A stretch of DNA of 42,774 bases from Candidatus Caldarchaeum subterraneum (GCA_937934305.1 CALHAG010000004.1:1-42774), one strand, 5' to 3'; positions 1-42,774 are shown, counted from the first letter of the stretch. Numbers and translations are program-made. The notes: a model not told the origin generated them from the letters alone.

Positions 1-264
1 TCGGACTAGTTGAAGCAAGACATCGTCCACTTTTTCACCAGGCTTCCCCGGCAGATGCTCTGCATTCTTCAATATCTTCAGCGCAACCCTGGCAAGCGAA
101 GATTTCCGCCCACTTTTAGCCGCGAGCCTACGAAGCTCCTCCACAACAGATGAGGGGGCTACCAGCTCAAGCCTTTCCCCCAGCTTGTTCTCTATAACAG
201 AAAGATAATCCACTCCCCGGTCTGCGCAGAACAGCAAAAAGCTCGAGTCAACCAGCACCTTCAC
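1..264 (-). CDS. PIN-domain protein, partial (C-terminus beyond window)
   Basis: The first 88 codons are inside the window and the gene runs off the left edge. The N-terminus reads (V)KVLVDSSFLLFCADRG, which fits the first strand and first acidic residue (Asp6) of a PIN nuclease domain. An EE pair near residue 42 fits the second conserved acidic position. PIN domains of this archaeal kind are usually metal-dependent RNases or rRNA-processing factors; the substrate is not visible. The GTG start at 264 follows directly after the aIF2-gamma stop codon (TAG, 267-265), in the same frame, so the start cannot lie further upstream. The zero-spacing suggests co-translation with aIF2-gamma. A toxin-type VapC is less likely because no antitoxin gene precedes it. 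Confidence 0.7.
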   Translation of the reverse strand, partial: MKVLVDSSFLLFCADRGVDYLSVIENKLGERLELVAPSSVVEELRRLAAKSGRKSSLARVALKILKNAEHLPGKPGEKVDDVLLQLVR

Positions 265-1503
265 CTAGCTCCCCGACACTATGCCGTATCCGATTAGACG
301 CCAGCCCGCCCCCACTTTCCTCGAGATAGCGGCTTTGCTTCCAGGCTCTGCCACGAGAGGACGGGACAGAACCACTTCAATCCTGTTCGATGTCCTTTTG
401 GCCACCACCCCGCTTGATACAGCGGATGACACGTTTATGACCAAAGCCTCCTTCTCAGCAATCTGCTTGACCGCCACGTTCCCCTCCACACCGAGAACTT
501 TTTCAAACAAATGGTATTCGAGGGTTAGAGTGGTCCAGACAGGTGGAAGAGTGCCGGGTTTGCCCGCCACATTTCCAACCAATCCATCCCCCTTGCCCAG
601 CGACGGGTCGAGAGTTGTCTCAACACCGGTCAAGCCGCCGGGATAAGCTTCTTCCACGTTTTTTCCACCTGCAACGATGTTGGCCACATCTGTGTAGAGA
701 GGCTCGTAAACCGTTTTGCCCATGCTCTGTCTCGCCAGGCCCGGCTGTATCTCAAGCTCGTCGCCCACCCTCAAAACCCCCTGTGTGATAGAGCCTCCTA
801 TCACCGCTCCCTTGATGTTTCTTGCAGGGGTGCCCGGGACGTTGACATCGAAAGACCTGAGCACAGGCATGCGGGCAGGCTTTGACGGGTCACGCTGCGG
901 TGTTTTGATGACATGCTGTATTGCGTAGAGTAGAGGTTCTATGCCTACGCCGTGTTGTCCAGAAACGGGTATAATTGGTGGTCTTTCGAAACCGTTTTCC
1001 TCAAGGTAGCTTACAATCTCTTCATAGTTCTCTTCCGCCCTTTTCTTGTCAACGAGGTCTATTTTGTTCTGGGCTATGACGAGGTTCTTTATTCCGAGGA
1101 TTTTCGCTGCCTGTAGATGTTCGCCGTCCTGCGGCTGTGGAAATTTTTGCCTAACATCCGTTACGAATATGGCGCCGTCGAATAACGCGGCTCCAGAGAG
1201 CATGGTGACCATGAGGGAGTGGTGGCCTGGGCAGTCTATGAAGGAGACAACTCTCTGAAACTCATTTGCTGTGCCATGGATGGGGCATTTCTCGACAGAG
1301 TAGTGATTGTATGGCGGTGTGCATCGTGGGCAGAGGTATATGGCGGCGTCGGCGTACCCGATGCGTATTGTTATCCCACGCTTAAGCTCCTCGCTATGCC
1401 TCGCTGTCCAGACACCTGTTATGCTCTGGACGATGGTGCTTTTCCCATTATCTACATGTCCCAGAGTACCTATGTTGACTTCCGGCTGCTTTGGGAACGC
1501 CAT
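265..1503 (-). CDS. eif2g: Translation initiation factor 2 subunit gamma (aIF2-gamma)
   Basis: GTPase subunit of archaeal aIF2, which carries Met-tRNAi to the small ribosomal subunit. It has 412 residues, the usual family length. The G1 motif is GHVDNGKS at 15-22, the switch region contains RGITIRIGY at 42-50, a zinc-knuckle insert has Cys58, Cys61, Cys73 and His76, and G3 is DCPGH at 90-94; NKID follows. Domains 2 and 3 are the expected beta-barrels. Odd point: most family members have GHVDHGKT in G1, while here Asn19 replaces His and Ser replaces Thr. It is the fifth gene of the ribosomal-protein operon starting at L7Ae, and the PIN gene abuts its end. The RGIT motif and zinc insert separate it from EF-Tu and SelB. 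Confidence 0.93.
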   Translation of the reverse strand: MAFPKQPEVNIGTLGHVDNGKSTIVQSITGVWTARHSEELKRGITIRIGYADAAIYLCPRCTPPYNHYSVEKCPIHGTANEFQRVVSFIDCPGHHSLMVTMLSGAALFDGAIFVTDVRQKFPQPQDGEHLQAAKILGIKNLVIAQNKIDLVDKKRAEENYEEIVSYLEENGFERPPIIPVSGQHGVGIEPLLYAIQHVIKTPQRDPSKPARMPVLRSFDVNVPGTPARNIKGAVIGGSITQGVLRVGDELEIQPGLARQSMGKTVYEPLYTDVANIVAGGKNVEEAYPGGLTGVETTLDPSLGKGDGLVGNVAGKPGTLPPVWTTLTLEYHLFEKVLGVEGNVAVKQIAEKEALVINVSSAVSSGVVAKRTSNRIEVVLSRPLVAEPGSKAAISRKVGAGWRLIGYGIVSGS

Positions 1504-1527
1504 TCTGCCAACACGGATGAAAAGCGC

Positions 1528-1944
1528 TTAATGTGTTTTCTCTAAACCCTTGAAGAAGATGGCTGACTCCCTTTGATACGCTTCCACACTGTCGGAGGCA
1601 TGGACCAGGTTATCCGTGATGTCGAGTCCATAGTCTCCTCTGATTGTTCCAGGCTCGGCTTTTACTGGGTCGGTTGCGCCTATAAGTTTTCTAACCACCT
1701 CTACGGCTTGACGTCCCTCAAGAACCATCAGCACCACAGGGCCTCTTGTGATGGCTGTAAGCAAATCCTCGTAAAAAGGTTTGCCGCGGTGAACCTCGTA
1801 AAGCTGAGCCGCCTCATCCCTTGTCAATTGTTTTAGCTGCAAGGCCAGAGGCTTCAATCCCTTTCTCTCAAACCTCGAAATAATTTCACCTACGAGACCA
1901 CGTGAGACCGCGCTTGGCTTCAGTATCACAAACGTTCTATCCAA
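1528..1944 (-). CDS. ndk: Nucleoside diphosphate kinase
   Basis: Transfers the gamma-phosphate of ATP to NDPs through a phospho-histidine. The 138-residue protein opens with [12 protein letters not shown], the typical Ndk start, and contains [12 protein letters not shown] and the RGDYG segment. In many Ndks an NxxHGSD motif carries the active-site His; here the corresponding stretch reads NLVHASDS, so the His is kept. The start must be TTG at 1944, because the next upstream in-frame codons lead to a TGA at 1953-1951 that is the L24e stop. The preceding GGGTGAATAGGG may act as ribosome site. Its place after L24e matches the common archaeal L7Ae-S28e-L24e-Ndk order. Confidence 0.95.
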
Positions 1945-1950
1945 CCCTAT

Positions 1951-2124
1951 TCACCCAGCCTTCGTCCACTTTAGTTTACGGGGGTCTTTTCCATGCTCCA
2001 CCATGTATATTCGGCATTTGCGTGAACAGAACCATAGAAGTGTGCCGTCGTTTTTGACGTAGAGCATGCCTCTGCCGTGTGTGAACTCCCTTCCGCAAAA
2101 AGAGCATCGATGCGTCCTAACCAT
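1951..2124 (-). CDS. rpl24e: 50S ribosomal protein L24e
   Basis: A 57-residue ribosomal protein. It opens with MVRTHRCSFCGREF and has a second pair in FCSRKCRIY, giving a CxxC...CxxxC zinc-binding arrangement typical of eL24. It ends with the basic segment DPRKLKWTKAG. It starts with ATG at 2124 and lies between S28e and Ndk with spacings of only a few bases, so it is co-transcribed with them. The length and zinc motif match archaeal family members. Confidence 0.95.
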   Translation of the reverse strand: MVRTHRCSFCGREFTHGRGMLYVKNDGTLLWFCSRKCRIYMVEHGKDPRKLKWTKAG

Positions 2125-2131
2125 CCTCGCC

Positions 2132-2353
2132 TCACTTTATCTTCTCAGCTTCCCTTTCTGTGTCGAGAAGCATCAGAATGTCTCCTACTCTCACGGGGCC
2201 CTTGACGTTACGCGAAATAACTCTACCCTCATCTTTGCCCTTCAGTATGCGGACACGCACTTGAGTAACCTCTCCAGTTACACCTGTTCTTCCCACAACC
2301 TGCTCGACGACCGCCGGCACCGGCTCCTCTATTTTCGGCGGCGCCTTACTCAA
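2132..2353 (-). CDS. rps28e: 30S ribosomal protein S28e
   Basis: A 73-residue small-subunit protein with an OB-type fold. The recognisable core is [18 protein letters not shown] followed by [18 protein letters not shown] and a C-terminus rich in Glu/Arg/Lys ([12 protein letters not shown]). This matches eS28 in order and length. The start is TTG at 2353, giving (L)[13 protein letters not shown]; no ATG is available at the right place. It is the second gene of the L7Ae operon, 11 nt after the L7Ae stop codon. Confidence 0.95.
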
Positions 2354-2364
2354 GTCTCTTCACC

Positions 2365-2736
2365 CTACTTTTTCAGCTCCTGTATTTTTTTCACGATTTC
2401 CTCGATGTAGCCCTTTGCTTCGCCAGGGTCCACGACCGCGACTGAGCTGGCTGGAACAGAGAGCCCCGCGACCTCTCCCAGCTGCGCCTTAGAGTTGACG
2501 AAGATGTAGCTAATCTTTCTCTCCTCGCAGAGCGTTGGTAGGAAGGCGACTATCTCAGGTGGGTCAACGTCTGTGGCTATCAGCACAAACTTGGCCTGTC
2601 CTCTCTCGATTGCCTTGATGACCTCGTTAACGCCTTTCTTCACTTTGCCGGATGTTTTCGCCAGTCTCACCGCTTCAAGGGCCGCTGTCACAAGTTCTTC
2701 AGGTGGTGTGAAGGTTTGGTAGTAGGGATTGGGCAT
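2365..2736 (-). CDS. rpl7ae: 50S ribosomal protein L7Ae
   Basis: Kink-turn RNA-binding protein of 123 residues. In archaea it is a ribosomal protein and also a core part of box C/D and H/ACA RNPs and of RNase P. Signature stretches are [17 protein letters not shown] (RNA-binding helix) and [12 protein letters not shown], followed by LPTLCEE and the variable loop LSVPASS. It starts with ATG at 2736 and is the first gene of the operon. A strong ribosome site reading GGAGATGA on the minus strand lies at 2743-2750, 6 nt before the start. A TATA-like sequence lies about 42 nt upstream, so this first gene appears to have a short leader, unlike most in this window. Confidence 0.96.
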
Positions 2737-2742
2737 AGGCCT

Positions 2743-2750
2743 TCATCTCC
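2743..2750 (-). promoter_or_regulatory. Shine-Dalgarno site of L7Ae
   Basis: The minus strand reads GGAGATGA, matching seven of eight bases of the ideal GGAGGTGA complement of archaeal 16S rRNA. It ends 6 nt before the L7Ae ATG and supports that start. A TATA-like TTTAAG core on the minus strand near 2774-2782 would leave a leader of about 15 nt. Confidence 0.55.
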
Positions 2751-2820
2751 TTGAACCTTGGAACAGGTGTAGAACTTAAAGCTATTGTGGCAAGGTTTTT
2801 AGCGTAGCTCAATACGCATG

Positions 2821-2829
2821 CATAAATTT
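2821..2829 (+). promoter_or_regulatory. TATA box of gltX (leaderless)
   Basis: CATAAATTT is centred about 27 nt before the GluRS ATG at 2852. That is the usual archaeal TATA-to-start-site distance, so transcription should begin at or next to the ATG, and no Shine-Dalgarno sequence is present. It lies in the 115-bp divergent gap shared with the L7Ae operon. Confidence 0.5.
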
Positions 2830-2851
2830 CCGGCCACAAACCGTAACTGGG

Positions 2852-4576
2852 ATGAACACGCTCCGGGACAAGGTTATGGAGGCGGCGTTGCGTAACGCCG
2901 TTGAACACGGAGGCAAGGCCGTGGCTAAGGCTGTTTTGTCGAAGATTCTCGGTTCAGACCCCGCTCTCCGTCAACGGGTCGCCGAGGTTAAGCAGGTTGT
3001 CGAGGAGGTGGTGGAAGAGGTCAACTCCATGGAGCCGGAGGCGCAGAAACGTGTTTTGGCTGAGAAGTTCGGTGCACAAGAACCTCTGAGACACAGAGAT
3101 GTTGGAGAAACGCGTCTACCTCCCCCGCTACCCGGGGCCGTCGAGGGAAAAGTTGTGACAAGGCTTCCGCCCGAGCCGAGCGGCTACATGCACCTCGGCC
3201 ACGCACTCGCAGGACTCATCAACGAACACTACGCCAGAAGATACGGAGGCAAGCTTTGGCTCCGGTTCGAGGACACCAACCCACGGAAAGCACGTCTCGA
3301 GTTTTACGAAAGCTTCCGAAAAGGCTACCGTTGGCTCGGAATAGAGTGGGATTTTGAGAAAAACAACTCCGACGACATGGAAAAATATTACATGTATGCG
3401 GAGAGGATGATTCGGCAGGGGTTTCTTTATCCATGTTTTTGCAGTCCTGAGGAAATGCATCGCCAGCGGTCTCAGGGAATTGGCTGTACACATCGTAGCC
3501 TCGTGGGTGAGGCTGGTTTAGATGTGTGGGAGAAGGCTCTTAACAGGATGTATGGAGAGGGTGAGGTCTCTTTTAGGCTGGTTGGCGAAGTCTCCAGCCC
3601 TAACACGGCTCTCCGCGACCCTGTGATGTTCAGGATAGTTGACCACCCCCATCCCCTCAAGGGACGGGAGTATATCGTCTGGCCCACGTACGACTTCGCG
3701 GCCGCGGTGCAGGATGCTTTATGCGGCGTCACCCACGTCCTTCGCAGCAGCGAATTCGCCTTCAGGGATGAGCTTCAAAACATGATACGGGGAATCCTCG
3801 GCCTAAGCAACCCCGTCTACGTAGAGTTTTCACGGTTTGAGTTCCGTGGAGCCACAACATCTAAGAGAGAGATTAGAAGCTTGATTGAGGAAAAGGTTGT
3901 GTCTGGATGGGATGACCCAAGGCTATCGACGATTGAAGCCGTAAAGAGAAGAGGGATACTGCCGCAGGCCATACGTGAATTCACACTAACCTACGCAGGC
4001 GTCACACAGGCAAAGAAAACCTTTGACTGGAGCCTCCTCCACAGCATCAACAGAAAGCATCTGGACCCAGTCACACGTCGGCTGTGGTTTGTGGCCTCAC
4101 CGGTCAAGCTGCGACTCATCAACCATAAGAGGGCCCAGGTGGAGGTGCCGTACCACCCTTCCACAAACATGGGCAAACGGTTGATAAAAACAGGAGATAC
4201 TCTCTACATCAGCGGACTTGATGCTGAGAATATCGGGGTCGGCGAGGCTTTCCGTCTCAAGCTTCTAGCTAACGTGAAGATGGTTGAGAAAGGAGCTGAC
4301 GAGGTCATCGGCGAAGTAATTGATGGGCCTCCAATTAGGGAAGGCAAAATTATTCAGTGGGTTCCGGAGGATAACCGCCGTGTAAAAGTAATCAGGTATG
4401 GGTCTCTGTTTGCTGAGGATGGCTCAGTTGATAGAGAAAGTCTCTGGGTTGAGGAGGGGCTGGCTGAGGCTGCTGTCGAGTCGGTTGCTTTTGAGGAGGT
4501 TGTGCAGTTTGAGCGTTACGGGTTTGTGAGACGCGACAGCCCACATGAGCTTAGGTTTGTCTACTGCCATGACTGA
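2852..4576 (+). CDS. gltX: Glutamyl-tRNA synthetase, archaeal type
   Basis: Class I aminoacyl-tRNA synthetase that charges tRNA-Glu. In archaea it commonly also charges tRNA-Gln for later amidation. It has 574 residues, with an N-terminal helical extension of about 85 residues typical of archaeal GluRS. The HIGH-type motif HLGH lies at about 113-116 within PEPSGYMHLGHA. The KMSKS-type motif appears as TSKREI near 335-341. The C-terminal half is the beta-barrel anticodon-binding part shared with GlnRS. It starts with ATG at 2852. The 3' end overlaps the convergent IPP isomerase gene by 26 nt. A true GlnRS is unlikely in an archaeon. Confidence 0.95.
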   Translation: MNTLRDKVMEAALRNAVEHGGKAVAKAVLSKILGSDPALRQRVAEVKQVVEEVVEEVNSMEPEAQKRVLAEKFGAQEPLRHRDVGETRLPPPLPGAVEGKVVTRLPPEPSGYMHLGHALAGLINEHYARRYGGKLWLRFEDTNPRKARLEFYESFRKGYRWLGIEWDFEKNNSDDMEKYYMYAERMIRQGFLYPCFCSPEEMHRQRSQGIGCTHRSLVGEAGLDVWEKALNRMYGEGEVSFRLVGEVSSPNTALRDPVMFRIVDHPHPLKGREYIVWPTYDFAAAVQDALCGVTHVLRSSEFAFRDELQNMIRGILGLSNPVYVEFSRFEFRGATTSKREIRSLIEEKVVSGWDDPRLSTIEAVKRRGILPQAIREFTLTYAGVTQAKKTFDWSLLHSINRKHLDPVTRRLWFVASPVKLRLINHKRAQVEVPYHPSTNMGKRLIKTGDTLYISGLDAENIGVGEAFRLKLLANVKMVEKGADEVIGEVIDGPPIREGKIIQWVPEDNRRVKVIRYGSLFAEDGSVDRESLWVEEGLAEAAVESVAFEEVVQFERYGFVRRDSPHELRFVYCHD

Positions 4577-5627
4577 GCCTCTGGACCGCCCATTCCTTCA
4601 GAGGCCCCAACACAACCTTGGGCGCCAGCTTCAGCTCATCAACCGACCTACATCCAGTCAAAAACATCGAGGTCTTCAACTGGTTAGACAGCCTCCTCAA
4701 CGTAGCCAATACGTCTTCGACAGACTTGGTGGCGGGCTCTAGAAAAGGCCTCGCCAACCCGGTCATAGATGCTCCAAGAGCTATGGCTTTCGCGGCGTCG
4801 AGCCCTGTCCTCAACCCACCCGACGCTATCACCGGCTTTGTTGTTGCGTCAACCGCTTCCATTACGGCGGCCGCTGTCGGTATGCCCCATTCTAGGAAAA
4901 CCTCAGCCAAAGCCTTCTTCTCGATGTCCCTCATCTCCTCGGCTCTTATCATCTCTATCATCGTCCAATTCGTTCCGCCGGAGCCGGCCACGTCAAAAGC
5001 GTCTACTCCAACTTCATCAGCCATCGCCACCACCTCTCTTGACAACCCGCACCCAATCTCCTTGAGTATGATAGGCACGCTTAACTCATTTCGCAGCTTC
5101 TCAAGGATTTTTGAGAGGTTTCTGAACCGTGCTTTTCCGTCTGGTTGAACGATTTCCTGAAGCGGGTTAAGATGAACGGCTAATGCGTCGGCCTCTATCA
5201 TCTCCACCGCCTTTACACCCATCTCCACACCGTTTTCCACAAGCTGCACAGCCCCTATGTTGCCGATGAGAAAAGCGTCGGGTCCATGTTCACGAGCCGC
5301 TCTGAATGTATACACGGTCTCTGGCTTGGCTATGCCGGCTCTCTGGCTTCCCACACCCATGGGCACCTTGAAAACTGCAGCCGCCTCTCCAAGGTTTGCG
5401 TTTATCCTCTCCGCCTCAGCTGTGCCTCCTGTCATCGACTCGATGATGAAGGGGTGGCTGAACCTCCGGCCGAGGAAAATGGTTTCGGTTTGGATGTCCT
5501 CTGGGTCTATCTCGGGCGCCGCTTGATGCACCAGCTCAACGTATTCGAGCCATGTTGATTTTCTGTATGAGACGTCTTTTTCGAGGCTTATCTTGATGTG
5601 GTCGCTCTTTCTCGCCTCTATGCTCAA
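4551..5627 (-). CDS. fni: Isopentenyl-diphosphate delta-isomerase, type 2
   Basis: FMN- and NAD(P)H-dependent interconversion of IPP and DMAPP, supplying the primer for archaeal lipid prenyl chains. The protein has 358 residues and a TIM-barrel core. Diagnostic segments are RKSDHI near the N-terminus, ESMTGGTAEAERIN (FMN and substrate site), GVGSQRAG, HLNPLQEIVQPDG, and IASGGLRTGLDAAKAIALGA (phosphate-binding). The start is TTG at 5627, one base after the IPK stop codon. It is the last gene of the mevalonate-pathway unit and overlaps the convergent GluRS gene by 26 nt. Confidence 0.95.
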   Translation of the reverse strand: MSIEARKSDHIKISLEKDVSYRKSTWLEYVELVHQAAPEIDPEDIQTETIFLGRRFSHPFIIESMTGGTAEAERINANLGEAAAVFKVPMGVGSQRAGIAKPETVYTFRAAREHGPDAFLIGNIGAVQLVENGVEMGVKAVEMIEADALAVHLNPLQEIVQPDGKARFRNLSKILEKLRNELSVPIILKEIGCGLSREVVAMADEVGVDAFDVAGSGGTNWTMIEMIRAEEMRDIEKKALAEVFLEWGIPTAAAVMEAVDATTKPVIASGGLRTGLDAAKAIALGASMTGLARPFLEPATKSVEDVLATLRRLSNQLKTSMFLTGCRSVDELKLAPKVVLGPLKEWAVQRLSHGSRQT

Positions 5628-5628
5628 A

Positions 5629-6411
5629 CTACATCACCAGTGTTGTTCCTTTCACAGGTTTTCCCTTGACAGCCCCCTCTATCCTCCCCTCGACAAGGCC
5701 GTTGACAATCACGACCTCCACACCCGCTTTCACAGCCTCGAACCCATTCTCAACTTTGTAGAACATCCCGCCTGTTACATCCTCGCCTTCGACTCCGCCG
5801 TAGAATAGAGTGGAGTGTTTTCGGTAGTCAAGCTTCTCGAGAAGCCTTTTTTCACCTGTCTCGCGGTCCACATCATAAACCCCGTCAACATCACTGGCGA
5901 AAACTATCCTCGACGCTTTCAGAGATTTCGCGAGATGGATGGCTATCTGGTCACCAGAGAGTACCGTAAATTTTAGCTCGCGGTCGAAGACGGCGTCTCC
6001 GCAGGTTACAGGTATTATACCGAGGTCGAGAGCCGAGAAGACTAGGTCGAGATGAGCTGTCTCAATAATGCCTTTCCGTGTAATGAAAAGTGTTGACGCC
6101 GGCATGCCCACGGCCCCTATTCCCGTCTCAATCAAGGTGGTGACGACATGATGGTTGAGGGTTTTGACTGATTGGAGTGTTTTAACGAATCCTTCAAGCT
6201 GCCCCTGCTCCCTATATCCTCTCTCTATTCTGTATTGTTTGGCGATGGGATGGCCAAATGAGCCCGCCCCGTGTATGATTATGAGGGGCGTGGACCAGCA
6301 TCGTGCAATCTCCTTCGCTATCCTCGCCATAACGTCTTGACGGAAAAAATTCTCTCTTTTTTTGTCGGTGATGACTGAGCCGCCTATCTTAAGAACTACG
6401 AGGTTGCTCAT
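5629..6411 (-). CDS. ipk: Isopentenyl phosphate kinase
   Basis: Phosphorylates isopentenyl phosphate to IPP, the last step of the archaeal alternative mevalonate pathway. It has 260 residues of the amino acid kinase fold. LKIGGSVITDKK at 7-18 is the ATP-phosphate loop and HGAGSFGHP at 47-55 carries the His (His54 here) that corresponds to the catalytic His60 of the Methanocaldococcus enzyme. SDVDGVYDVD and GGMFYKVE are later nucleotide-site segments. Its ATG start overlaps the mevalonate kinase stop codon (ATGA), indicating translational coupling. Its presence argues for the route through phosphomevalonate decarboxylation rather than the eukaryotic one. Confidence 0.95.
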   Translation of the reverse strand: MSNLVVLKIGGSVITDKKRENFFRQDVMARIAKEIARCWSTPLIIIHGAGSFGHPIAKQYRIERGYREQGQLEGFVKTLQSVKTLNHHVVTTLIETGIGAVGMPASTLFITRKGIIETAHLDLVFSALDLGIIPVTCGDAVFDRELKFTVLSGDQIAIHLAKSLKASRIVFASDVDGVYDVDRETGEKRLLEKLDYRKHSTLFYGGVEGEDVTGGMFYKVENGFEAVKAGVEVVIVNGLVEGRIEGAVKGKPVKGTTLVM

Positions 6412-7367
6412 GCTTTTTCACCCACCCCGGCTACACCTGTTCTGCTTATCCAAGCACTTGGATAAAGCCTTGCCATTGTCTCCGCTATCTCCTCAGCCCT
6501 TCCATCCGCCACAGCGATTACACAGCCGCCGCCGCCTGCTCCCGTCAACTTCGCCCCATACACACCTTTGCTTCTCAGGTTCTTCACTATCTCCTCCAAC
6601 ACATTATCGGAGACACCTACACTTCTCAGAAGAAAATGGTTCAGTGTAAAGAGACGTCCAACCGTCTGAAAGTCTCCTTCAACCAAGGCCGTTTTCGCCA
6701 TCTCATAGACATGTGAATACAGTTTGACAAGCTCCGAGAAGACATTCTTCTTCTCCTCAGCAAACCTCTGCACAACGTCAACCATCTTGGAGGTTTTCCT
6801 CTTTCTGCCACTGAAGACGATTATCAGGTCGAGAGGCTTCTCCACCTCTATGGCTGTGTATTTTCCGAGACCTCGGTAAGAAATTGTTCCACCCACCGTG
6901 GATATTGTTGGGTCTATTCCCGAGGGCCTGCCGTGGAACTCTTTTTCGGCTTTGAGCGCATAATGTATCAGCTGGTCACGGGACAGATCGATTTCATGTA
7001 AAATCGATACGGCCCCTGCCAGTGCGACAGAGACCGCTGCCGAGGAGCCTAGCCCACCTCCGCTAACAAGGTCTGATTCAATCTCCACCCATCCCGTGCA
7101 AGGTACTCCGTGGTCCAGGCACATCTCCCTGACCATGTTGTAGAGCGGTGCAAGAGCAGCCGGCTTAGCGGTTATTGTCTCTCCACTGATGTTCCACGTG
7201 GCTGCTGAATGTTTAGAGACTATCACGAACTTGTCATCTGCTTTCCTTGCTGTCACCGTTACACCGCGGTCTATCGCCGTAACTATCGCGGGATAGCCCG
7301 AGACGACGAAGTGTTCCCCAAAGAGGATGACTTTGCCCGGTGCAAAAACCTTGACCTGTTTCCTCAT
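6408..7367 (-). CDS. mvk: Mevalonate kinase
   Basis: GHMP-family kinase that phosphorylates mevalonate in the cytosol. From ATG at 7367 the protein has 319 residues. It has FAPGKVILFGEHFVV near the N-terminus, the ATP-loop GGGLGSSAAVSVALAGA near 102-118, and the C-terminal GHMP motif KLTGAGGGGCVIAV near 275-288. An upstream-extended reading frame exists, but it lies inside the MEMO gene, has a strongly basic unconserved sequence, and is rejected. The chosen ATG overlaps the MEMO stop codon as ATGA. The gene is followed by IPK with another ATGA overlap. Confidence 0.95.
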   Translation of the reverse strand: MRKQVKVFAPGKVILFGEHFVVSGYPAIVTAIDRGVTVTARKADDKFVIVSKHSAATWNISGETITAKPAALAPLYNMVREMCLDHGVPCTGWVEIESDLVSGGGLGSSAAVSVALAGAVSILHEIDLSRDQLIHYALKAEKEFHGRPSGIDPTISTVGGTISYRGLGKYTAIEVEKPLDLIIVFSGRKRKTSKMVDVVQRFAEEKKNVFSELVKLYSHVYEMAKTALVEGDFQTVGRLFTLNHFLLRSVGVSDNVLEEIVKNLRSKGVYGAKLTGAGGGGCVIAVADGRAEEIAETMARLYPSAWISRTGVAGVGEKA

Positions 7368-8218
7368 TTTTCCGGCAGCTCTATTCTGAGTGCCGCGTAG
7401 CCTACCACAGACCCATAGTCTCCGCCTGTGTCGCCGCTGGTGGCCTGCTTTAGGACAGTGGCTTCGACTGCCCCCAGTTTTTTCGCGGCGGTTAACAAGG
7501 CTGCCACCGCCCCGTATCCACACATCGTTATGTCATGTCTCTCAATAACCCTGTACAAGCCCTCGACGTCAAGCCGCTCTATACGCTCTAAGGCCAACCT
7601 ATCCTTCTTCAACACTGTTTCATGCGGTTCGTAGTGTGTAAAATCGGTTGACGCGATCATCAGGATGTTTCTTCCATCAACAACTTCTCCAACAGCCTCA
7701 CCTATCTCAACACATGTCTCGAGGCTCTGGTCGTTTATGCATATGGGAACAAACTGGAAGTCGCCATAGAGATATTGTAGAAACGGCAGCTGGACCTCGA
7801 TGCTGTGTTCCCGGGCGTGGCTTACCTCATCCAAGTAGAAAAACTCACGTTGTCCAGCAATCTCTCCCGCAAGCTTCTCATCAATTTTGACTTCGCCCAG
7901 AGGAGTCACCCAGCTTCCACCCGGATAAATTGATACAACAGTGCCCACCCCATAGTGGTTGGGCCCGAAAACCACAACAGACTCGGGGACGGCATACTTT
8001 GTTAGCTCGTAGTATCCATGGGCCGCCACGGGGCCCGAGTACATGAAGCCTGCGTGCGGGGAAATAAGGGCTGGTGCACGACGGGTACCCCATTTCTTTG
8101 TTGGAGTTTTTCCGGGGCCATGGGGGGATAGGAAACATTGTTCAACCTGTTTCAACAGTGCTTCTCTCGAACCCTCATAAAAATATCCGGCGACCGCGGG
8201 CCTTCTTCGAGGCTTCAT
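7364..8218 (-). CDS. MEMO1 family protein
   Basis: Homolog of human MEMO1, a metal-binding protein related to class III ring-opening dioxygenases; its role in archaea is unsettled. The 284-residue protein begins with RRPAVAGYFYEGS. Metal/active-site positions are kept: His55 in SPHAGFMYSGP, His88 in FGPNHYG, and a Cys near 233 in MCGYGAV, corresponding to His49, His81 and Cys244 of the human protein. Genes of this family are often next to mevalonate kinase in archaea, and here it overlaps mvk by 4 nt. Its ATG overlaps the stop codon of the upstream amidohydrolase (ATGA). The context hints at a link to isoprenoid metabolism. Confidence 0.9.
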   Translation of the reverse strand: MKPRRRPAVAGYFYEGSREALLKQVEQCFLSPHGPGKTPTKKWGTRRAPALISPHAGFMYSGPVAAHGYYELTKYAVPESVVVFGPNHYGVGTVVSIYPGGSWVTPLGEVKIDEKLAGEIAGQREFFYLDEVSHAREHSIEVQLPFLQYLYGDFQFVPICINDQSLETCVEIGEAVGEVVDGRNILMIASTDFTHYEPHETVLKKDRLALERIERLDVEGLYRVIERHDITMCGYGAVAALLTAAKKLGAVEATVLKQATSGDTGGDYGSVVGYAALRIELPEK

Positions 8219-9609
8219 CCAGCATCACCTCTTTTCATGTGAAGATATTTTCCTCTTCCCCGTTTTCCGATGAATTCGCCGTTGTCGACTATCTGTTCTC
8301 CACGGGAGAAGGTGGCAACTATGCGGCAGCTAACCTCTACATCCTCGTATATTGAGTGGTCGATGTTGCTGTGCAGGTTTTCCCGAGTGAGCCGTGTTTT
8401 CTTCGATGGGTCTAGTATGTAAAAGTCTGCGTCCGCGCCTACCTTGATAACACCTTTCCGCGGATAGATGCCGTAGAGCTTGGCAGGGTTATGAGCTGTC
8501 AAGGATACAAAGCGGCTAAGCGGCATACCACGTTTCACAACCCCCTCCGAAAAAAGTATCATGTTTATGACCTCTGTCCCCGCCACGCCTCCCGGAACAG
8601 TCGTGAAACTCTTGTGCCCAAGTTTCTGAGAGAGATTGAAGCAGGCGTGGTCGCTTCCCACAACAGAAAACCCATCGGTCAACAATCCCCTCCACAACCC
8701 TTCTCTGTCATGCTCTTTCTTAAGGGGCGGCGACATGATGAATTTGGCTCCGTCAGACCTCTTGTAAACATCCTCCGTGAACATGAGGTAGTGTGGACAA
8801 GTTTCGCCATGAATCTTTACACCCTTCTGCCGCGCCTCCAAAATGGCGTTAAGCCCCATCGCCGAGGAAACGTGAACAATAAGAATCTCAGCACCAGTTA
8901 AACCAGCTAGAAAAGCAACTCTCTCCACAGCCTCTGCCTCCACAAAATCCGGCCTGCTCCATGAATGGTATATCGGCTCGGTCTTGCCCTGTGAAACAAA
9001 CTCGTCTACGAGAGTGTTGATGAGATGTTCATTCTCGGCATGCACCATGACCAACACGTTTTTTTCTCTGCAAAGCTTCATCAGTCTGTAGGATTTTCCA
9101 TCGTCTAGCATGAGGCCTCTGCGGCTATAGGCCGTGAACATTTTCACGCTTGCGAGTCCCTCTTTCTCGAACAGCTGGGTAAGCATCCTCGCTATGTTCT
9201 CGTCGAAGTCGGTGACGCTCATGTGAAGCCCATAATCAACAACAACCTCTCCATCAGCCTCGGCTTTTCTTCTCCGATAATCCTCGACATAGTCTCTGGT
9301 CTCGGGTGTCACGAAGTCGATTATGGTTGTGACACCGCCACACGCGGCTGCAACCGTTCCAGTGTAGAAATCGTCGGCGGTGTATACATCCTCGAAATAC
9401 TTGAGCTTAAAGTGGACATGCCCGTCTATAGCGCCTGGAAAAACATAACGCCCACCAGCGTCGATTATCTTCTCGGCTCGTGCCTCCAGGTTGCGGCCGA
9501 TGGCGGCTATCCTGCCGTCCACAACACCTATGTCAGCCTCATAAACACCCGTTACATCAACGATTCTGCAGTTACGGACCAATAGGTCTAACCCGTTTTT
9601 AATCAACAC
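8215..9609 (-). CDS. Dihydropyrimidinase/D-hydantoinase-like amidohydrolase
   Basis: Zinc-dependent cyclic amidase that likely opens a dihydropyrimidine- or hydantoin-type ring. From GTG at 9609 it has 464 residues. Metal ligands of the family are all visible: His64 and His66 (DGHVHF), Lys156 (SVKMFTAY, the carboxylated lysine), His190 (HAEN), His245 (HVSS) and Asp319 (GSDH). TADDFYTGTVAAACGG is typical of hydantoinases. A longer frame reaching 9765 is rejected, because it would overlap the divergent gene and pass through the promoter. The TATA box at 9631-9636 lies about 25 nt before GTG 9609, which supports a leaderless start there. It heads the isoprenoid unit (ATGA overlap with MEMO) and is divergent from a Mo-hydroxylase. 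Allantoinase is an alternative. Confidence 0.88.
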   Translation of the reverse strand: MLIKNGLDLLVRNCRIVDVTGVYEADIGVVDGRIAAIGRNLEARAEKIIDAGGRYVFPGAIDGHVHFKLKYFEDVYTADDFYTGTVAAACGGVTTIIDFVTPETRDYVEDYRRRKAEADGEVVVDYGLHMSVTDFDENIARMLTQLFEKEGLASVKMFTAYSRRGLMLDDGKSYRLMKLCREKNVLVMVHAENEHLINTLVDEFVSQGKTEPIYHSWSRPDFVEAEAVERVAFLAGLTGAEILIVHVSSAMGLNAILEARQKGVKIHGETCPHYLMFTEDVYKRSDGAKFIMSPPLKKEHDREGLWRGLLTDGFSVVGSDHACFNLSQKLGHKSFTTVPGGVAGTEVINMILFSEGVVKRGMPLSRFVSLTAHNPAKLYGIYPRKGVIKVGADADFYILDPSKKTRLTRENLHSNIDHSIYEDVEVSCRIVATFSRGEQIVDNGEFIGKRGRGKYLHMKRGDAG

Positions 9610-9630
9610 ATTTACCACTACTAAACAGAA

Positions 9631-9636
9631 ATATAA
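9631..9636 (-). promoter_or_regulatory. TATA box of the hydantoinase-MEMO-mvk-ipk-fni unit
   Basis: The minus strand reads TTATAT inside GTTATATTTCTG, centred about 25 nt before the GTG at 9609. No Shine-Dalgarno sequence precedes that codon, so a leaderless transcript is likely. It decides the start of the amidohydrolase. Confidence 0.5.
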
Positions 9637-9673
9637 CGATGTAAGCCACCGAGTCGCCGGAACCAGCTTTTCC

Positions 9674-9682
9674 TTATATTTA
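9674..9682 (+). promoter_or_regulatory. TATA box of the Mo-hydroxylase FAD/2Fe-2S genes
   Basis: TTATATTTA is centred about 20 nt before ATG 9698 and about 26 nt before the in-frame TTG at 9704. It forms a back-to-back promoter pair with the minus-strand box at 9631-9636, about 44 bp away, suggesting joint control of both directions. Confidence 0.45.
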
Positions 9683-9697
9683 CGCTTAACCGGTAAA

Positions 9698-10573
9698 ATG
9701 TGGTTGAAAGCTGTTCCCAGCTTCGAAGTATACACCCCGTCGTCGCTGCGGGAGGTTCTAAGCATTTACTCAAGTCTTGATGGAGAGGTTGTCCTATATG
9801 CCGGGGGCACTGATCTTATGCCGTTTATGCGGCGTGGAAAGATTCGGCCGAGGGCTGTGGTGGATTTGTCGGGTGTCAGGGAGCTGAGGTATGTGAGAAG
9901 AGAGGGCGACCTCATCCATGTTGGTGGGCTGACGACGGTGCATGACCTCGCCACTTCCCCAGCGATTCCATTGAGCTATTTTTCCATACGATGGCTCCGC
10001 AAATATTTCGGAGCGGAAACCACCCGTCACATGGCTACGGTGGGAGGTAACCTCGCCTCAGGTGGTGAGAGAGATATTCCAGCCATAATGGCCTCTCTGG
10101 ATGGGGAGGTGAAGATTGTGGGCGCGGATGGTGAAAAGGTTGTTGGCCCACTTGGGCTTACCCTAAGTCGTGGCGAGGTTATTGTCGAGGCTATCTTCAG
10201 AGACTGGGGCCCCGGCTCTGTTTCATGGTTCGGCAAGTTTGAGAAAAGAGCATCTAACGGTATTGGGGTTGTGACGGCAGCGGTCTCGATGAAGGCCGTC
10301 GACGGCGTAGTTGAAAAGATAGGTGTTGTTTTGAACAGGGTGGAGGGAAGAACCATGGGCAGACTCACAGACCTCGAGAACGCTCTGGTGGGAAAAACGA
10401 TTGACCCGAGCCTTATCAAAGCTGCTGTTGAAGAAAGTGTCTCTAGGATTCGGCCTGCCTCGGATTTCAGAGCCTCCAGCAGTTTCAGGAAACATGTTTC
10501 AAAGGTTTTGGTGAGACGTGGGCTGGAGTTTTGCTGGAGCTATTTGACGAGAGGTGGTTCTGTTGAAGATTGA
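9698..10573 (+). CDS. Molybdenum hydroxylase FAD-binding (medium) subunit
   Basis: Passes electrons from the 2Fe-2S subunit to the final acceptor in xanthine dehydrogenase/CO dehydrogenase-type enzymes. The 291-residue protein has both FAD motifs: AGGTDLMP at 35-42 and TVGGNLASG at 114-122. A C-terminal CO dehydrogenase flavoprotein domain follows. The start is ATG 9698 (TTG 9704 is possible). The gene overlaps the 2Fe-2S subunit gene by 11 nt, so the two are made together. The Mo subunit lies just downstream on the opposite strand. The substrate cannot be told from this subunit. Confidence 0.92.
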   Translation: MWLKAVPSFEVYTPSSLREVLSIYSSLDGEVVLYAGGTDLMPFMRRGKIRPRAVVDLSGVRELRYVRREGDLIHVGGLTTVHDLATSPAIPLSYFSIRWLRKYFGAETTRHMATVGGNLASGGERDIPAIMASLDGEVKIVGADGEKVVGPLGLTLSRGEVIVEAIFRDWGPGSVSWFGKFEKRASNGIGVVTAAVSMKAVDGVVEKIGVVLNRVEGRTMGRLTDLENALVGKTIDPSLIKAAVEESVSRIRPASDFRASSSFRKHVSKVLVRRGLEFCWSYLTRGGSVED

Positions 10574-11024
10574 GTTTGTTCTCAACGGCAAACCTGTCTC
10601 CGCTGAGCTGCGGGGAAACGAACGGTTGATGGACCTTCTACGACGCCTCGGGATGAAAAGCGTGAAGGAGGCATGTGGCACAGGGGACTGCGGCTCATGC
10701 AACGTCATCGTCGACGGAAAGCTCATCAACTCCTGCATGATGCTCGCCGTCCAAGCCCGTGGAAAAACAGTCACAACAGTAGAAGGCATCACACCTGAGG
10801 AGAAACTTCACCCAATACAGTCAGCCCTCCTCGAGTACACAGCCTCCCAGTGCGGCTTCTGCATACCTGGCATCATTATGACAGCCAAGTACATCGCCGA
10901 CAACCACCCCACCGCCGATGAACAAACCATCAGACAAATACTCATAGCCAACATTTGCCGCTGCGGAGGATACACAAAAATTGTCGACGCAGTATCCGCT
11001 GCTCTTAAACAAATACAGCGATAG
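10563..11024 (+). CDS. Molybdenum hydroxylase 2Fe-2S (small) subunit
   Basis: Carries two 2Fe-2S clusters between the Mo site and FAD. From TTG 10563 it has 153 residues. The plant-type cluster uses Cys38, Cys43, Cys46 and Cys58 (EACGTGDCGSC...NSC). The second, helical cluster uses Cys97, Cys100, Cys132 and Cys134 (QCGFC...ICRCGGY). The start TTG 10563 is preferred over GTG 10554 because GAGAGGTGG at 10551-10557 makes a Shine-Dalgarno site at the right distance and the protein then begins LKIEFVLNG like its relatives. Its 3' end overlaps the convergent Mo-subunit gene by 20 nt. Confidence 0.93.
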   Translation: MKIEFVLNGKPVSAELRGNERLMDLLRRLGMKSVKEACGTGDCGSCNVIVDGKLINSCMMLAVQARGKTVTTVEGITPEEKLHPIQSALLEYTASQCGFCIPGIIMTAKYIADNHPTADEQTIRQILIANICRCGGYTKIVDAVSAALKQIQR

Positions 11025-13188
11025 CCTCGGATTTCTCCAAGGCGGCCACCACTTTCTCAGGCGTAATCGGTAGTGAGGTTATTCTGATTTTGAGGGCGTC
11101 GTATACCGCGTTTGCTATGGCTGCGGCGGGCGCGTCTATTCCGGGTTCGCCTGCTGTTCTTGTCCCGAGAGGGGTTAATGGGCTTGGGTTTTCTATGACG
11201 ATAACTTTCACCCGAGGCATGTCGGCTGCTGTTGGGACAAGGTAGTCGGCGAGGTTGGGGTTGAGAACCTTGTGCTTTTTGCCGATTAACAGTTCTTCGA
11301 GAAGCCCATATGCCACACCCTGGGTAATGCCTCCCTCCAGCTGAGCCGTGAGGTAACCTTCGTTAACCACGCGGCCAACATCAAAAGCGGCAACTATGTC
11401 TTTAACCCTTACGACACCCAGCTCTCTGTCAACCTTGACACGCACACCCACAACACCATAAGTATATTGAAGATAGGGCGTGCCCTTACCGGTTTCAGGG
11501 TTGTAGTCGCAGACGGGTAGCTTAAACTCCGCATATTCCGAGACCTCCTCTCTGAGAACGTCACGCACAAAACCTACAACATCCAAACCTTTATGTCCCG
11601 ATTCTTCAATTAGCCGCTCAATCCTTTCCCGTAGTCTTTTTGCTGCAAGATAGACAGCGTTTCCGCCCATGAGCGTGGAGCGGGATGCAAATGTTCCACC
11701 CGAGTCTGGAACTTTCTGCGTCTCAACACGGTCAACGACAACCCTATCCTCGGGAACACCGAGAACGGATGCAGCAATTTTGACGAAACCCCGTGAAGCG
11801 CCTGTACCATATTCAGTCAGCGAGGTAGCAACGTGAACCGTGCCGTCGGATGATATCCTTACCGTTGCAGATGATTTGTCTTCACCTTCTGGGCCTAGAC
11901 TATTTCCATGAGCCATAAAAGCTATGCCGACACCTTCGTCGGGATGTTTCTCGCCACGCCGCCATCCCAGCTCCTCGCACACCTTCTCAGCCAAAACACC
12001 AAAATCCGGATTATCCATCAAAACTGCGTCACTCGCTGTAACCACTCCCTGTCTCCAAGCGTTTTTCAGCCTTAGCTCAACCGGGTCCATGCCAAGCTTA
12101 TCTGCGAGAATATCCATCATTGACTCAACTGCGAAATGAACCTGCGGAGAGCCGAAGCCTCTCATCGACCCGGCTGTCAAATTGTTTGTGTAAACCAGGT
12201 AGGAGTCAACTCTTACATTTTCCACAACATAGGGCCCGGCAGCGTGTGTCACTGCTCTGAGCATGACGAGGGGGCCGACTGAGGCGTAGGCCCCTGTGTC
12301 AAAGTAGATGTCTGCGTCCAAGGCCTTCAGTCTGCCGTCTGTAGTTGCTCCGACCTTGTATCGCATGACGGCGGGATGTCGGTGTGAGTGGGCTATCATA
12401 GACTCGTCGCGGCCGTATATACAGGCAGCTGGTTTCCCTGTCTTCAAAGCCGCTAGCCCAGCCATGGCGCATACATCCCACGGCGCCTCGTCGGATTTTC
12501 CTCCAAACGTACCGCCTATCGCCATCACAACCAAGTTTATCTTGTCACGTGGCAGTCCAAGTATTCTCGAGACACCTGTTAAGACATAGAAGGGGTTCTG
12601 AATGCTCCCGTAAATGGTTAAGGTGCCATCTTTCTCGGGAACAGCGTAAGCCGCCTCAGGCTCGAGGGGCGCCGGGTCCTGCATCTGCGTTCTAAACTCC
12701 TCTTCCACGATTATGTCTGACTCGTTGAAGCCCCGTGTTACGTCACCTTTTCGTAGCTTGTAGTGCCGGAGAAGGTTGTTTTCATGAACCTTTGGCGCAG
12801 ATTCTTCAAGTGCTTTAACAGGGTCGTAAACAGGCTCAAGCACCTCATAGTCCACAACTATTTTCTCAATAGCTTTGTCGGCAGCTTCTTCGTCAACAGC
12901 GACGACAAGCGCTATAGGGTCAGCCAAGCATCTAACCTTCTCATACGCTAGGAAAGGCCTGTCCAAAACAACTGCACCAGTTATGTTCTCACCCGGTACA
13001 TCGCGTGCAGTGAGAACAGCTAAGACACCGGGAACCTCCAAAGCAGCAGAAACATCGACACGTTTTATCAAAGCATGAGAATGCTCCGACCGAAGAGCCT
13101 TAACACGGAGAGCGTTCTCCGGAACGATGTCCTCCGTGTAAATCGGAGCACCTCTCACAGCGTCATACGCGGTGTAAACTCTCTTCAA
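11005..13188 (-). CDS. Molybdenum hydroxylase large (Mo-cofactor) subunit, xanthine dehydrogenase-like
   Basis: Binds the molybdopterin cofactor and hydroxylates the substrate. It has 727 residues. Visible motifs are GGTFGGKSDE at 225-234 (Mo-cofactor contact), SMRGFGSPQ at 341-349, and AGEPGIDAPAAAIANAV near 679-695, whose Glu681 fits the general base of xanthine oxidase. The active-site loop reads MRGFG, not AYRCSFR as in true aerobic CO dehydrogenase, so a CO oxidase is unlikely. Starts with TTG 13188. It is transcribed against its presumed FAD and 2Fe-2S partners, an unusual arrangement. A purine, aldehyde or other N-heterocycle may be the substrate; the neighbouring hydantoinase favours an N-heterocycle. 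Confidence 0.9.
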   Translation of the reverse strand: MKRVYTAYDAVRGAPIYTEDIVPENALRVKALRSEHSHALIKRVDVSAALEVPGVLAVLTARDVPGENITGAVVLDRPFLAYEKVRCLADPIALVVAVDEEAADKAIEKIVVDYEVLEPVYDPVKALEESAPKVHENNLLRHYKLRKGDVTRGFNESDIIVEEEFRTQMQDPAPLEPEAAYAVPEKDGTLTIYGSIQNPFYVLTGVSRILGLPRDKINLVVMAIGGTFGGKSDEAPWDVCAMAGLAALKTGKPAACIYGRDESMIAHSHRHPAVMRYKVGATTDGRLKALDADIYFDTGAYASVGPLVMLRAVTHAAGPYVVENVRVDSYLVYTNNLTAGSMRGFGSPQVHFAVESMMDILADKLGMDPVELRLKNAWRQGVVTASDAVLMDNPDFGVLAEKVCEELGWRRGEKHPDEGVGIAFMAHGNSLGPEGEDKSSATVRISSDGTVHVATSLTEYGTGASRGFVKIAASVLGVPEDRVVVDRVETQKVPDSGGTFASRSTLMGGNAVYLAAKRLRERIERLIEESGHKGLDVVGFVRDVLREEVSEYAEFKLPVCDYNPETGKGTPYLQYTYGVVGVRVKVDRELGVVRVKDIVAAFDVGRVVNEGYLTAQLEGGITQGVAYGLLEELLIGKKHKVLNPNLADYLVPTAADMPRVKVIVIENPSPLTPLGTRTAGEPGIDAPAAAIANAVYDALKIRITSLPITPEKVVAALEKSEAIAVFV

Positions 13189-13244
13189 ACCATGAGTTAG
13201 TAAGTGAGTATGTATTTAGTTTTTACGATTTTCGAGGTTGAAAA

Positions 13245-13254
13245 TCCTATATTT
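13245..13254 (+). promoter_or_regulatory. TATA box of the PRTase-like regulator
   Basis: TCCTATATTT is centred about 28 nt before TTG 13278. It sits in the 89-bp divergent gap between the Mo-subunit gene and the regulator gene, where an operator for that regulator could also lie. Confidence 0.4.
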
Positions 13255-13277
13255 GAGCAATCGCATGATGGAAAGGT

Positions 13278-13982
13278 TTGAAGACGACTCCGAACGCTTA
13301 CTCATCATACCTCGCTGTTCAGATTTTGAAAACGCTGAAAACCAGCATGGATTATAAAATTCTCTCTAAGCAGACTGGTATACCTGTCTCAACCCTGACA
13401 AGATATGTGACCAACAAAACCATACCTCGTGGAAGACGTGCGGCTGTCCTGATAGAGAAGCTTATCTCAAACGTGGACATACCTGCGCTCATAAATCAAC
13501 GTTTGGTGTTGAATGATGATGAGGTGGATGTTTCACAGATTGTCTCTGAAAGCAGCTTGGTCGAGCTCCTTGTCGCCTACATGTTGCGAGAATTCTCAGG
13601 ATACAGGATTGACGCGGTCCTCGGATTAGACAGAGCAGGCACAGTTGTTGCGACCGGCTTCGCCCTGTCGACCATGAAGAAGGTGTACTATTCTCAAAAC
13701 ACTGAATCCTATACATCGGATAGATGGCTGGAAATCAGGTATAGAAACAGACAGGCACGCCTTGTCCAGAGGCTGTATTTACCTCTTGAAGCGTTGAAAC
13801 AAAACATACTGGTCTCGGTGGGTGTCTTGGACTCGCATGTTCCATTGAAGGAGATAAGGACACACATCGTCTCGGGGCGCGGTGAATTGGTAGGTGTATG
13901 CGCCATAGCCGCATCTGATGAATTTCTGAAAAACATCAAGCCTTTCCAGTTCGGGAAGATTCTAAACTTCGTGACTTTTTAG
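13278..13982 (+). CDS. Helix-turn-helix/phosphoribosyltransferase-like regulator
   Basis: A 234-residue protein with two recognisable parts. Residues about 22-55 (ILSKQTGIPVSTLTRYVTNK) form a helix-turn-helix. Residues about 100-225 look like a type I phosphoribosyltransferase fold (DAVLGLDRAGTVVATGFAL is its first conserved segment). This layout matches archaeal orotate-PRTase-like regulators such as GfcR. The PRPP loop, usually a DD followed by TxGTT, is here SVGVLDSHVPLKE, so catalysis is unlikely and PRPP binding is doubtful. The start is TTG 13278. It is divergent from the Mo-hydroxylase large subunit and may control it in response to a nucleotide or nucleobase; that is inference. Confidence 0.65.
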   Translation: MKTTPNAYSSYLAVQILKTLKTSMDYKILSKQTGIPVSTLTRYVTNKTIPRGRRAAVLIEKLISNVDIPALINQRLVLNDDEVDVSQIVSESSLVELLVAYMLREFSGYRIDAVLGLDRAGTVVATGFALSTMKKVYYSQNTESYTSDRWLEIRYRNRQARLVQRLYLPLEALKQNILVSVGVLDSHVPLKEIRTHIVSGRGELVGVCAIAASDEFLKNIKPFQFGKILNFVTF

Positions 13983-14311
13983 GCATATTCGCGCCATGTG
14001 TGCCCGCATTTAACACATCTGAAGAACTGTGTCATAGGCTCGTCGGCTGACCGGGTTTGAACCGTCCACCACTTTGCCTCGTTGTGTCCGCATTGTGGGC
14101 AGACGACGTCGGATGTGGTCGGTAATGGAGCCTCCTCCGCCTCAACTATGGCGGCGACGTTTTTAGAGACAACGTTTTCTTTCTCGAGCTTGATAACTAA
14201 TTTTTCTCCCTCGAGAGGCTTCTGATAGCCGCATTTTTTACAAACCAGCATGGTCTTGCCCCCAACCCTCGAGGGGGTCAAGGTTTTACCGCATTTTGGA
14301 CAAAACTCCAT
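13979..14311 (-). CDS. tfs: Transcription factor S (TFS)
   Basis: Archaeal TFIIS/RPB9-like factor that stimulates RNA cleavage in backtracked RNA polymerase. It has 110 residues with two zinc ribbons: CPKCG...CKKCGY near the N-terminus and CPQCGHNEAKWWTVQTRSADEP...CVKCGHTWREY at the C-terminus. The acidic RSADEP loop is the catalytic tip of TFIIS-type factors, so this is a cleavage-competent TFS rather than an RPB9 structural paralog. It is the last gene of the dph2-csl4-rpoL-tfs unit and overlaps the convergent regulator gene by 4 nt. Confidence 0.95.
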   Translation of the reverse strand: MEFCPKCGKTLTPSRVGGKTMLVCKKCGYQKPLEGEKLVIKLEKENVVSKNVAAIVEAEEAPLPTTSDVVCPQCGHNEAKWWTVQTRSADEPMTQFFRCVKCGHTWREYA

Positions 14312-14315
14312 ACAA

Positions 14316-14594
14316 TCACCTCAAAACCTCAAGCTCCCTGTCAAGAGACTTGAGAATTTCCTCAAGCCGCTCCAAAGCTTTTTCGACTGCTTTCCGAGGC
14401 GTTATCTTCGAAGGCTCAACCTTTATCGAGACCGTTATCTCACCAGTGAGAGGATGCTCAACCCTGTAGCCCGCGTAGCTCACTCCGTCGATACTGTTCA
14501 GGGTTTCGGTGAAGAGGTTCACTATCGATTGATCGAGGTCATTCACGCTTATCGCCAAGAAATCTCCGGTTTCTTCGATGATTTTCAGCTTCAA
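14316..14594 (-). CDS. rpoL: DNA-directed RNA polymerase subunit L
   Basis: Small assembly subunit of archaeal RNA polymerase, the RPB11 homolog that pairs with RpoD. It has 92 residues. The motif AGYRVEHPLTGEITVSIKV is characteristic of RpoL/RPB11, and a C-terminal helix follows. The start is TTG 14594, which overlaps the Csl4 stop codon as TTGA, and GGTGAGGAG just upstream gives a ribosome site. It is followed 4 nt later by tfs. Confidence 0.95.
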   Translation of the reverse strand: MKLKIIEETGDFLAISVNDLDQSIVNLFTETLNSIDGVSYAGYRVEHPLTGEITVSIKVEPSKITPRKAVEKALERLEEILKSLDRELEVLR

Positions 14595-15163
14595 AGCTCC
14601 TCACCGACCAACTGTTTAAGAACATCCAAGTTCCCGTATTTTAACACTGTTCTCCGCCTCTCCCTGTTGCCACATCTACTGCACACGAGGACGTTATCTC
14701 TCTTGTCTAAGACGTTTCCACAAACGCTGCATATGGCGAGCATCACACCACATCCCGGAGAGTAGACGTCGAAGGTGTTTAATCCACGGTAAACTCCTCG
14801 GACAGTGAGTACCGCTATGTCTCCGATGCCGAGAAGATTATCCAAGACATCGTTTCTCTTCGCAACCAAGACCCCTGTCCTCCTATATTTTAGCGGTGTG
14901 TTTGGAAGCTTCAGAAAGGCCTCAGCCACCGCGATCTTGTCCTGAACATCCTTGACCTCCGCTATAACCCTGTCCCCAGGACGTAGGTCAATTATCTGCT
15001 TCAGAGGTTTCACACTCACTTCCTTGGATTTGAGGTCGTAGACTGCTTCGCCGAGAAACCTTGCCTTGACTTTTCCTTCGCCGTTGACGAATGCGCCGAG
15101 TCTTGGCAGAAATTCCTCCAACACGCAGAGAACCTCGCCCGGCACCACAAGCTTCTTCCTCAA
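14591..15163 (-). CDS. csl4: Exosome subunit Csl4
   Basis: RNA-binding cap protein of the archaeal exosome. From TTG 15163 it has 190 residues. It has an N-terminal domain (VVPGEVLCVLEEFLP), a central S1 domain (GDIAVLTVRGV region), and a C-terminal zinc ribbon with CSVCGN and CSRCGN. A start at 15190 would add nine residues and overlap dph2 by 31 nt. TTG 15163 is preferred because it gives the conserved (K)LVVPG beginning and a TTGA overlap with the Dph2 stop, the same coupling used by the next gene. Confidence 0.92.
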   Translation of the reverse strand: MRKKLVVPGEVLCVLEEFLPRLGAFVNGEGKVKARFLGEAVYDLKSKEVSVKPLKQIIDLRPGDRVIAEVKDVQDKIAVAEAFLKLPNTPLKYRRTGVLVAKRNDVLDNLLGIGDIAVLTVRGVYRGLNTFDVYSPGCGVMLAICSVCGNVLDKRDNVLVCSRCGNRERRRTVLKYGNLDVLKQLVGEEL

Positions 15164-16239
15164 ACCTGTAACAGCCTCACTCCTCTCCAAAACCTCTCAC
15201 CCACCTTTTCGTCATGCCATCCCCAGGGATACATCAGAAAACCATGCTCCACCACCTCTTCCCACTCCATTAAACCCAAGGCAACAAGAGCCTCCACAGG
15301 CAGCAACATAGGCTTCGTAAAACGGGACTGGTCCTCAATACTCAGCCTGGGACAAGCCGTGTTCACAAACGCTTCAAAACCATTTTCCAAAATGGTGGCA
15401 GAAGTTATCTCGTCAGCGGAGACTACAGTGCTGTTTTTTCCATGCTGGTTGAGGATGTTGTTCAGTTTCTTTGCGAGGCCGAGCCTCCTCTGCCCCGGCT
15501 TGATGCTGACTAGAACCCCTACAGTCCTGCTCTGACGGAACTGTGTGATCTGTGCGTAGCGTTGTCTGAGGATGCGCTCTCTCATTTTGTCGAGGTTTTC
15601 AACCCTTTGGGTATGAGGGTCTGCCGCATAAACTGGTCTGGTGCTGGAAACAGCTATTCCCAGGCCATGGAAAATGCTTCCAAGCACGAGGAAACAATCA
15701 ACGTTTTTCTCAAGCTTCTTTAACGCGGAGACATCGCATCCAAGAACCTGAGACTCATAAACAGAGTACATGTCTGGTTCAGCCGTAAAAGCTTCGATGC
15801 CTCTCTGAGCCAAGCTCTCTTTAACGAAAGGCAGGTAGTCTAGCCATTGAACACTAGCCCCCACTCCGACTTTATCGTGTCCAGTGAGCTCTGCCGCAAT
15901 CTTGTCCATCAAATCGTAGATGGGTGACGGGTCGGCGTATCGGCACTCGAGGTAAATTGTCGGGAGCTTGTCGTGTCTGAGGAATCGGCTGTGTCCGAGA
16001 TGGATTATCGCATCTACATCTAATTCGCCTGCCTCGGTGTAGGCTATGTCGCATCCTCCCCAGCAGTTAGAGCTCGACATCAGGACCTCAAACTTGTTGT
16101 TTTTTAGATGCTCTGCCACAGAAGCAGCCAGATGGCGCAGGCCCAGGGGAGACTGAACCAGTATCCTGGATGCATTCATTCTCCTAAGTTGCTCCACCGC
16201 CTCGTCTACCTCGACCCGGTAGTTGTTGATTATTTGCAA
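15160..16239 (-). CDS. dph2: Diphthamide biosynthesis enzyme Dph2
   Basis: 4Fe-4S enzyme that cleaves S-adenosylmethionine to give a 3-amino-3-carboxypropyl radical, modifying a His of elongation factor 2. It has 359 residues. The three cluster cysteines are visible in NCWGGCDIAY, VLGCDVSAL and NTACPRLSIEDQ, spread across the protein as in archaeal Dph2. The start is TTG 16239. It leads an operon with csl4, rpoL and tfs, an arrangement seen in many archaea. The divergent gap to the FAD oxidoreductase is 75 nt. Confidence 0.94.
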   Translation of the reverse strand: MQIINNYRVEVDEAVEQLRRMNASRILVQSPLGLRHLAASVAEHLKNNKFEVLMSSSNCWGGCDIAYTEAGELDVDAIIHLGHSRFLRHDKLPTIYLECRYADPSPIYDLMDKIAAELTGHDKVGVGASVQWLDYLPFVKESLAQRGIEAFTAEPDMYSVYESQVLGCDVSALKKLEKNVDCFLVLGSIFHGLGIAVSSTRPVYAADPHTQRVENLDKMRERILRQRYAQITQFRQSRTVGVLVSIKPGQRRLGLAKKLNNILNQHGKNSTVVSADEITSATILENGFEAFVNTACPRLSIEDQSRFTKPMLLPVEALVALGLMEWEEVVEHGFLMYPWGWHDEKVGERFWRGVRLLQV

Positions 16240-16314
16240 CCTGTGTCCACACCTTTCTGGCTCCTAATATGTCTGTTGATAAACCCTTTTTGCCGAGAAG
16301 TTTCTCTGTTTGCC

Positions 16315-17586
16315 GTGCCTGATATTGACGTGGTTGTGGTCGGAGGAGGTATTCTAGGACTTGCCTCAGCATACTACATCAAGAGCCTTCACAGGGAGCT
16401 TTCGGTGACGGTTATTGAGCGAGGCAGGGATGTTGGGCAGGGAAACACCGCGAAAAGCGTGGGAGGATACAGGCAGGGAATATTCACATCATACGTTAAC
16501 CGTGTCCTTGCCGAGACAACCATACAGCATCTACGAGAAGCGGAGGCAAGCGGAGAAACATCGCTAAACATGAGGGAGGTAGGATACCTAATACTCCTCG
16601 ACGAAAACAGGCTAAAAAATGTGAAAACAGTTGTGGAAACATTCCTTAAAGAGGGTAAGGCGGTTCTCCTTAGCCCCGAAACTCTCTCAAAAACATTGCA
16701 CATGCGCACAGACTTCACCGGCGACGAGGAGGCGATGTTGATGGGGCTGAGCAACATCAAGGCTGGTTTGTTTGCGCCGCGGTGTGGTTTCCTAGATGTG
16801 GAGAAAGTGGTTAACCTATACAAGAAAAGATGTATCGAGGCTGGTGTTGAGCTCATTCTTGGTAAAAGGGTTGAGAAGCTTCTACTGGAGCCTGAGAACC
16901 CTCTGGGTATTCCGCGTGAGCCGAGGGCTTGGCAGAAGGTTAGGGTTGCGGGTGTGGTGGTTGACGGTGAGGTGATAAGGGCTGGGAAAGTGGTTGTCGC
17001 GACAGGTTCTTGGACACCGCAGCTATTGGACCCGTTGGGCGTAGACTGTTTCGTAAAAGCAAAGAAGAGACAGCTCTTCGTAGTATCGGCTGAAGGAGAG
17101 CTTCACAAACTCTTAACAAATACATGGGACGGTGGAAGACCGATGCCGATGATGTTTTTCCCTAACGGACTCTACATAGTGCCAAGGATAAGTGACAAAG
17201 CCTTCTGGGTCAGCCTAACAGACGAATTCGGGAGAGGATTTGGGCTGGATGATGAGCCTGAGCCAAGCTACTACATTGATAACGTTTACCCGCCCCTCGT
17301 CAAGTATTATCCACAGTTCCTCAACGCAAGGGCTTCATCCATGTGGGCCGGCACCTACTCCATGAACTATCTCGACGGAAACCCTCTAATCTTCAGGTTC
17401 CTAAACTGCCTCGTCGTAACAGGGGCCAGCGGAAGCGGTGTAATGAAATCCGATGCAATAGGAAGAATAGCTGAGGCAGCTCTCTTCGGAAAAGAATACG
17501 CCATTCTACATGGTGGAGTAAAGTTTGAGGTCTCGAGGTTGGGCGTCGAAAACAGAAGAGTTGATAAAGAGTACTTCATCTTGTAG
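16315..17586 (+). CDS. FAD-dependent amine oxidase of the DAO/sarcosine oxidase family
   Basis: From GTG 16315 the protein has 423 residues. It begins PDIDVVVVGGGILGLASAYYI, the FAD dinucleotide-binding fold, followed by VIERG and QGNTAKSVGGYRQG, typical of sarcosine oxidase beta, glycine oxidase and DadA-like proteins. The C-terminal FAD motif is VVTGASGSGVMKSDAIGRIAEAAL. Such enzymes oxidise amines or amino acids; the substrate is unknown. A frame extending to 16108 would run over dph2 and lacks family similarity. It starts a plus-strand run whose next gene is only 8 nt away. No signal peptide is seen. Confidence 0.82.
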   Translation: MPDIDVVVVGGGILGLASAYYIKSLHRELSVTVIERGRDVGQGNTAKSVGGYRQGIFTSYVNRVLAETTIQHLREAEASGETSLNMREVGYLILLDENRLKNVKTVVETFLKEGKAVLLSPETLSKTLHMRTDFTGDEEAMLMGLSNIKAGLFAPRCGFLDVEKVVNLYKKRCIEAGVELILGKRVEKLLLEPENPLGIPREPRAWQKVRVAGVVVDGEVIRAGKVVVATGSWTPQLLDPLGVDCFVKAKKRQLFVVSAEGELHKLLTNTWDGGRPMPMMFFPNGLYIVPRISDKAFWVSLTDEFGRGFGLDDEPEPSYYIDNVYPPLVKYYPQFLNARASSMWAGTYSMNYLDGNPLIFRFLNCLVVTGASGSGVMKSDAIGRIAEAALFGKEYAILHGGVKFEVSRLGVENRRVDKEYFIL

Positions 17587-17594
17587 AGGCTGGA

Positions 17595-18038
17595 ATGGCT
17601 GTCTGGTATTTCGCATATGGCTCAAACCTTGACCAAGAAGGTATGAGAAGACGGGTGGGGGAGTGGCTTGACCTAAAACCCGCGATTCTAAGAGACCACA
17701 GACTCGTCTTCAACGTTTTCTCCAGCAGCTGGCGAGGAGGAGTAGCCAGCATTGAGGAATCACCTGGCTCGATTGTTTATGGTGCAATCTATTTGCTGGA
17801 GGAGAATCAGTTGGAGAAGCTGGACAAGTATGAGGGTGTTCCCCACCTCTACCATAGACGCAAGATAACGGTCGAGTCCGACGGTAAACCTGTGGAGGCC
17901 TATGTCTATGTTGCTACAAACCCGAGGACTCGGTTGAAGCCTTCGGCCTCCTATCTCGCTTTGGTGCTGAAGGGGTTGAAGAAGCTGGGGTATAGCGACG
18001 ATGTCATACAGAGTGTCAGAATGCAGGTTGAGAGGTGA
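17595..18038 (+). CDS. Gamma-glutamylcyclotransferase (GGCT/AIG2)-like protein
   Basis: A 147-residue single-domain protein. WYFAYGSNLD at 4-13 is the GGCT substrate loop, and Glu79 (KYEGVPHLYHR, approximate number) fits the catalytic acid. FAYVY-like strands near the end (EAYVYVATNP) complete the fold. GGCTs release 5-oxoproline from gamma-glutamyl compounds. The stop codon overlaps the GTG start of the helicase gene by 4 nt (GTGA). The neighbouring amine-oxidase-like gene may act on a related amino-acid product, but this is not shown. Confidence 0.85.
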   Translation: MAVWYFAYGSNLDQEGMRRRVGEWLDLKPAILRDHRLVFNVFSSSWRGGVASIEESPGSIVYGAIYLLEENQLEKLDKYEGVPHLYHRRKITVESDGKPVEAYVYVATNPRTRLKPSASYLALVLKGLKKLGYSDDVIQSVRMQVER

Positions 18039-21000
18039 AGACACGTAGTTTGATGGATTCTGAAAAGCTTCTCGAGAGACTTGGGTTCGATTACGTCAAA
18101 TTTGTTACGCCAGCGGTTTCTCCTCAGTTGTCTCGTGAAACTTTCTCCGACATCCTCCCAGCACTCGCTTCATCCGAAAACGTTAGAAGCAGAAAACTTG
18201 CTGAAAAACATCTATACATTCATCAGAAAGAGGCTTTCGATTCATTGGCCCGTGGGGAGAACCTTGTTCTCAAGGCTGGTACTGGAAGCGGAAAGACCGA
18301 GGCCTGGTTCCTCTACACTGCAGCCTACCGCGTCAAGACCCTGGCTGTTTATCCTACTCTCGCACTCTCCAACGACCAGATAGAGAGGCTGAGCGACTAC
18401 TGTATGTCACTGGGTTTGAAGGCTGTTGCGATTGATGCATTGCGGAAAGAGGAGCTGGTTCGGCGTAGCGGGGCCCGTGTTGTGAGGAACATGGTGAAAG
18501 AGGCTGACCTCGTCATAACAAACCCCGCCTACCTACTCAACGAACTGAAGAGAATCGGAGTCGGTAAACCTGCTTTTTTGAGAGATTTTATCGGCGAAGT
18601 AGGGCTTGTTGTTCTCGATGAGTTTGACTTCTACGGCCCACGCTCCATCGCTATCCTTCTCGGCATGGCTCAGATTCTTCACGAATACGTCAACCCTCGG
18701 TTTCAGCTTGTAATTATGACGGCCACGATAGCTGACCCCGCGGAAGCGGCTCAAATCCTCACAGAGATTAACGGTAGAAAAACAGCAATCGTGGATGGAC
18801 AGCCCTACCGCTCCGAAAACAGAACATATCTTGTTCTGGGAAAATCGCTGAAAAAAATCTGGACAACCATAGCTGCTCAACGCGACAAACTCGTAGAAGC
18901 GGGAGCTGGCCGAGACATTCTGAAAGCTCTTGACGACTTTGAAGAGTTTCGACGCAGCTTTTTCAAGGTTGTAGAGACGGCTAAAGCTGCTGGAGTAGAT
19001 TTTCCCGACTATTTCGGAGACCCCTCAGAGATTATCAAACACTATGTCGATGACGAGGCTTTGACGCTGGTTTTCACCACGGGCATAGCTTCTGCAGAGG
19101 AGTTTGCTCGGAAAATAAAAAAAGAGACAGGCGAGTCTCCCAGAGTTGCCAGCCATCATCATCTTCTTCTTAGAACTCAGCGTAGAGAGATTGAGCAAGC
19201 CGCTCGAGAGGGTGTGGTTAAACTTATCTTCACACCGAGAACACTGAGCCAAGGAATAGACATAGGCTTGATACGGCGAGTGGTCCACCTCGGGCTTCCG
19301 CAAACCGTGCGCGAGTACTGGCAGCGGGAGGGGCGTAAGGGTAGGAGACCCGACATACCTTGGACAGAGACGATAGTCATACCTTTTAGCCAGTGGGACA
19401 GAGACCTCCTAAGCCGAGGCGTAGAAGTTTTCCGCAAATGGACAGAACTACCTCTTGAGAAGACCCTCGCCCACCGTGACAATGATTACCGAAAACTATT
19501 CAAAACACTTTTCGACTATCAATCACCACACAAAAGGAAAATGCTTTCAAGAGAGGATGTGCTTTTTCTCCGAGGTCTCGGCCTCGAGAAAGACGGTGAA
19601 CTAACCTACACGGGAAAGATGGCGTGGGTTAAGATGAATTTTTACGAGTTTGCGCCCCCTTATGGTGTGAAGAGATGGAGAACATCGGAGGACGGCGGCC
19701 TCCGTAACCTCGAGGACATCTCGCATGTTGACTTGGTGGAGAAGTTTCAGCCCGGGGCCTTTGACCCCAGCAGTGACGGAGTTGTGGCCGAGATGAGGAC
19801 AGGCGGAAGAATGGGGCGGATTGTTACAGCGGTAGTTGTTGACTCTCTTAACGAAAGCAGACTGCGGCGACATGATGCGTTGGCACCGGTTCTGGAGGAA
19901 TATCAGCGTATAAAGCAGAGATGGGGGGAGGAGCCGAATGTTGTGCGGGACTTTCACAGAGGAAACATAAAATCCGTTATACATCTTGTCGCTCAACTAC
20001 CTTCAAACGGCTTCGGCCAGTTCACGGAGTTTCCACAGAGAGTGGAGTGGAGGATTTACTCGGGGCGCAGAAGACTGATGACGATTGGCGACCGCACCTA
20101 CGTGACAAGAGATGCGAAAGTTGTCGAGGTCCCCACACCAACATATGGAATCTACGGGGACTACACCTACGGCTACGCTGTCGAAGCCTCACCCCTAGAC
20201 GACACAGCTCTTCTCCGCCTAGGCGCATCATTCATCCTCATAGTATTGAGAAGAATACATCACCTCTCACTCATGATTATGAAGTTTGACATGATTGTGT
20301 TGGCGGAAAGAAAGTTTGTCAGATTCTATGAAGGCGAATGCGCGGGCCATCTTCCAACAATAGACTGGAGAGCTCTCCGTAGAGATGTTGAGCAATACAC
20401 GCCGGATGAGCTTGACGAGATAATTCTTCAGCAAATCGATGAAGAGGTTTACGCCGATTTTCTTGCTCGGAAACTTGACTGGGAGACGGCGAGAAGTTAT
20501 GCGCTTAAGATTATTGACTATGTGCTTGCTCGGGAGAGGATAGCGTTGCAGCTGGGCCCGACTGTTGTCAGCCTGCCCAGGCCCTCGAGGGCCCTTAAAC
20601 TAGCCTCGGTCGCCGCTGTTCCTCTCCTTCTCAGAGAGGACCTTCGCGCAGGCCTCTTCTGTATCGGTATTTTCGACGGCGAGGAGAATAAAGTCTACAC
20701 AGGCGTTTTTGAGATGGGTTCCCCAACCGAGTCGACTTCACCCATCCTCTCGGAGCTCAGCAGCCTGGTTGACAAAGGATTTGCCTTGGCGGTCTACAGC
20801 CTTGAAACCCTCCAATCAGTTCTTGAAGAGACGGGTCTCTCCAGCCTACGTGCCTTGTTAACCGGGCTAAAGCATAGTGGACAGCTGCTGGATGTGCGGC
20901 CTCTTCTCGAGAAAAAGCTTTCAAGCGACCTGTCTCTCGACTCGGTGGAGAAATCTCTCAGCCTCAGGAGAAGCATCGAACCAGGCGACTTGCTGGCTAG

Positions 21001-21175
21001 AACCATGCTCGAGAAACGTAGGAGACCCAGCATGCGTCTGATAAGGTCCAAGCCATCGAAACTCGCAGAAATCCTGGAGTTATATCTAAAAGAGGAGCTG
21101 AGAAGTGTTTACATCGCAGCCCTTCTCGCCAAGCATTACGGGGCAGACGGCGATGAAAATAGCGCTCGACGTTGA
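18035..21175 (+). CDS. Large superfamily 2 helicase with uncharacterised C-terminal region
   Basis: A 1,046-residue protein. The N-terminal half is a two-domain SF2 motor: Walker A AGTGSGKTEA near 80-89, motif II VVLDEFDFYG (DEFD instead of DEAD/DEAH) near 190-199, motif III MTATI, motif V TPRTLSQGIDIG near 396-407, and motif VI YWQREGRKGR near 427-436. This resembles the MrfA/Hrq1/Lhr-like group more than Cas3; there is no HD nuclease domain. The last 450 residues match nothing I can name, and no zinc-binding Cys cluster of the DUF1998 kind is visible. The start is GTG 18035 (GTGA overlap); ATG 18053 is possible. It overlaps the HAD gene by 23 nt. Confidence 0.8.
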   Translation: MKTRSLMDSEKLLERLGFDYVKFVTPAVSPQLSRETFSDILPALASSENVRSRKLAEKHLYIHQKEAFDSLARGENLVLKAGTGSGKTEAWFLYTAAYRVKTLAVYPTLALSNDQIERLSDYCMSLGLKAVAIDALRKEELVRRSGARVVRNMVKEADLVITNPAYLLNELKRIGVGKPAFLRDFIGEVGLVVLDEFDFYGPRSIAILLGMAQILHEYVNPRFQLVIMTATIADPAEAAQILTEINGRKTAIVDGQPYRSENRTYLVLGKSLKKIWTTIAAQRDKLVEAGAGRDILKALDDFEEFRRSFFKVVETAKAAGVDFPDYFGDPSEIIKHYVDDEALTLVFTTGIASAEEFARKIKKETGESPRVASHHHLLLRTQRREIEQAAREGVVKLIFTPRTLSQGIDIGLIRRVVHLGLPQTVREYWQREGRKGRRPDIPWTETIVIPFSQWDRDLLSRGVEVFRKWTELPLEKTLAHRDNDYRKLFKTLFDYQSPHKRKMLSREDVLFLRGLGLEKDGELTYTGKMAWVKMNFYEFAPPYGVKRWRTSEDGGLRNLEDISHVDLVEKFQPGAFDPSSDGVVAEMRTGGRMGRIVTAVVVDSLNESRLRRHDALAPVLEEYQRIKQRWGEEPNVVRDFHRGNIKSVIHLVAQLPSNGFGQFTEFPQRVEWRIYSGRRRLMTIGDRTYVTRDAKVVEVPTPTYGIYGDYTYGYAVEASPLDDTALLRLGASFILIVLRRIHHLSLMIMKFDMIVLAERKFVRFYEGECAGHLPTIDWRALRRDVEQYTPDELDEIILQQIDEEVYADFLARKLDWETARSYALKIIDYVLARERIALQLGPTVVSLPRPSRALKLASVAAVPLLLREDLRAGLFCIGIFDGEENKVYTGVFEMGSPTESTSPILSELSSLVDKGFALAVYSLETLQSVLEETGLSSLRALLTGLKHSGQLLDVRPLLEKKLSSDLSLDSVEKSLSLRRSIEPGDLLARTMLEKRRRPSMRLIRSKPSKLAEILELYLKEELRSVYIAALLAKHYGADGDENSARR

Positions 21176-21722
21176 CGGTGTCCTCGCCGACCTCGCGGGG
21201 ATGATTATCAGGCTTTATGAGGAGGATACGGGACACCGTATATCTCGTGACATGATAACTGAGTGGGAGTTCTGGGTCAAGCTCTCTATGACGCGTCAAG
21301 AGTTTATAGACCTGATTACCCGGAGCTGGAGAAGATGGACCGAGCTCCAGCCCATCGAAGATGATGTCGCCGAAGATGTTGAGCAACTGAATAAGGTGGG
21401 GGATGTGGATATTTTGACTCAGAGACCCGCCGAGACAGTTGAGTATGTCAAGCAGTGGCTTAAACAGCATGGCATAAAGTATAGACGGTTCATGTGGGTG
21501 CCCCTCAAAGCAAGCAAGACCAGCTTCATCTACGACGTCTACATCGACGACTCCCCCCATCTCGCCGAGAAACTTGCAAACACACGGCGCACGGTTTTCC
21601 TCTACGACCAGAACTGGAACAGGAGAGTCAAGCCCGCTCCAAACATCAGGAGAATTTCATCCCTTGACGAAGCATATCAACTTCTCACATGCGGGGATGG
21701 ATTTGAACAAGGTTCCGTTTGA
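21153..21722 (+). CDS. HAD-family 5'(3')-deoxyribonucleotidase-like phosphatase
   Basis: From ATG 21153 the protein has 189 residues and begins MKIALDVDGVLADLAG, the HAD nucleophile motif (Asp6 and Asp8). WEFW and DILTQRPAETVEYVKQWL follow, and KASKTSFIYDVYIDDSPHLAEKL near 118-140 carries the third and fourth HAD motifs. The arrangement matches the NT5C deoxyribonucleotidase group, which removes phosphate from nucleoside monophosphates. The exact substrate is inferred from family. It overlaps the helicase gene by 23 nt and the following flavoprotein gene by 26 nt, so the three are likely one transcript. Confidence 0.8.
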   Translation: MKIALDVDGVLADLAGMIIRLYEEDTGHRISRDMITEWEFWVKLSMTRQEFIDLITRSWRRWTELQPIEDDVAEDVEQLNKVGDVDILTQRPAETVEYVKQWLKQHGIKYRRFMWVPLKASKTSFIYDVYIDDSPHLAEKLANTRRTVFLYDQNWNRRVKPAPNIRRISSLDEAYQLLTCGDGFEQGSV

Positions 21723-22245
21723 GAGGTTTCACAGGCTTTTTTACCCACAGGTAGCCGCAGTCATCGCCGCAACAGATGGAGAAAGAGTCGGAGGACTTCT
21801 CGCCTCAAGCATCATGCCCGTCTCATTCAACCCACCCAGAGTCGCCACCGCCCTCGGAAAAAACCACACAACAACCCAGCTCGTGGAGAAGTCGCAGCAC
21901 TTCTCAGTCAACTGGCTCTCCCATGAACACGTGGAAAAAATGGAGCTACTATCAAAACCCGCCGCAGCCTCAACAGTCGACAAACTAAAGGAATGCGGCT
22001 TAATGCATAGGCCTGGCGAAAACACAGGAGCTCCCATCCTCCGCGACGCAAGCGCATACCTCGAATGCCGAGTCGCAACACGTCTTGACACAGGCGACCA
22101 CATACTTTATGTCGCAGAGGTCGTTGATGCAAGGGCTTTGGATGACTTCGGCGAATACTGGGCTTTCAGAGTGTATAAGCCCGTGCTTTACGTCGGGTCG
22201 GCTAGGACTAATTGGCCAAAGTTTCTCAAATTCCCCTCTGAATGA
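21697..22245 (+). CDS. Flavin reductase-like FMN-binding protein
   Basis: From ATG 21697 the protein has 182 residues. It has the flavin reductase/DIM6-NTAB split-barrel pattern: YPQVAAVIAATDGERVGGLLASSIMPVSFNPPRVATALGK in pieces, then HFSVNWLSHEH, and the ILYVAEVVDAR strand near the end. Such proteins bind FMN and either reduce flavin with NAD(P)H or act with a partner oxygenase. The start sits 26 nt inside the HAD gene. Its 3' end overlaps the convergent sulfite-oxidase-like gene by 20 nt. The partner protein is not identified. Confidence 0.85.
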   Translation: MDLNKVPFERFHRLFYPQVAAVIAATDGERVGGLLASSIMPVSFNPPRVATALGKNHTTTQLVEKSQHFSVNWLSHEHVEKMELLSKPAAASTVDKLKECGLMHRPGENTGAPILRDASAYLECRVATRLDTGDHILYVAEVVDARALDDFGEYWAFRVYKPVLYVGSARTNWPKFLKFPSE

Positions 22246-22840
22246 TCCCCGCGGCCTTTCTTAGTGCGTGTCTGAACCCCATGCCCTTAAACCTCTCCTC
22301 CCCCCAAACATTGCCTCTCTCGTGATATCCATACATCTCCCAGTATCCATCCACATAGGTCGGCAGCACCTCCATCTTGACAAGCCATTTGGCGCTCTTC
22401 CATCCATAGAGATGCGGAATAAACGGCCTCGCTGGGAAACCCTGGTCAACCTCGAGCGGGCGCCCATCCATCTTAAGCGCGACAATCGCGTCATCGGATA
22501 AAGCATCCTCCAACGGCACTGGAGCGGTGTATCCATCCGCACAAACAAACATCAGCCACTTCCCCTCCCTCTTGACCCGCGAATTCTCCAGCAACCTCTT
22601 CAGGCTGACACCCGTCCAACGCACATCCCTTATGCTCCACTTGGTCACACAGTGGAAAGGCTTAACATACTCGACATCAGCCATCTCGAGAAGCTCCTGA
22701 TAGCTGTATTCACGAGGCTCCTCAACAAGGCCTGTAACACGAAGCCTGTAACTCTCCACATCTATTCTCGGAGTCCCCAATGCAGAGTAGATAACCCAGT
22801 TCCTCGCCCACACCTGTCCCGGCGGAAGAATCTCATCCAC
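22226..22840 (-). CDS. Sulfite oxidase-fold molybdopterin protein (cytoplasmic)
   Basis: A 204-residue protein of the sulfite oxidase/MsrP (YedY) Mo-cofactor domain. The motif KPFHCVTKWS near 60-69 holds the Cys that binds molybdenum. WTGVSLKRLLE, SADGYTAP-like (CADGYTAPVPLEDAL) and GFPARPFIPHLYGWKSAKWL are the other family stretches. It lacks a Tat signal, a heme domain and the dimerisation domain of sulfite oxidase. The start is GTG 22840, set by a TATA box centred 27 nt upstream, so it is probably leaderless. The substrate is unknown; methionine-sulfoxide-type or sulfite chemistry are family options. Confidence 0.86.
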   Translation of the reverse strand: MDEILPPGQVWARNWVIYSALGTPRIDVESYRLRVTGLVEEPREYSYQELLEMADVEYVKPFHCVTKWSIRDVRWTGVSLKRLLENSRVKREGKWLMFVCADGYTAPVPLEDALSDDAIVALKMDGRPLEVDQGFPARPFIPHLYGWKSAKWLVKMEVLPTYVDGYWEMYGYHERGNVWGEERFKGMGFRHALRKAAGIIQRGI

Positions 22841-22863
22841 AAAAAGTAAGAGCCTTTTAGCCC

Positions 22864-22870
22864 AATATAT
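22864..22870 (-). promoter_or_regulatory. TATA box of the sulfite oxidase-fold gene
   Basis: The minus strand reads ATATATT within GATATATTGGG, centred 27 nt before the GTG at 22840, which fits a leaderless transcript. It is paired with the plus-strand box of the pyrophosphatase gene in a 93-bp divergent gap. Confidence 0.5.
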
Positions 22871-22900
22871 CGCTTACCCTACAACAAGCTCTCATTAAAC

Positions 22901-22910
22901 TCTTATAGAA
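22901..22910 (+). promoter_or_regulatory. TATA box of hppA
   Basis: TCTTATAGAA is centred about 28-29 nt before ATG 22934, so the transcript should start within a few bases of the ATG. Confidence 0.45.
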
Positions 22911-22933
22911 GAGGGAAAACTTCATCCGCCGAG

Positions 22934-25096
22934 ATGATGGTAGATTTTCTAACAATCGCCCTACTTCTCGGCGCACTAGGCGCTCTCTCTGCTGTCGGCT
23001 TCGTCGCACTCGTTAACCGCTATCCGAAAGGTGGGCCCGAGTTTGTCTCTGTTTGGGCAGCTATCAGAGAAGGTTCCATCGCCTACCTGAAACGCCAGTA
23101 CAGAACCATCTTCACCATAAGCATCTTCATCTTCATACTCATCATCGTCAGCTTCGCGGCTTTTCCGCAGATGGGAGGGCTTGTCTACGGCCTCCAGATA
23201 GGCGGCAGCTTCCTCCTCGGCGTGGCCTTTTCTCTCATCGCGGCCACAATAGCCATGGACTCCGCCACAAGGGCAAACGTCCGCACAACCTACGCCGCAT
23301 CCAAAGACTCTGTGAGCGCCCTCAGAGTCGCAACCATGGGCGGAGCAGCCCTCGGCCTAGCGGTAATAGCCATGAGCCTGCTCGGGCTAACTATTCTCTA
23401 CATCGTTTTCCGCGACCCCGGCGTGCTGGCCGGTTTCGGCTTCGGCGCGAGCCTAGCAGCGCTTTTCGCGCAGCTGGGAGGCGGTATTTACACGAAGAGC
23501 GCCGATATCGGTGCCGACTTGGTGGGCAAAGTTGAAGCAGGGATACCTGAAGACGACCCGCGTAACCCCGCTGTGATAGCTGACCAAGTGGGCGACAACG
23601 TTGGCGACGAGGCTGGAAGAGGAGCAGACCTCTTCGAATCCGTGACCGCTGAAAACCTTGGGGGAATGATTGTCGCACTCATCATATCTATCATACTTTT
23701 TGAGAAAATCAACGAGACATACGTGGTTCTCCCCCTCGTTGTGAGAGCGGTAGGCGTCATCGCCACACTCGCGGGCGTTGGATGGGCCCTTTATCAGAAA
23801 AGCTTCAAAGAATCCATAGAGCCTCTACGCAACGGCTTAATCATCACATCCATCGTAGCGGCTGTACTGATGTATCTCGTAACAAGCACGGTCTTCGGAG
23901 GCGGGTTCCTTCCACTCTTCGTCACAATGTTAGTGGGGCTGGTGGCGGGAATTCTCATCATGTTCTACAGCGAAATATACACCAGCCTCAAATCACGGCA
24001 TGTCAGCCTAATCGCAACAAACAGCGAATCAGGCCCCGCTCTCACAGTTGTCTCAGGCCTCTCAGTCGGAATGATTTCGACAGCCCTGCCTGTGATAACC
24101 GTCGTCATAGCGATAGCCATCTCATTCCTTCTCGGAATCGAGTGGGCAAGAACTGTCGGCTTACCCGACCTCTTCCTCGGCGGGGTGTTCGGCACAACCA
24201 TGGCAACGATGGGAATGCTCTCAACAGCTGGTTTTGTTCTGACGATGGATGGCCTGGGCCCGATTGTGGACAACGCCGGAGGAATAGCTGAGATGGCTAA
24301 CGCACCCAAAACAATACGAGATAGGCTCGAACCCCTTGACGCACTCGGCAACACCACAAAGGCTCTGACAAAGTCCTACGCCATGGGCTCAGCCGCCCTC
24401 GCAGCTCTTCTGCTTTTCCAAGCCTTCCTCCTCGAAGTCGGAAGATACATGGCAGGCATAATCGAGCTAAGCCACCTCACCCCCGAGCTCTCAACGAAGC
24501 TACTCACCAACATCGAGCAGCTCTCAACCCAGCTCCAGCTCAACACTCCAGCCATCCTCATAGGCCTCTTCATAGGAGCCATGCTACCATTCCTCTTCTC
24601 AGGATACGCCGTCAAAGCGGTCGGCATAGGAGCTTTCCAAATGGTTGAAGAAGTGAGAAGACAGTTTAGGGAGATAAAGGGCATCCTCGAAGGCAAAGCA
24701 AGACCAGAGTATGGAAGATGCGTAGACATCTCAACTCGGACAGCGCTTAAGCTGATGGTCGCGCCAACACTAATCGTCACACTCTCACCCATTCTGCTTG
24801 GAATATTCCTGGGCTGGAGGGCTGTGGGCGCACTCGTCATCGGAGCAACAGTTTCAGCCATTCCTCTGGCCATACTCGGCTTCTACGGAGGAGCGGCGAT
24901 GGACAACGCCAAAAAATACCTCGAGATAGCGGGTCGGAAAGGCTCAGACGCCCACAAGGCAGCCGTGGTAGGCGACACAGTCGGCGACCCCATGAAAGAC
25001 ACCTACGCACCAAGCCTCCACATACTCATCAAACTCCTCAACACACTAAGCCTCGTCTTCATACCACTGTTCATCCACGGACTCCTGACACTATGA
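22934..25096 (+). CDS. hppA: Membrane-bound proton-pumping pyrophosphatase, K+-independent type
   Basis: Integral membrane ion pump of 720 residues with about 16 predicted hydrophobic helices. It couples pyrophosphate hydrolysis to ion transport. The substrate site motif is present as GGGIYTKSADIGADLVGKVEAGIPEDDPRNP near 178-208, followed by DNVGDEAGRGADLFES. The segment GNTTKALTKSYAMGSAAL near 474-491 has Lys where K+-dependent enzymes have Ala, which points to the K+-independent, H+-pumping class. C-terminal GDTVGDPMKDTYAPSLHIL completes the active site. Start is ATG 22934, with ATG 22937 next to it. Pyrophosphate from biosynthesis would power membrane energisation. Confidence 0.95.
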   Translation: MMVDFLTIALLLGALGALSAVGFVALVNRYPKGGPEFVSVWAAIREGSIAYLKRQYRTIFTISIFIFILIIVSFAAFPQMGGLVYGLQIGGSFLLGVAFSLIAATIAMDSATRANVRTTYAASKDSVSALRVATMGGAALGLAVIAMSLLGLTILYIVFRDPGVLAGFGFGASLAALFAQLGGGIYTKSADIGADLVGKVEAGIPEDDPRNPAVIADQVGDNVGDEAGRGADLFESVTAENLGGMIVALIISIILFEKINETYVVLPLVVRAVGVIATLAGVGWALYQKSFKESIEPLRNGLIITSIVAAVLMYLVTSTVFGGGFLPLFVTMLVGLVAGILIMFYSEIYTSLKSRHVSLIATNSESGPALTVVSGLSVGMISTALPVITVVIAIAISFLLGIEWARTVGLPDLFLGGVFGTTMATMGMLSTAGFVLTMDGLGPIVDNAGGIAEMANAPKTIRDRLEPLDALGNTTKALTKSYAMGSAALAALLLFQAFLLEVGRYMAGIIELSHLTPELSTKLLTNIEQLSTQLQLNTPAILIGLFIGAMLPFLFSGYAVKAVGIGAFQMVEEVRRQFREIKGILEGKARPEYGRCVDISTRTALKLMVAPTLIVTLSPILLGIFLGWRAVGALVIGATVSAIPLAILGFYGGAAMDNAKKYLEIAGRKGSDAHKAAVVGDTVGDPMKDTYAPSLHILIKLLNTLSLVFIPLFIHGLLTL

Positions 25097-25109
25097 CCCC
25101 GGGCCACCA

Positions 25110-25119
25110 CATTTTATAA
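25110..25119 (+). promoter_or_regulatory. TATA box of tRNA-Arg
   Basis: CATTTTATAA, located 14 nt after the hppA stop codon, is centred about 28 nt before the tRNA 5' end at 25144. Confidence 0.5.
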
Positions 25120-25143
25120 CCATCGGCAACATAATAAACAGCA

Positions 25144-25218
25144 GGGCCCGTGGCGCAGAATGGATAGCGCGGCGGCCTTCGGAGCCGGAGGTCGTGGGTT
25201 CAAGTCCCACCGGGCCCG
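25144..25218 (+). tRNA. tRNA-Arg (anticodon TCG)
   Basis: A 75-nt cloverleaf. The acceptor stem GGGCCCG pairs with CGGGCCC. The D stem is GCGC/GCGC, the anticodon loop CTTCGGA gives anticodon TCG (Arg, CGA codons), and the T arm is GTGGG-TTCAAGT-CCCAC. The discriminator base is G and CCA is not encoded. One anticodon-stem position (27-43) is a G-G mismatch; the other four pairs are good. No intron is present. Confidence 0.95.
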
Positions 25219-25268
25219 GCAAAGGACACACCATTGAAACACCCTAACATTTTTTAGTTTATTAAAGC

Positions 25269-25277
25269 ATATAAAGG
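25269..25277 (+). promoter_or_regulatory. TATA box of the TIM-barrel epimerase-like gene
   Basis: CATATAAAGG is centred about 26 nt before ATG 25298, with no ribosome site between, which fits a leaderless transcript. The 79-nt gap after the tRNA holds nothing else I can name. Confidence 0.5.
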
Positions 25278-25297
25278 TTCAGAAAAAGACATACACG

Positions 25298-26266
25298 ATG
25301 AAGTTAGGCGTTTTTACGGTTCTATACAATGAAATTCCTTTAGAAAAAGTTGTCCCAAAAGTCGCGTCTCTTGGCTATGAGGCAGTCGAACTTGCATGCT
25401 GGCGAGGAAGCCTGCATTTAGACATAGACAAGGCCTTGGGCGGAGGTGCTCAGGAAATAAAACGGGTAACAGAAGACAACAATCTATTCATTTCGGCTGT
25501 ATCTAACCATCTTGAAGGACAGTTGGTATTGGGGCCTCATGACGCCTCGACCGATGCTGTCTATAGAGGAAGTCCTGAAGAGAAGGTGAAGTATGGCATC
25601 GAGAGAATGAAAAAGACATGTGATGTCGCCAACCTACTTGATGTCCCCGTTGTAGTGGGTTTTATAGGGTGCCCCAACTGGGGGGCATGGTACAACTTCC
25701 CATTCGGATATGACAAGATTTTCGAGTCCTATTTCGAATTGTTCGCTGAACGATGGGGAGAGATACTGGATTACTACAGCAGCTGCGGCGTCAAGTTTGC
25801 ACACGAGGTTCATCCGCAGGAACTGGCTTATAACGTGGAAACAGCGGAACAGGCTCTCAAAGCGATTAATTGGAGGAAGGAGTTTGGGTTCAACTTTGAT
25901 CCAAGCCATTTGGTATGGCAGCTCATTGACCCAGTTGTCTTCATCAAAAAATTCGGAGACAGAATCTTCCACTCACACGCAAAGGACGGGGAGCTTGTGG
26001 CCGAAAATCTACCAACATCAGGAGCGATTCCCACAGGTAGCTGGCTAAGGCCTGGTAGAGGCTTCAGGTTTAGAATACCTGGATGGGGACAGGTTCCGTG
26101 GAAAAGAGTCATCACCGCGTTCGCGGAAGTGGGCTACGACTATGTCATGAGCTACGAGCACGAAGACCCCGTGATGAGCCAGGAAGATGGATTGGAGAAA
26201 ACCATCCACTACCTAAAACCTTTGATAATCAAAAAACGGCTCACAGAAATCTGGTGGAAAGAATAA
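25298..26266 (+). CDS. Sugar phosphate isomerase/epimerase-like TIM-barrel protein
   Basis: A 322-residue protein of the xylose isomerase-like (AP endonuclease 2) fold. It begins MKLGVFTVLYNEIPLEKVVP, then LGYEAVELACW, the usual first two strands. Probable metal ligands are a Glu in KFAHEVHPQEL near 167-177, Asp in FNFDPSHLVW near 198-207, His in FHSHAKD near 222-228 and Glu in MSYEHED near 283-289. This set matches sugar isomerases/epimerases such as IolE-like proteins rather than endonuclease IV. The substrate is unknown. It stands alone between two tRNA genes and has its own promoter. Confidence 0.82.
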   Translation: MKLGVFTVLYNEIPLEKVVPKVASLGYEAVELACWRGSLHLDIDKALGGGAQEIKRVTEDNNLFISAVSNHLEGQLVLGPHDASTDAVYRGSPEEKVKYGIERMKKTCDVANLLDVPVVVGFIGCPNWGAWYNFPFGYDKIFESYFELFAERWGEILDYYSSCGVKFAHEVHPQELAYNVETAEQALKAINWRKEFGFNFDPSHLVWQLIDPVVFIKKFGDRIFHSHAKDGELVAENLPTSGAIPTGSWLRPGRGFRFRIPGWGQVPWKRVITAFAEVGYDYVMSYEHEDPVMSQEDGLEKTIHYLKPLIIKKRLTEIWWKE

Positions 26267-26287
26267 CCGTATGGGCGGCAGTTTATC

Positions 26288-26370
26288 CGCCGGGGGCGGG
26301 ATTTGAACCCGCGCGGCCAAAGGCCACTGGTTTAGCAGACCAGCCCCATACCAGGCTTGGGGACCCCGGC
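26288..26370 (-). tRNA. tRNA-Ser (anticodon GCT)
   Basis: An 83-nt class II tRNA on the minus strand. The acceptor stem GCCGGGG pairs with CCCCGGC, and the anticodon stem CTGGT/ACCAG encloses the loop CTGCTAA with anticodon GCT (Ser, AGC/AGU). The long variable arm TGGCCTTTGGCCGC forms its own hairpin, and the T arm is GCGGG-TTCAAAT-CCCGC. The discriminator is G, as expected for Ser, and CCA is not encoded. It is convergent to the epimerase-like gene. Confidence 0.95.
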
Positions 26371-26405
26371 ATCTATTGTCGGATGTATTTTTTGTTGGTC
26401 GTCTA

Positions 26406-26420
26406 AAAAGCTTAGCTTTT
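26406..26420 (-). terminator. Possible terminator after nitroreductase
   Basis: A short perfect palindrome, AAAAGCT-T-AGCTTTT, spans the nitroreductase stop codon and is followed on the minus strand by a T-run (CTTTTT). In archaea a T-run alone can end transcription, so the stem may be incidental. Confidence 0.3.
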
Positions 26421-26933
26421 CGGCTGGTCGCCGTACTTTTCTATGTGGAGTATCTCTTGTAGTGGTTTTCTGATTATTTTGCCTAGTGGTTTGGATGGTT
26501 TGGGGTGTCCGAATGCTATGCAGATGGCTATGCGTTGGTCGCCCGGTATGTTGAGATAGTGTTTGGCTTTTTCTTCGCTGTGGAGGGTTATTGGGCATGA
26601 GCCTAGGCCGAGGATGTGTGCAGCCAGCATCATGTTCTGAGCCGCTCTTCCCGCGTCAAACCTGTCCTGAAAATATGTGTCGGGTATTGTTATGACTACG
26701 GCGAACGCGGCGCTGGGAAGATGCTGTGCAAACTGTCCGTATTCAGAGAGCTTCTGCAGGTTTTCTTTGTCTCTTATGAGTATGAATTGCCACGGCTGCC
26801 TGTTTTTGGCGCTTCCCGCACGCCTCCCCGCCTCTAGAATTTTACTGATTGTCTCCATGTCAACCGGTTTGTCGAGGAACTCGCGGGTCTCCCTCTTAGA
26901 GTAAACAATTCTTAGGCACTGGTCGTCCTTCAT
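26412..26933 (-). CDS. Nitroreductase family protein
   Basis: FMN-dependent NAD(P)H oxidoreductase fold of 173 residues. It has IVYSKRETREFLDKPV at the start (the SxRxF/Y type FMN motif), AGRRAGSAKNRQPWQFILIRD (FMN-contacting), AAQNMMLAAHILGLGSC, and GHPKPSKP near the C-terminus. The length is that of the smaller subfamily. The substrate is not evident; quinone, flavin and nitro compounds are typical in vitro. It follows the prephenate dehydrogenase gene by 32 nt on the same strand and could share its transcript. Confidence 0.87.
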   Translation of the reverse strand: MKDDQCLRIVYSKRETREFLDKPVDMETISKILEAGRRAGSAKNRQPWQFILIRDKENLQKLSEYGQFAQHLPSAAFAVVITIPDTYFQDRFDAGRAAQNMMLAAHILGLGSCPITLHSEEKAKHYLNIPGDQRIAICIAFGHPKPSKPLGKIIRKPLQEILHIEKYGDQPKS

Positions 26934-26965
26934 GTCTCCAGCTTGGCGCGACCTGTTAATAATGT

Positions 26966-27799
26966 CTACACTGTTTTGGAGGCGGCTTCTTCTAGGAGTT
27001 GGTAGATTTTGGCATAGCCTTTCACGAGTTTTTTGGTCTGTAGCTGTTTGAAGATTCTTGACGCTGTCGAGGGATTGTTTCTAAACTGGTTTAGTGTTTT
27101 CACCGCGTCTGTTAAGGTTTCTTCGGTGTATGGGTTTTTCTCGGTGATTTCTTTGAAGAGGTTGGGGCTTTCGCTGAGCATTGGTGAGGCGACCAGCATG
27201 AGGGCTTTTTGGCTGACTGTGAGAGGCTTCACATCAGCCATGCTCCAGCTCTTGAGCAGGGCAAGGATCAAGAGCCGCGGCAAAGCCATCGCCGAAGCCA
27301 TCTTCCTGTCGTGTGTTTCGACGCTCATCCGCAATATTTTGCATGGATGGAAAACTTCTTCGCAGACTCTGTATTCTTCGATTGGTTTTCTGAACGGGAT
27401 GAAAACGATGTTTTTGTCCTTTAGTTTTTTGGTTCCTGGGCCAAATAGAGGGTGAACAAGAACAACCATGTTGCTGTTGCTTTGATGTTTGGCGAGTGCC
27501 TTGGCCACCGGTGTTTTGATCGAGGAGATGTCGAGGATTGTTTTTCCGCTGACTGTAGACATTAGCTTTGGCAGGAGGGCGGCTGCGTTAGAAGCCCCGA
27601 CCGCTAACACGATTAGGCTGCTGGTGGAAAGAGCTTCTTTCAGGGATTTCGCTGCCGAGATTCCATAGCCCTCTATCTTTTTTAGCTTGTTCCTGTTTTT
27701 GTCATATATCGCTACGCTGTAACCTCTTCTTGCAAGGTTTCGCGCCATCCAGAGACCCATGGGACCTGCGCCGATGACAAGGGCCCTTTTCCTATCCAC
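26966..27799 (-). CDS. tyrA: Prephenate dehydrogenase family protein (TyrA)
   Basis: NAD(P)-dependent oxidative decarboxylation of prephenate, or of arogenate, in tyrosine synthesis. The 277-residue protein has the Rossmann motif ALVIGAGPMGLWMARNLA at 6-23, DISSIKTPVAKAL near 95-107, and VHPLFGPGTK near 118-127, all typical of TyrA. The helical C-terminal dimerisation domain follows. The GTG start at 27799 overlaps the upstream chorismate mutase-aminotransferase gene by 8 nt, so the two are coupled. The pairing with an aminotransferase leaves open whether prephenate or arogenate is the substrate. Confidence 0.88.
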   Translation of the reverse strand: MDRKRALVIGAGPMGLWMARNLARRGYSVAIYDKNRNKLKKIEGYGISAAKSLKEALSTSSLIVLAVGASNAAALLPKLMSTVSGKTILDISSIKTPVAKALAKHQSNSNMVVLVHPLFGPGTKKLKDKNIVFIPFRKPIEEYRVCEEVFHPCKILRMSVETHDRKMASAMALPRLLILALLKSWSMADVKPLTVSQKALMLVASPMLSESPNLFKEITEKNPYTEETLTDAVKTLNQFRNNPSTASRIFKQLQTKKLVKGYAKIYQLLEEAASKTV

Positions 27800-29198
27800 G
27801 TGCCCTACCTTTTTCCGCGATAAACTCGCCGAGAAGCCTGATTCCTTTAACTATCGACTCGTCGGGTGCTCCCAGAGAGATTCTGATAAAATCGTCGTAG
27901 CCTCCAAACAGTGAACCCGGCGCAACCGCTACACCTTTTGACTCAAGTAATTCAAAGGCAGTTGCCATGGCGTCTTCGCCCAGTTTCCCTATGCGGGGAA
28001 AGACATACATCCCTCCGTCTGGCCTATAAAATTCTGCCCCGATTTTCTCGAGCTCGTGAACAGCCTTCTCCATCCTACGCATCATAATGGCCGCATATTC
28101 TTTCGGCGCATCCCGGAGACCCAGGGCCGTCAGAGCTCCTCTCTGAATAAACTCTGGAACACATGTGATGACTAAGCCGATTATCGACGCCATCTTCGCT
28201 ACAAGATTTTTGTCGGCGATGACGTATCCGATTCTATAGCCTGTCATTCCATAGCTCTTCGAGAAGGATTGTATCAAGACATGTTGTTTCCCAAGGTCGT
28301 TGTCGAGTATGCTGACGTGTCCGTCTCGGACGTAGTCTGCGTAGACCTCGTCGCTTATGACGGTGATGCCGTGGTCTGTGGCGAGTTCGACGAGTTTGTT
28401 GAAGGTTGTTCGGTCGAGGATTTTTCCAGTGGGGTTGTTGGGGTAGTTGAGGATGATTGCCTTGGTTGAGGAGCTGATGTGTCTTTCTACTGCGTCGATG
28501 GACGGTGTCCAGCCGTCTTCAAACAATGTCTTGACGTGCACAGACCTTGCTCCCACAAACGGGGCCACCTGCCTGTACATCGGCCAAGACGGGTCTATGA
28601 CGAGAAGCTCATCACCCTCACGCAGTAAAGTTTTGGCTGCGAGGTAGATGGCGAACCTTCCACCGGGGGTGATAACCACGTTTTCAGGAGTTATCTCGAA
28701 CCCATGCTTTTCATAAACTTGGTTGACTATCTGTGCACGCAGCTCAGCAAGCCCACGTGAGTCTATGTATCTTGCGTATCCCTCCAAAAGAGCGTTCGCT
28801 GCAGAGTGTCTTACCTCCGGCGGCGCGCCTAGGTCTGGTTCACCGACTTCGAGTCTCTGAACCTCGCGCCCGTTTTTCTGAAGCTCGACAGCTCTTCTCA
28901 AAATGTCGAAATGTGTGAGCTTCTGTTTTGGTGTTGACGTCTGTTGCTCAACTGCGTCAGAGAAGATAATGGTTGCTATGCGGTTGATGGTTTCTTCGGG
29001 TATGCCGTGTTTAGCGGCTTCTTCAAGCATGGCTCTTCTAACCTCTTTCTCGACATCGGGTGCAACAGCTTCCACCCCCAGTGTTTTTTTATGCTCTGCA
29101 ATTTTGTTCACTATCTCTCTACGAGCTGCGAGCACCTTCACAAGCTCCACCGCTAGACGACGTGACTCAGCCCGCAGAGTCGTCAAATCCATCTCCAT
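27792..29198 (-). CDS. Chorismate mutase-aminotransferase fusion
   Basis: A 468-residue two-domain protein. Residues about 5-85 match an AroQ chorismate mutase: LRAESRRLAVELVKVLAARREIVNKIAEHK in pieces, giving the helix-1 Arg residues and Lys, then a long second helix. Residues about 95-465 form a fold-type I aspartate-type aminotransferase with the PLP lysine in SFSKSYGMTGYRIGY near 310-324, NYPNNPTGK near 255-263, and the carboxylate Arg in FIRISLGAP. The fusion would make prephenate and transaminate either prephenate or the later keto acids. The start is ATG 29198, with ATG 29192 next. It leads the tyrA operon. Confidence 0.88.
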   Translation of the reverse strand: MEMDLTTLRAESRRLAVELVKVLAARREIVNKIAEHKKTLGVEAVAPDVEKEVRRAMLEEAAKHGIPEETINRIATIIFSDAVEQQTSTPKQKLTHFDILRRAVELQKNGREVQRLEVGEPDLGAPPEVRHSAANALLEGYARYIDSRGLAELRAQIVNQVYEKHGFEITPENVVITPGGRFAIYLAAKTLLREGDELLVIDPSWPMYRQVAPFVGARSVHVKTLFEDGWTPSIDAVERHISSSTKAIILNYPNNPTGKILDRTTFNKLVELATDHGITVISDEVYADYVRDGHVSILDNDLGKQHVLIQSFSKSYGMTGYRIGYVIADKNLVAKMASIIGLVITCVPEFIQRGALTALGLRDAPKEYAAIMMRRMEKAVHELEKIGAEFYRPDGGMYVFPRIGKLGEDAMATAFELLESKGVAVAPGSLFGGYDDFIRISLGAPDESIVKGIRLLGEFIAEKGRARG

Positions 29199-29227
29199 GG
29201 CTGTACCAGTCGTGTAAATTGGCTACC

Positions 29228-29234
29228 TTTAAAT
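29228..29234. promoter_or_regulatory. Symmetric TATA box shared by two divergent genes
   Basis: CTTTAAATT has a self-complementary TTTAAA core. It is centred 28 nt before ATG 29259 on the plus strand and about 33 nt before ATG 29198 on the minus strand. No other TATA-like sequence is seen in the 60-bp gap, so one element may serve both directions. Confidence 0.4.
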
Positions 29235-29258
29235 TGTTCTGCTGCAAATGTTAAATCG

Positions 29259-30092
29259 ATGAGATTCTTTTTAGGATTACTTCTTCTCGTGCTGATGTTT
29301 TTCTCTACGGCGACGGGTTTTGAGAAGGATAACTATTTTTCGTATAGTTATGTGTTGACGAAAAGCGATGGTGAAACGGTCTCTGGAGAGTTCTCCCTCT
29401 CCGTGCTCGATGTTTTGCCTGATGGGAGGCTGCGTCTAAGAGGCGTGGCAACATTCAACGACGGTGTCGCTACAATTGAGAAGAATGTGCCGAGCAGCTA
29501 CTTTTCCCCACCTGCCGTGGACTTGTCTGCCTATGAGGGTGTGTACAGCTTCCGCAGAGATAACGTTAGTCTAACCCTTTCTGTCGAGAAGGTGGGCGAG
29601 GAGCTTAGAGCGGTCTCAGGCTTTGAGTATGTGACTGAGGTTTATCGTGTGTCCGCGACTGTGGATAGAGTTGGTGAATCTGCGAGGCTTGAGGGAGTTA
29701 TCGAAAACATCGCCTCCTCAAAGGTTGTTTACAGTGTTGACCTTGTCTACACAGAAACGGGACAGAAAACAGCATCATTCAAGATGAGCCTCAGGGAAAG
29801 CAATGTAGATCTCTCAGCATTCAACATCACCGCAGCCATCTCACCATTCTCTCTCACAGCCACGCCTGCTTCATTTTTCGCAGCGTTTCCATCTGTCTCT
29901 GGAGAATTCTTCGAGATGGGTGGGCAGCGGATTGTTGTTCAGGAACAAGCCACAGCTTCCTCGGCTTACTTTGACAGAGTCGGGGCGGTGCTGGCCGCTG
30001 GGCTGGCGACAATAGGTGCTGTATCATTTTTGAGCATGCGGAGAAAAGGGAGAGCCGCGGAGCCTGGGGAGAGAAAGGCTCACTATGTCTAA
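29259..30092 (+). CDS. Exported membrane-anchored protein of an ABC system, function unknown
   Basis: A 277-residue protein with an N-terminal signal peptide (MRFFLGLLLLVLMFFSTATG, residues 1-20), an extracellular beta-rich region of about 215 residues, and one C-terminal membrane helix near 243-260 (VGAVLAAGLATIGAVSFLSM) followed by a basic tail. This is a type I membrane topology. I do not recognise the extracellular domain. It overlaps the ABC ATPase gene by 8 nt, so it probably works with that transporter. ATG 29259 lies 28 nt from the TATA box, fitting a leaderless start. Confidence 0.7.
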   Translation: MRFFLGLLLLVLMFFSTATGFEKDNYFSYSYVLTKSDGETVSGEFSLSVLDVLPDGRLRLRGVATFNDGVATIEKNVPSSYFSPPAVDLSAYEGVYSFRRDNVSLTLSVEKVGEELRAVSGFEYVTEVYRVSATVDRVGESARLEGVIENIASSKVVYSVDLVYTETGQKTASFKMSLRESNVDLSAFNITAAISPFSLTATPASFFAAFPSVSGEFFEMGGQRIVVQEQATASSAYFDRVGAVLAAGLATIGAVSFLSMRRKGRAAEPGERKAHYV

Positions 30093-31029
30093 GAACCCCG
30101 TCGTAGTCGTCGACTCTTTCACCAAGGTTTACGGTGATGGAACAAGAATAGGCCCCATAACCCTACATGTAGGCGAGGGGGAGGTTTATGGTCTCGTGGG
30201 GCCCAACGGCTCAGGCAAAACCACCACTCTACGCGCCATACTGGGATTGCTGAAACCCAGCGGAGGAAAAGTATCTGTCTACGGGTTAAACCCATACAGC
30301 CACCCGGAGAAAGTCAACCAGAAGATAGGCTACTCCCCCGAAATTCCAAACTATCCACCATTCTTCACCGCCGAGAAACTTCTTCGCGTAACATGCAACA
30401 TGAAAAAAATTATCGGAAAAGACGCTGATAACGAGGTTAGGCGGATTCTTGACTTGACGGGGTTAGTTAACCACGCCGACAGAAAAATCGGAAACTTCTC
30501 AAAAGGTATGGTGCAGCGTCTCTCCATCGGACAAGCTCTGGTAGGAGACCCTCCCCTACTCATCCTCGACGAGCCGATGCTCGGAGTAGACCCCGTCGGC
30601 AGAGCCCACATCCGCGACGTTCTACTCCAGCTCAGAAAACAGGGCAAAACCATCATCTTCTCCTCACACGAGCTTTACGAAGTTCAGAGACTTTCCGACC
30701 GAGTAGCCATGGTCTACATGGGTAAAACCGTCTTCGAAGACATGGTAATGAACATATTAAACAACAGTCCAGAAACCAAGGTTGTTGCTGAGCTTGTCTC
30801 TGAGCCAGACGGGAAACTCGCCAAAGCTCTTGAAGAAATTTCCGGCGTTCTCGAAGTCGCCTTCGAAGCAAACAAAGTCGTCATCTCCGTCGACTCCTCA
30901 CTCGACCCACGTGAAAAAATCGCAGAAAAAATTGTAAACCTCGGCTACGGGTTAAGAGAGTTCAGGATATCACAGCCCTCCCTTGAAGAGGTGTTCATCA
31001 ACAGGGTGAAGGAATCTGTCAGCGGCTAA
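30085..31029 (+). CDS. ABC transporter ATP-binding protein
   Basis: ATPase of an ABC-2-type exporter, 314 residues. Walker A is GPNGSGKTT at 39-47, the signature is NFSKGMVQRLSIGQAL (FSKGM in place of LSGGQ, common in this subgroup), and Walker B is PLLILDEPMLGVDP near 156-169 followed by the switch SSHELYEV. The last 80 residues are a C-terminal domain typical of CcmA/NatA-like proteins. It overlaps the previous exported-protein gene by 8 nt, and the permease start probably lies inside its 3' end. The exported substrate is unknown. Confidence 0.93.
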   Translation: MSKNPVVVVDSFTKVYGDGTRIGPITLHVGEGEVYGLVGPNGSGKTTTLRAILGLLKPSGGKVSVYGLNPYSHPEKVNQKIGYSPEIPNYPPFFTAEKLLRVTCNMKKIIGKDADNEVRRILDLTGLVNHADRKIGNFSKGMVQRLSIGQALVGDPPLLILDEPMLGVDPVGRAHIRDVLLQLRKQGKTIIFSSHELYEVQRLSDRVAMVYMGKTVFEDMVMNILNNSPETKVVAELVSEPDGKLAKALEEISGVLEVAFEANKVVISVDSSLDPREKIAEKIVNLGYGLREFRISQPSLEEVFINRVKESVSG

Positions 31030-31858
31030 AGTCCCTCTCATCCTCATAGAGTATGAGCTGCGAAAAAGCCTTGCACGGCGAAGGGTTCTGATACTAGTGG
31101 CCATAACTTTTCTCCTCGAATTAGGCCTATATCTTGTGTTGACGAGGCTGCCGCCGCAGTTTATAGAAACCTTCTCTGGAGCGGCTTGGACGCTGGGGAT
31201 AATAGCCCCATCTGCAGGCCTTCTTCATGTGCTCGCCCTCACCATAGGCTCCTCCACCTCGGCGGAGGAGTATGAACTGGGAACAGCGGACTACTGGATG
31301 ACACGGCCCCTTAAGAGAAGCAGCTACTTCCTCGGCAAAACAGTCGGCGGCCTAGTCCTTCTATTCCTAATCGTCTTCACCTACTCCATACTCTCCCTCT
31401 CGGTGTCATGGTATGTTTTCGGGCCGCAGAGCAAAGTTGAGATATTTCCCATAGCCCTCGCGGCTTCTATAGCCTCGGCCGCACCCTTCTACGCGATTGG
31501 TCTCGCTTTTGGAGAGCTTCTGAGGAGAAGCATGATGTCGACCATTGTTGCGGGAGCAGTTTTCTTCGCGTCGGTCTTGGTCGAAACCTATGCAAACTTC
31601 GTTGCCTTAATCGCGGGAGACTTGACGCTCCGAGAGGTTGTGAGATTTCTACCCTCATGGGCTTCTACGGGGCTGACACCTACCATCTTAACCGACGCCC
31701 TGGGACTGAGCTTAAACACACCCGGCGCCCCCTTCACCGGTTTAGGTGCCGAGAACCTGTGGCTCGCCGCGGCAAGCATCTTCATATACTCCACCGTGTT
31801 TTTCCTCATTGCGTGGCTTCGGTTCAGACACAGCGACGTGACGCGTAGGGCTCTCTGA
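31016..31858 (+). CDS. ABC-2-type permease, probable CTG start
   Basis: Integral membrane partner of the preceding ATPase. The first ATG/GTG/TTG in the frame is GTG 31097, but the frame is open back to 31010, and those upstream codons encode LILIEYELRKSLARRRVLIL, the amphipathic N-terminal helix usual in ABC-2 permeases. A GGTGA ribosome site at 31005-31009 sits 6 nt before CTG 31016, so I choose CTG; the protein then has 280 residues. There are about six hydrophobic segments, and SAEEYELGTADYWMTRPLKRS is the cytoplasmic loop typical of the family. Confidence 0.72.
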   Translation: MSAAKVPLILIEYELRKSLARRRVLILVAITFLLELGLYLVLTRLPPQFIETFSGAAWTLGIIAPSAGLLHVLALTIGSSTSAEEYELGTADYWMTRPLKRSSYFLGKTVGGLVLLFLIVFTYSILSLSVSWYVFGPQSKVEIFPIALAASIASAAPFYAIGLAFGELLRRSMMSTIVAGAVFFASVLVETYANFVALIAGDLTLREVVRFLPSWASTGLTPTILTDALGLSLNTPGAPFTGLGAENLWLAAASIFIYSTVFFLIAWLRFRHSDVTRRAL

Positions 31859-31906
31859 AGTTAAGGTTTTTACCTTGGCTCAAGACCCATAGTTGGTTAG
31901 ACCGCG

Positions 31907-32224
31907 ATGACGCAAATAGTGAGAATCAAAGTGACCAGCACAAACCTCTCTAAGCTCGAGGAGGTGTGCAGAGAGATAAGGGACATCGCTGAGAAAACAG
32001 GCACCAAGATATCGGGACCCATACCTCTTCCAGTGAAAAAACTGGTTATACCCACCCGCAAATCCCCATGCGGAGAGGGTACTAAAACATGGCGAAAACA
32101 TCAGATGCGTATACACCGTAGGCTGATAGACCTCGGCATAACCGACCAGAGAGTGATGCGTCAGATAATGCGGATACAGATACCCGATGACGTTGCTATT
32201 GAGATGCAGATGACGACAAAATAA
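31907..32224 (+). CDS. rps10: 30S ribosomal protein S10
   Basis: A 105-residue protein, the normal archaeal uS10 length. Diagnostic segments are IVRIKVTSTNLSKLEEVC, SGPIPLPVKKLVIPTRKSPCGEG in pieces, and RIHRRLIDLGITDQRVMRQIMRI. It is alone on the plus strand and convergent with EF-1alpha, separated by 18 AT-rich bases. In many archaea tuf and rps10 are adjacent and co-directional, so this is a rearranged order. Confidence 0.96.
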   Translation: MTQIVRIKVTSTNLSKLEEVCREIRDIAEKTGTKISGPIPLPVKKLVIPTRKSPCGEGTKTWRKHQMRIHRRLIDLGITDQRVMRQIMRIQIPDDVAIEMQMTTK

Positions 32225-32242
32225 AAAAATAAAGAAAATTGT

Positions 32243-33541
32243 TTATTGGGCTGTTTCGGTTATCTCTTTCACCACACCTGCCGCAACGGTCATTCCGCTG
32301 TCTCTTATGGCGAAGCGCCCCAGCTCAGGCGACACGCTTGCCGGCTCCAGTGCGACTGGGTTCAGCGGCCTTAGTCTCACAACCGCTACGTCACCGGTCT
32401 TGATGAAAGATGGGTTCTTCTCCGTTACCTGGCCTGTCCTCGGGTCCATCTTTTGGATAAGCTCAACAAACTTGACAGCGGTTTGCGCCGTGTGTATGTG
32501 GAGAACCGGCGTGTATCCAACAGCTATGGCCGTCGGATGATAGATGACGTATATCTGTCCGATGAACTCTTTGGCCACGGGTATGGGTGTATCGGGCTTT
32601 GTGACAACCATTCCTCGGGACAGCTGGTTCTTCTCAACACCCTTCAGGTTGAACCCGATGTTGTCGCCGGGAATCGCCTGCTGAAGCGACTGATGATGCA
32701 TCTCTATCGACTTGACCTCAGCCTTCAACCCCCCTGGATAAATCGCCACTATGTCGCCCGGTTTCAAAATCCCTTGCTCAACTCTCCCAACTGGGACAAC
32801 TCCAACGCCTTTGATTGAGTAGACACCCTGAATCGGTATCCTCAGAGGCTTGTCTATAGGCTTTGGCGGCTCCTCCAGCATGTCCAACGCCTCGAGTAAG
32901 GTGGGGCCGTTGTACCAAGGCATGTTGGAGCTTTTCTCGGTCAGGTTGTCTCCCAGCCAGCCGGATACAGGTATGAAGTTTATCTTGGCGATGTTGTAGC
33001 CGATGGTTTTTAGAAGGTCACCAGCCATCTGTTTAACTTCTTCATACCTTTCCTTCGACCAGTTCACCGAGCTATCGTCCATCTTGTTTATAAGGACAAT
33101 AATCTGCCTGATGCCGAGAACGAAAGAGAGGTAGGCGTGTTCACGGGTCTGTCCGCCTGGAGCTATGCCGACCTCAGCCTCGCCCTTCTTCGCGGAGACA
33201 ACCAATATCGCTGCGTCAGCTTGGCTTGCTCCTGTAATCATGTTCTTGACGAAGTCTCTGTGCCCAGGCGCGTCGATCAGCGTGAAGTAATATTTCCTTG
33301 TCTCAAATTTCTGGAAGGCAAGGTCTATTGTTAGCCCTCTCTCCCTCTCCTCCTTAACCCTGTCAAGCACCCAAGCATACTTGAAGCTCTCCTTGCCTAT
33401 CTTCTTCGCCTCCTCCTCGTAGGTCTTCAGCGTGCGTTCGTCGATAGCCCCCATCTTGTATAGAAAATGACCCATCGTCGTCGATTTTCCGTGGTCAACG
33501 TGTCCTATGACCACAAGGTTCATGTGTGGTTTTGCCGACAT
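32243..33541 (-). CDS. tuf: Elongation factor 1-alpha
   Basis: GTPase that delivers aminoacyl-tRNA to the ribosome. From ATG 33541 it has 432 residues. GHVDHGKST, GLTIDLAFQKF, DAPGHRDFVKNM and NKMD are the GTPase motifs. The C-terminal barrels contain the EF-1alpha-type MHHQSLQQAIPGDNIGFN. A TTG at 33547 would add two residues. ATG 33541 is preferred, and a strong TATA box lies 29 nt upstream. Confidence 0.96.
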   Translation of the reverse strand: MSAKPHMNLVVIGHVDHGKSTTMGHFLYKMGAIDERTLKTYEEEAKKIGKESFKYAWVLDRVKEERERGLTIDLAFQKFETRKYYFTLIDAPGHRDFVKNMITGASQADAAILVVSAKKGEAEVGIAPGGQTREHAYLSFVLGIRQIIVLINKMDDSSVNWSKERYEEVKQMAGDLLKTIGYNIAKINFIPVSGWLGDNLTEKSSNMPWYNGPTLLEALDMLEEPPKPIDKPLRIPIQGVYSIKGVGVVPVGRVEQGILKPGDIVAIYPGGLKAEVKSIEMHHQSLQQAIPGDNIGFNLKGVEKNQLSRGMVVTKPDTPIPVAKEFIGQIYVIYHPTAIAVGYTPVLHIHTAQTAVKFVELIQKMDPRTGQVTEKNPSFIKTGDVAVVRLRPLNPVALEPASVSPELGRFAIRDSGMTVAAGVVKEITETAQ

Positions 33542-33564
33542 CGTCAATCCCCTATAATTCCCCC

Positions 33565-33574
33565 TTTATATATT
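33565..33574 (-). promoter_or_regulatory. TATA box of EF-1alpha
   Basis: The minus strand reads AATATATAAA, the best-looking TATA sequence in the window, centred about 29 nt before ATG 33541. This fits high expression of the elongation factor. Confidence 0.6.
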
Positions 33575-33603
33575 CTGCCTTAGATTGACCAGGGACGTGG
33601 TGT

Positions 33604-34074
33604 TTAATGGGTGTGCTGGGAACCGGCTCCGGTGGGCTGGGCGTAGAAGTGGATGACTTTGCCGCTCTCCATCTTGAGATGTACGTGGAAGCTGTCGAAA
33701 TGCTCTAGTTCGCCGAAGACCATGACATGGTATCCCTCTCCCTCGGCTCCACGCATTTTAACCGTGCTGAAAGGCTCGACACAGACCTTGTCAACCTTCA
33801 CCATCTTCATGACATTGTCCTCCATGACCGTTCTGTGGAGCTCGGCCAGAAGAACCTCCTCACCCATGTGTCCCTCGCCCAAAACCTCCACACCTACAAC
33901 ACAGTCCCGCAGAAACCCTCTGTTGTGAAGGTCAAAGAAGATTCCGGCGCTGTTTGTGCCTTTTCTCATAGATATGTCGGAAACCTCAGGCAGAGAACCC
34001 ACACCAAAGACAACGGCGAAAGCCACAGCGGCCGCAACAAGAACAGCCACACCTATGTATAATGCTTTGACCAC
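33604..34074 (-). CDS. PCuAC-type copper chaperone, membrane anchored
   Basis: A 156-residue protein with an N-terminal hydrophobic anchor (residues about 4-27) and a cupredoxin-like PCuAC domain outside the membrane. The copper motif is visible: an His and several Met residues in ELHRTVMEDNVMKM, then GYHVM (the HxM pair), and a downstream HVHL. In bacteria, PCuAC delivers copper to cytochrome oxidase. Presence here would suggest a heme-copper oxidase elsewhere in the genome. It ends with a His-rich tail (GSQHTH). The start is GTG 34074. It follows EF-1alpha's promoter region on the same strand but is an independent gene. Confidence 0.82.
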   Translation of the reverse strand: MVKALYIGVAVLVAAAVAFAVVFGVGSLPEVSDISMRKGTNSAGIFFDLHNRGFLRDCVVGVEVLGEGHMGEEVLLAELHRTVMEDNVMKMVKVDKVCVEPFSTVKMRGAEGEGYHVMVFGELEHFDSFHVHLKMESGKVIHFYAQPTGAGSQHTH

Positions 34075-34104
34075 GTCTTTCTATCCCTCTCGAATAATTT
34101 AAAC

Positions 34105-35052
34105 CTATTTTTTCAAGAACCTTTTGGCATCACCTACAGGATACAGAACCGGATAAGTTACACCAGCGTCGACAAATTCTCCAATTTTTCTGCGAATTGT
34201 TTTGAGGGAGCCGATGCATGCCAATTCCTCAAGCACTTCATCATCCACCAATTCAGCCGCTTTTCCCGTCTCACCTCTTGACACAAGCAAGCTTAGTTTC
34301 TCAACATCTACCTTGTTGAACAAATAAATAGGGAGAGATTGTTTAGCCCGGCCTGGCCATGAGAGAAAAACAGCAGCCAATTCTTTTAATTGTTGAATGT
34401 GCTTCTCTGAAGCCGTTGCCAACAACCCCATAAACTCGAAATCATCACGTCGAGCCGAGAGCCCACGTGCGGTCTTAATCACCGCTGTTGATTTTTTTAC
34501 AGATTCGGGTGACAGGAATATGGAGAAGATTACTCCATCGCCGTACCTGGCGGCTGCTCTAAGCATTTGTTCACCCACAGCAGCCATGAATATTTTCGGG
34601 GAGCTTGTAGGCCTCATGATATGGTGAAGATGGGAGCGAAACCTTTCGCCTTCGAAATGGGAGCTCCCTCCAAATATTTGTCTACAAATTTTTACAGCCT
34701 CAACCATCGACCTCACAGGCTTGTCATTAACGATGCCGAGAGAGCTTCTAAGCTGGGTCAAATCACCTAAACCAAGTCCCAATGTAAAGCGGCCTCCTGA
34801 AACATCGTTCAGAGTCGCGGCTGCGAGAGCTGTTACCGCTGGATGACGGAGGTTTATGCTAACCACCGCCGTTCCAAGCCTTATCTTAGAAGTCTTCGCC
34901 GCTATCGCCCCCAGTAACGAGAAGGCTTCACCGCCATTCAAATGTTCAGGAACCCAAACAGAATCGTATCCAACCTCTTCCGCGGAAACACCGCATGCCA
35001 CGGTCTTAGCCCTCCCAATAAACTCCGGAACAAGAGCGATACCAAGCCGCAT
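34105..35052 (-). CDS. Luciferase-like flavin-dependent oxidoreductase
   Basis: A 315-residue LLM-class TIM-barrel protein using FMN or F420. It begins MRLGIALVPEFIGRAK and has EEVGYDSVWVPEHLNG, RLGTAVVSINLRHPAVTALAAATLNDVSGGRFTLGLGLG in pieces, the characteristic family core, followed by PKIFMAAVGEQMLRAAARYGDG. F420-dependent reductases of the Mer kind and flavin monooxygenases both belong here; I cannot decide which. It is divergent from the UbiD gene across a 83-nt gap with a TATA box 27 nt upstream of ATG 35052. Its place beside the UbiD/enamidase cluster suggests a redox step on a ring compound. Confidence 0.87.
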   Translation of the reverse strand: MRLGIALVPEFIGRAKTVACGVSAEEVGYDSVWVPEHLNGGEAFSLLGAIAAKTSKIRLGTAVVSINLRHPAVTALAAATLNDVSGGRFTLGLGLGDLTQLRSSLGIVNDKPVRSMVEAVKICRQIFGGSSHFEGERFRSHLHHIMRPTSSPKIFMAAVGEQMLRAAARYGDGVIFSIFLSPESVKKSTAVIKTARGLSARRDDFEFMGLLATASEKHIQQLKELAAVFLSWPGRAKQSLPIYLFNKVDVEKLSLLVSRGETGKAAELVDDEVLEELACIGSLKTIRRKIGEFVDAGVTYPVLYPVGDAKRFLKK

Positions 35053-35075
35053 AGCTACTGGACGCGGAATACCTG

Positions 35076-35082
35076 TTTATAA
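35076..35082 (-). promoter_or_regulatory. TATA box of the LLM oxidoreductase gene
   Basis: The minus strand reads TTATAAA, centred 27 nt before ATG 35052. On the opposite strand, AAATAAATAAAA at 35101-35112 is the likely TATA box for the UbiD gene, centred about 29 nt before ATG 35136. Both point to leaderless transcripts. Confidence 0.5.
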
Positions 35083-35135
35083 CGATTCAAATAAAATCGT
35101 AAATAAATAAAAGCATCATGCTATGCCTTCGAATT

Positions 35136-36488
35136 ATGAAAGACATGCGCCACTATCTCGAAGACCTTAGACAAAATTATCCAGAGGAATTTGTGAAAAT
35201 CTCAGAGCCGGTCTCACATGAATATGAGATAACCGCTGTCTGGAAAATGTTTGAGCGAAAAGGTAATCCCGTCTTGTTTTTTGAAAAAGTTCACGGCTAT
35301 GATATGCCTGTTGTCGCCAACATCTTTGGCTCAAGGGCTCGTGTGGCGAGGATGATTGGCTCTGATGTGTGGAATTTTTATGATAAATGGCTTGAGCGGA
35401 CAAGGGCTGGTGTTGAACCAGAGTATGTTTCAACTGGTCCTGTCAAGGAGGTGAAATATTTTTCTAACGATGTAGACTTGAGCATATTGCCTGCTCTGAA
35501 GTTCTTTGTAGAAGATGGTGGCCGATACATAACCGCGGGAATAGTTGTCGCAAACCATCCTGAAACCGGTGAAGTGAACCTGAGCTATGCGAGACTGATG
35601 GTTAAGGATAGGAACAAACTCGGAGTCAGCATACATTCTCGAGGTAACCTATGGAGATACTTTAACAGAGCCACCGAGCTTGGGCGACCATGGCTCAACG
35701 TTGCCGTGATTATCGGATGTCATCCTACACTCTACCTTGCCGCAGCCACTAGAACAACCGATGAATACAAATTGGCTGGCGCCCTCTGCTCAGAGCCGGT
35801 TAAACTGGTTAAATGTGAAACAAATGAAGTATATGTGCCCTATAACGCGGAGATAGTTCTCGAGGGCCGAATATTGACCAATGTCTATGAAGACGAGGGG
35901 CCCTTTTCGGAGTATACCGGCTACGTCTCGGGCCGCTCAACCCGCAACGTTATGGCTATTGACTGCATAACACATCGTATGAACCCCATATTTCAAACAA
36001 TCATCCCTACCAACTCGTCTGAACATCTTCTACTCGGCGGCCTACCAATGCAGGCCAATGTATACAAAAAACTTAAGGAATCCATTCCTGAGGTCAGGAG
36101 CATCAACTTCCCAGTATGGGGAACACATTTAGTCGCAATTCTTTCCGTGGATAAGGAGTGGAAAGAAGGGGTCCAGATACGGGCCGCCATGCTTCTGATG
36201 GGAGCCAATCCTTACGTGAAATATGTTATCCTCGTGGACGACGACATAGATGTATTTGACGAGATGCAAGTGCTTTGGGCAGTTGCCACACGCAGCCAGC
36301 CAGACCGTTGTATACACTTGTTCCCCATAACTGACGGGAACATGCTTGACCCTTCTCAGGAAAAAGCGGGCTTCACAAGCAGAGCTGTCATAGACGCCAC
36401 CTCTCCACCTCATTGGAAAAACGCGCAGGTAAATGTTCCGAGCTTGCCTCGGGATGTTGTTGAAAAAGTTCAAAAGATGTTTAAATAG
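35136..36488 (+). CDS. UbiD-family prenylated-FMN decarboxylase
   Basis: From ATG 35136 it has 450 residues. UbiD enzymes remove or add CO2 on aromatic, heteroaromatic or unsaturated acids with prenylated FMN. The catalytic Arg-Glu-Glu set looks intact: Arg in LGVSIHSRGNLW, and two Glu residues in EDEGPFSEYTGY near 250-262, plus the metal-binding DDDIDVFDEMQVLWAVATR near 367-385. No UbiX-type prenyltransferase is in the window; it must be elsewhere. ATG 35118 is also in frame, but it lies too close to the TATA box. The gene leads a run with two ECF ATPases and an enamidase homolog. Confidence 0.9.
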   Translation: MKDMRHYLEDLRQNYPEEFVKISEPVSHEYEITAVWKMFERKGNPVLFFEKVHGYDMPVVANIFGSRARVARMIGSDVWNFYDKWLERTRAGVEPEYVSTGPVKEVKYFSNDVDLSILPALKFFVEDGGRYITAGIVVANHPETGEVNLSYARLMVKDRNKLGVSIHSRGNLWRYFNRATELGRPWLNVAVIIGCHPTLYLAAATRTTDEYKLAGALCSEPVKLVKCETNEVYVPYNAEIVLEGRILTNVYEDEGPFSEYTGYVSGRSTRNVMAIDCITHRMNPIFQTIIPTNSSEHLLLGGLPMQANVYKKLKESIPEVRSINFPVWGTHLVAILSVDKEWKEGVQIRAAMLLMGANPYVKYVILVDDDIDVFDEMQVLWAVATRSQPDRCIHLFPITDGNMLDPSQEKAGFTSRAVIDATSPPHWKNAQVNVPSLPRDVVEKVQKMFK

Positions 36489-36497
36489 CCGCTTAAA

Positions 36498-37376
36498 ATG
36501 TGGGGCATAGTGGATAAGATACCTATAGAGATAAAGTCCTTCTGGTGGAAATACGCGACAAGCGAGGAATGGGTTTTATCAGATATCAACTTCTCCGTCC
36601 GGGAGGGGGAATTTGTGGTAATTACAGGACCAACGGGTGCTGGCAAGACAACCCTATGCCTCACGATGGCGGGCCTCATTCCTTATCATTACAACGGCAC
36701 TTTGAAGGGAAGAGTGTATGTCTTCGGAAAAGACACTACCACCCTGGGCAGCTCTGACATGGCCAGCTTGGTTGGCATTGTTTTCCAAGACCCTGAAAGC
36801 CAGTTTCTGACGATGTCTGTCGAAGATGAGATAGCCTTCGGACTTGAAAACCTTGCACTGCCCTTAGAGGATATGCGGGAGAGAGTCTACGAGGCTGCCA
36901 GGCTTGTTAAGGTCGAGGATTTGTTGGAAAGGGCGCCTTATGAGCTGTCCGGTGGTCAGAAACAACGTGTCGCTATAGCTGCAGCCCTCGCCATGAAGCC
37001 TAAGGTCCTAGTTCTCGACGAGCCTACTGGTCAGCTTGACCCCATTGGAAAAGAGGAAGTGGTTAACGTTCTGCAGAGCCTAAAGAAACAGGGCATCACA
37101 ATAATCGTGGTTGAACATATTTTGGAGGAACTCGCACCCTTCACGGACAGACTTGTCGTGATGAATGGTGGCCGTATCCTCTATGACGGAGACTTCCGTG
37201 GTTTCTTCAAAGACGCTGAAGAGGTTTTCAAGTCTGGTGTGCCATCACCCCAAGTGGTTGAGTTGACTCTTCTCCTCAGAAGAGAACTGAAAAAAGAATT
37301 AGAGATACCTATAACATTAGAGGAGGCCGAGCAGATGTTGAACAAATTGATACCGGTGAAAAAGTTTGTCCAGTGA
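36498..37376 (+). CDS. ECF transporter ATPase, first (EcfA-like)
   Basis: Energy-coupling ATPase of a vitamin/nutrient importer, 292 residues. Walker A is GPTGAGKTT at 44-52, the Q-loop VFQDPESQFL, signature LSGGQKQR near 151-158, Walker B VLVLDEPTGQLDP near 171-183, and the switch His in VVEHILEE. All motifs are intact. Start is ATG 36498 (GTG 36510 possible), 9 nt after the UbiD stop codon. It overlaps the second ATPase by 11 nt. Confidence 0.92.
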   Translation: MWGIVDKIPIEIKSFWWKYATSEEWVLSDINFSVREGEFVVITGPTGAGKTTLCLTMAGLIPYHYNGTLKGRVYVFGKDTTTLGSSDMASLVGIVFQDPESQFLTMSVEDEIAFGLENLALPLEDMRERVYEAARLVKVEDLLERAPYELSGGQKQRVAIAAALAMKPKVLVLDEPTGQLDPIGKEEVVNVLQSLKKQGITIIVVEHILEELAPFTDRLVVMNGGRILYDGDFRGFFKDAEEVFKSGVPSPQVVELTLLLRRELKKELEIPITLEEAEQMLNKLIPVKKFVQ

Positions 37377-38211
37377 TGTTGTAGTCGAGGCAAAAAACCT
37401 CAGCCACGTTTACTCGAACGGAATAGTGGCTCTTAACAACATTAACATCACAATCAGACGCGGCGAATTTGTGGCCCTAATAGGTCATAATGGCTCCGGA
37501 AAAACAACCCTCGCTAAACACATAAATGGATTGCTAAAGCCGACAAGCGGGCAGATAATTGTCCATCGCATGGACACCCGTGAGGTATCCGTGGCAGACC
37601 TTGCCAAAAAAGTTGGATATGTTTTCCAAAACCCTGATCATCAACTATGTATGAAAACTGTTTGGGAGGAGTTGGCGTTCGGGCCAAGAAACCTCGGCAC
37701 ACCGGAGGACGAGGTCAAGCAAGTTGTCGACGAGATTCTAAGATTGTTCGGGCTTGAACGATACCGAGATGTTCACCCGTTTTTACTCAGCAGAGCAGAC
37801 AGGCTTAGAGTCGCGCTATGCAGTGTTTTGACAATGAGGCCCGAGACTCTTGTGGTCGACGAGCCCACCACTGGACAAGACATGAGACAGTCCTATGAGG
37901 TGATGGAGATACTGAAAAAACTTAACAAAGAAGGGAGAACTGTCGTGTTCATTACACATAACATGCGTTTGGTGGCTGAATACGCGGAGAGATGCATAAT
38001 TATGAAGGATGGGAAAGTTTTTATGGATAAGCCAACCCGGGAGGCGTTAACTGATTTTGAAAAACTCAGGCAAGCTCAGCTCAAGCCTCCACAGGTCACC
38101 ATTTTATCAGCACGTTTGGCAAACATCGGGTTTCATGAACCAGCTCTCTCAGTTAACGAATTTGTTGAAAATGTGAAGGCCTTTCTAAACAATAAATATA
38201 AATCTCTATAA
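37366..38211 (+). CDS. ECF transporter ATPase, second, with degenerate signature motif
   Basis: A 281-residue ATPase paired with the preceding one. Walker A GHNGSGKTT at 40-48, Q-loop VFQNPDHQLC and Walker B TLVVDEPTTGQD are normal and the switch is ITHNMRLV. The signature reads LLSRADRLRVAL near 140-151, so the two glycines of LSGGQ are replaced. The TTG 37366 start is supported by GGTGA at 37355-37359, 6 nt upstream. The pair likely forms an asymmetric ATPase heterodimer, with one weaker ATP site. It is followed 15 nt later by the enamidase homolog. Confidence 0.92.
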   Translation: MSSDVVVEAKNLSHVYSNGIVALNNINITIRRGEFVALIGHNGSGKTTLAKHINGLLKPTSGQIIVHRMDTREVSVADLAKKVGYVFQNPDHQLCMKTVWEELAFGPRNLGTPEDEVKQVVDEILRLFGLERYRDVHPFLLSRADRLRVALCSVLTMRPETLVVDEPTTGQDMRQSYEVMEILKKLNKEGRTVVFITHNMRLVAEYAERCIIMKDGKVFMDKPTREALTDFEKLRQAQLKPPQVTILSARLANIGFHEPALSVNEFVENVKAFLNNKYKSL

Positions 38212-38226
38212 TCCGATGAGGGCGGC

Positions 38227-39510
38227 GTGGTTACAACACTCGTAACAAACATAGGCAAGCTTGTTAGCGGAGATTGGGATAGGGGGATTCTGAAGGCGGA
38301 CACGGTGAAAATAGTTGACGGCATTATTCAGGATGTTGGGTATAGTGATGAAATTGGTAAAGGCCCGGCAGACGTTGTTATAGACGCCGACGGGATGACT
38401 GTGTCACCCACTTTCATCGACCCTCACACCCATCTATCCTTCGGCGACTTTTCGCCGATGCAGCACATGGTCGGTCTTCTCACCGAAACACTTTTGCAAG
38501 GAACAACAACCATCGTTGACGAGTGGCTGCAGTTTGAGGGGTTGCCGCTTTTCTATGGCGCCGACCCAGAGGGGGTGAAGGCGACAGCGGTTCTATCTCA
38601 CAAAGCATACCGAAACTATAGACCGGGAGGAGCTATGAAGGTCTTCGCAGGCTCCATAATGCTTGTCAAAGGGCTAACACGTGAAGATTTTGTGCAGCTA
38701 CGTAAGGCGGGGGTGTGGCGCGTCGGGCAGATAGGAGGCTCATCTAACATCAACGACCCAAAAAAGATTCAGGAAATGGTGTCATGGGCGCGAGAACTGG
38801 GGTACTTTGTTTCCACAAACCTCGGACCGGGGGTTTTGCCTGAGAGTTTAAACATGACCGCCGAGCTTGTCTCAGCGATAAAGCCGGACAAAATAGCTCA
38901 CATCAACGGCGGGACAACAGCACCACCTTGGGAAGTTGTTAAAGCCGCGATAGATGGAACCGGAGAAGCTAAACTCGAGATTATCCCATATGGAAACATG
39001 AAGATGGCGCTCCGCGTCTATGAATACCTAAAGTCCCGAAACCAGCTTAAGCGCCTAATTGTGGGGAGCGATACCCCAACAGGTCAGGGATACCTACCCG
39101 TGGCCATACACCGAGCCATCTTGTTCCTATCATCCGTATGCGGACTCCCCGCCGAAAAAGCCATAGCAACAGCGACAGGCAACATACTGGACTGCTACGG
39201 AAAATATTCCAGCGAGTTCAACATGGGAAAAATTGAGCCAGGCCGTGCCGGCGATCTTCTGGTAATGGATGCTCCTCCCGGAAGCGTGGGCAACGACGCG
39301 TTAGAAAGCATCGAAGCTGGTGACATGATAGGAATCGCAGGCGTAATCGTTGACGGAAACCTTGTCGGACTAAGGGGCAAAGACTCGAGACCAAGCCGCC
39401 GCAACATAAAGCTGAACAACAGACAACTTAAAGTCACATGCCCAGACGAGTATCTGTTTGACCCGCCGAGGTTTTACTACCGTAGCACCGGCCCCACATA
39501 TCTCCTCTAG
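38227..39510 (+). CDS. Enamidase-like amidohydrolase
   Basis: A 427-residue metal-dependent hydrolase. From memory it aligns over its length with enamidase of Eubacterium barkeri, which opens the tetrahydropyridone ring in nicotinate fermentation: NIGKLVSGDWDRGILKADT, the metal pair DPHTH (His67, His69), AYRNYRPGGAMKVFAG, KGLTREDFVQLRKAGVWRVGQIGG in pieces, HINGGTT near 225-231, GSDTPTGQGYLPVAIHR near 280-296, and GRAGDLLVMDAPPGSVGNDAL. Like other amidohydrolases it should hydrolyse a cyclic amide. The start is GTG 38227. It overlaps the convergent T-component gene by 4 nt. A related lactam hydrolase with another substrate is the alternative. Confidence 0.85.
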   Translation: MVTTLVTNIGKLVSGDWDRGILKADTVKIVDGIIQDVGYSDEIGKGPADVVIDADGMTVSPTFIDPHTHLSFGDFSPMQHMVGLLTETLLQGTTTIVDEWLQFEGLPLFYGADPEGVKATAVLSHKAYRNYRPGGAMKVFAGSIMLVKGLTREDFVQLRKAGVWRVGQIGGSSNINDPKKIQEMVSWARELGYFVSTNLGPGVLPESLNMTAELVSAIKPDKIAHINGGTTAPPWEVVKAAIDGTGEAKLEIIPYGNMKMALRVYEYLKSRNQLKRLIVGSDTPTGQGYLPVAIHRAILFLSSVCGLPAEKAIATATGNILDCYGKYSSEFNMGKIEPGRAGDLLVMDAPPGSVGNDALESIEAGDMIGIAGVIVDGNLVGLRGKDSRPSRRNIKLNNRQLKVTCPDEYLFDPPRFYYRSTGPTYLL

Positions 39511-40334
39511 AAAAATAAGAAGTTTGGGAACTGCAGCAACCCCAGCAGTACTGCGAGCACTATAACGAGATGTAGAGTAAATAGCCCGGCGACAACATAA
39601 TCCCTCATCCTCATAGGAATGATGTAGTACATGGTTTTCTTTCCGCGCACTTTGAACCCACGTGAGGCCATGGCGTTGCTCATCTCCTCTGTTCTTTTGA
39701 GAGATACGTATATCAACGGTATACCGACGCGGACGAATTTAGCCAGCCGTTGGATGGGGTTTCCTTTGCGGAAGTTGAGTCCACGGGAGCTCTGGGCATC
39801 TATGATGGTGAACAAGTCAACAGAGACAACTGCGAGATTGCGGAGAATAGATGCGAAGGTGAAGCTGACGACGTAGGGCAGCCTCCATGTCCTCAGGGCA
39901 ACGGCCAAGTCTCTGTGCTTGGTCGTCGCTAAGAGAAGCGCCGTTACGTAGCTGACCGCAAGGAATTTGAGTGCAACAAGCAGCCAAGCCATAAAATTCT
40001 CATAGCCTATCCTCAATGGACCGATGGTCGCTAAAACTGGACCAGAGCGTATGGGTGTGAAAAAACTATAGAAGATGAAGGAAACCAAAAGCATCCAACC
40101 TATGACAAAGGTGTAGAGACGAAGAGCCTTCGCCGGAACTCGTGCCACAACTACTGTGACCGCTATGAGTATAAGGTTGACGAGGGCGAGGCTATGGCTC
40201 GGAGTTAACAACGCGGCAAAACTAAACACAATTACGACAAACAGCTTAACCGCTGGATGAACTTTAACAAAAAAAGAGTTTTTAGGAGTGTAGAGGATTA
40301 AGCCCTTCAGGATGTCGCTGATTATGAACGCCAT
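39507..40334 (-). CDS. ECF transporter T component (EcfT/CbiQ family)
   Basis: Scaffold membrane protein of an ECF importer, 275 residues with about five to six hydrophobic helices. The two coupling-helix motifs that bind the ATPases are visible as SSRGLNFRKG and ASRGFKVRGK in the middle of the protein, each with the family Arg. LRTWRLPYVVSFTFASILRNLAVVSVDLF in pieces is typical of the CbiQ family. It starts with ATG 40334, 6 nt after the S-component stop codon, so S and T are co-transcribed. The ATPases are on the opposite strand, convergent, 1.3 kb away. Confidence 0.87.
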   Translation of the reverse strand: MAFIISDILKGLILYTPKNSFFVKVHPAVKLFVVIVFSFAALLTPSHSLALVNLILIAVTVVVARVPAKALRLYTFVIGWMLLVSFIFYSFFTPIRSGPVLATIGPLRIGYENFMAWLLVALKFLAVSYVTALLLATTKHRDLAVALRTWRLPYVVSFTFASILRNLAVVSVDLFTIIDAQSSRGLNFRKGNPIQRLAKFVRVGIPLIYVSLKRTEEMSNAMASRGFKVRGKKTMYYIIPMRMRDYVVAGLFTLHLVIVLAVLLGLLQFPNFLFF

Positions 40335-40340
40335 GATGTC

Positions 40341-40931
40341 TTAGATGAATTTCTCGATGTAGAGGGCTGTTCTCATCAAGTAGTCTGAGAAGACTTTGAA
40401 CAGTATTGTCGTGATGACGCCTACGACGACGACGTTGCTGCCGAACCAGCCGAGCCACGCAATTGGCCAGATTTCCCATGGAAAGACGCCGAAGGCTGCC
40501 AATGAGCCGGAACCTATCGTAGCGCCTACAGCTTGGGCTATTATCACGTTGAAGATAATGTGTCCCGTCCAGTCTTTACCGGATTTGAGACGTGGGTCAA
40601 ACTTGCCCAATCGAAACGCCAGCATCGGAATGAAGGCTTGGAAGAAGTCTCCCACAGCTACAGCCGCGGCTATGGGTGCCGAGGTTCCCGTCAGCACTAT
40701 GCCGATAAATGGCCCGAGAAAACCTCCAGCCAAGGCTCCGATTATTCCGAACCATACTCCGAAGCTCACTTGGAAGGCTACACCGGGATAGAACGATGAT
40801 ATCGGAGCAAGAAATGGAAAGACGATGCTTCCGAAAGCACCGAGAACTGCTGTGATGGCGGCGGAGACGATAAACAAGGCGACGAGAGTGGTTGGGCTTC
40901 TTCTCCTAACAATCCGCTCCTCGCTACTCAC
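40341..40931 (-). CDS. ECF transporter substrate-binding S component
   Basis: A 196-residue integral membrane protein with about six hydrophobic segments and a charged N-terminus (SSEERIVRRRSP). Its size, topology and position before the T component make it the substrate-capturing subunit. I recognise no known family such as ThiT, BioY, RibU or NiaX, so the imported compound is unknown. The start is GTG 40931, leaderless, set by the TATA box 27-28 nt upstream. The neighbouring enamidase suggests a nitrogen heterocycle or a related vitamin-like molecule. Confidence 0.75.
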   Translation of the reverse strand: MSSEERIVRRRSPTTLVALFIVSAAITAVLGAFGSIVFPFLAPISSFYPGVAFQVSFGVWFGIIGALAGGFLGPFIGIVLTGTSAPIAAAVAVGDFFQAFIPMLAFRLGKFDPRLKSGKDWTGHIIFNVIIAQAVGATIGSGSLAAFGVFPWEIWPIAWLGWFGSNVVVVGVITTILFKVFSDYLMRTALYIEKFI

Positions 40932-40954
40932 GTTTTATACCACGATATTTCATA

Positions 40955-40963
40955 GGTTATAAG
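40955..40963 (-). promoter_or_regulatory. TATA box of the S/T component operon
   Basis: The minus strand reads CTTATAACC, centred about 28 nt before GTG 40931, which fixes that start as leaderless. The 107-bp divergent gap up to 41039 also holds A+T-rich stretches near 40998-41006 that could be the promoter of the Mo-subunit gene. Confidence 0.5.
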
Positions 40964-41038
40964 CCTTTACAGAAAATTTTTGTGAAGACTAAAAACGTTA
41001 AATAAGATGCGGGGAAAACATAAAGGATATTTAAAGAC

Positions 41039-42774
41039 ATGTCAAAACGAGATGTTAGACATCTAACAGGTCGCGGCTCCTTCGTCGACGATATTGCTTT
41101 GCCGAATATACTTCGCTGCGTGTTCGTTAGAAGCAGTTACCCACACGCCTTTGTACGTGGTTTGAAAACGCCGCAGAACACTTCAGAAGCCAAAATATTC
41201 ACATGGAGTATGTTGAGTAAAATTGTGAGACCATTTTACCTTTCTTTCCCGTTTGAGGGATGCAGGAATTTGGAGGTTTCTCCCCTAGCCAACCAGCGGG
41301 TGAGATACGTGGGTGAGCCTGTGGCCGCTGTCGTGGCCGAGGACCTGTATGTGGCACAAGACGCTGCAAACAGTGTTGAAGTTGAGTATGAGCCGCTGCC
41401 GCGTGTTTCGGACATGTTCAGCTATGGGGATACGCTTTACGATGGATGGGATAATAACACGATGGTCAAGTTTTCGAGAAAATATGGAGACCCTTTTGGT
41501 GAGATGGAGAGAGCTGAGGTAGTTGTTGAGGAAAGAATAGCTACACATCGGGTGTGTCCCGCCCCTATGGAAACAAGGGGTGTGGTTGCAAGCTACGATG
41601 CTGGCCGCGGGTTTTTGACGGTTTGGTCGCCGAACCAGAACCCTCACATGCATAGGACCGTTCTATCAGAGGTTTTGAACCTTCCAGAGAGCAGGATAAG
41701 GGTGATATCTCCCGACATAGGAGGAGGATTCGGACAAAAAGGCCATACCTACGCTGAGGATGTTGTAGTCGCGGCCTTGTCAATTTTGACGGGTAGACCA
41801 GTCAAATGGATTGAAGAAAGACGCGAAAACTTCATGGCTGCAGCCCAGTCGAGAGAACAAGTTCACCTTGTCAAAATCGGGGCCGACAAGAATGGAAGAA
41901 TAAAATCACTCATAGACGAAGCATATCTCGACCTAGGCGCTTATCCCCTGATACCGCATAGCTATCTCGAGCTTGCCCATGTGGTAATAGACATGCTTCC
42001 AGGCCCATACCGCATAGAAAACTACGCCGCCGAAATCAGCCTAGTTGTAACAAACAAGACGCCGGCGGGTGCATACAGGGGCTTCGGCCATCCAGAAGCG
42101 ACCTTTGTTCGCGAAAGAGCGCTCGATATCTTAGCTGAAGAAATAGGACTAGACCCTGTCACGATAAGGAAGAGGAACCTTATCTCCGCATCCGACATCC
42201 CCTACATGGCTGCTACGGGGATGATTTTTGACAGCGGCAGGCCTTTAGAGACATTTGAAACACTTGTCCAACAAGCAGGTCATCATGACGGTGGAGATTG
42301 CGAGGTTGTTGGGGTTGGATATGCAGTTGGTGTGAAAGGCTCTGTTCCAACCATGAGCGGTGTATCGCAGCGCTGGGGTTCGAGCGAGGCCGCTATGGTC
42401 AGACTGTCTATGGACGGCAAACCTGTTGTGTTCTCTGGCGCAGTTTCTATGGGTACGCGTCTTGACAAACTCTTGGCCAAGATTGTATCCGAGATCTTGT
42501 CGGTGTCCGAGGAAGATGTAGAGGTAGTGTTGGGAGACACCTTGTCAACACCCTTCAGTACAGGCCTCTGGGGTAGCAGAGGAGCCGTTATGGTTGGCGG
42601 AGCCGTTGCCAAGGCCTCGACCATACTTCGCCGAAAAATTCAACACATCTCATCGATATTGTTCGAATGCAGGCCTGAGGATGTTATCCTCGAAAACGGT
42701 AAAGTGTTTGTCAAAGACGCCGTGGAAAACGGGCTAACCCTATCTGAGCTTGCGTGGAAGGTGTACAACAATCC
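41039..42774 (+). CDS. Molybdenum hydroxylase large subunit, second copy, partial (3' end beyond window)
   Basis: 578 codons are visible, with no stop before the right edge. It begins MSKRDVRHLTGRGSFVDDIALPN, the CoxL-type start, then VGEPVAAVVAED, VWSPNQNPHMHR, GGGFGQKG near 227-234, and AYRGFGHPEATF near 344-355. The loop is AYRGFG, not AYRCSFR, so this is not a CO dehydrogenase of form I; it fits hydroxylases of N-heterocycles, aldehydes or related substrates. FAD and 2Fe-2S partners are not in the window on this side. It is not a copy of the 11005-13188 gene: the N-terminal and loop segments differ. Confidence 0.9.
   Translation, partial: MSKRDVRHLTGRGSFVDDIALPNILRCVFVRSSYPHAFVRGLKTPQNTSEAKIFTWSMLSKIVRPFYLSFPFEGCRNLEVSPLANQRVRYVGEPVAAVVAEDLYVAQDAANSVEVEYEPLPRVSDMFSYGDTLYDGWDNNTMVKFSRKYGDPFGEMERAEVVVEERIATHRVCPAPMETRGVVASYDAGRGFLTVWSPNQNPHMHRTVLSEVLNLPESRIRVISPDIGGGFGQKGHTYAEDVVVAALSILTGRPVKWIEERRENFMAAAQSREQVHLVKIGADKNGRIKSLIDEAYLDLGAYPLIPHSYLELAHVVIDMLPGPYRIENYAAEISLVVTNKTPAGAYRGFGHPEATFVRERALDILAEEIGLDPVTIRKRNLISASDIPYMAATGMIFDSGRPLETFETLVQQAGHHDGGDCEVVGVGYAVGVKGSVPTMSGVSQRWGSSEAAMVRLSMDGKPVVFSGAVSMGTRLDKLLAKIVSEILSVSEEDVEVVLGDTLSTPFSTGLWGSRGAVMVGGAVAKASTILRRKIQHISSILFECRPEDVILENGKVFVKDAVENGLTLSELAWKVYNN

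Follow-up and report, generated by a model that had tools for sequence, protein, structure and literature searches.

The window analysed here, a stretch of 42,774 nucleotides, lies at the end of contig C4 in a genome (G000; 1.56 Mb, 97% complete) from a heat-loving archaeon related to Caldarchaeum. Eight genes were found in its right-hand part. LLM1, a luciferase-like flavin oxidoreductase, lies on the minus strand (34105-35052; PF00296, E 2.8e-56), and is followed on the plus strand by a UbiD-family decarboxylase (35118-36488; nearest PDB entries 6H6X and 6H6V), the two ATPases EcfA1 (36498-37376; TIGR04520, E 1.6e-73) and EcfA2 (37366-38211; TIGR04521, E 9.5e-79), and EnaL, an enamidase-family protein with an altered metal site (38227-39510). 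The transmembrane component EcfT (39507-40334; PF02361, E 1e-24) and the candidate substrate-binding component EcfS (40341-40931), which belongs to an unnamed family, are on the minus strand. MoL, a Mo-hydroxylase large subunit (41039-42774, plus strand; PF02738, E 2.9e-76), is cut at its 3' end, where the contig ends inside the gene at 42774. An earlier note on this DNA had named the same eight genes, and all of them are present and belong to the expected families, except that EcfS has no Pfam family. The gaps between UbiD, EcfA1, EcfA2 and EnaL are +9, -11 and +15 bases, respectively.

Two sister genomes were compared with G000: the nearer G002, one contig of 1,680,938 bases from the same genus, and the more distant G001. 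The DNA of G002 is 88% identical to window positions 26351-42774. The order UbiD-EcfA1-EcfA2-EnaL-EcfT-EcfS-MoL is kept in all three species, and the block proteins of G000 share 58-87% identity with those of the more distant sister. The left flank of the block is different in G001, which lacks LLM1 there; LLM1 adjoins UbiD in G000 and G002 only. Because the UbiD-to-MoL order recurs in two sisters at these identities, and with another left flank in G001, the block is beyond chance. The conserved neighbourhood that the earlier note had proposed to look for was thus found, and its gene block holds from UbiD to MoL, but in G001 not for LLM1.

Among the 61 near-relative genomes searched, the block with the window-type EnaL was found in three, G000, G001 and G002, and a close EcfS was likewise present only in these. 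A homologue 81% identical to EnaL is found in Candidatus Caldarchaeum sp. SKYG59, and the species of G001 was the sole match when genome contigs were searched with EnaL. Between G000 and G002, the lowest dN/dS values of the block were those of EnaL (0.029, indicating strong purifying selection), EcfS (0.031) and EcfT (0.035), and the same three proteins are the most similar to the distant sister (81%, 87% and 82% identity, respectively). These values suggest that the functional core of the block consists of the uptake genes and EnaL.

Family and metal site of EnaL

Compared with solved structures, EnaL matched the Eubacterium barkeri enamidase 2VUN at E 1.7e-77 (residues 3-395), and the next match had an E value of 3.1e-6. 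Its full-length homology is therefore closer to enamidase than to other amidohydrolases. In the phylogenetic tree, the three window-type EnaL proteins formed one clade with a support of 100/100 inside the enamidase group, and this group was split from the ATZ/TRZ and hydantoinase-type outgroups with modest support (89/78) and long branches nearby. The alignment and the tree, which the earlier note had proposed as a check, place the protein in the enamidase family and not with dihydroorotase or hydantoinase.

The metal ligands of 2VUN (H67, H69, E164, H193, H220 and D276) were used as the reference, and the corresponding positions in EnaL (all on the plus strand) were taken from the alignment. 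The HxH motif (H67 and H69; 38425-38433) is kept in EnaL, as are H225 at the position of H220 (38899-38901) and D282 at that of D276 (39070-39072). In contrast, the bridging ligand E164 is replaced by Q168 (38728-38730) and H193 by N198 (38818-38820), and this Gln and Asn are present in all three species. EnaL also differs from the Eubacterium enzyme in having D98-E99 (38518-38523) instead of Ser-Ala, and about 30 extra conserved residues at the C-terminus. All of the 23 other family members examined have His at the position of H193. At position 164 they have Glu or Lys, apart from Haloarcula, in which an Ile is aligned there, and nearly all of them carry Ser-Ala at 98-99, where the window clade has Asp-Glu.

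The region around the HxH motif and D98-E99 is nearly invariant. Between G000 and G001, only 1 of the 50 sites in residues 64-113 differs, as compared with 82 of 427 overall (P 1.6e-4, for a segment picked after inspection), which argues against decay of EnaL. The predicted structure of EnaL, made from a two-row alignment, had a pLDDT of 37, which is too low for judging the geometry of the ligands. Because EnaL is without two of the six metal-holding residues of the known enamidase, it probably works in a different way. It is probably a paralog with a rebuilt, mononuclear metal site, in which D98 or E99 is a possible substitute carboxylate ligand.

Importer, Mo-hydroxylase, UbiD and flavin oxidoreductases

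Two ATPases, a T component and an S component lie together in the block, as in ECF transporters of the dedicated type, and the set is repeated in G001 and G002. EcfA1 has intact Walker A and LSGGQ motifs, whereas EcfA2 has a degenerate signature, LSRADRLR for LSGGQ, which is degenerate in G001 too; this difference suggests an asymmetric ATPase pair. EcfT has two xRG coupling motifs. For EcfS, PDB profile searches gave nothing credible, and the protein falls in no family of known substrate. Its name comes from the pairing with EcfT and EcfA in the block and in other Thermoproteota. The predicted structure of EcfS had a pLDDT of 53 (two-row alignment). With a threshold of E 1e-3, 49 of 398 Thermoproteota genomes have a relative of EcfS.

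The neighbourhoods of the EcfS relatives were inspected. In G030, a genome of the same order, an S-family ECF system (G030:C4:43001-63000; L082) lies amid an amino-acid-kinase-family gene, two carbamoyltransferase-family genes, a hydantoin-racemase-family gene and an amidohydrolase gene, and the amino-acid-kinase-family protein is read as carbamate kinase. Crenarchaeal S components of a long type, at eight loci (L069-L072, L075, L076, L078 and L079), adjoin a conserved divergent gene, which by eye was read as a phosphoribosyltransferase-type regulator. Another relative of the S family, at 5534-10896 of L083 in G012, is located beside a corrinoid protein and a trimethylamine-methyltransferase-like protein, also read by eye. 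These neighbourhoods may be taken as leads to a small nitrogen compound, not as proof.

MoL is complete in G002 and G001 (774 and 777 aa, respectively). The best PDB match of the full-length orthologs was quinoline 2-oxidoreductase (1T3Q_B, E 4e-113), and the catalytic Glu (KGVGE) is kept in both of them. Beyond MoL in these two genomes lie AH1, an ATZ/TRZ-type aminohydrolase with SsnA-like affinities, then LLM2, a second LLM oxidoreductase, and then the convergent AH2, a second ATZ/TRZ-type aminohydrolase near the 5'-deoxyadenosine and 8-oxoguanine deaminases, which in G001 is truncated where the contig ends. The earlier note had proposed a search to the right of MoL for an FAD subunit, a 2Fe-2S subunit and a ring reductase; none was found there in G001 and G002, where the contigs extend beyond the block, and AH1, LLM2 and AH2 were found instead. 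G000 and G002 have 15 large-subunit matches each against 5-6 FAD subunits, and six 2Fe-2S matches were counted in G000. Because large subunits exceed the FAD and 2Fe-2S genes, subunit sharing looks to be a genome-wide feature of the Mo-hydroxylases. When G004 and G005 were counted together with G000 and G002, the numbers were 14-19 large-subunit matches and 5-6 FAD subunits per genome. A second Mo-hydroxylase set is present in the window at 9698-13188, where the FAD and 2Fe-2S subunits (plus strand) converge on a large subunit (minus strand).

The UbiD of the block keeps, in three species, the Arg and the two Glu of the E-R-E active-site network described for this family (PMC8988006), together with the EDEGPFSEY motif, and its dN/dS was about 0.11. 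G000 and G002 have no other UbiD, and G001 has eight UbiD matches. UbiX (TIGR00421) and any other PF02441 protein were absent from G000 and from the single-contig G002, in searches with positive controls, and UbiX is present in G001. The cofactor made by UbiX has been reported to be strictly required for UbiD activity (PMC6541611). Any decarboxylation by the UbiD of the block would thus need a further assumption in G000 and G002, and is regarded here as putative.

The best NCBIfam model for LLM1 was Mer-like, but the match was under the cut-off. CofH, which is needed for F420, was detected only below the model cut-off in G000, G001 and G002, and it is therefore more likely that the LLM enzymes are FMN-dependent, or that F420 is scavenged. 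Several LLM oxidoreductases of these three genomes resemble F420-dependent families despite the lack of a CofH above the cut-off. An F420-dependent reductase was considered as a stand-in for 6-hydroxynicotinate reductase, and this idea is weakened by the missing CofH.

A second enamidase locus and known pathways

A search for 6-hydroxynicotinate reductase gave no match in four Caldarchaeaceae genomes (G000, G002, G004 and G005), while the Sulfitobacter control (W01) was found. Because of this absence, the textbook nicotinate route is unsupported, and we rejected it. The Mo-hydroxylase of that pathway has FAD and 2Fe-2S subunits in its locus, whereas the large subunit stands alone in G001 and G002. 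The bacterial nicotinate clusters of Sulfitobacter and Comamonadaceae have an enamidase-family gene in common with the window block, with a Mo-hydroxylase nearby in Sulfitobacter, but they also have 6-hydroxynicotinate reductase and AA_synth proteins, and in L049 an annotated FAD subunit, none of which is in the block. A literature search for Caldarchaeum together with nicotinate found nothing; in one genome paper on the Caldarchaeales, F420 appears once, and xanthine, UbiD and nicotin- do not appear.

Another enamidase paralog of G000 (G000:C2:18501-19643; L011 and L036 with neighbours) has all six ligands, is 39% identical to EnaL and is located between a MoL gene and an LLM gene. Downstream of it are a Liv-type ABC importer, an AA_synth protein (PF06684) and an aldehyde dehydrogenase. 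AA_synth is also found beside enamidase-family genes in Thermomicrobium, Mariluticola, Agrobacterium, Comamonadaceae, Shinella, Mesorhizobium and Sulfitobacter. This C2-type locus shares a Mo-hydroxylase, an enamidase-family protein, an LLM enzyme and an importer with the window block. It differs in its six-ligand enamidase, in the lack of ECF, UbiD and ATZ/TRZ genes, and in its distribution, since seven genomes (G000-G005 and G007) have the MoL-enamidase-LLM trio and three have the block. The C2 locus fits the idea of the earlier note better than the window block does.

The reductive urate pathway of E. coli offers a comparable logic of a Mo enzyme, a flavin reductase and SsnA, by analogy (PMC12507026). 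In that pathway SsnA, a relative of AH1, cleaves the reduced purine ring. A Mo-hydroxylase family and an SsnA-like aminohydrolase are common to the two systems; in contrast, the window block has an ECF importer and an enamidase paralog, and no YgfK, YgeW or YgeX was seen in it.

Interpretation of the block

The earlier note had read the locus as a pathway for the uptake and degradation of N-heterocycles on the model of nicotinate fermentation. Much of this reading is retained: the enamidase family, the conserved neighbourhood, the Mo-hydroxylase, which proved nearest to quinoline 2-oxidoreductase and has its catalytic Glu in the sister copies, and the ECF importer, whose S-family relative in G030 sits in a hydantoin/carbamoyl-transfer cluster. 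Three of its proposals are not supported in the form in which they were drawn. The enamidase step meets two replaced metal-ligand positions in all three species, the nicotinate-type pathway has neither its reductase nor the expected FAD and 2Fe-2S genes, and ring decarboxylation by UbiD lacks its cofactor enzyme in two genomes.

We consider, with a probability of about 0.5, that the block is a lineage-specific, co-inherited unit of Caldarchaeum by which a small N-heterocycle is imported through a dedicated ECF transporter and broken down, and in which EnaL is an enamidase paralog with a rebuilt metal site. The ECF transporter would import a small nitrogen heterocycle, and MoL would hydroxylate its ring. 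AH1 and/or AH2 may then strip exocyclic groups or open a ring, an LLM flavoenzyme may carry out a redox step, and EnaL may cleave a ring at a C-N bond. Having lost the bridging Glu and one His, EnaL would do so with a single metal bound by HxH and Asp, to whose binding D98/E99 may contribute. The content, order and conservation of the genes, their families, the ligand replacements and the purifying selection are observed; the substrate class, the order of these reactions, the one-metal chemistry and any activity of UbiD are inferred. The affinity of MoL to quinoline 2-oxidoreductase, the hydantoin/carbamoyl cluster of G030, the neighbours of the long-type S components and the kinship of AH1 with SsnA count for an N-heterocycle. 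Against this explanation, no gene for an FAD or 2Fe-2S partner lies close to MoL, which would depend on shared subunits, UbiD has no UbiX in G000 and G002, and just 3 of the 61 near genomes searched have the block. A bolder form, in which a mononuclear site of HxH, Asp and the new D98/E99 carboxylate opens an N-heterocycle by non-enamidase chemistry, and the ECF importer serves a substrate class new in archaea, is tentative and on balance unlikely.

Other functions of EnaL must be weighed against this reading. Its full-length alignment with 2VUN, its placement on the tree and the adjoining MoL would all suit an ordinary enamidase in a block for nicotinate-type degradation. This is highly improbable, considering E164Q and H193N in three species, the His193 kept by every other member examined, the absence of 6-hydroxynicotinate reductase from four genomes of the family and the full-ligand enamidase at another locus. 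With two of its six ligand positions replaced, EnaL could also be a paralog without catalytic activity that serves in binding or regulation, but HxH, H220 and D276 are retained and the segment with HxH and D98-E99 belongs to the best conserved parts of the protein, so that we regard this as clearly improbable. It is quite unlikely that EnaL is a non-hydrolytic ring opener, such as a mononuclear-iron dioxygenase. A precedent is given by KpiC of Arthrobacter, an amidohydrolase-family 3,4-dihydroxypyridine dioxygenase that opens the ring with O2 and has enamidase as its nearest characterised relative, and one metal site is lost in the aminopeptidase-like dioxygenase NicX (PMC7356986). The retained HxH and Asp of EnaL resemble a 2-His-1-carboxylate triad, and both KpiC and EnaL belong to the amidohydrolase family near enamidase. 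However, neither EnaL nor the rest of the block specifically indicates O2 chemistry.

Two further alternatives concern the compound that is taken up. That the block degrades a purine-like compound, in analogy to the urate pathway with its XdhD, YgfK and SsnA (PMC12507026), is doubtful but deserves some weight: AH1 is SsnA-like, AH2 is near the 5'-deoxyadenosine and 8-oxoguanine deaminases, and hydantoin-type genes are next to the ECF relative in G030. On the other hand, no gene like YgfK, YgeW, YgeX or HyuA was recognised within the block, MoL is nearer to quinoline oxidoreductase than to XdhD, and ATZ/TRZ enzymes are broad in their substrates. The ECF system might instead import a cofactor resembling flavins, which could be prenylated FMN for UbiD, with the other genes as unrelated neighbours. 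ECF systems commonly transport vitamins, and the UbiD of G000 and G002 has kept its catalytic residues without UbiX or PF02441 in these genomes. This explanation is very unlikely, as G001 has both the block and UbiX, EnaL, MoL and the aminohydrolases are left unexplained, and we know of no description of prenylated FMN import.

G000 and G002 also pose a cofactor puzzle, with a UbiD under purifying selection and no UbiX. Independently of the window, the conserved MoL-enamidase-LLM cluster of the Caldarchaeaceae offers a candidate system, open to testing, for the breakdown of heterocycles in archaea. Provided that EnaL is active, it would be an enamidase-family enzyme that works although its canonical two-metal site has been partly lost, and an uncharacterised archaeal family of ECF substrate-binding components would be tied to the uptake of N-heterocycles.
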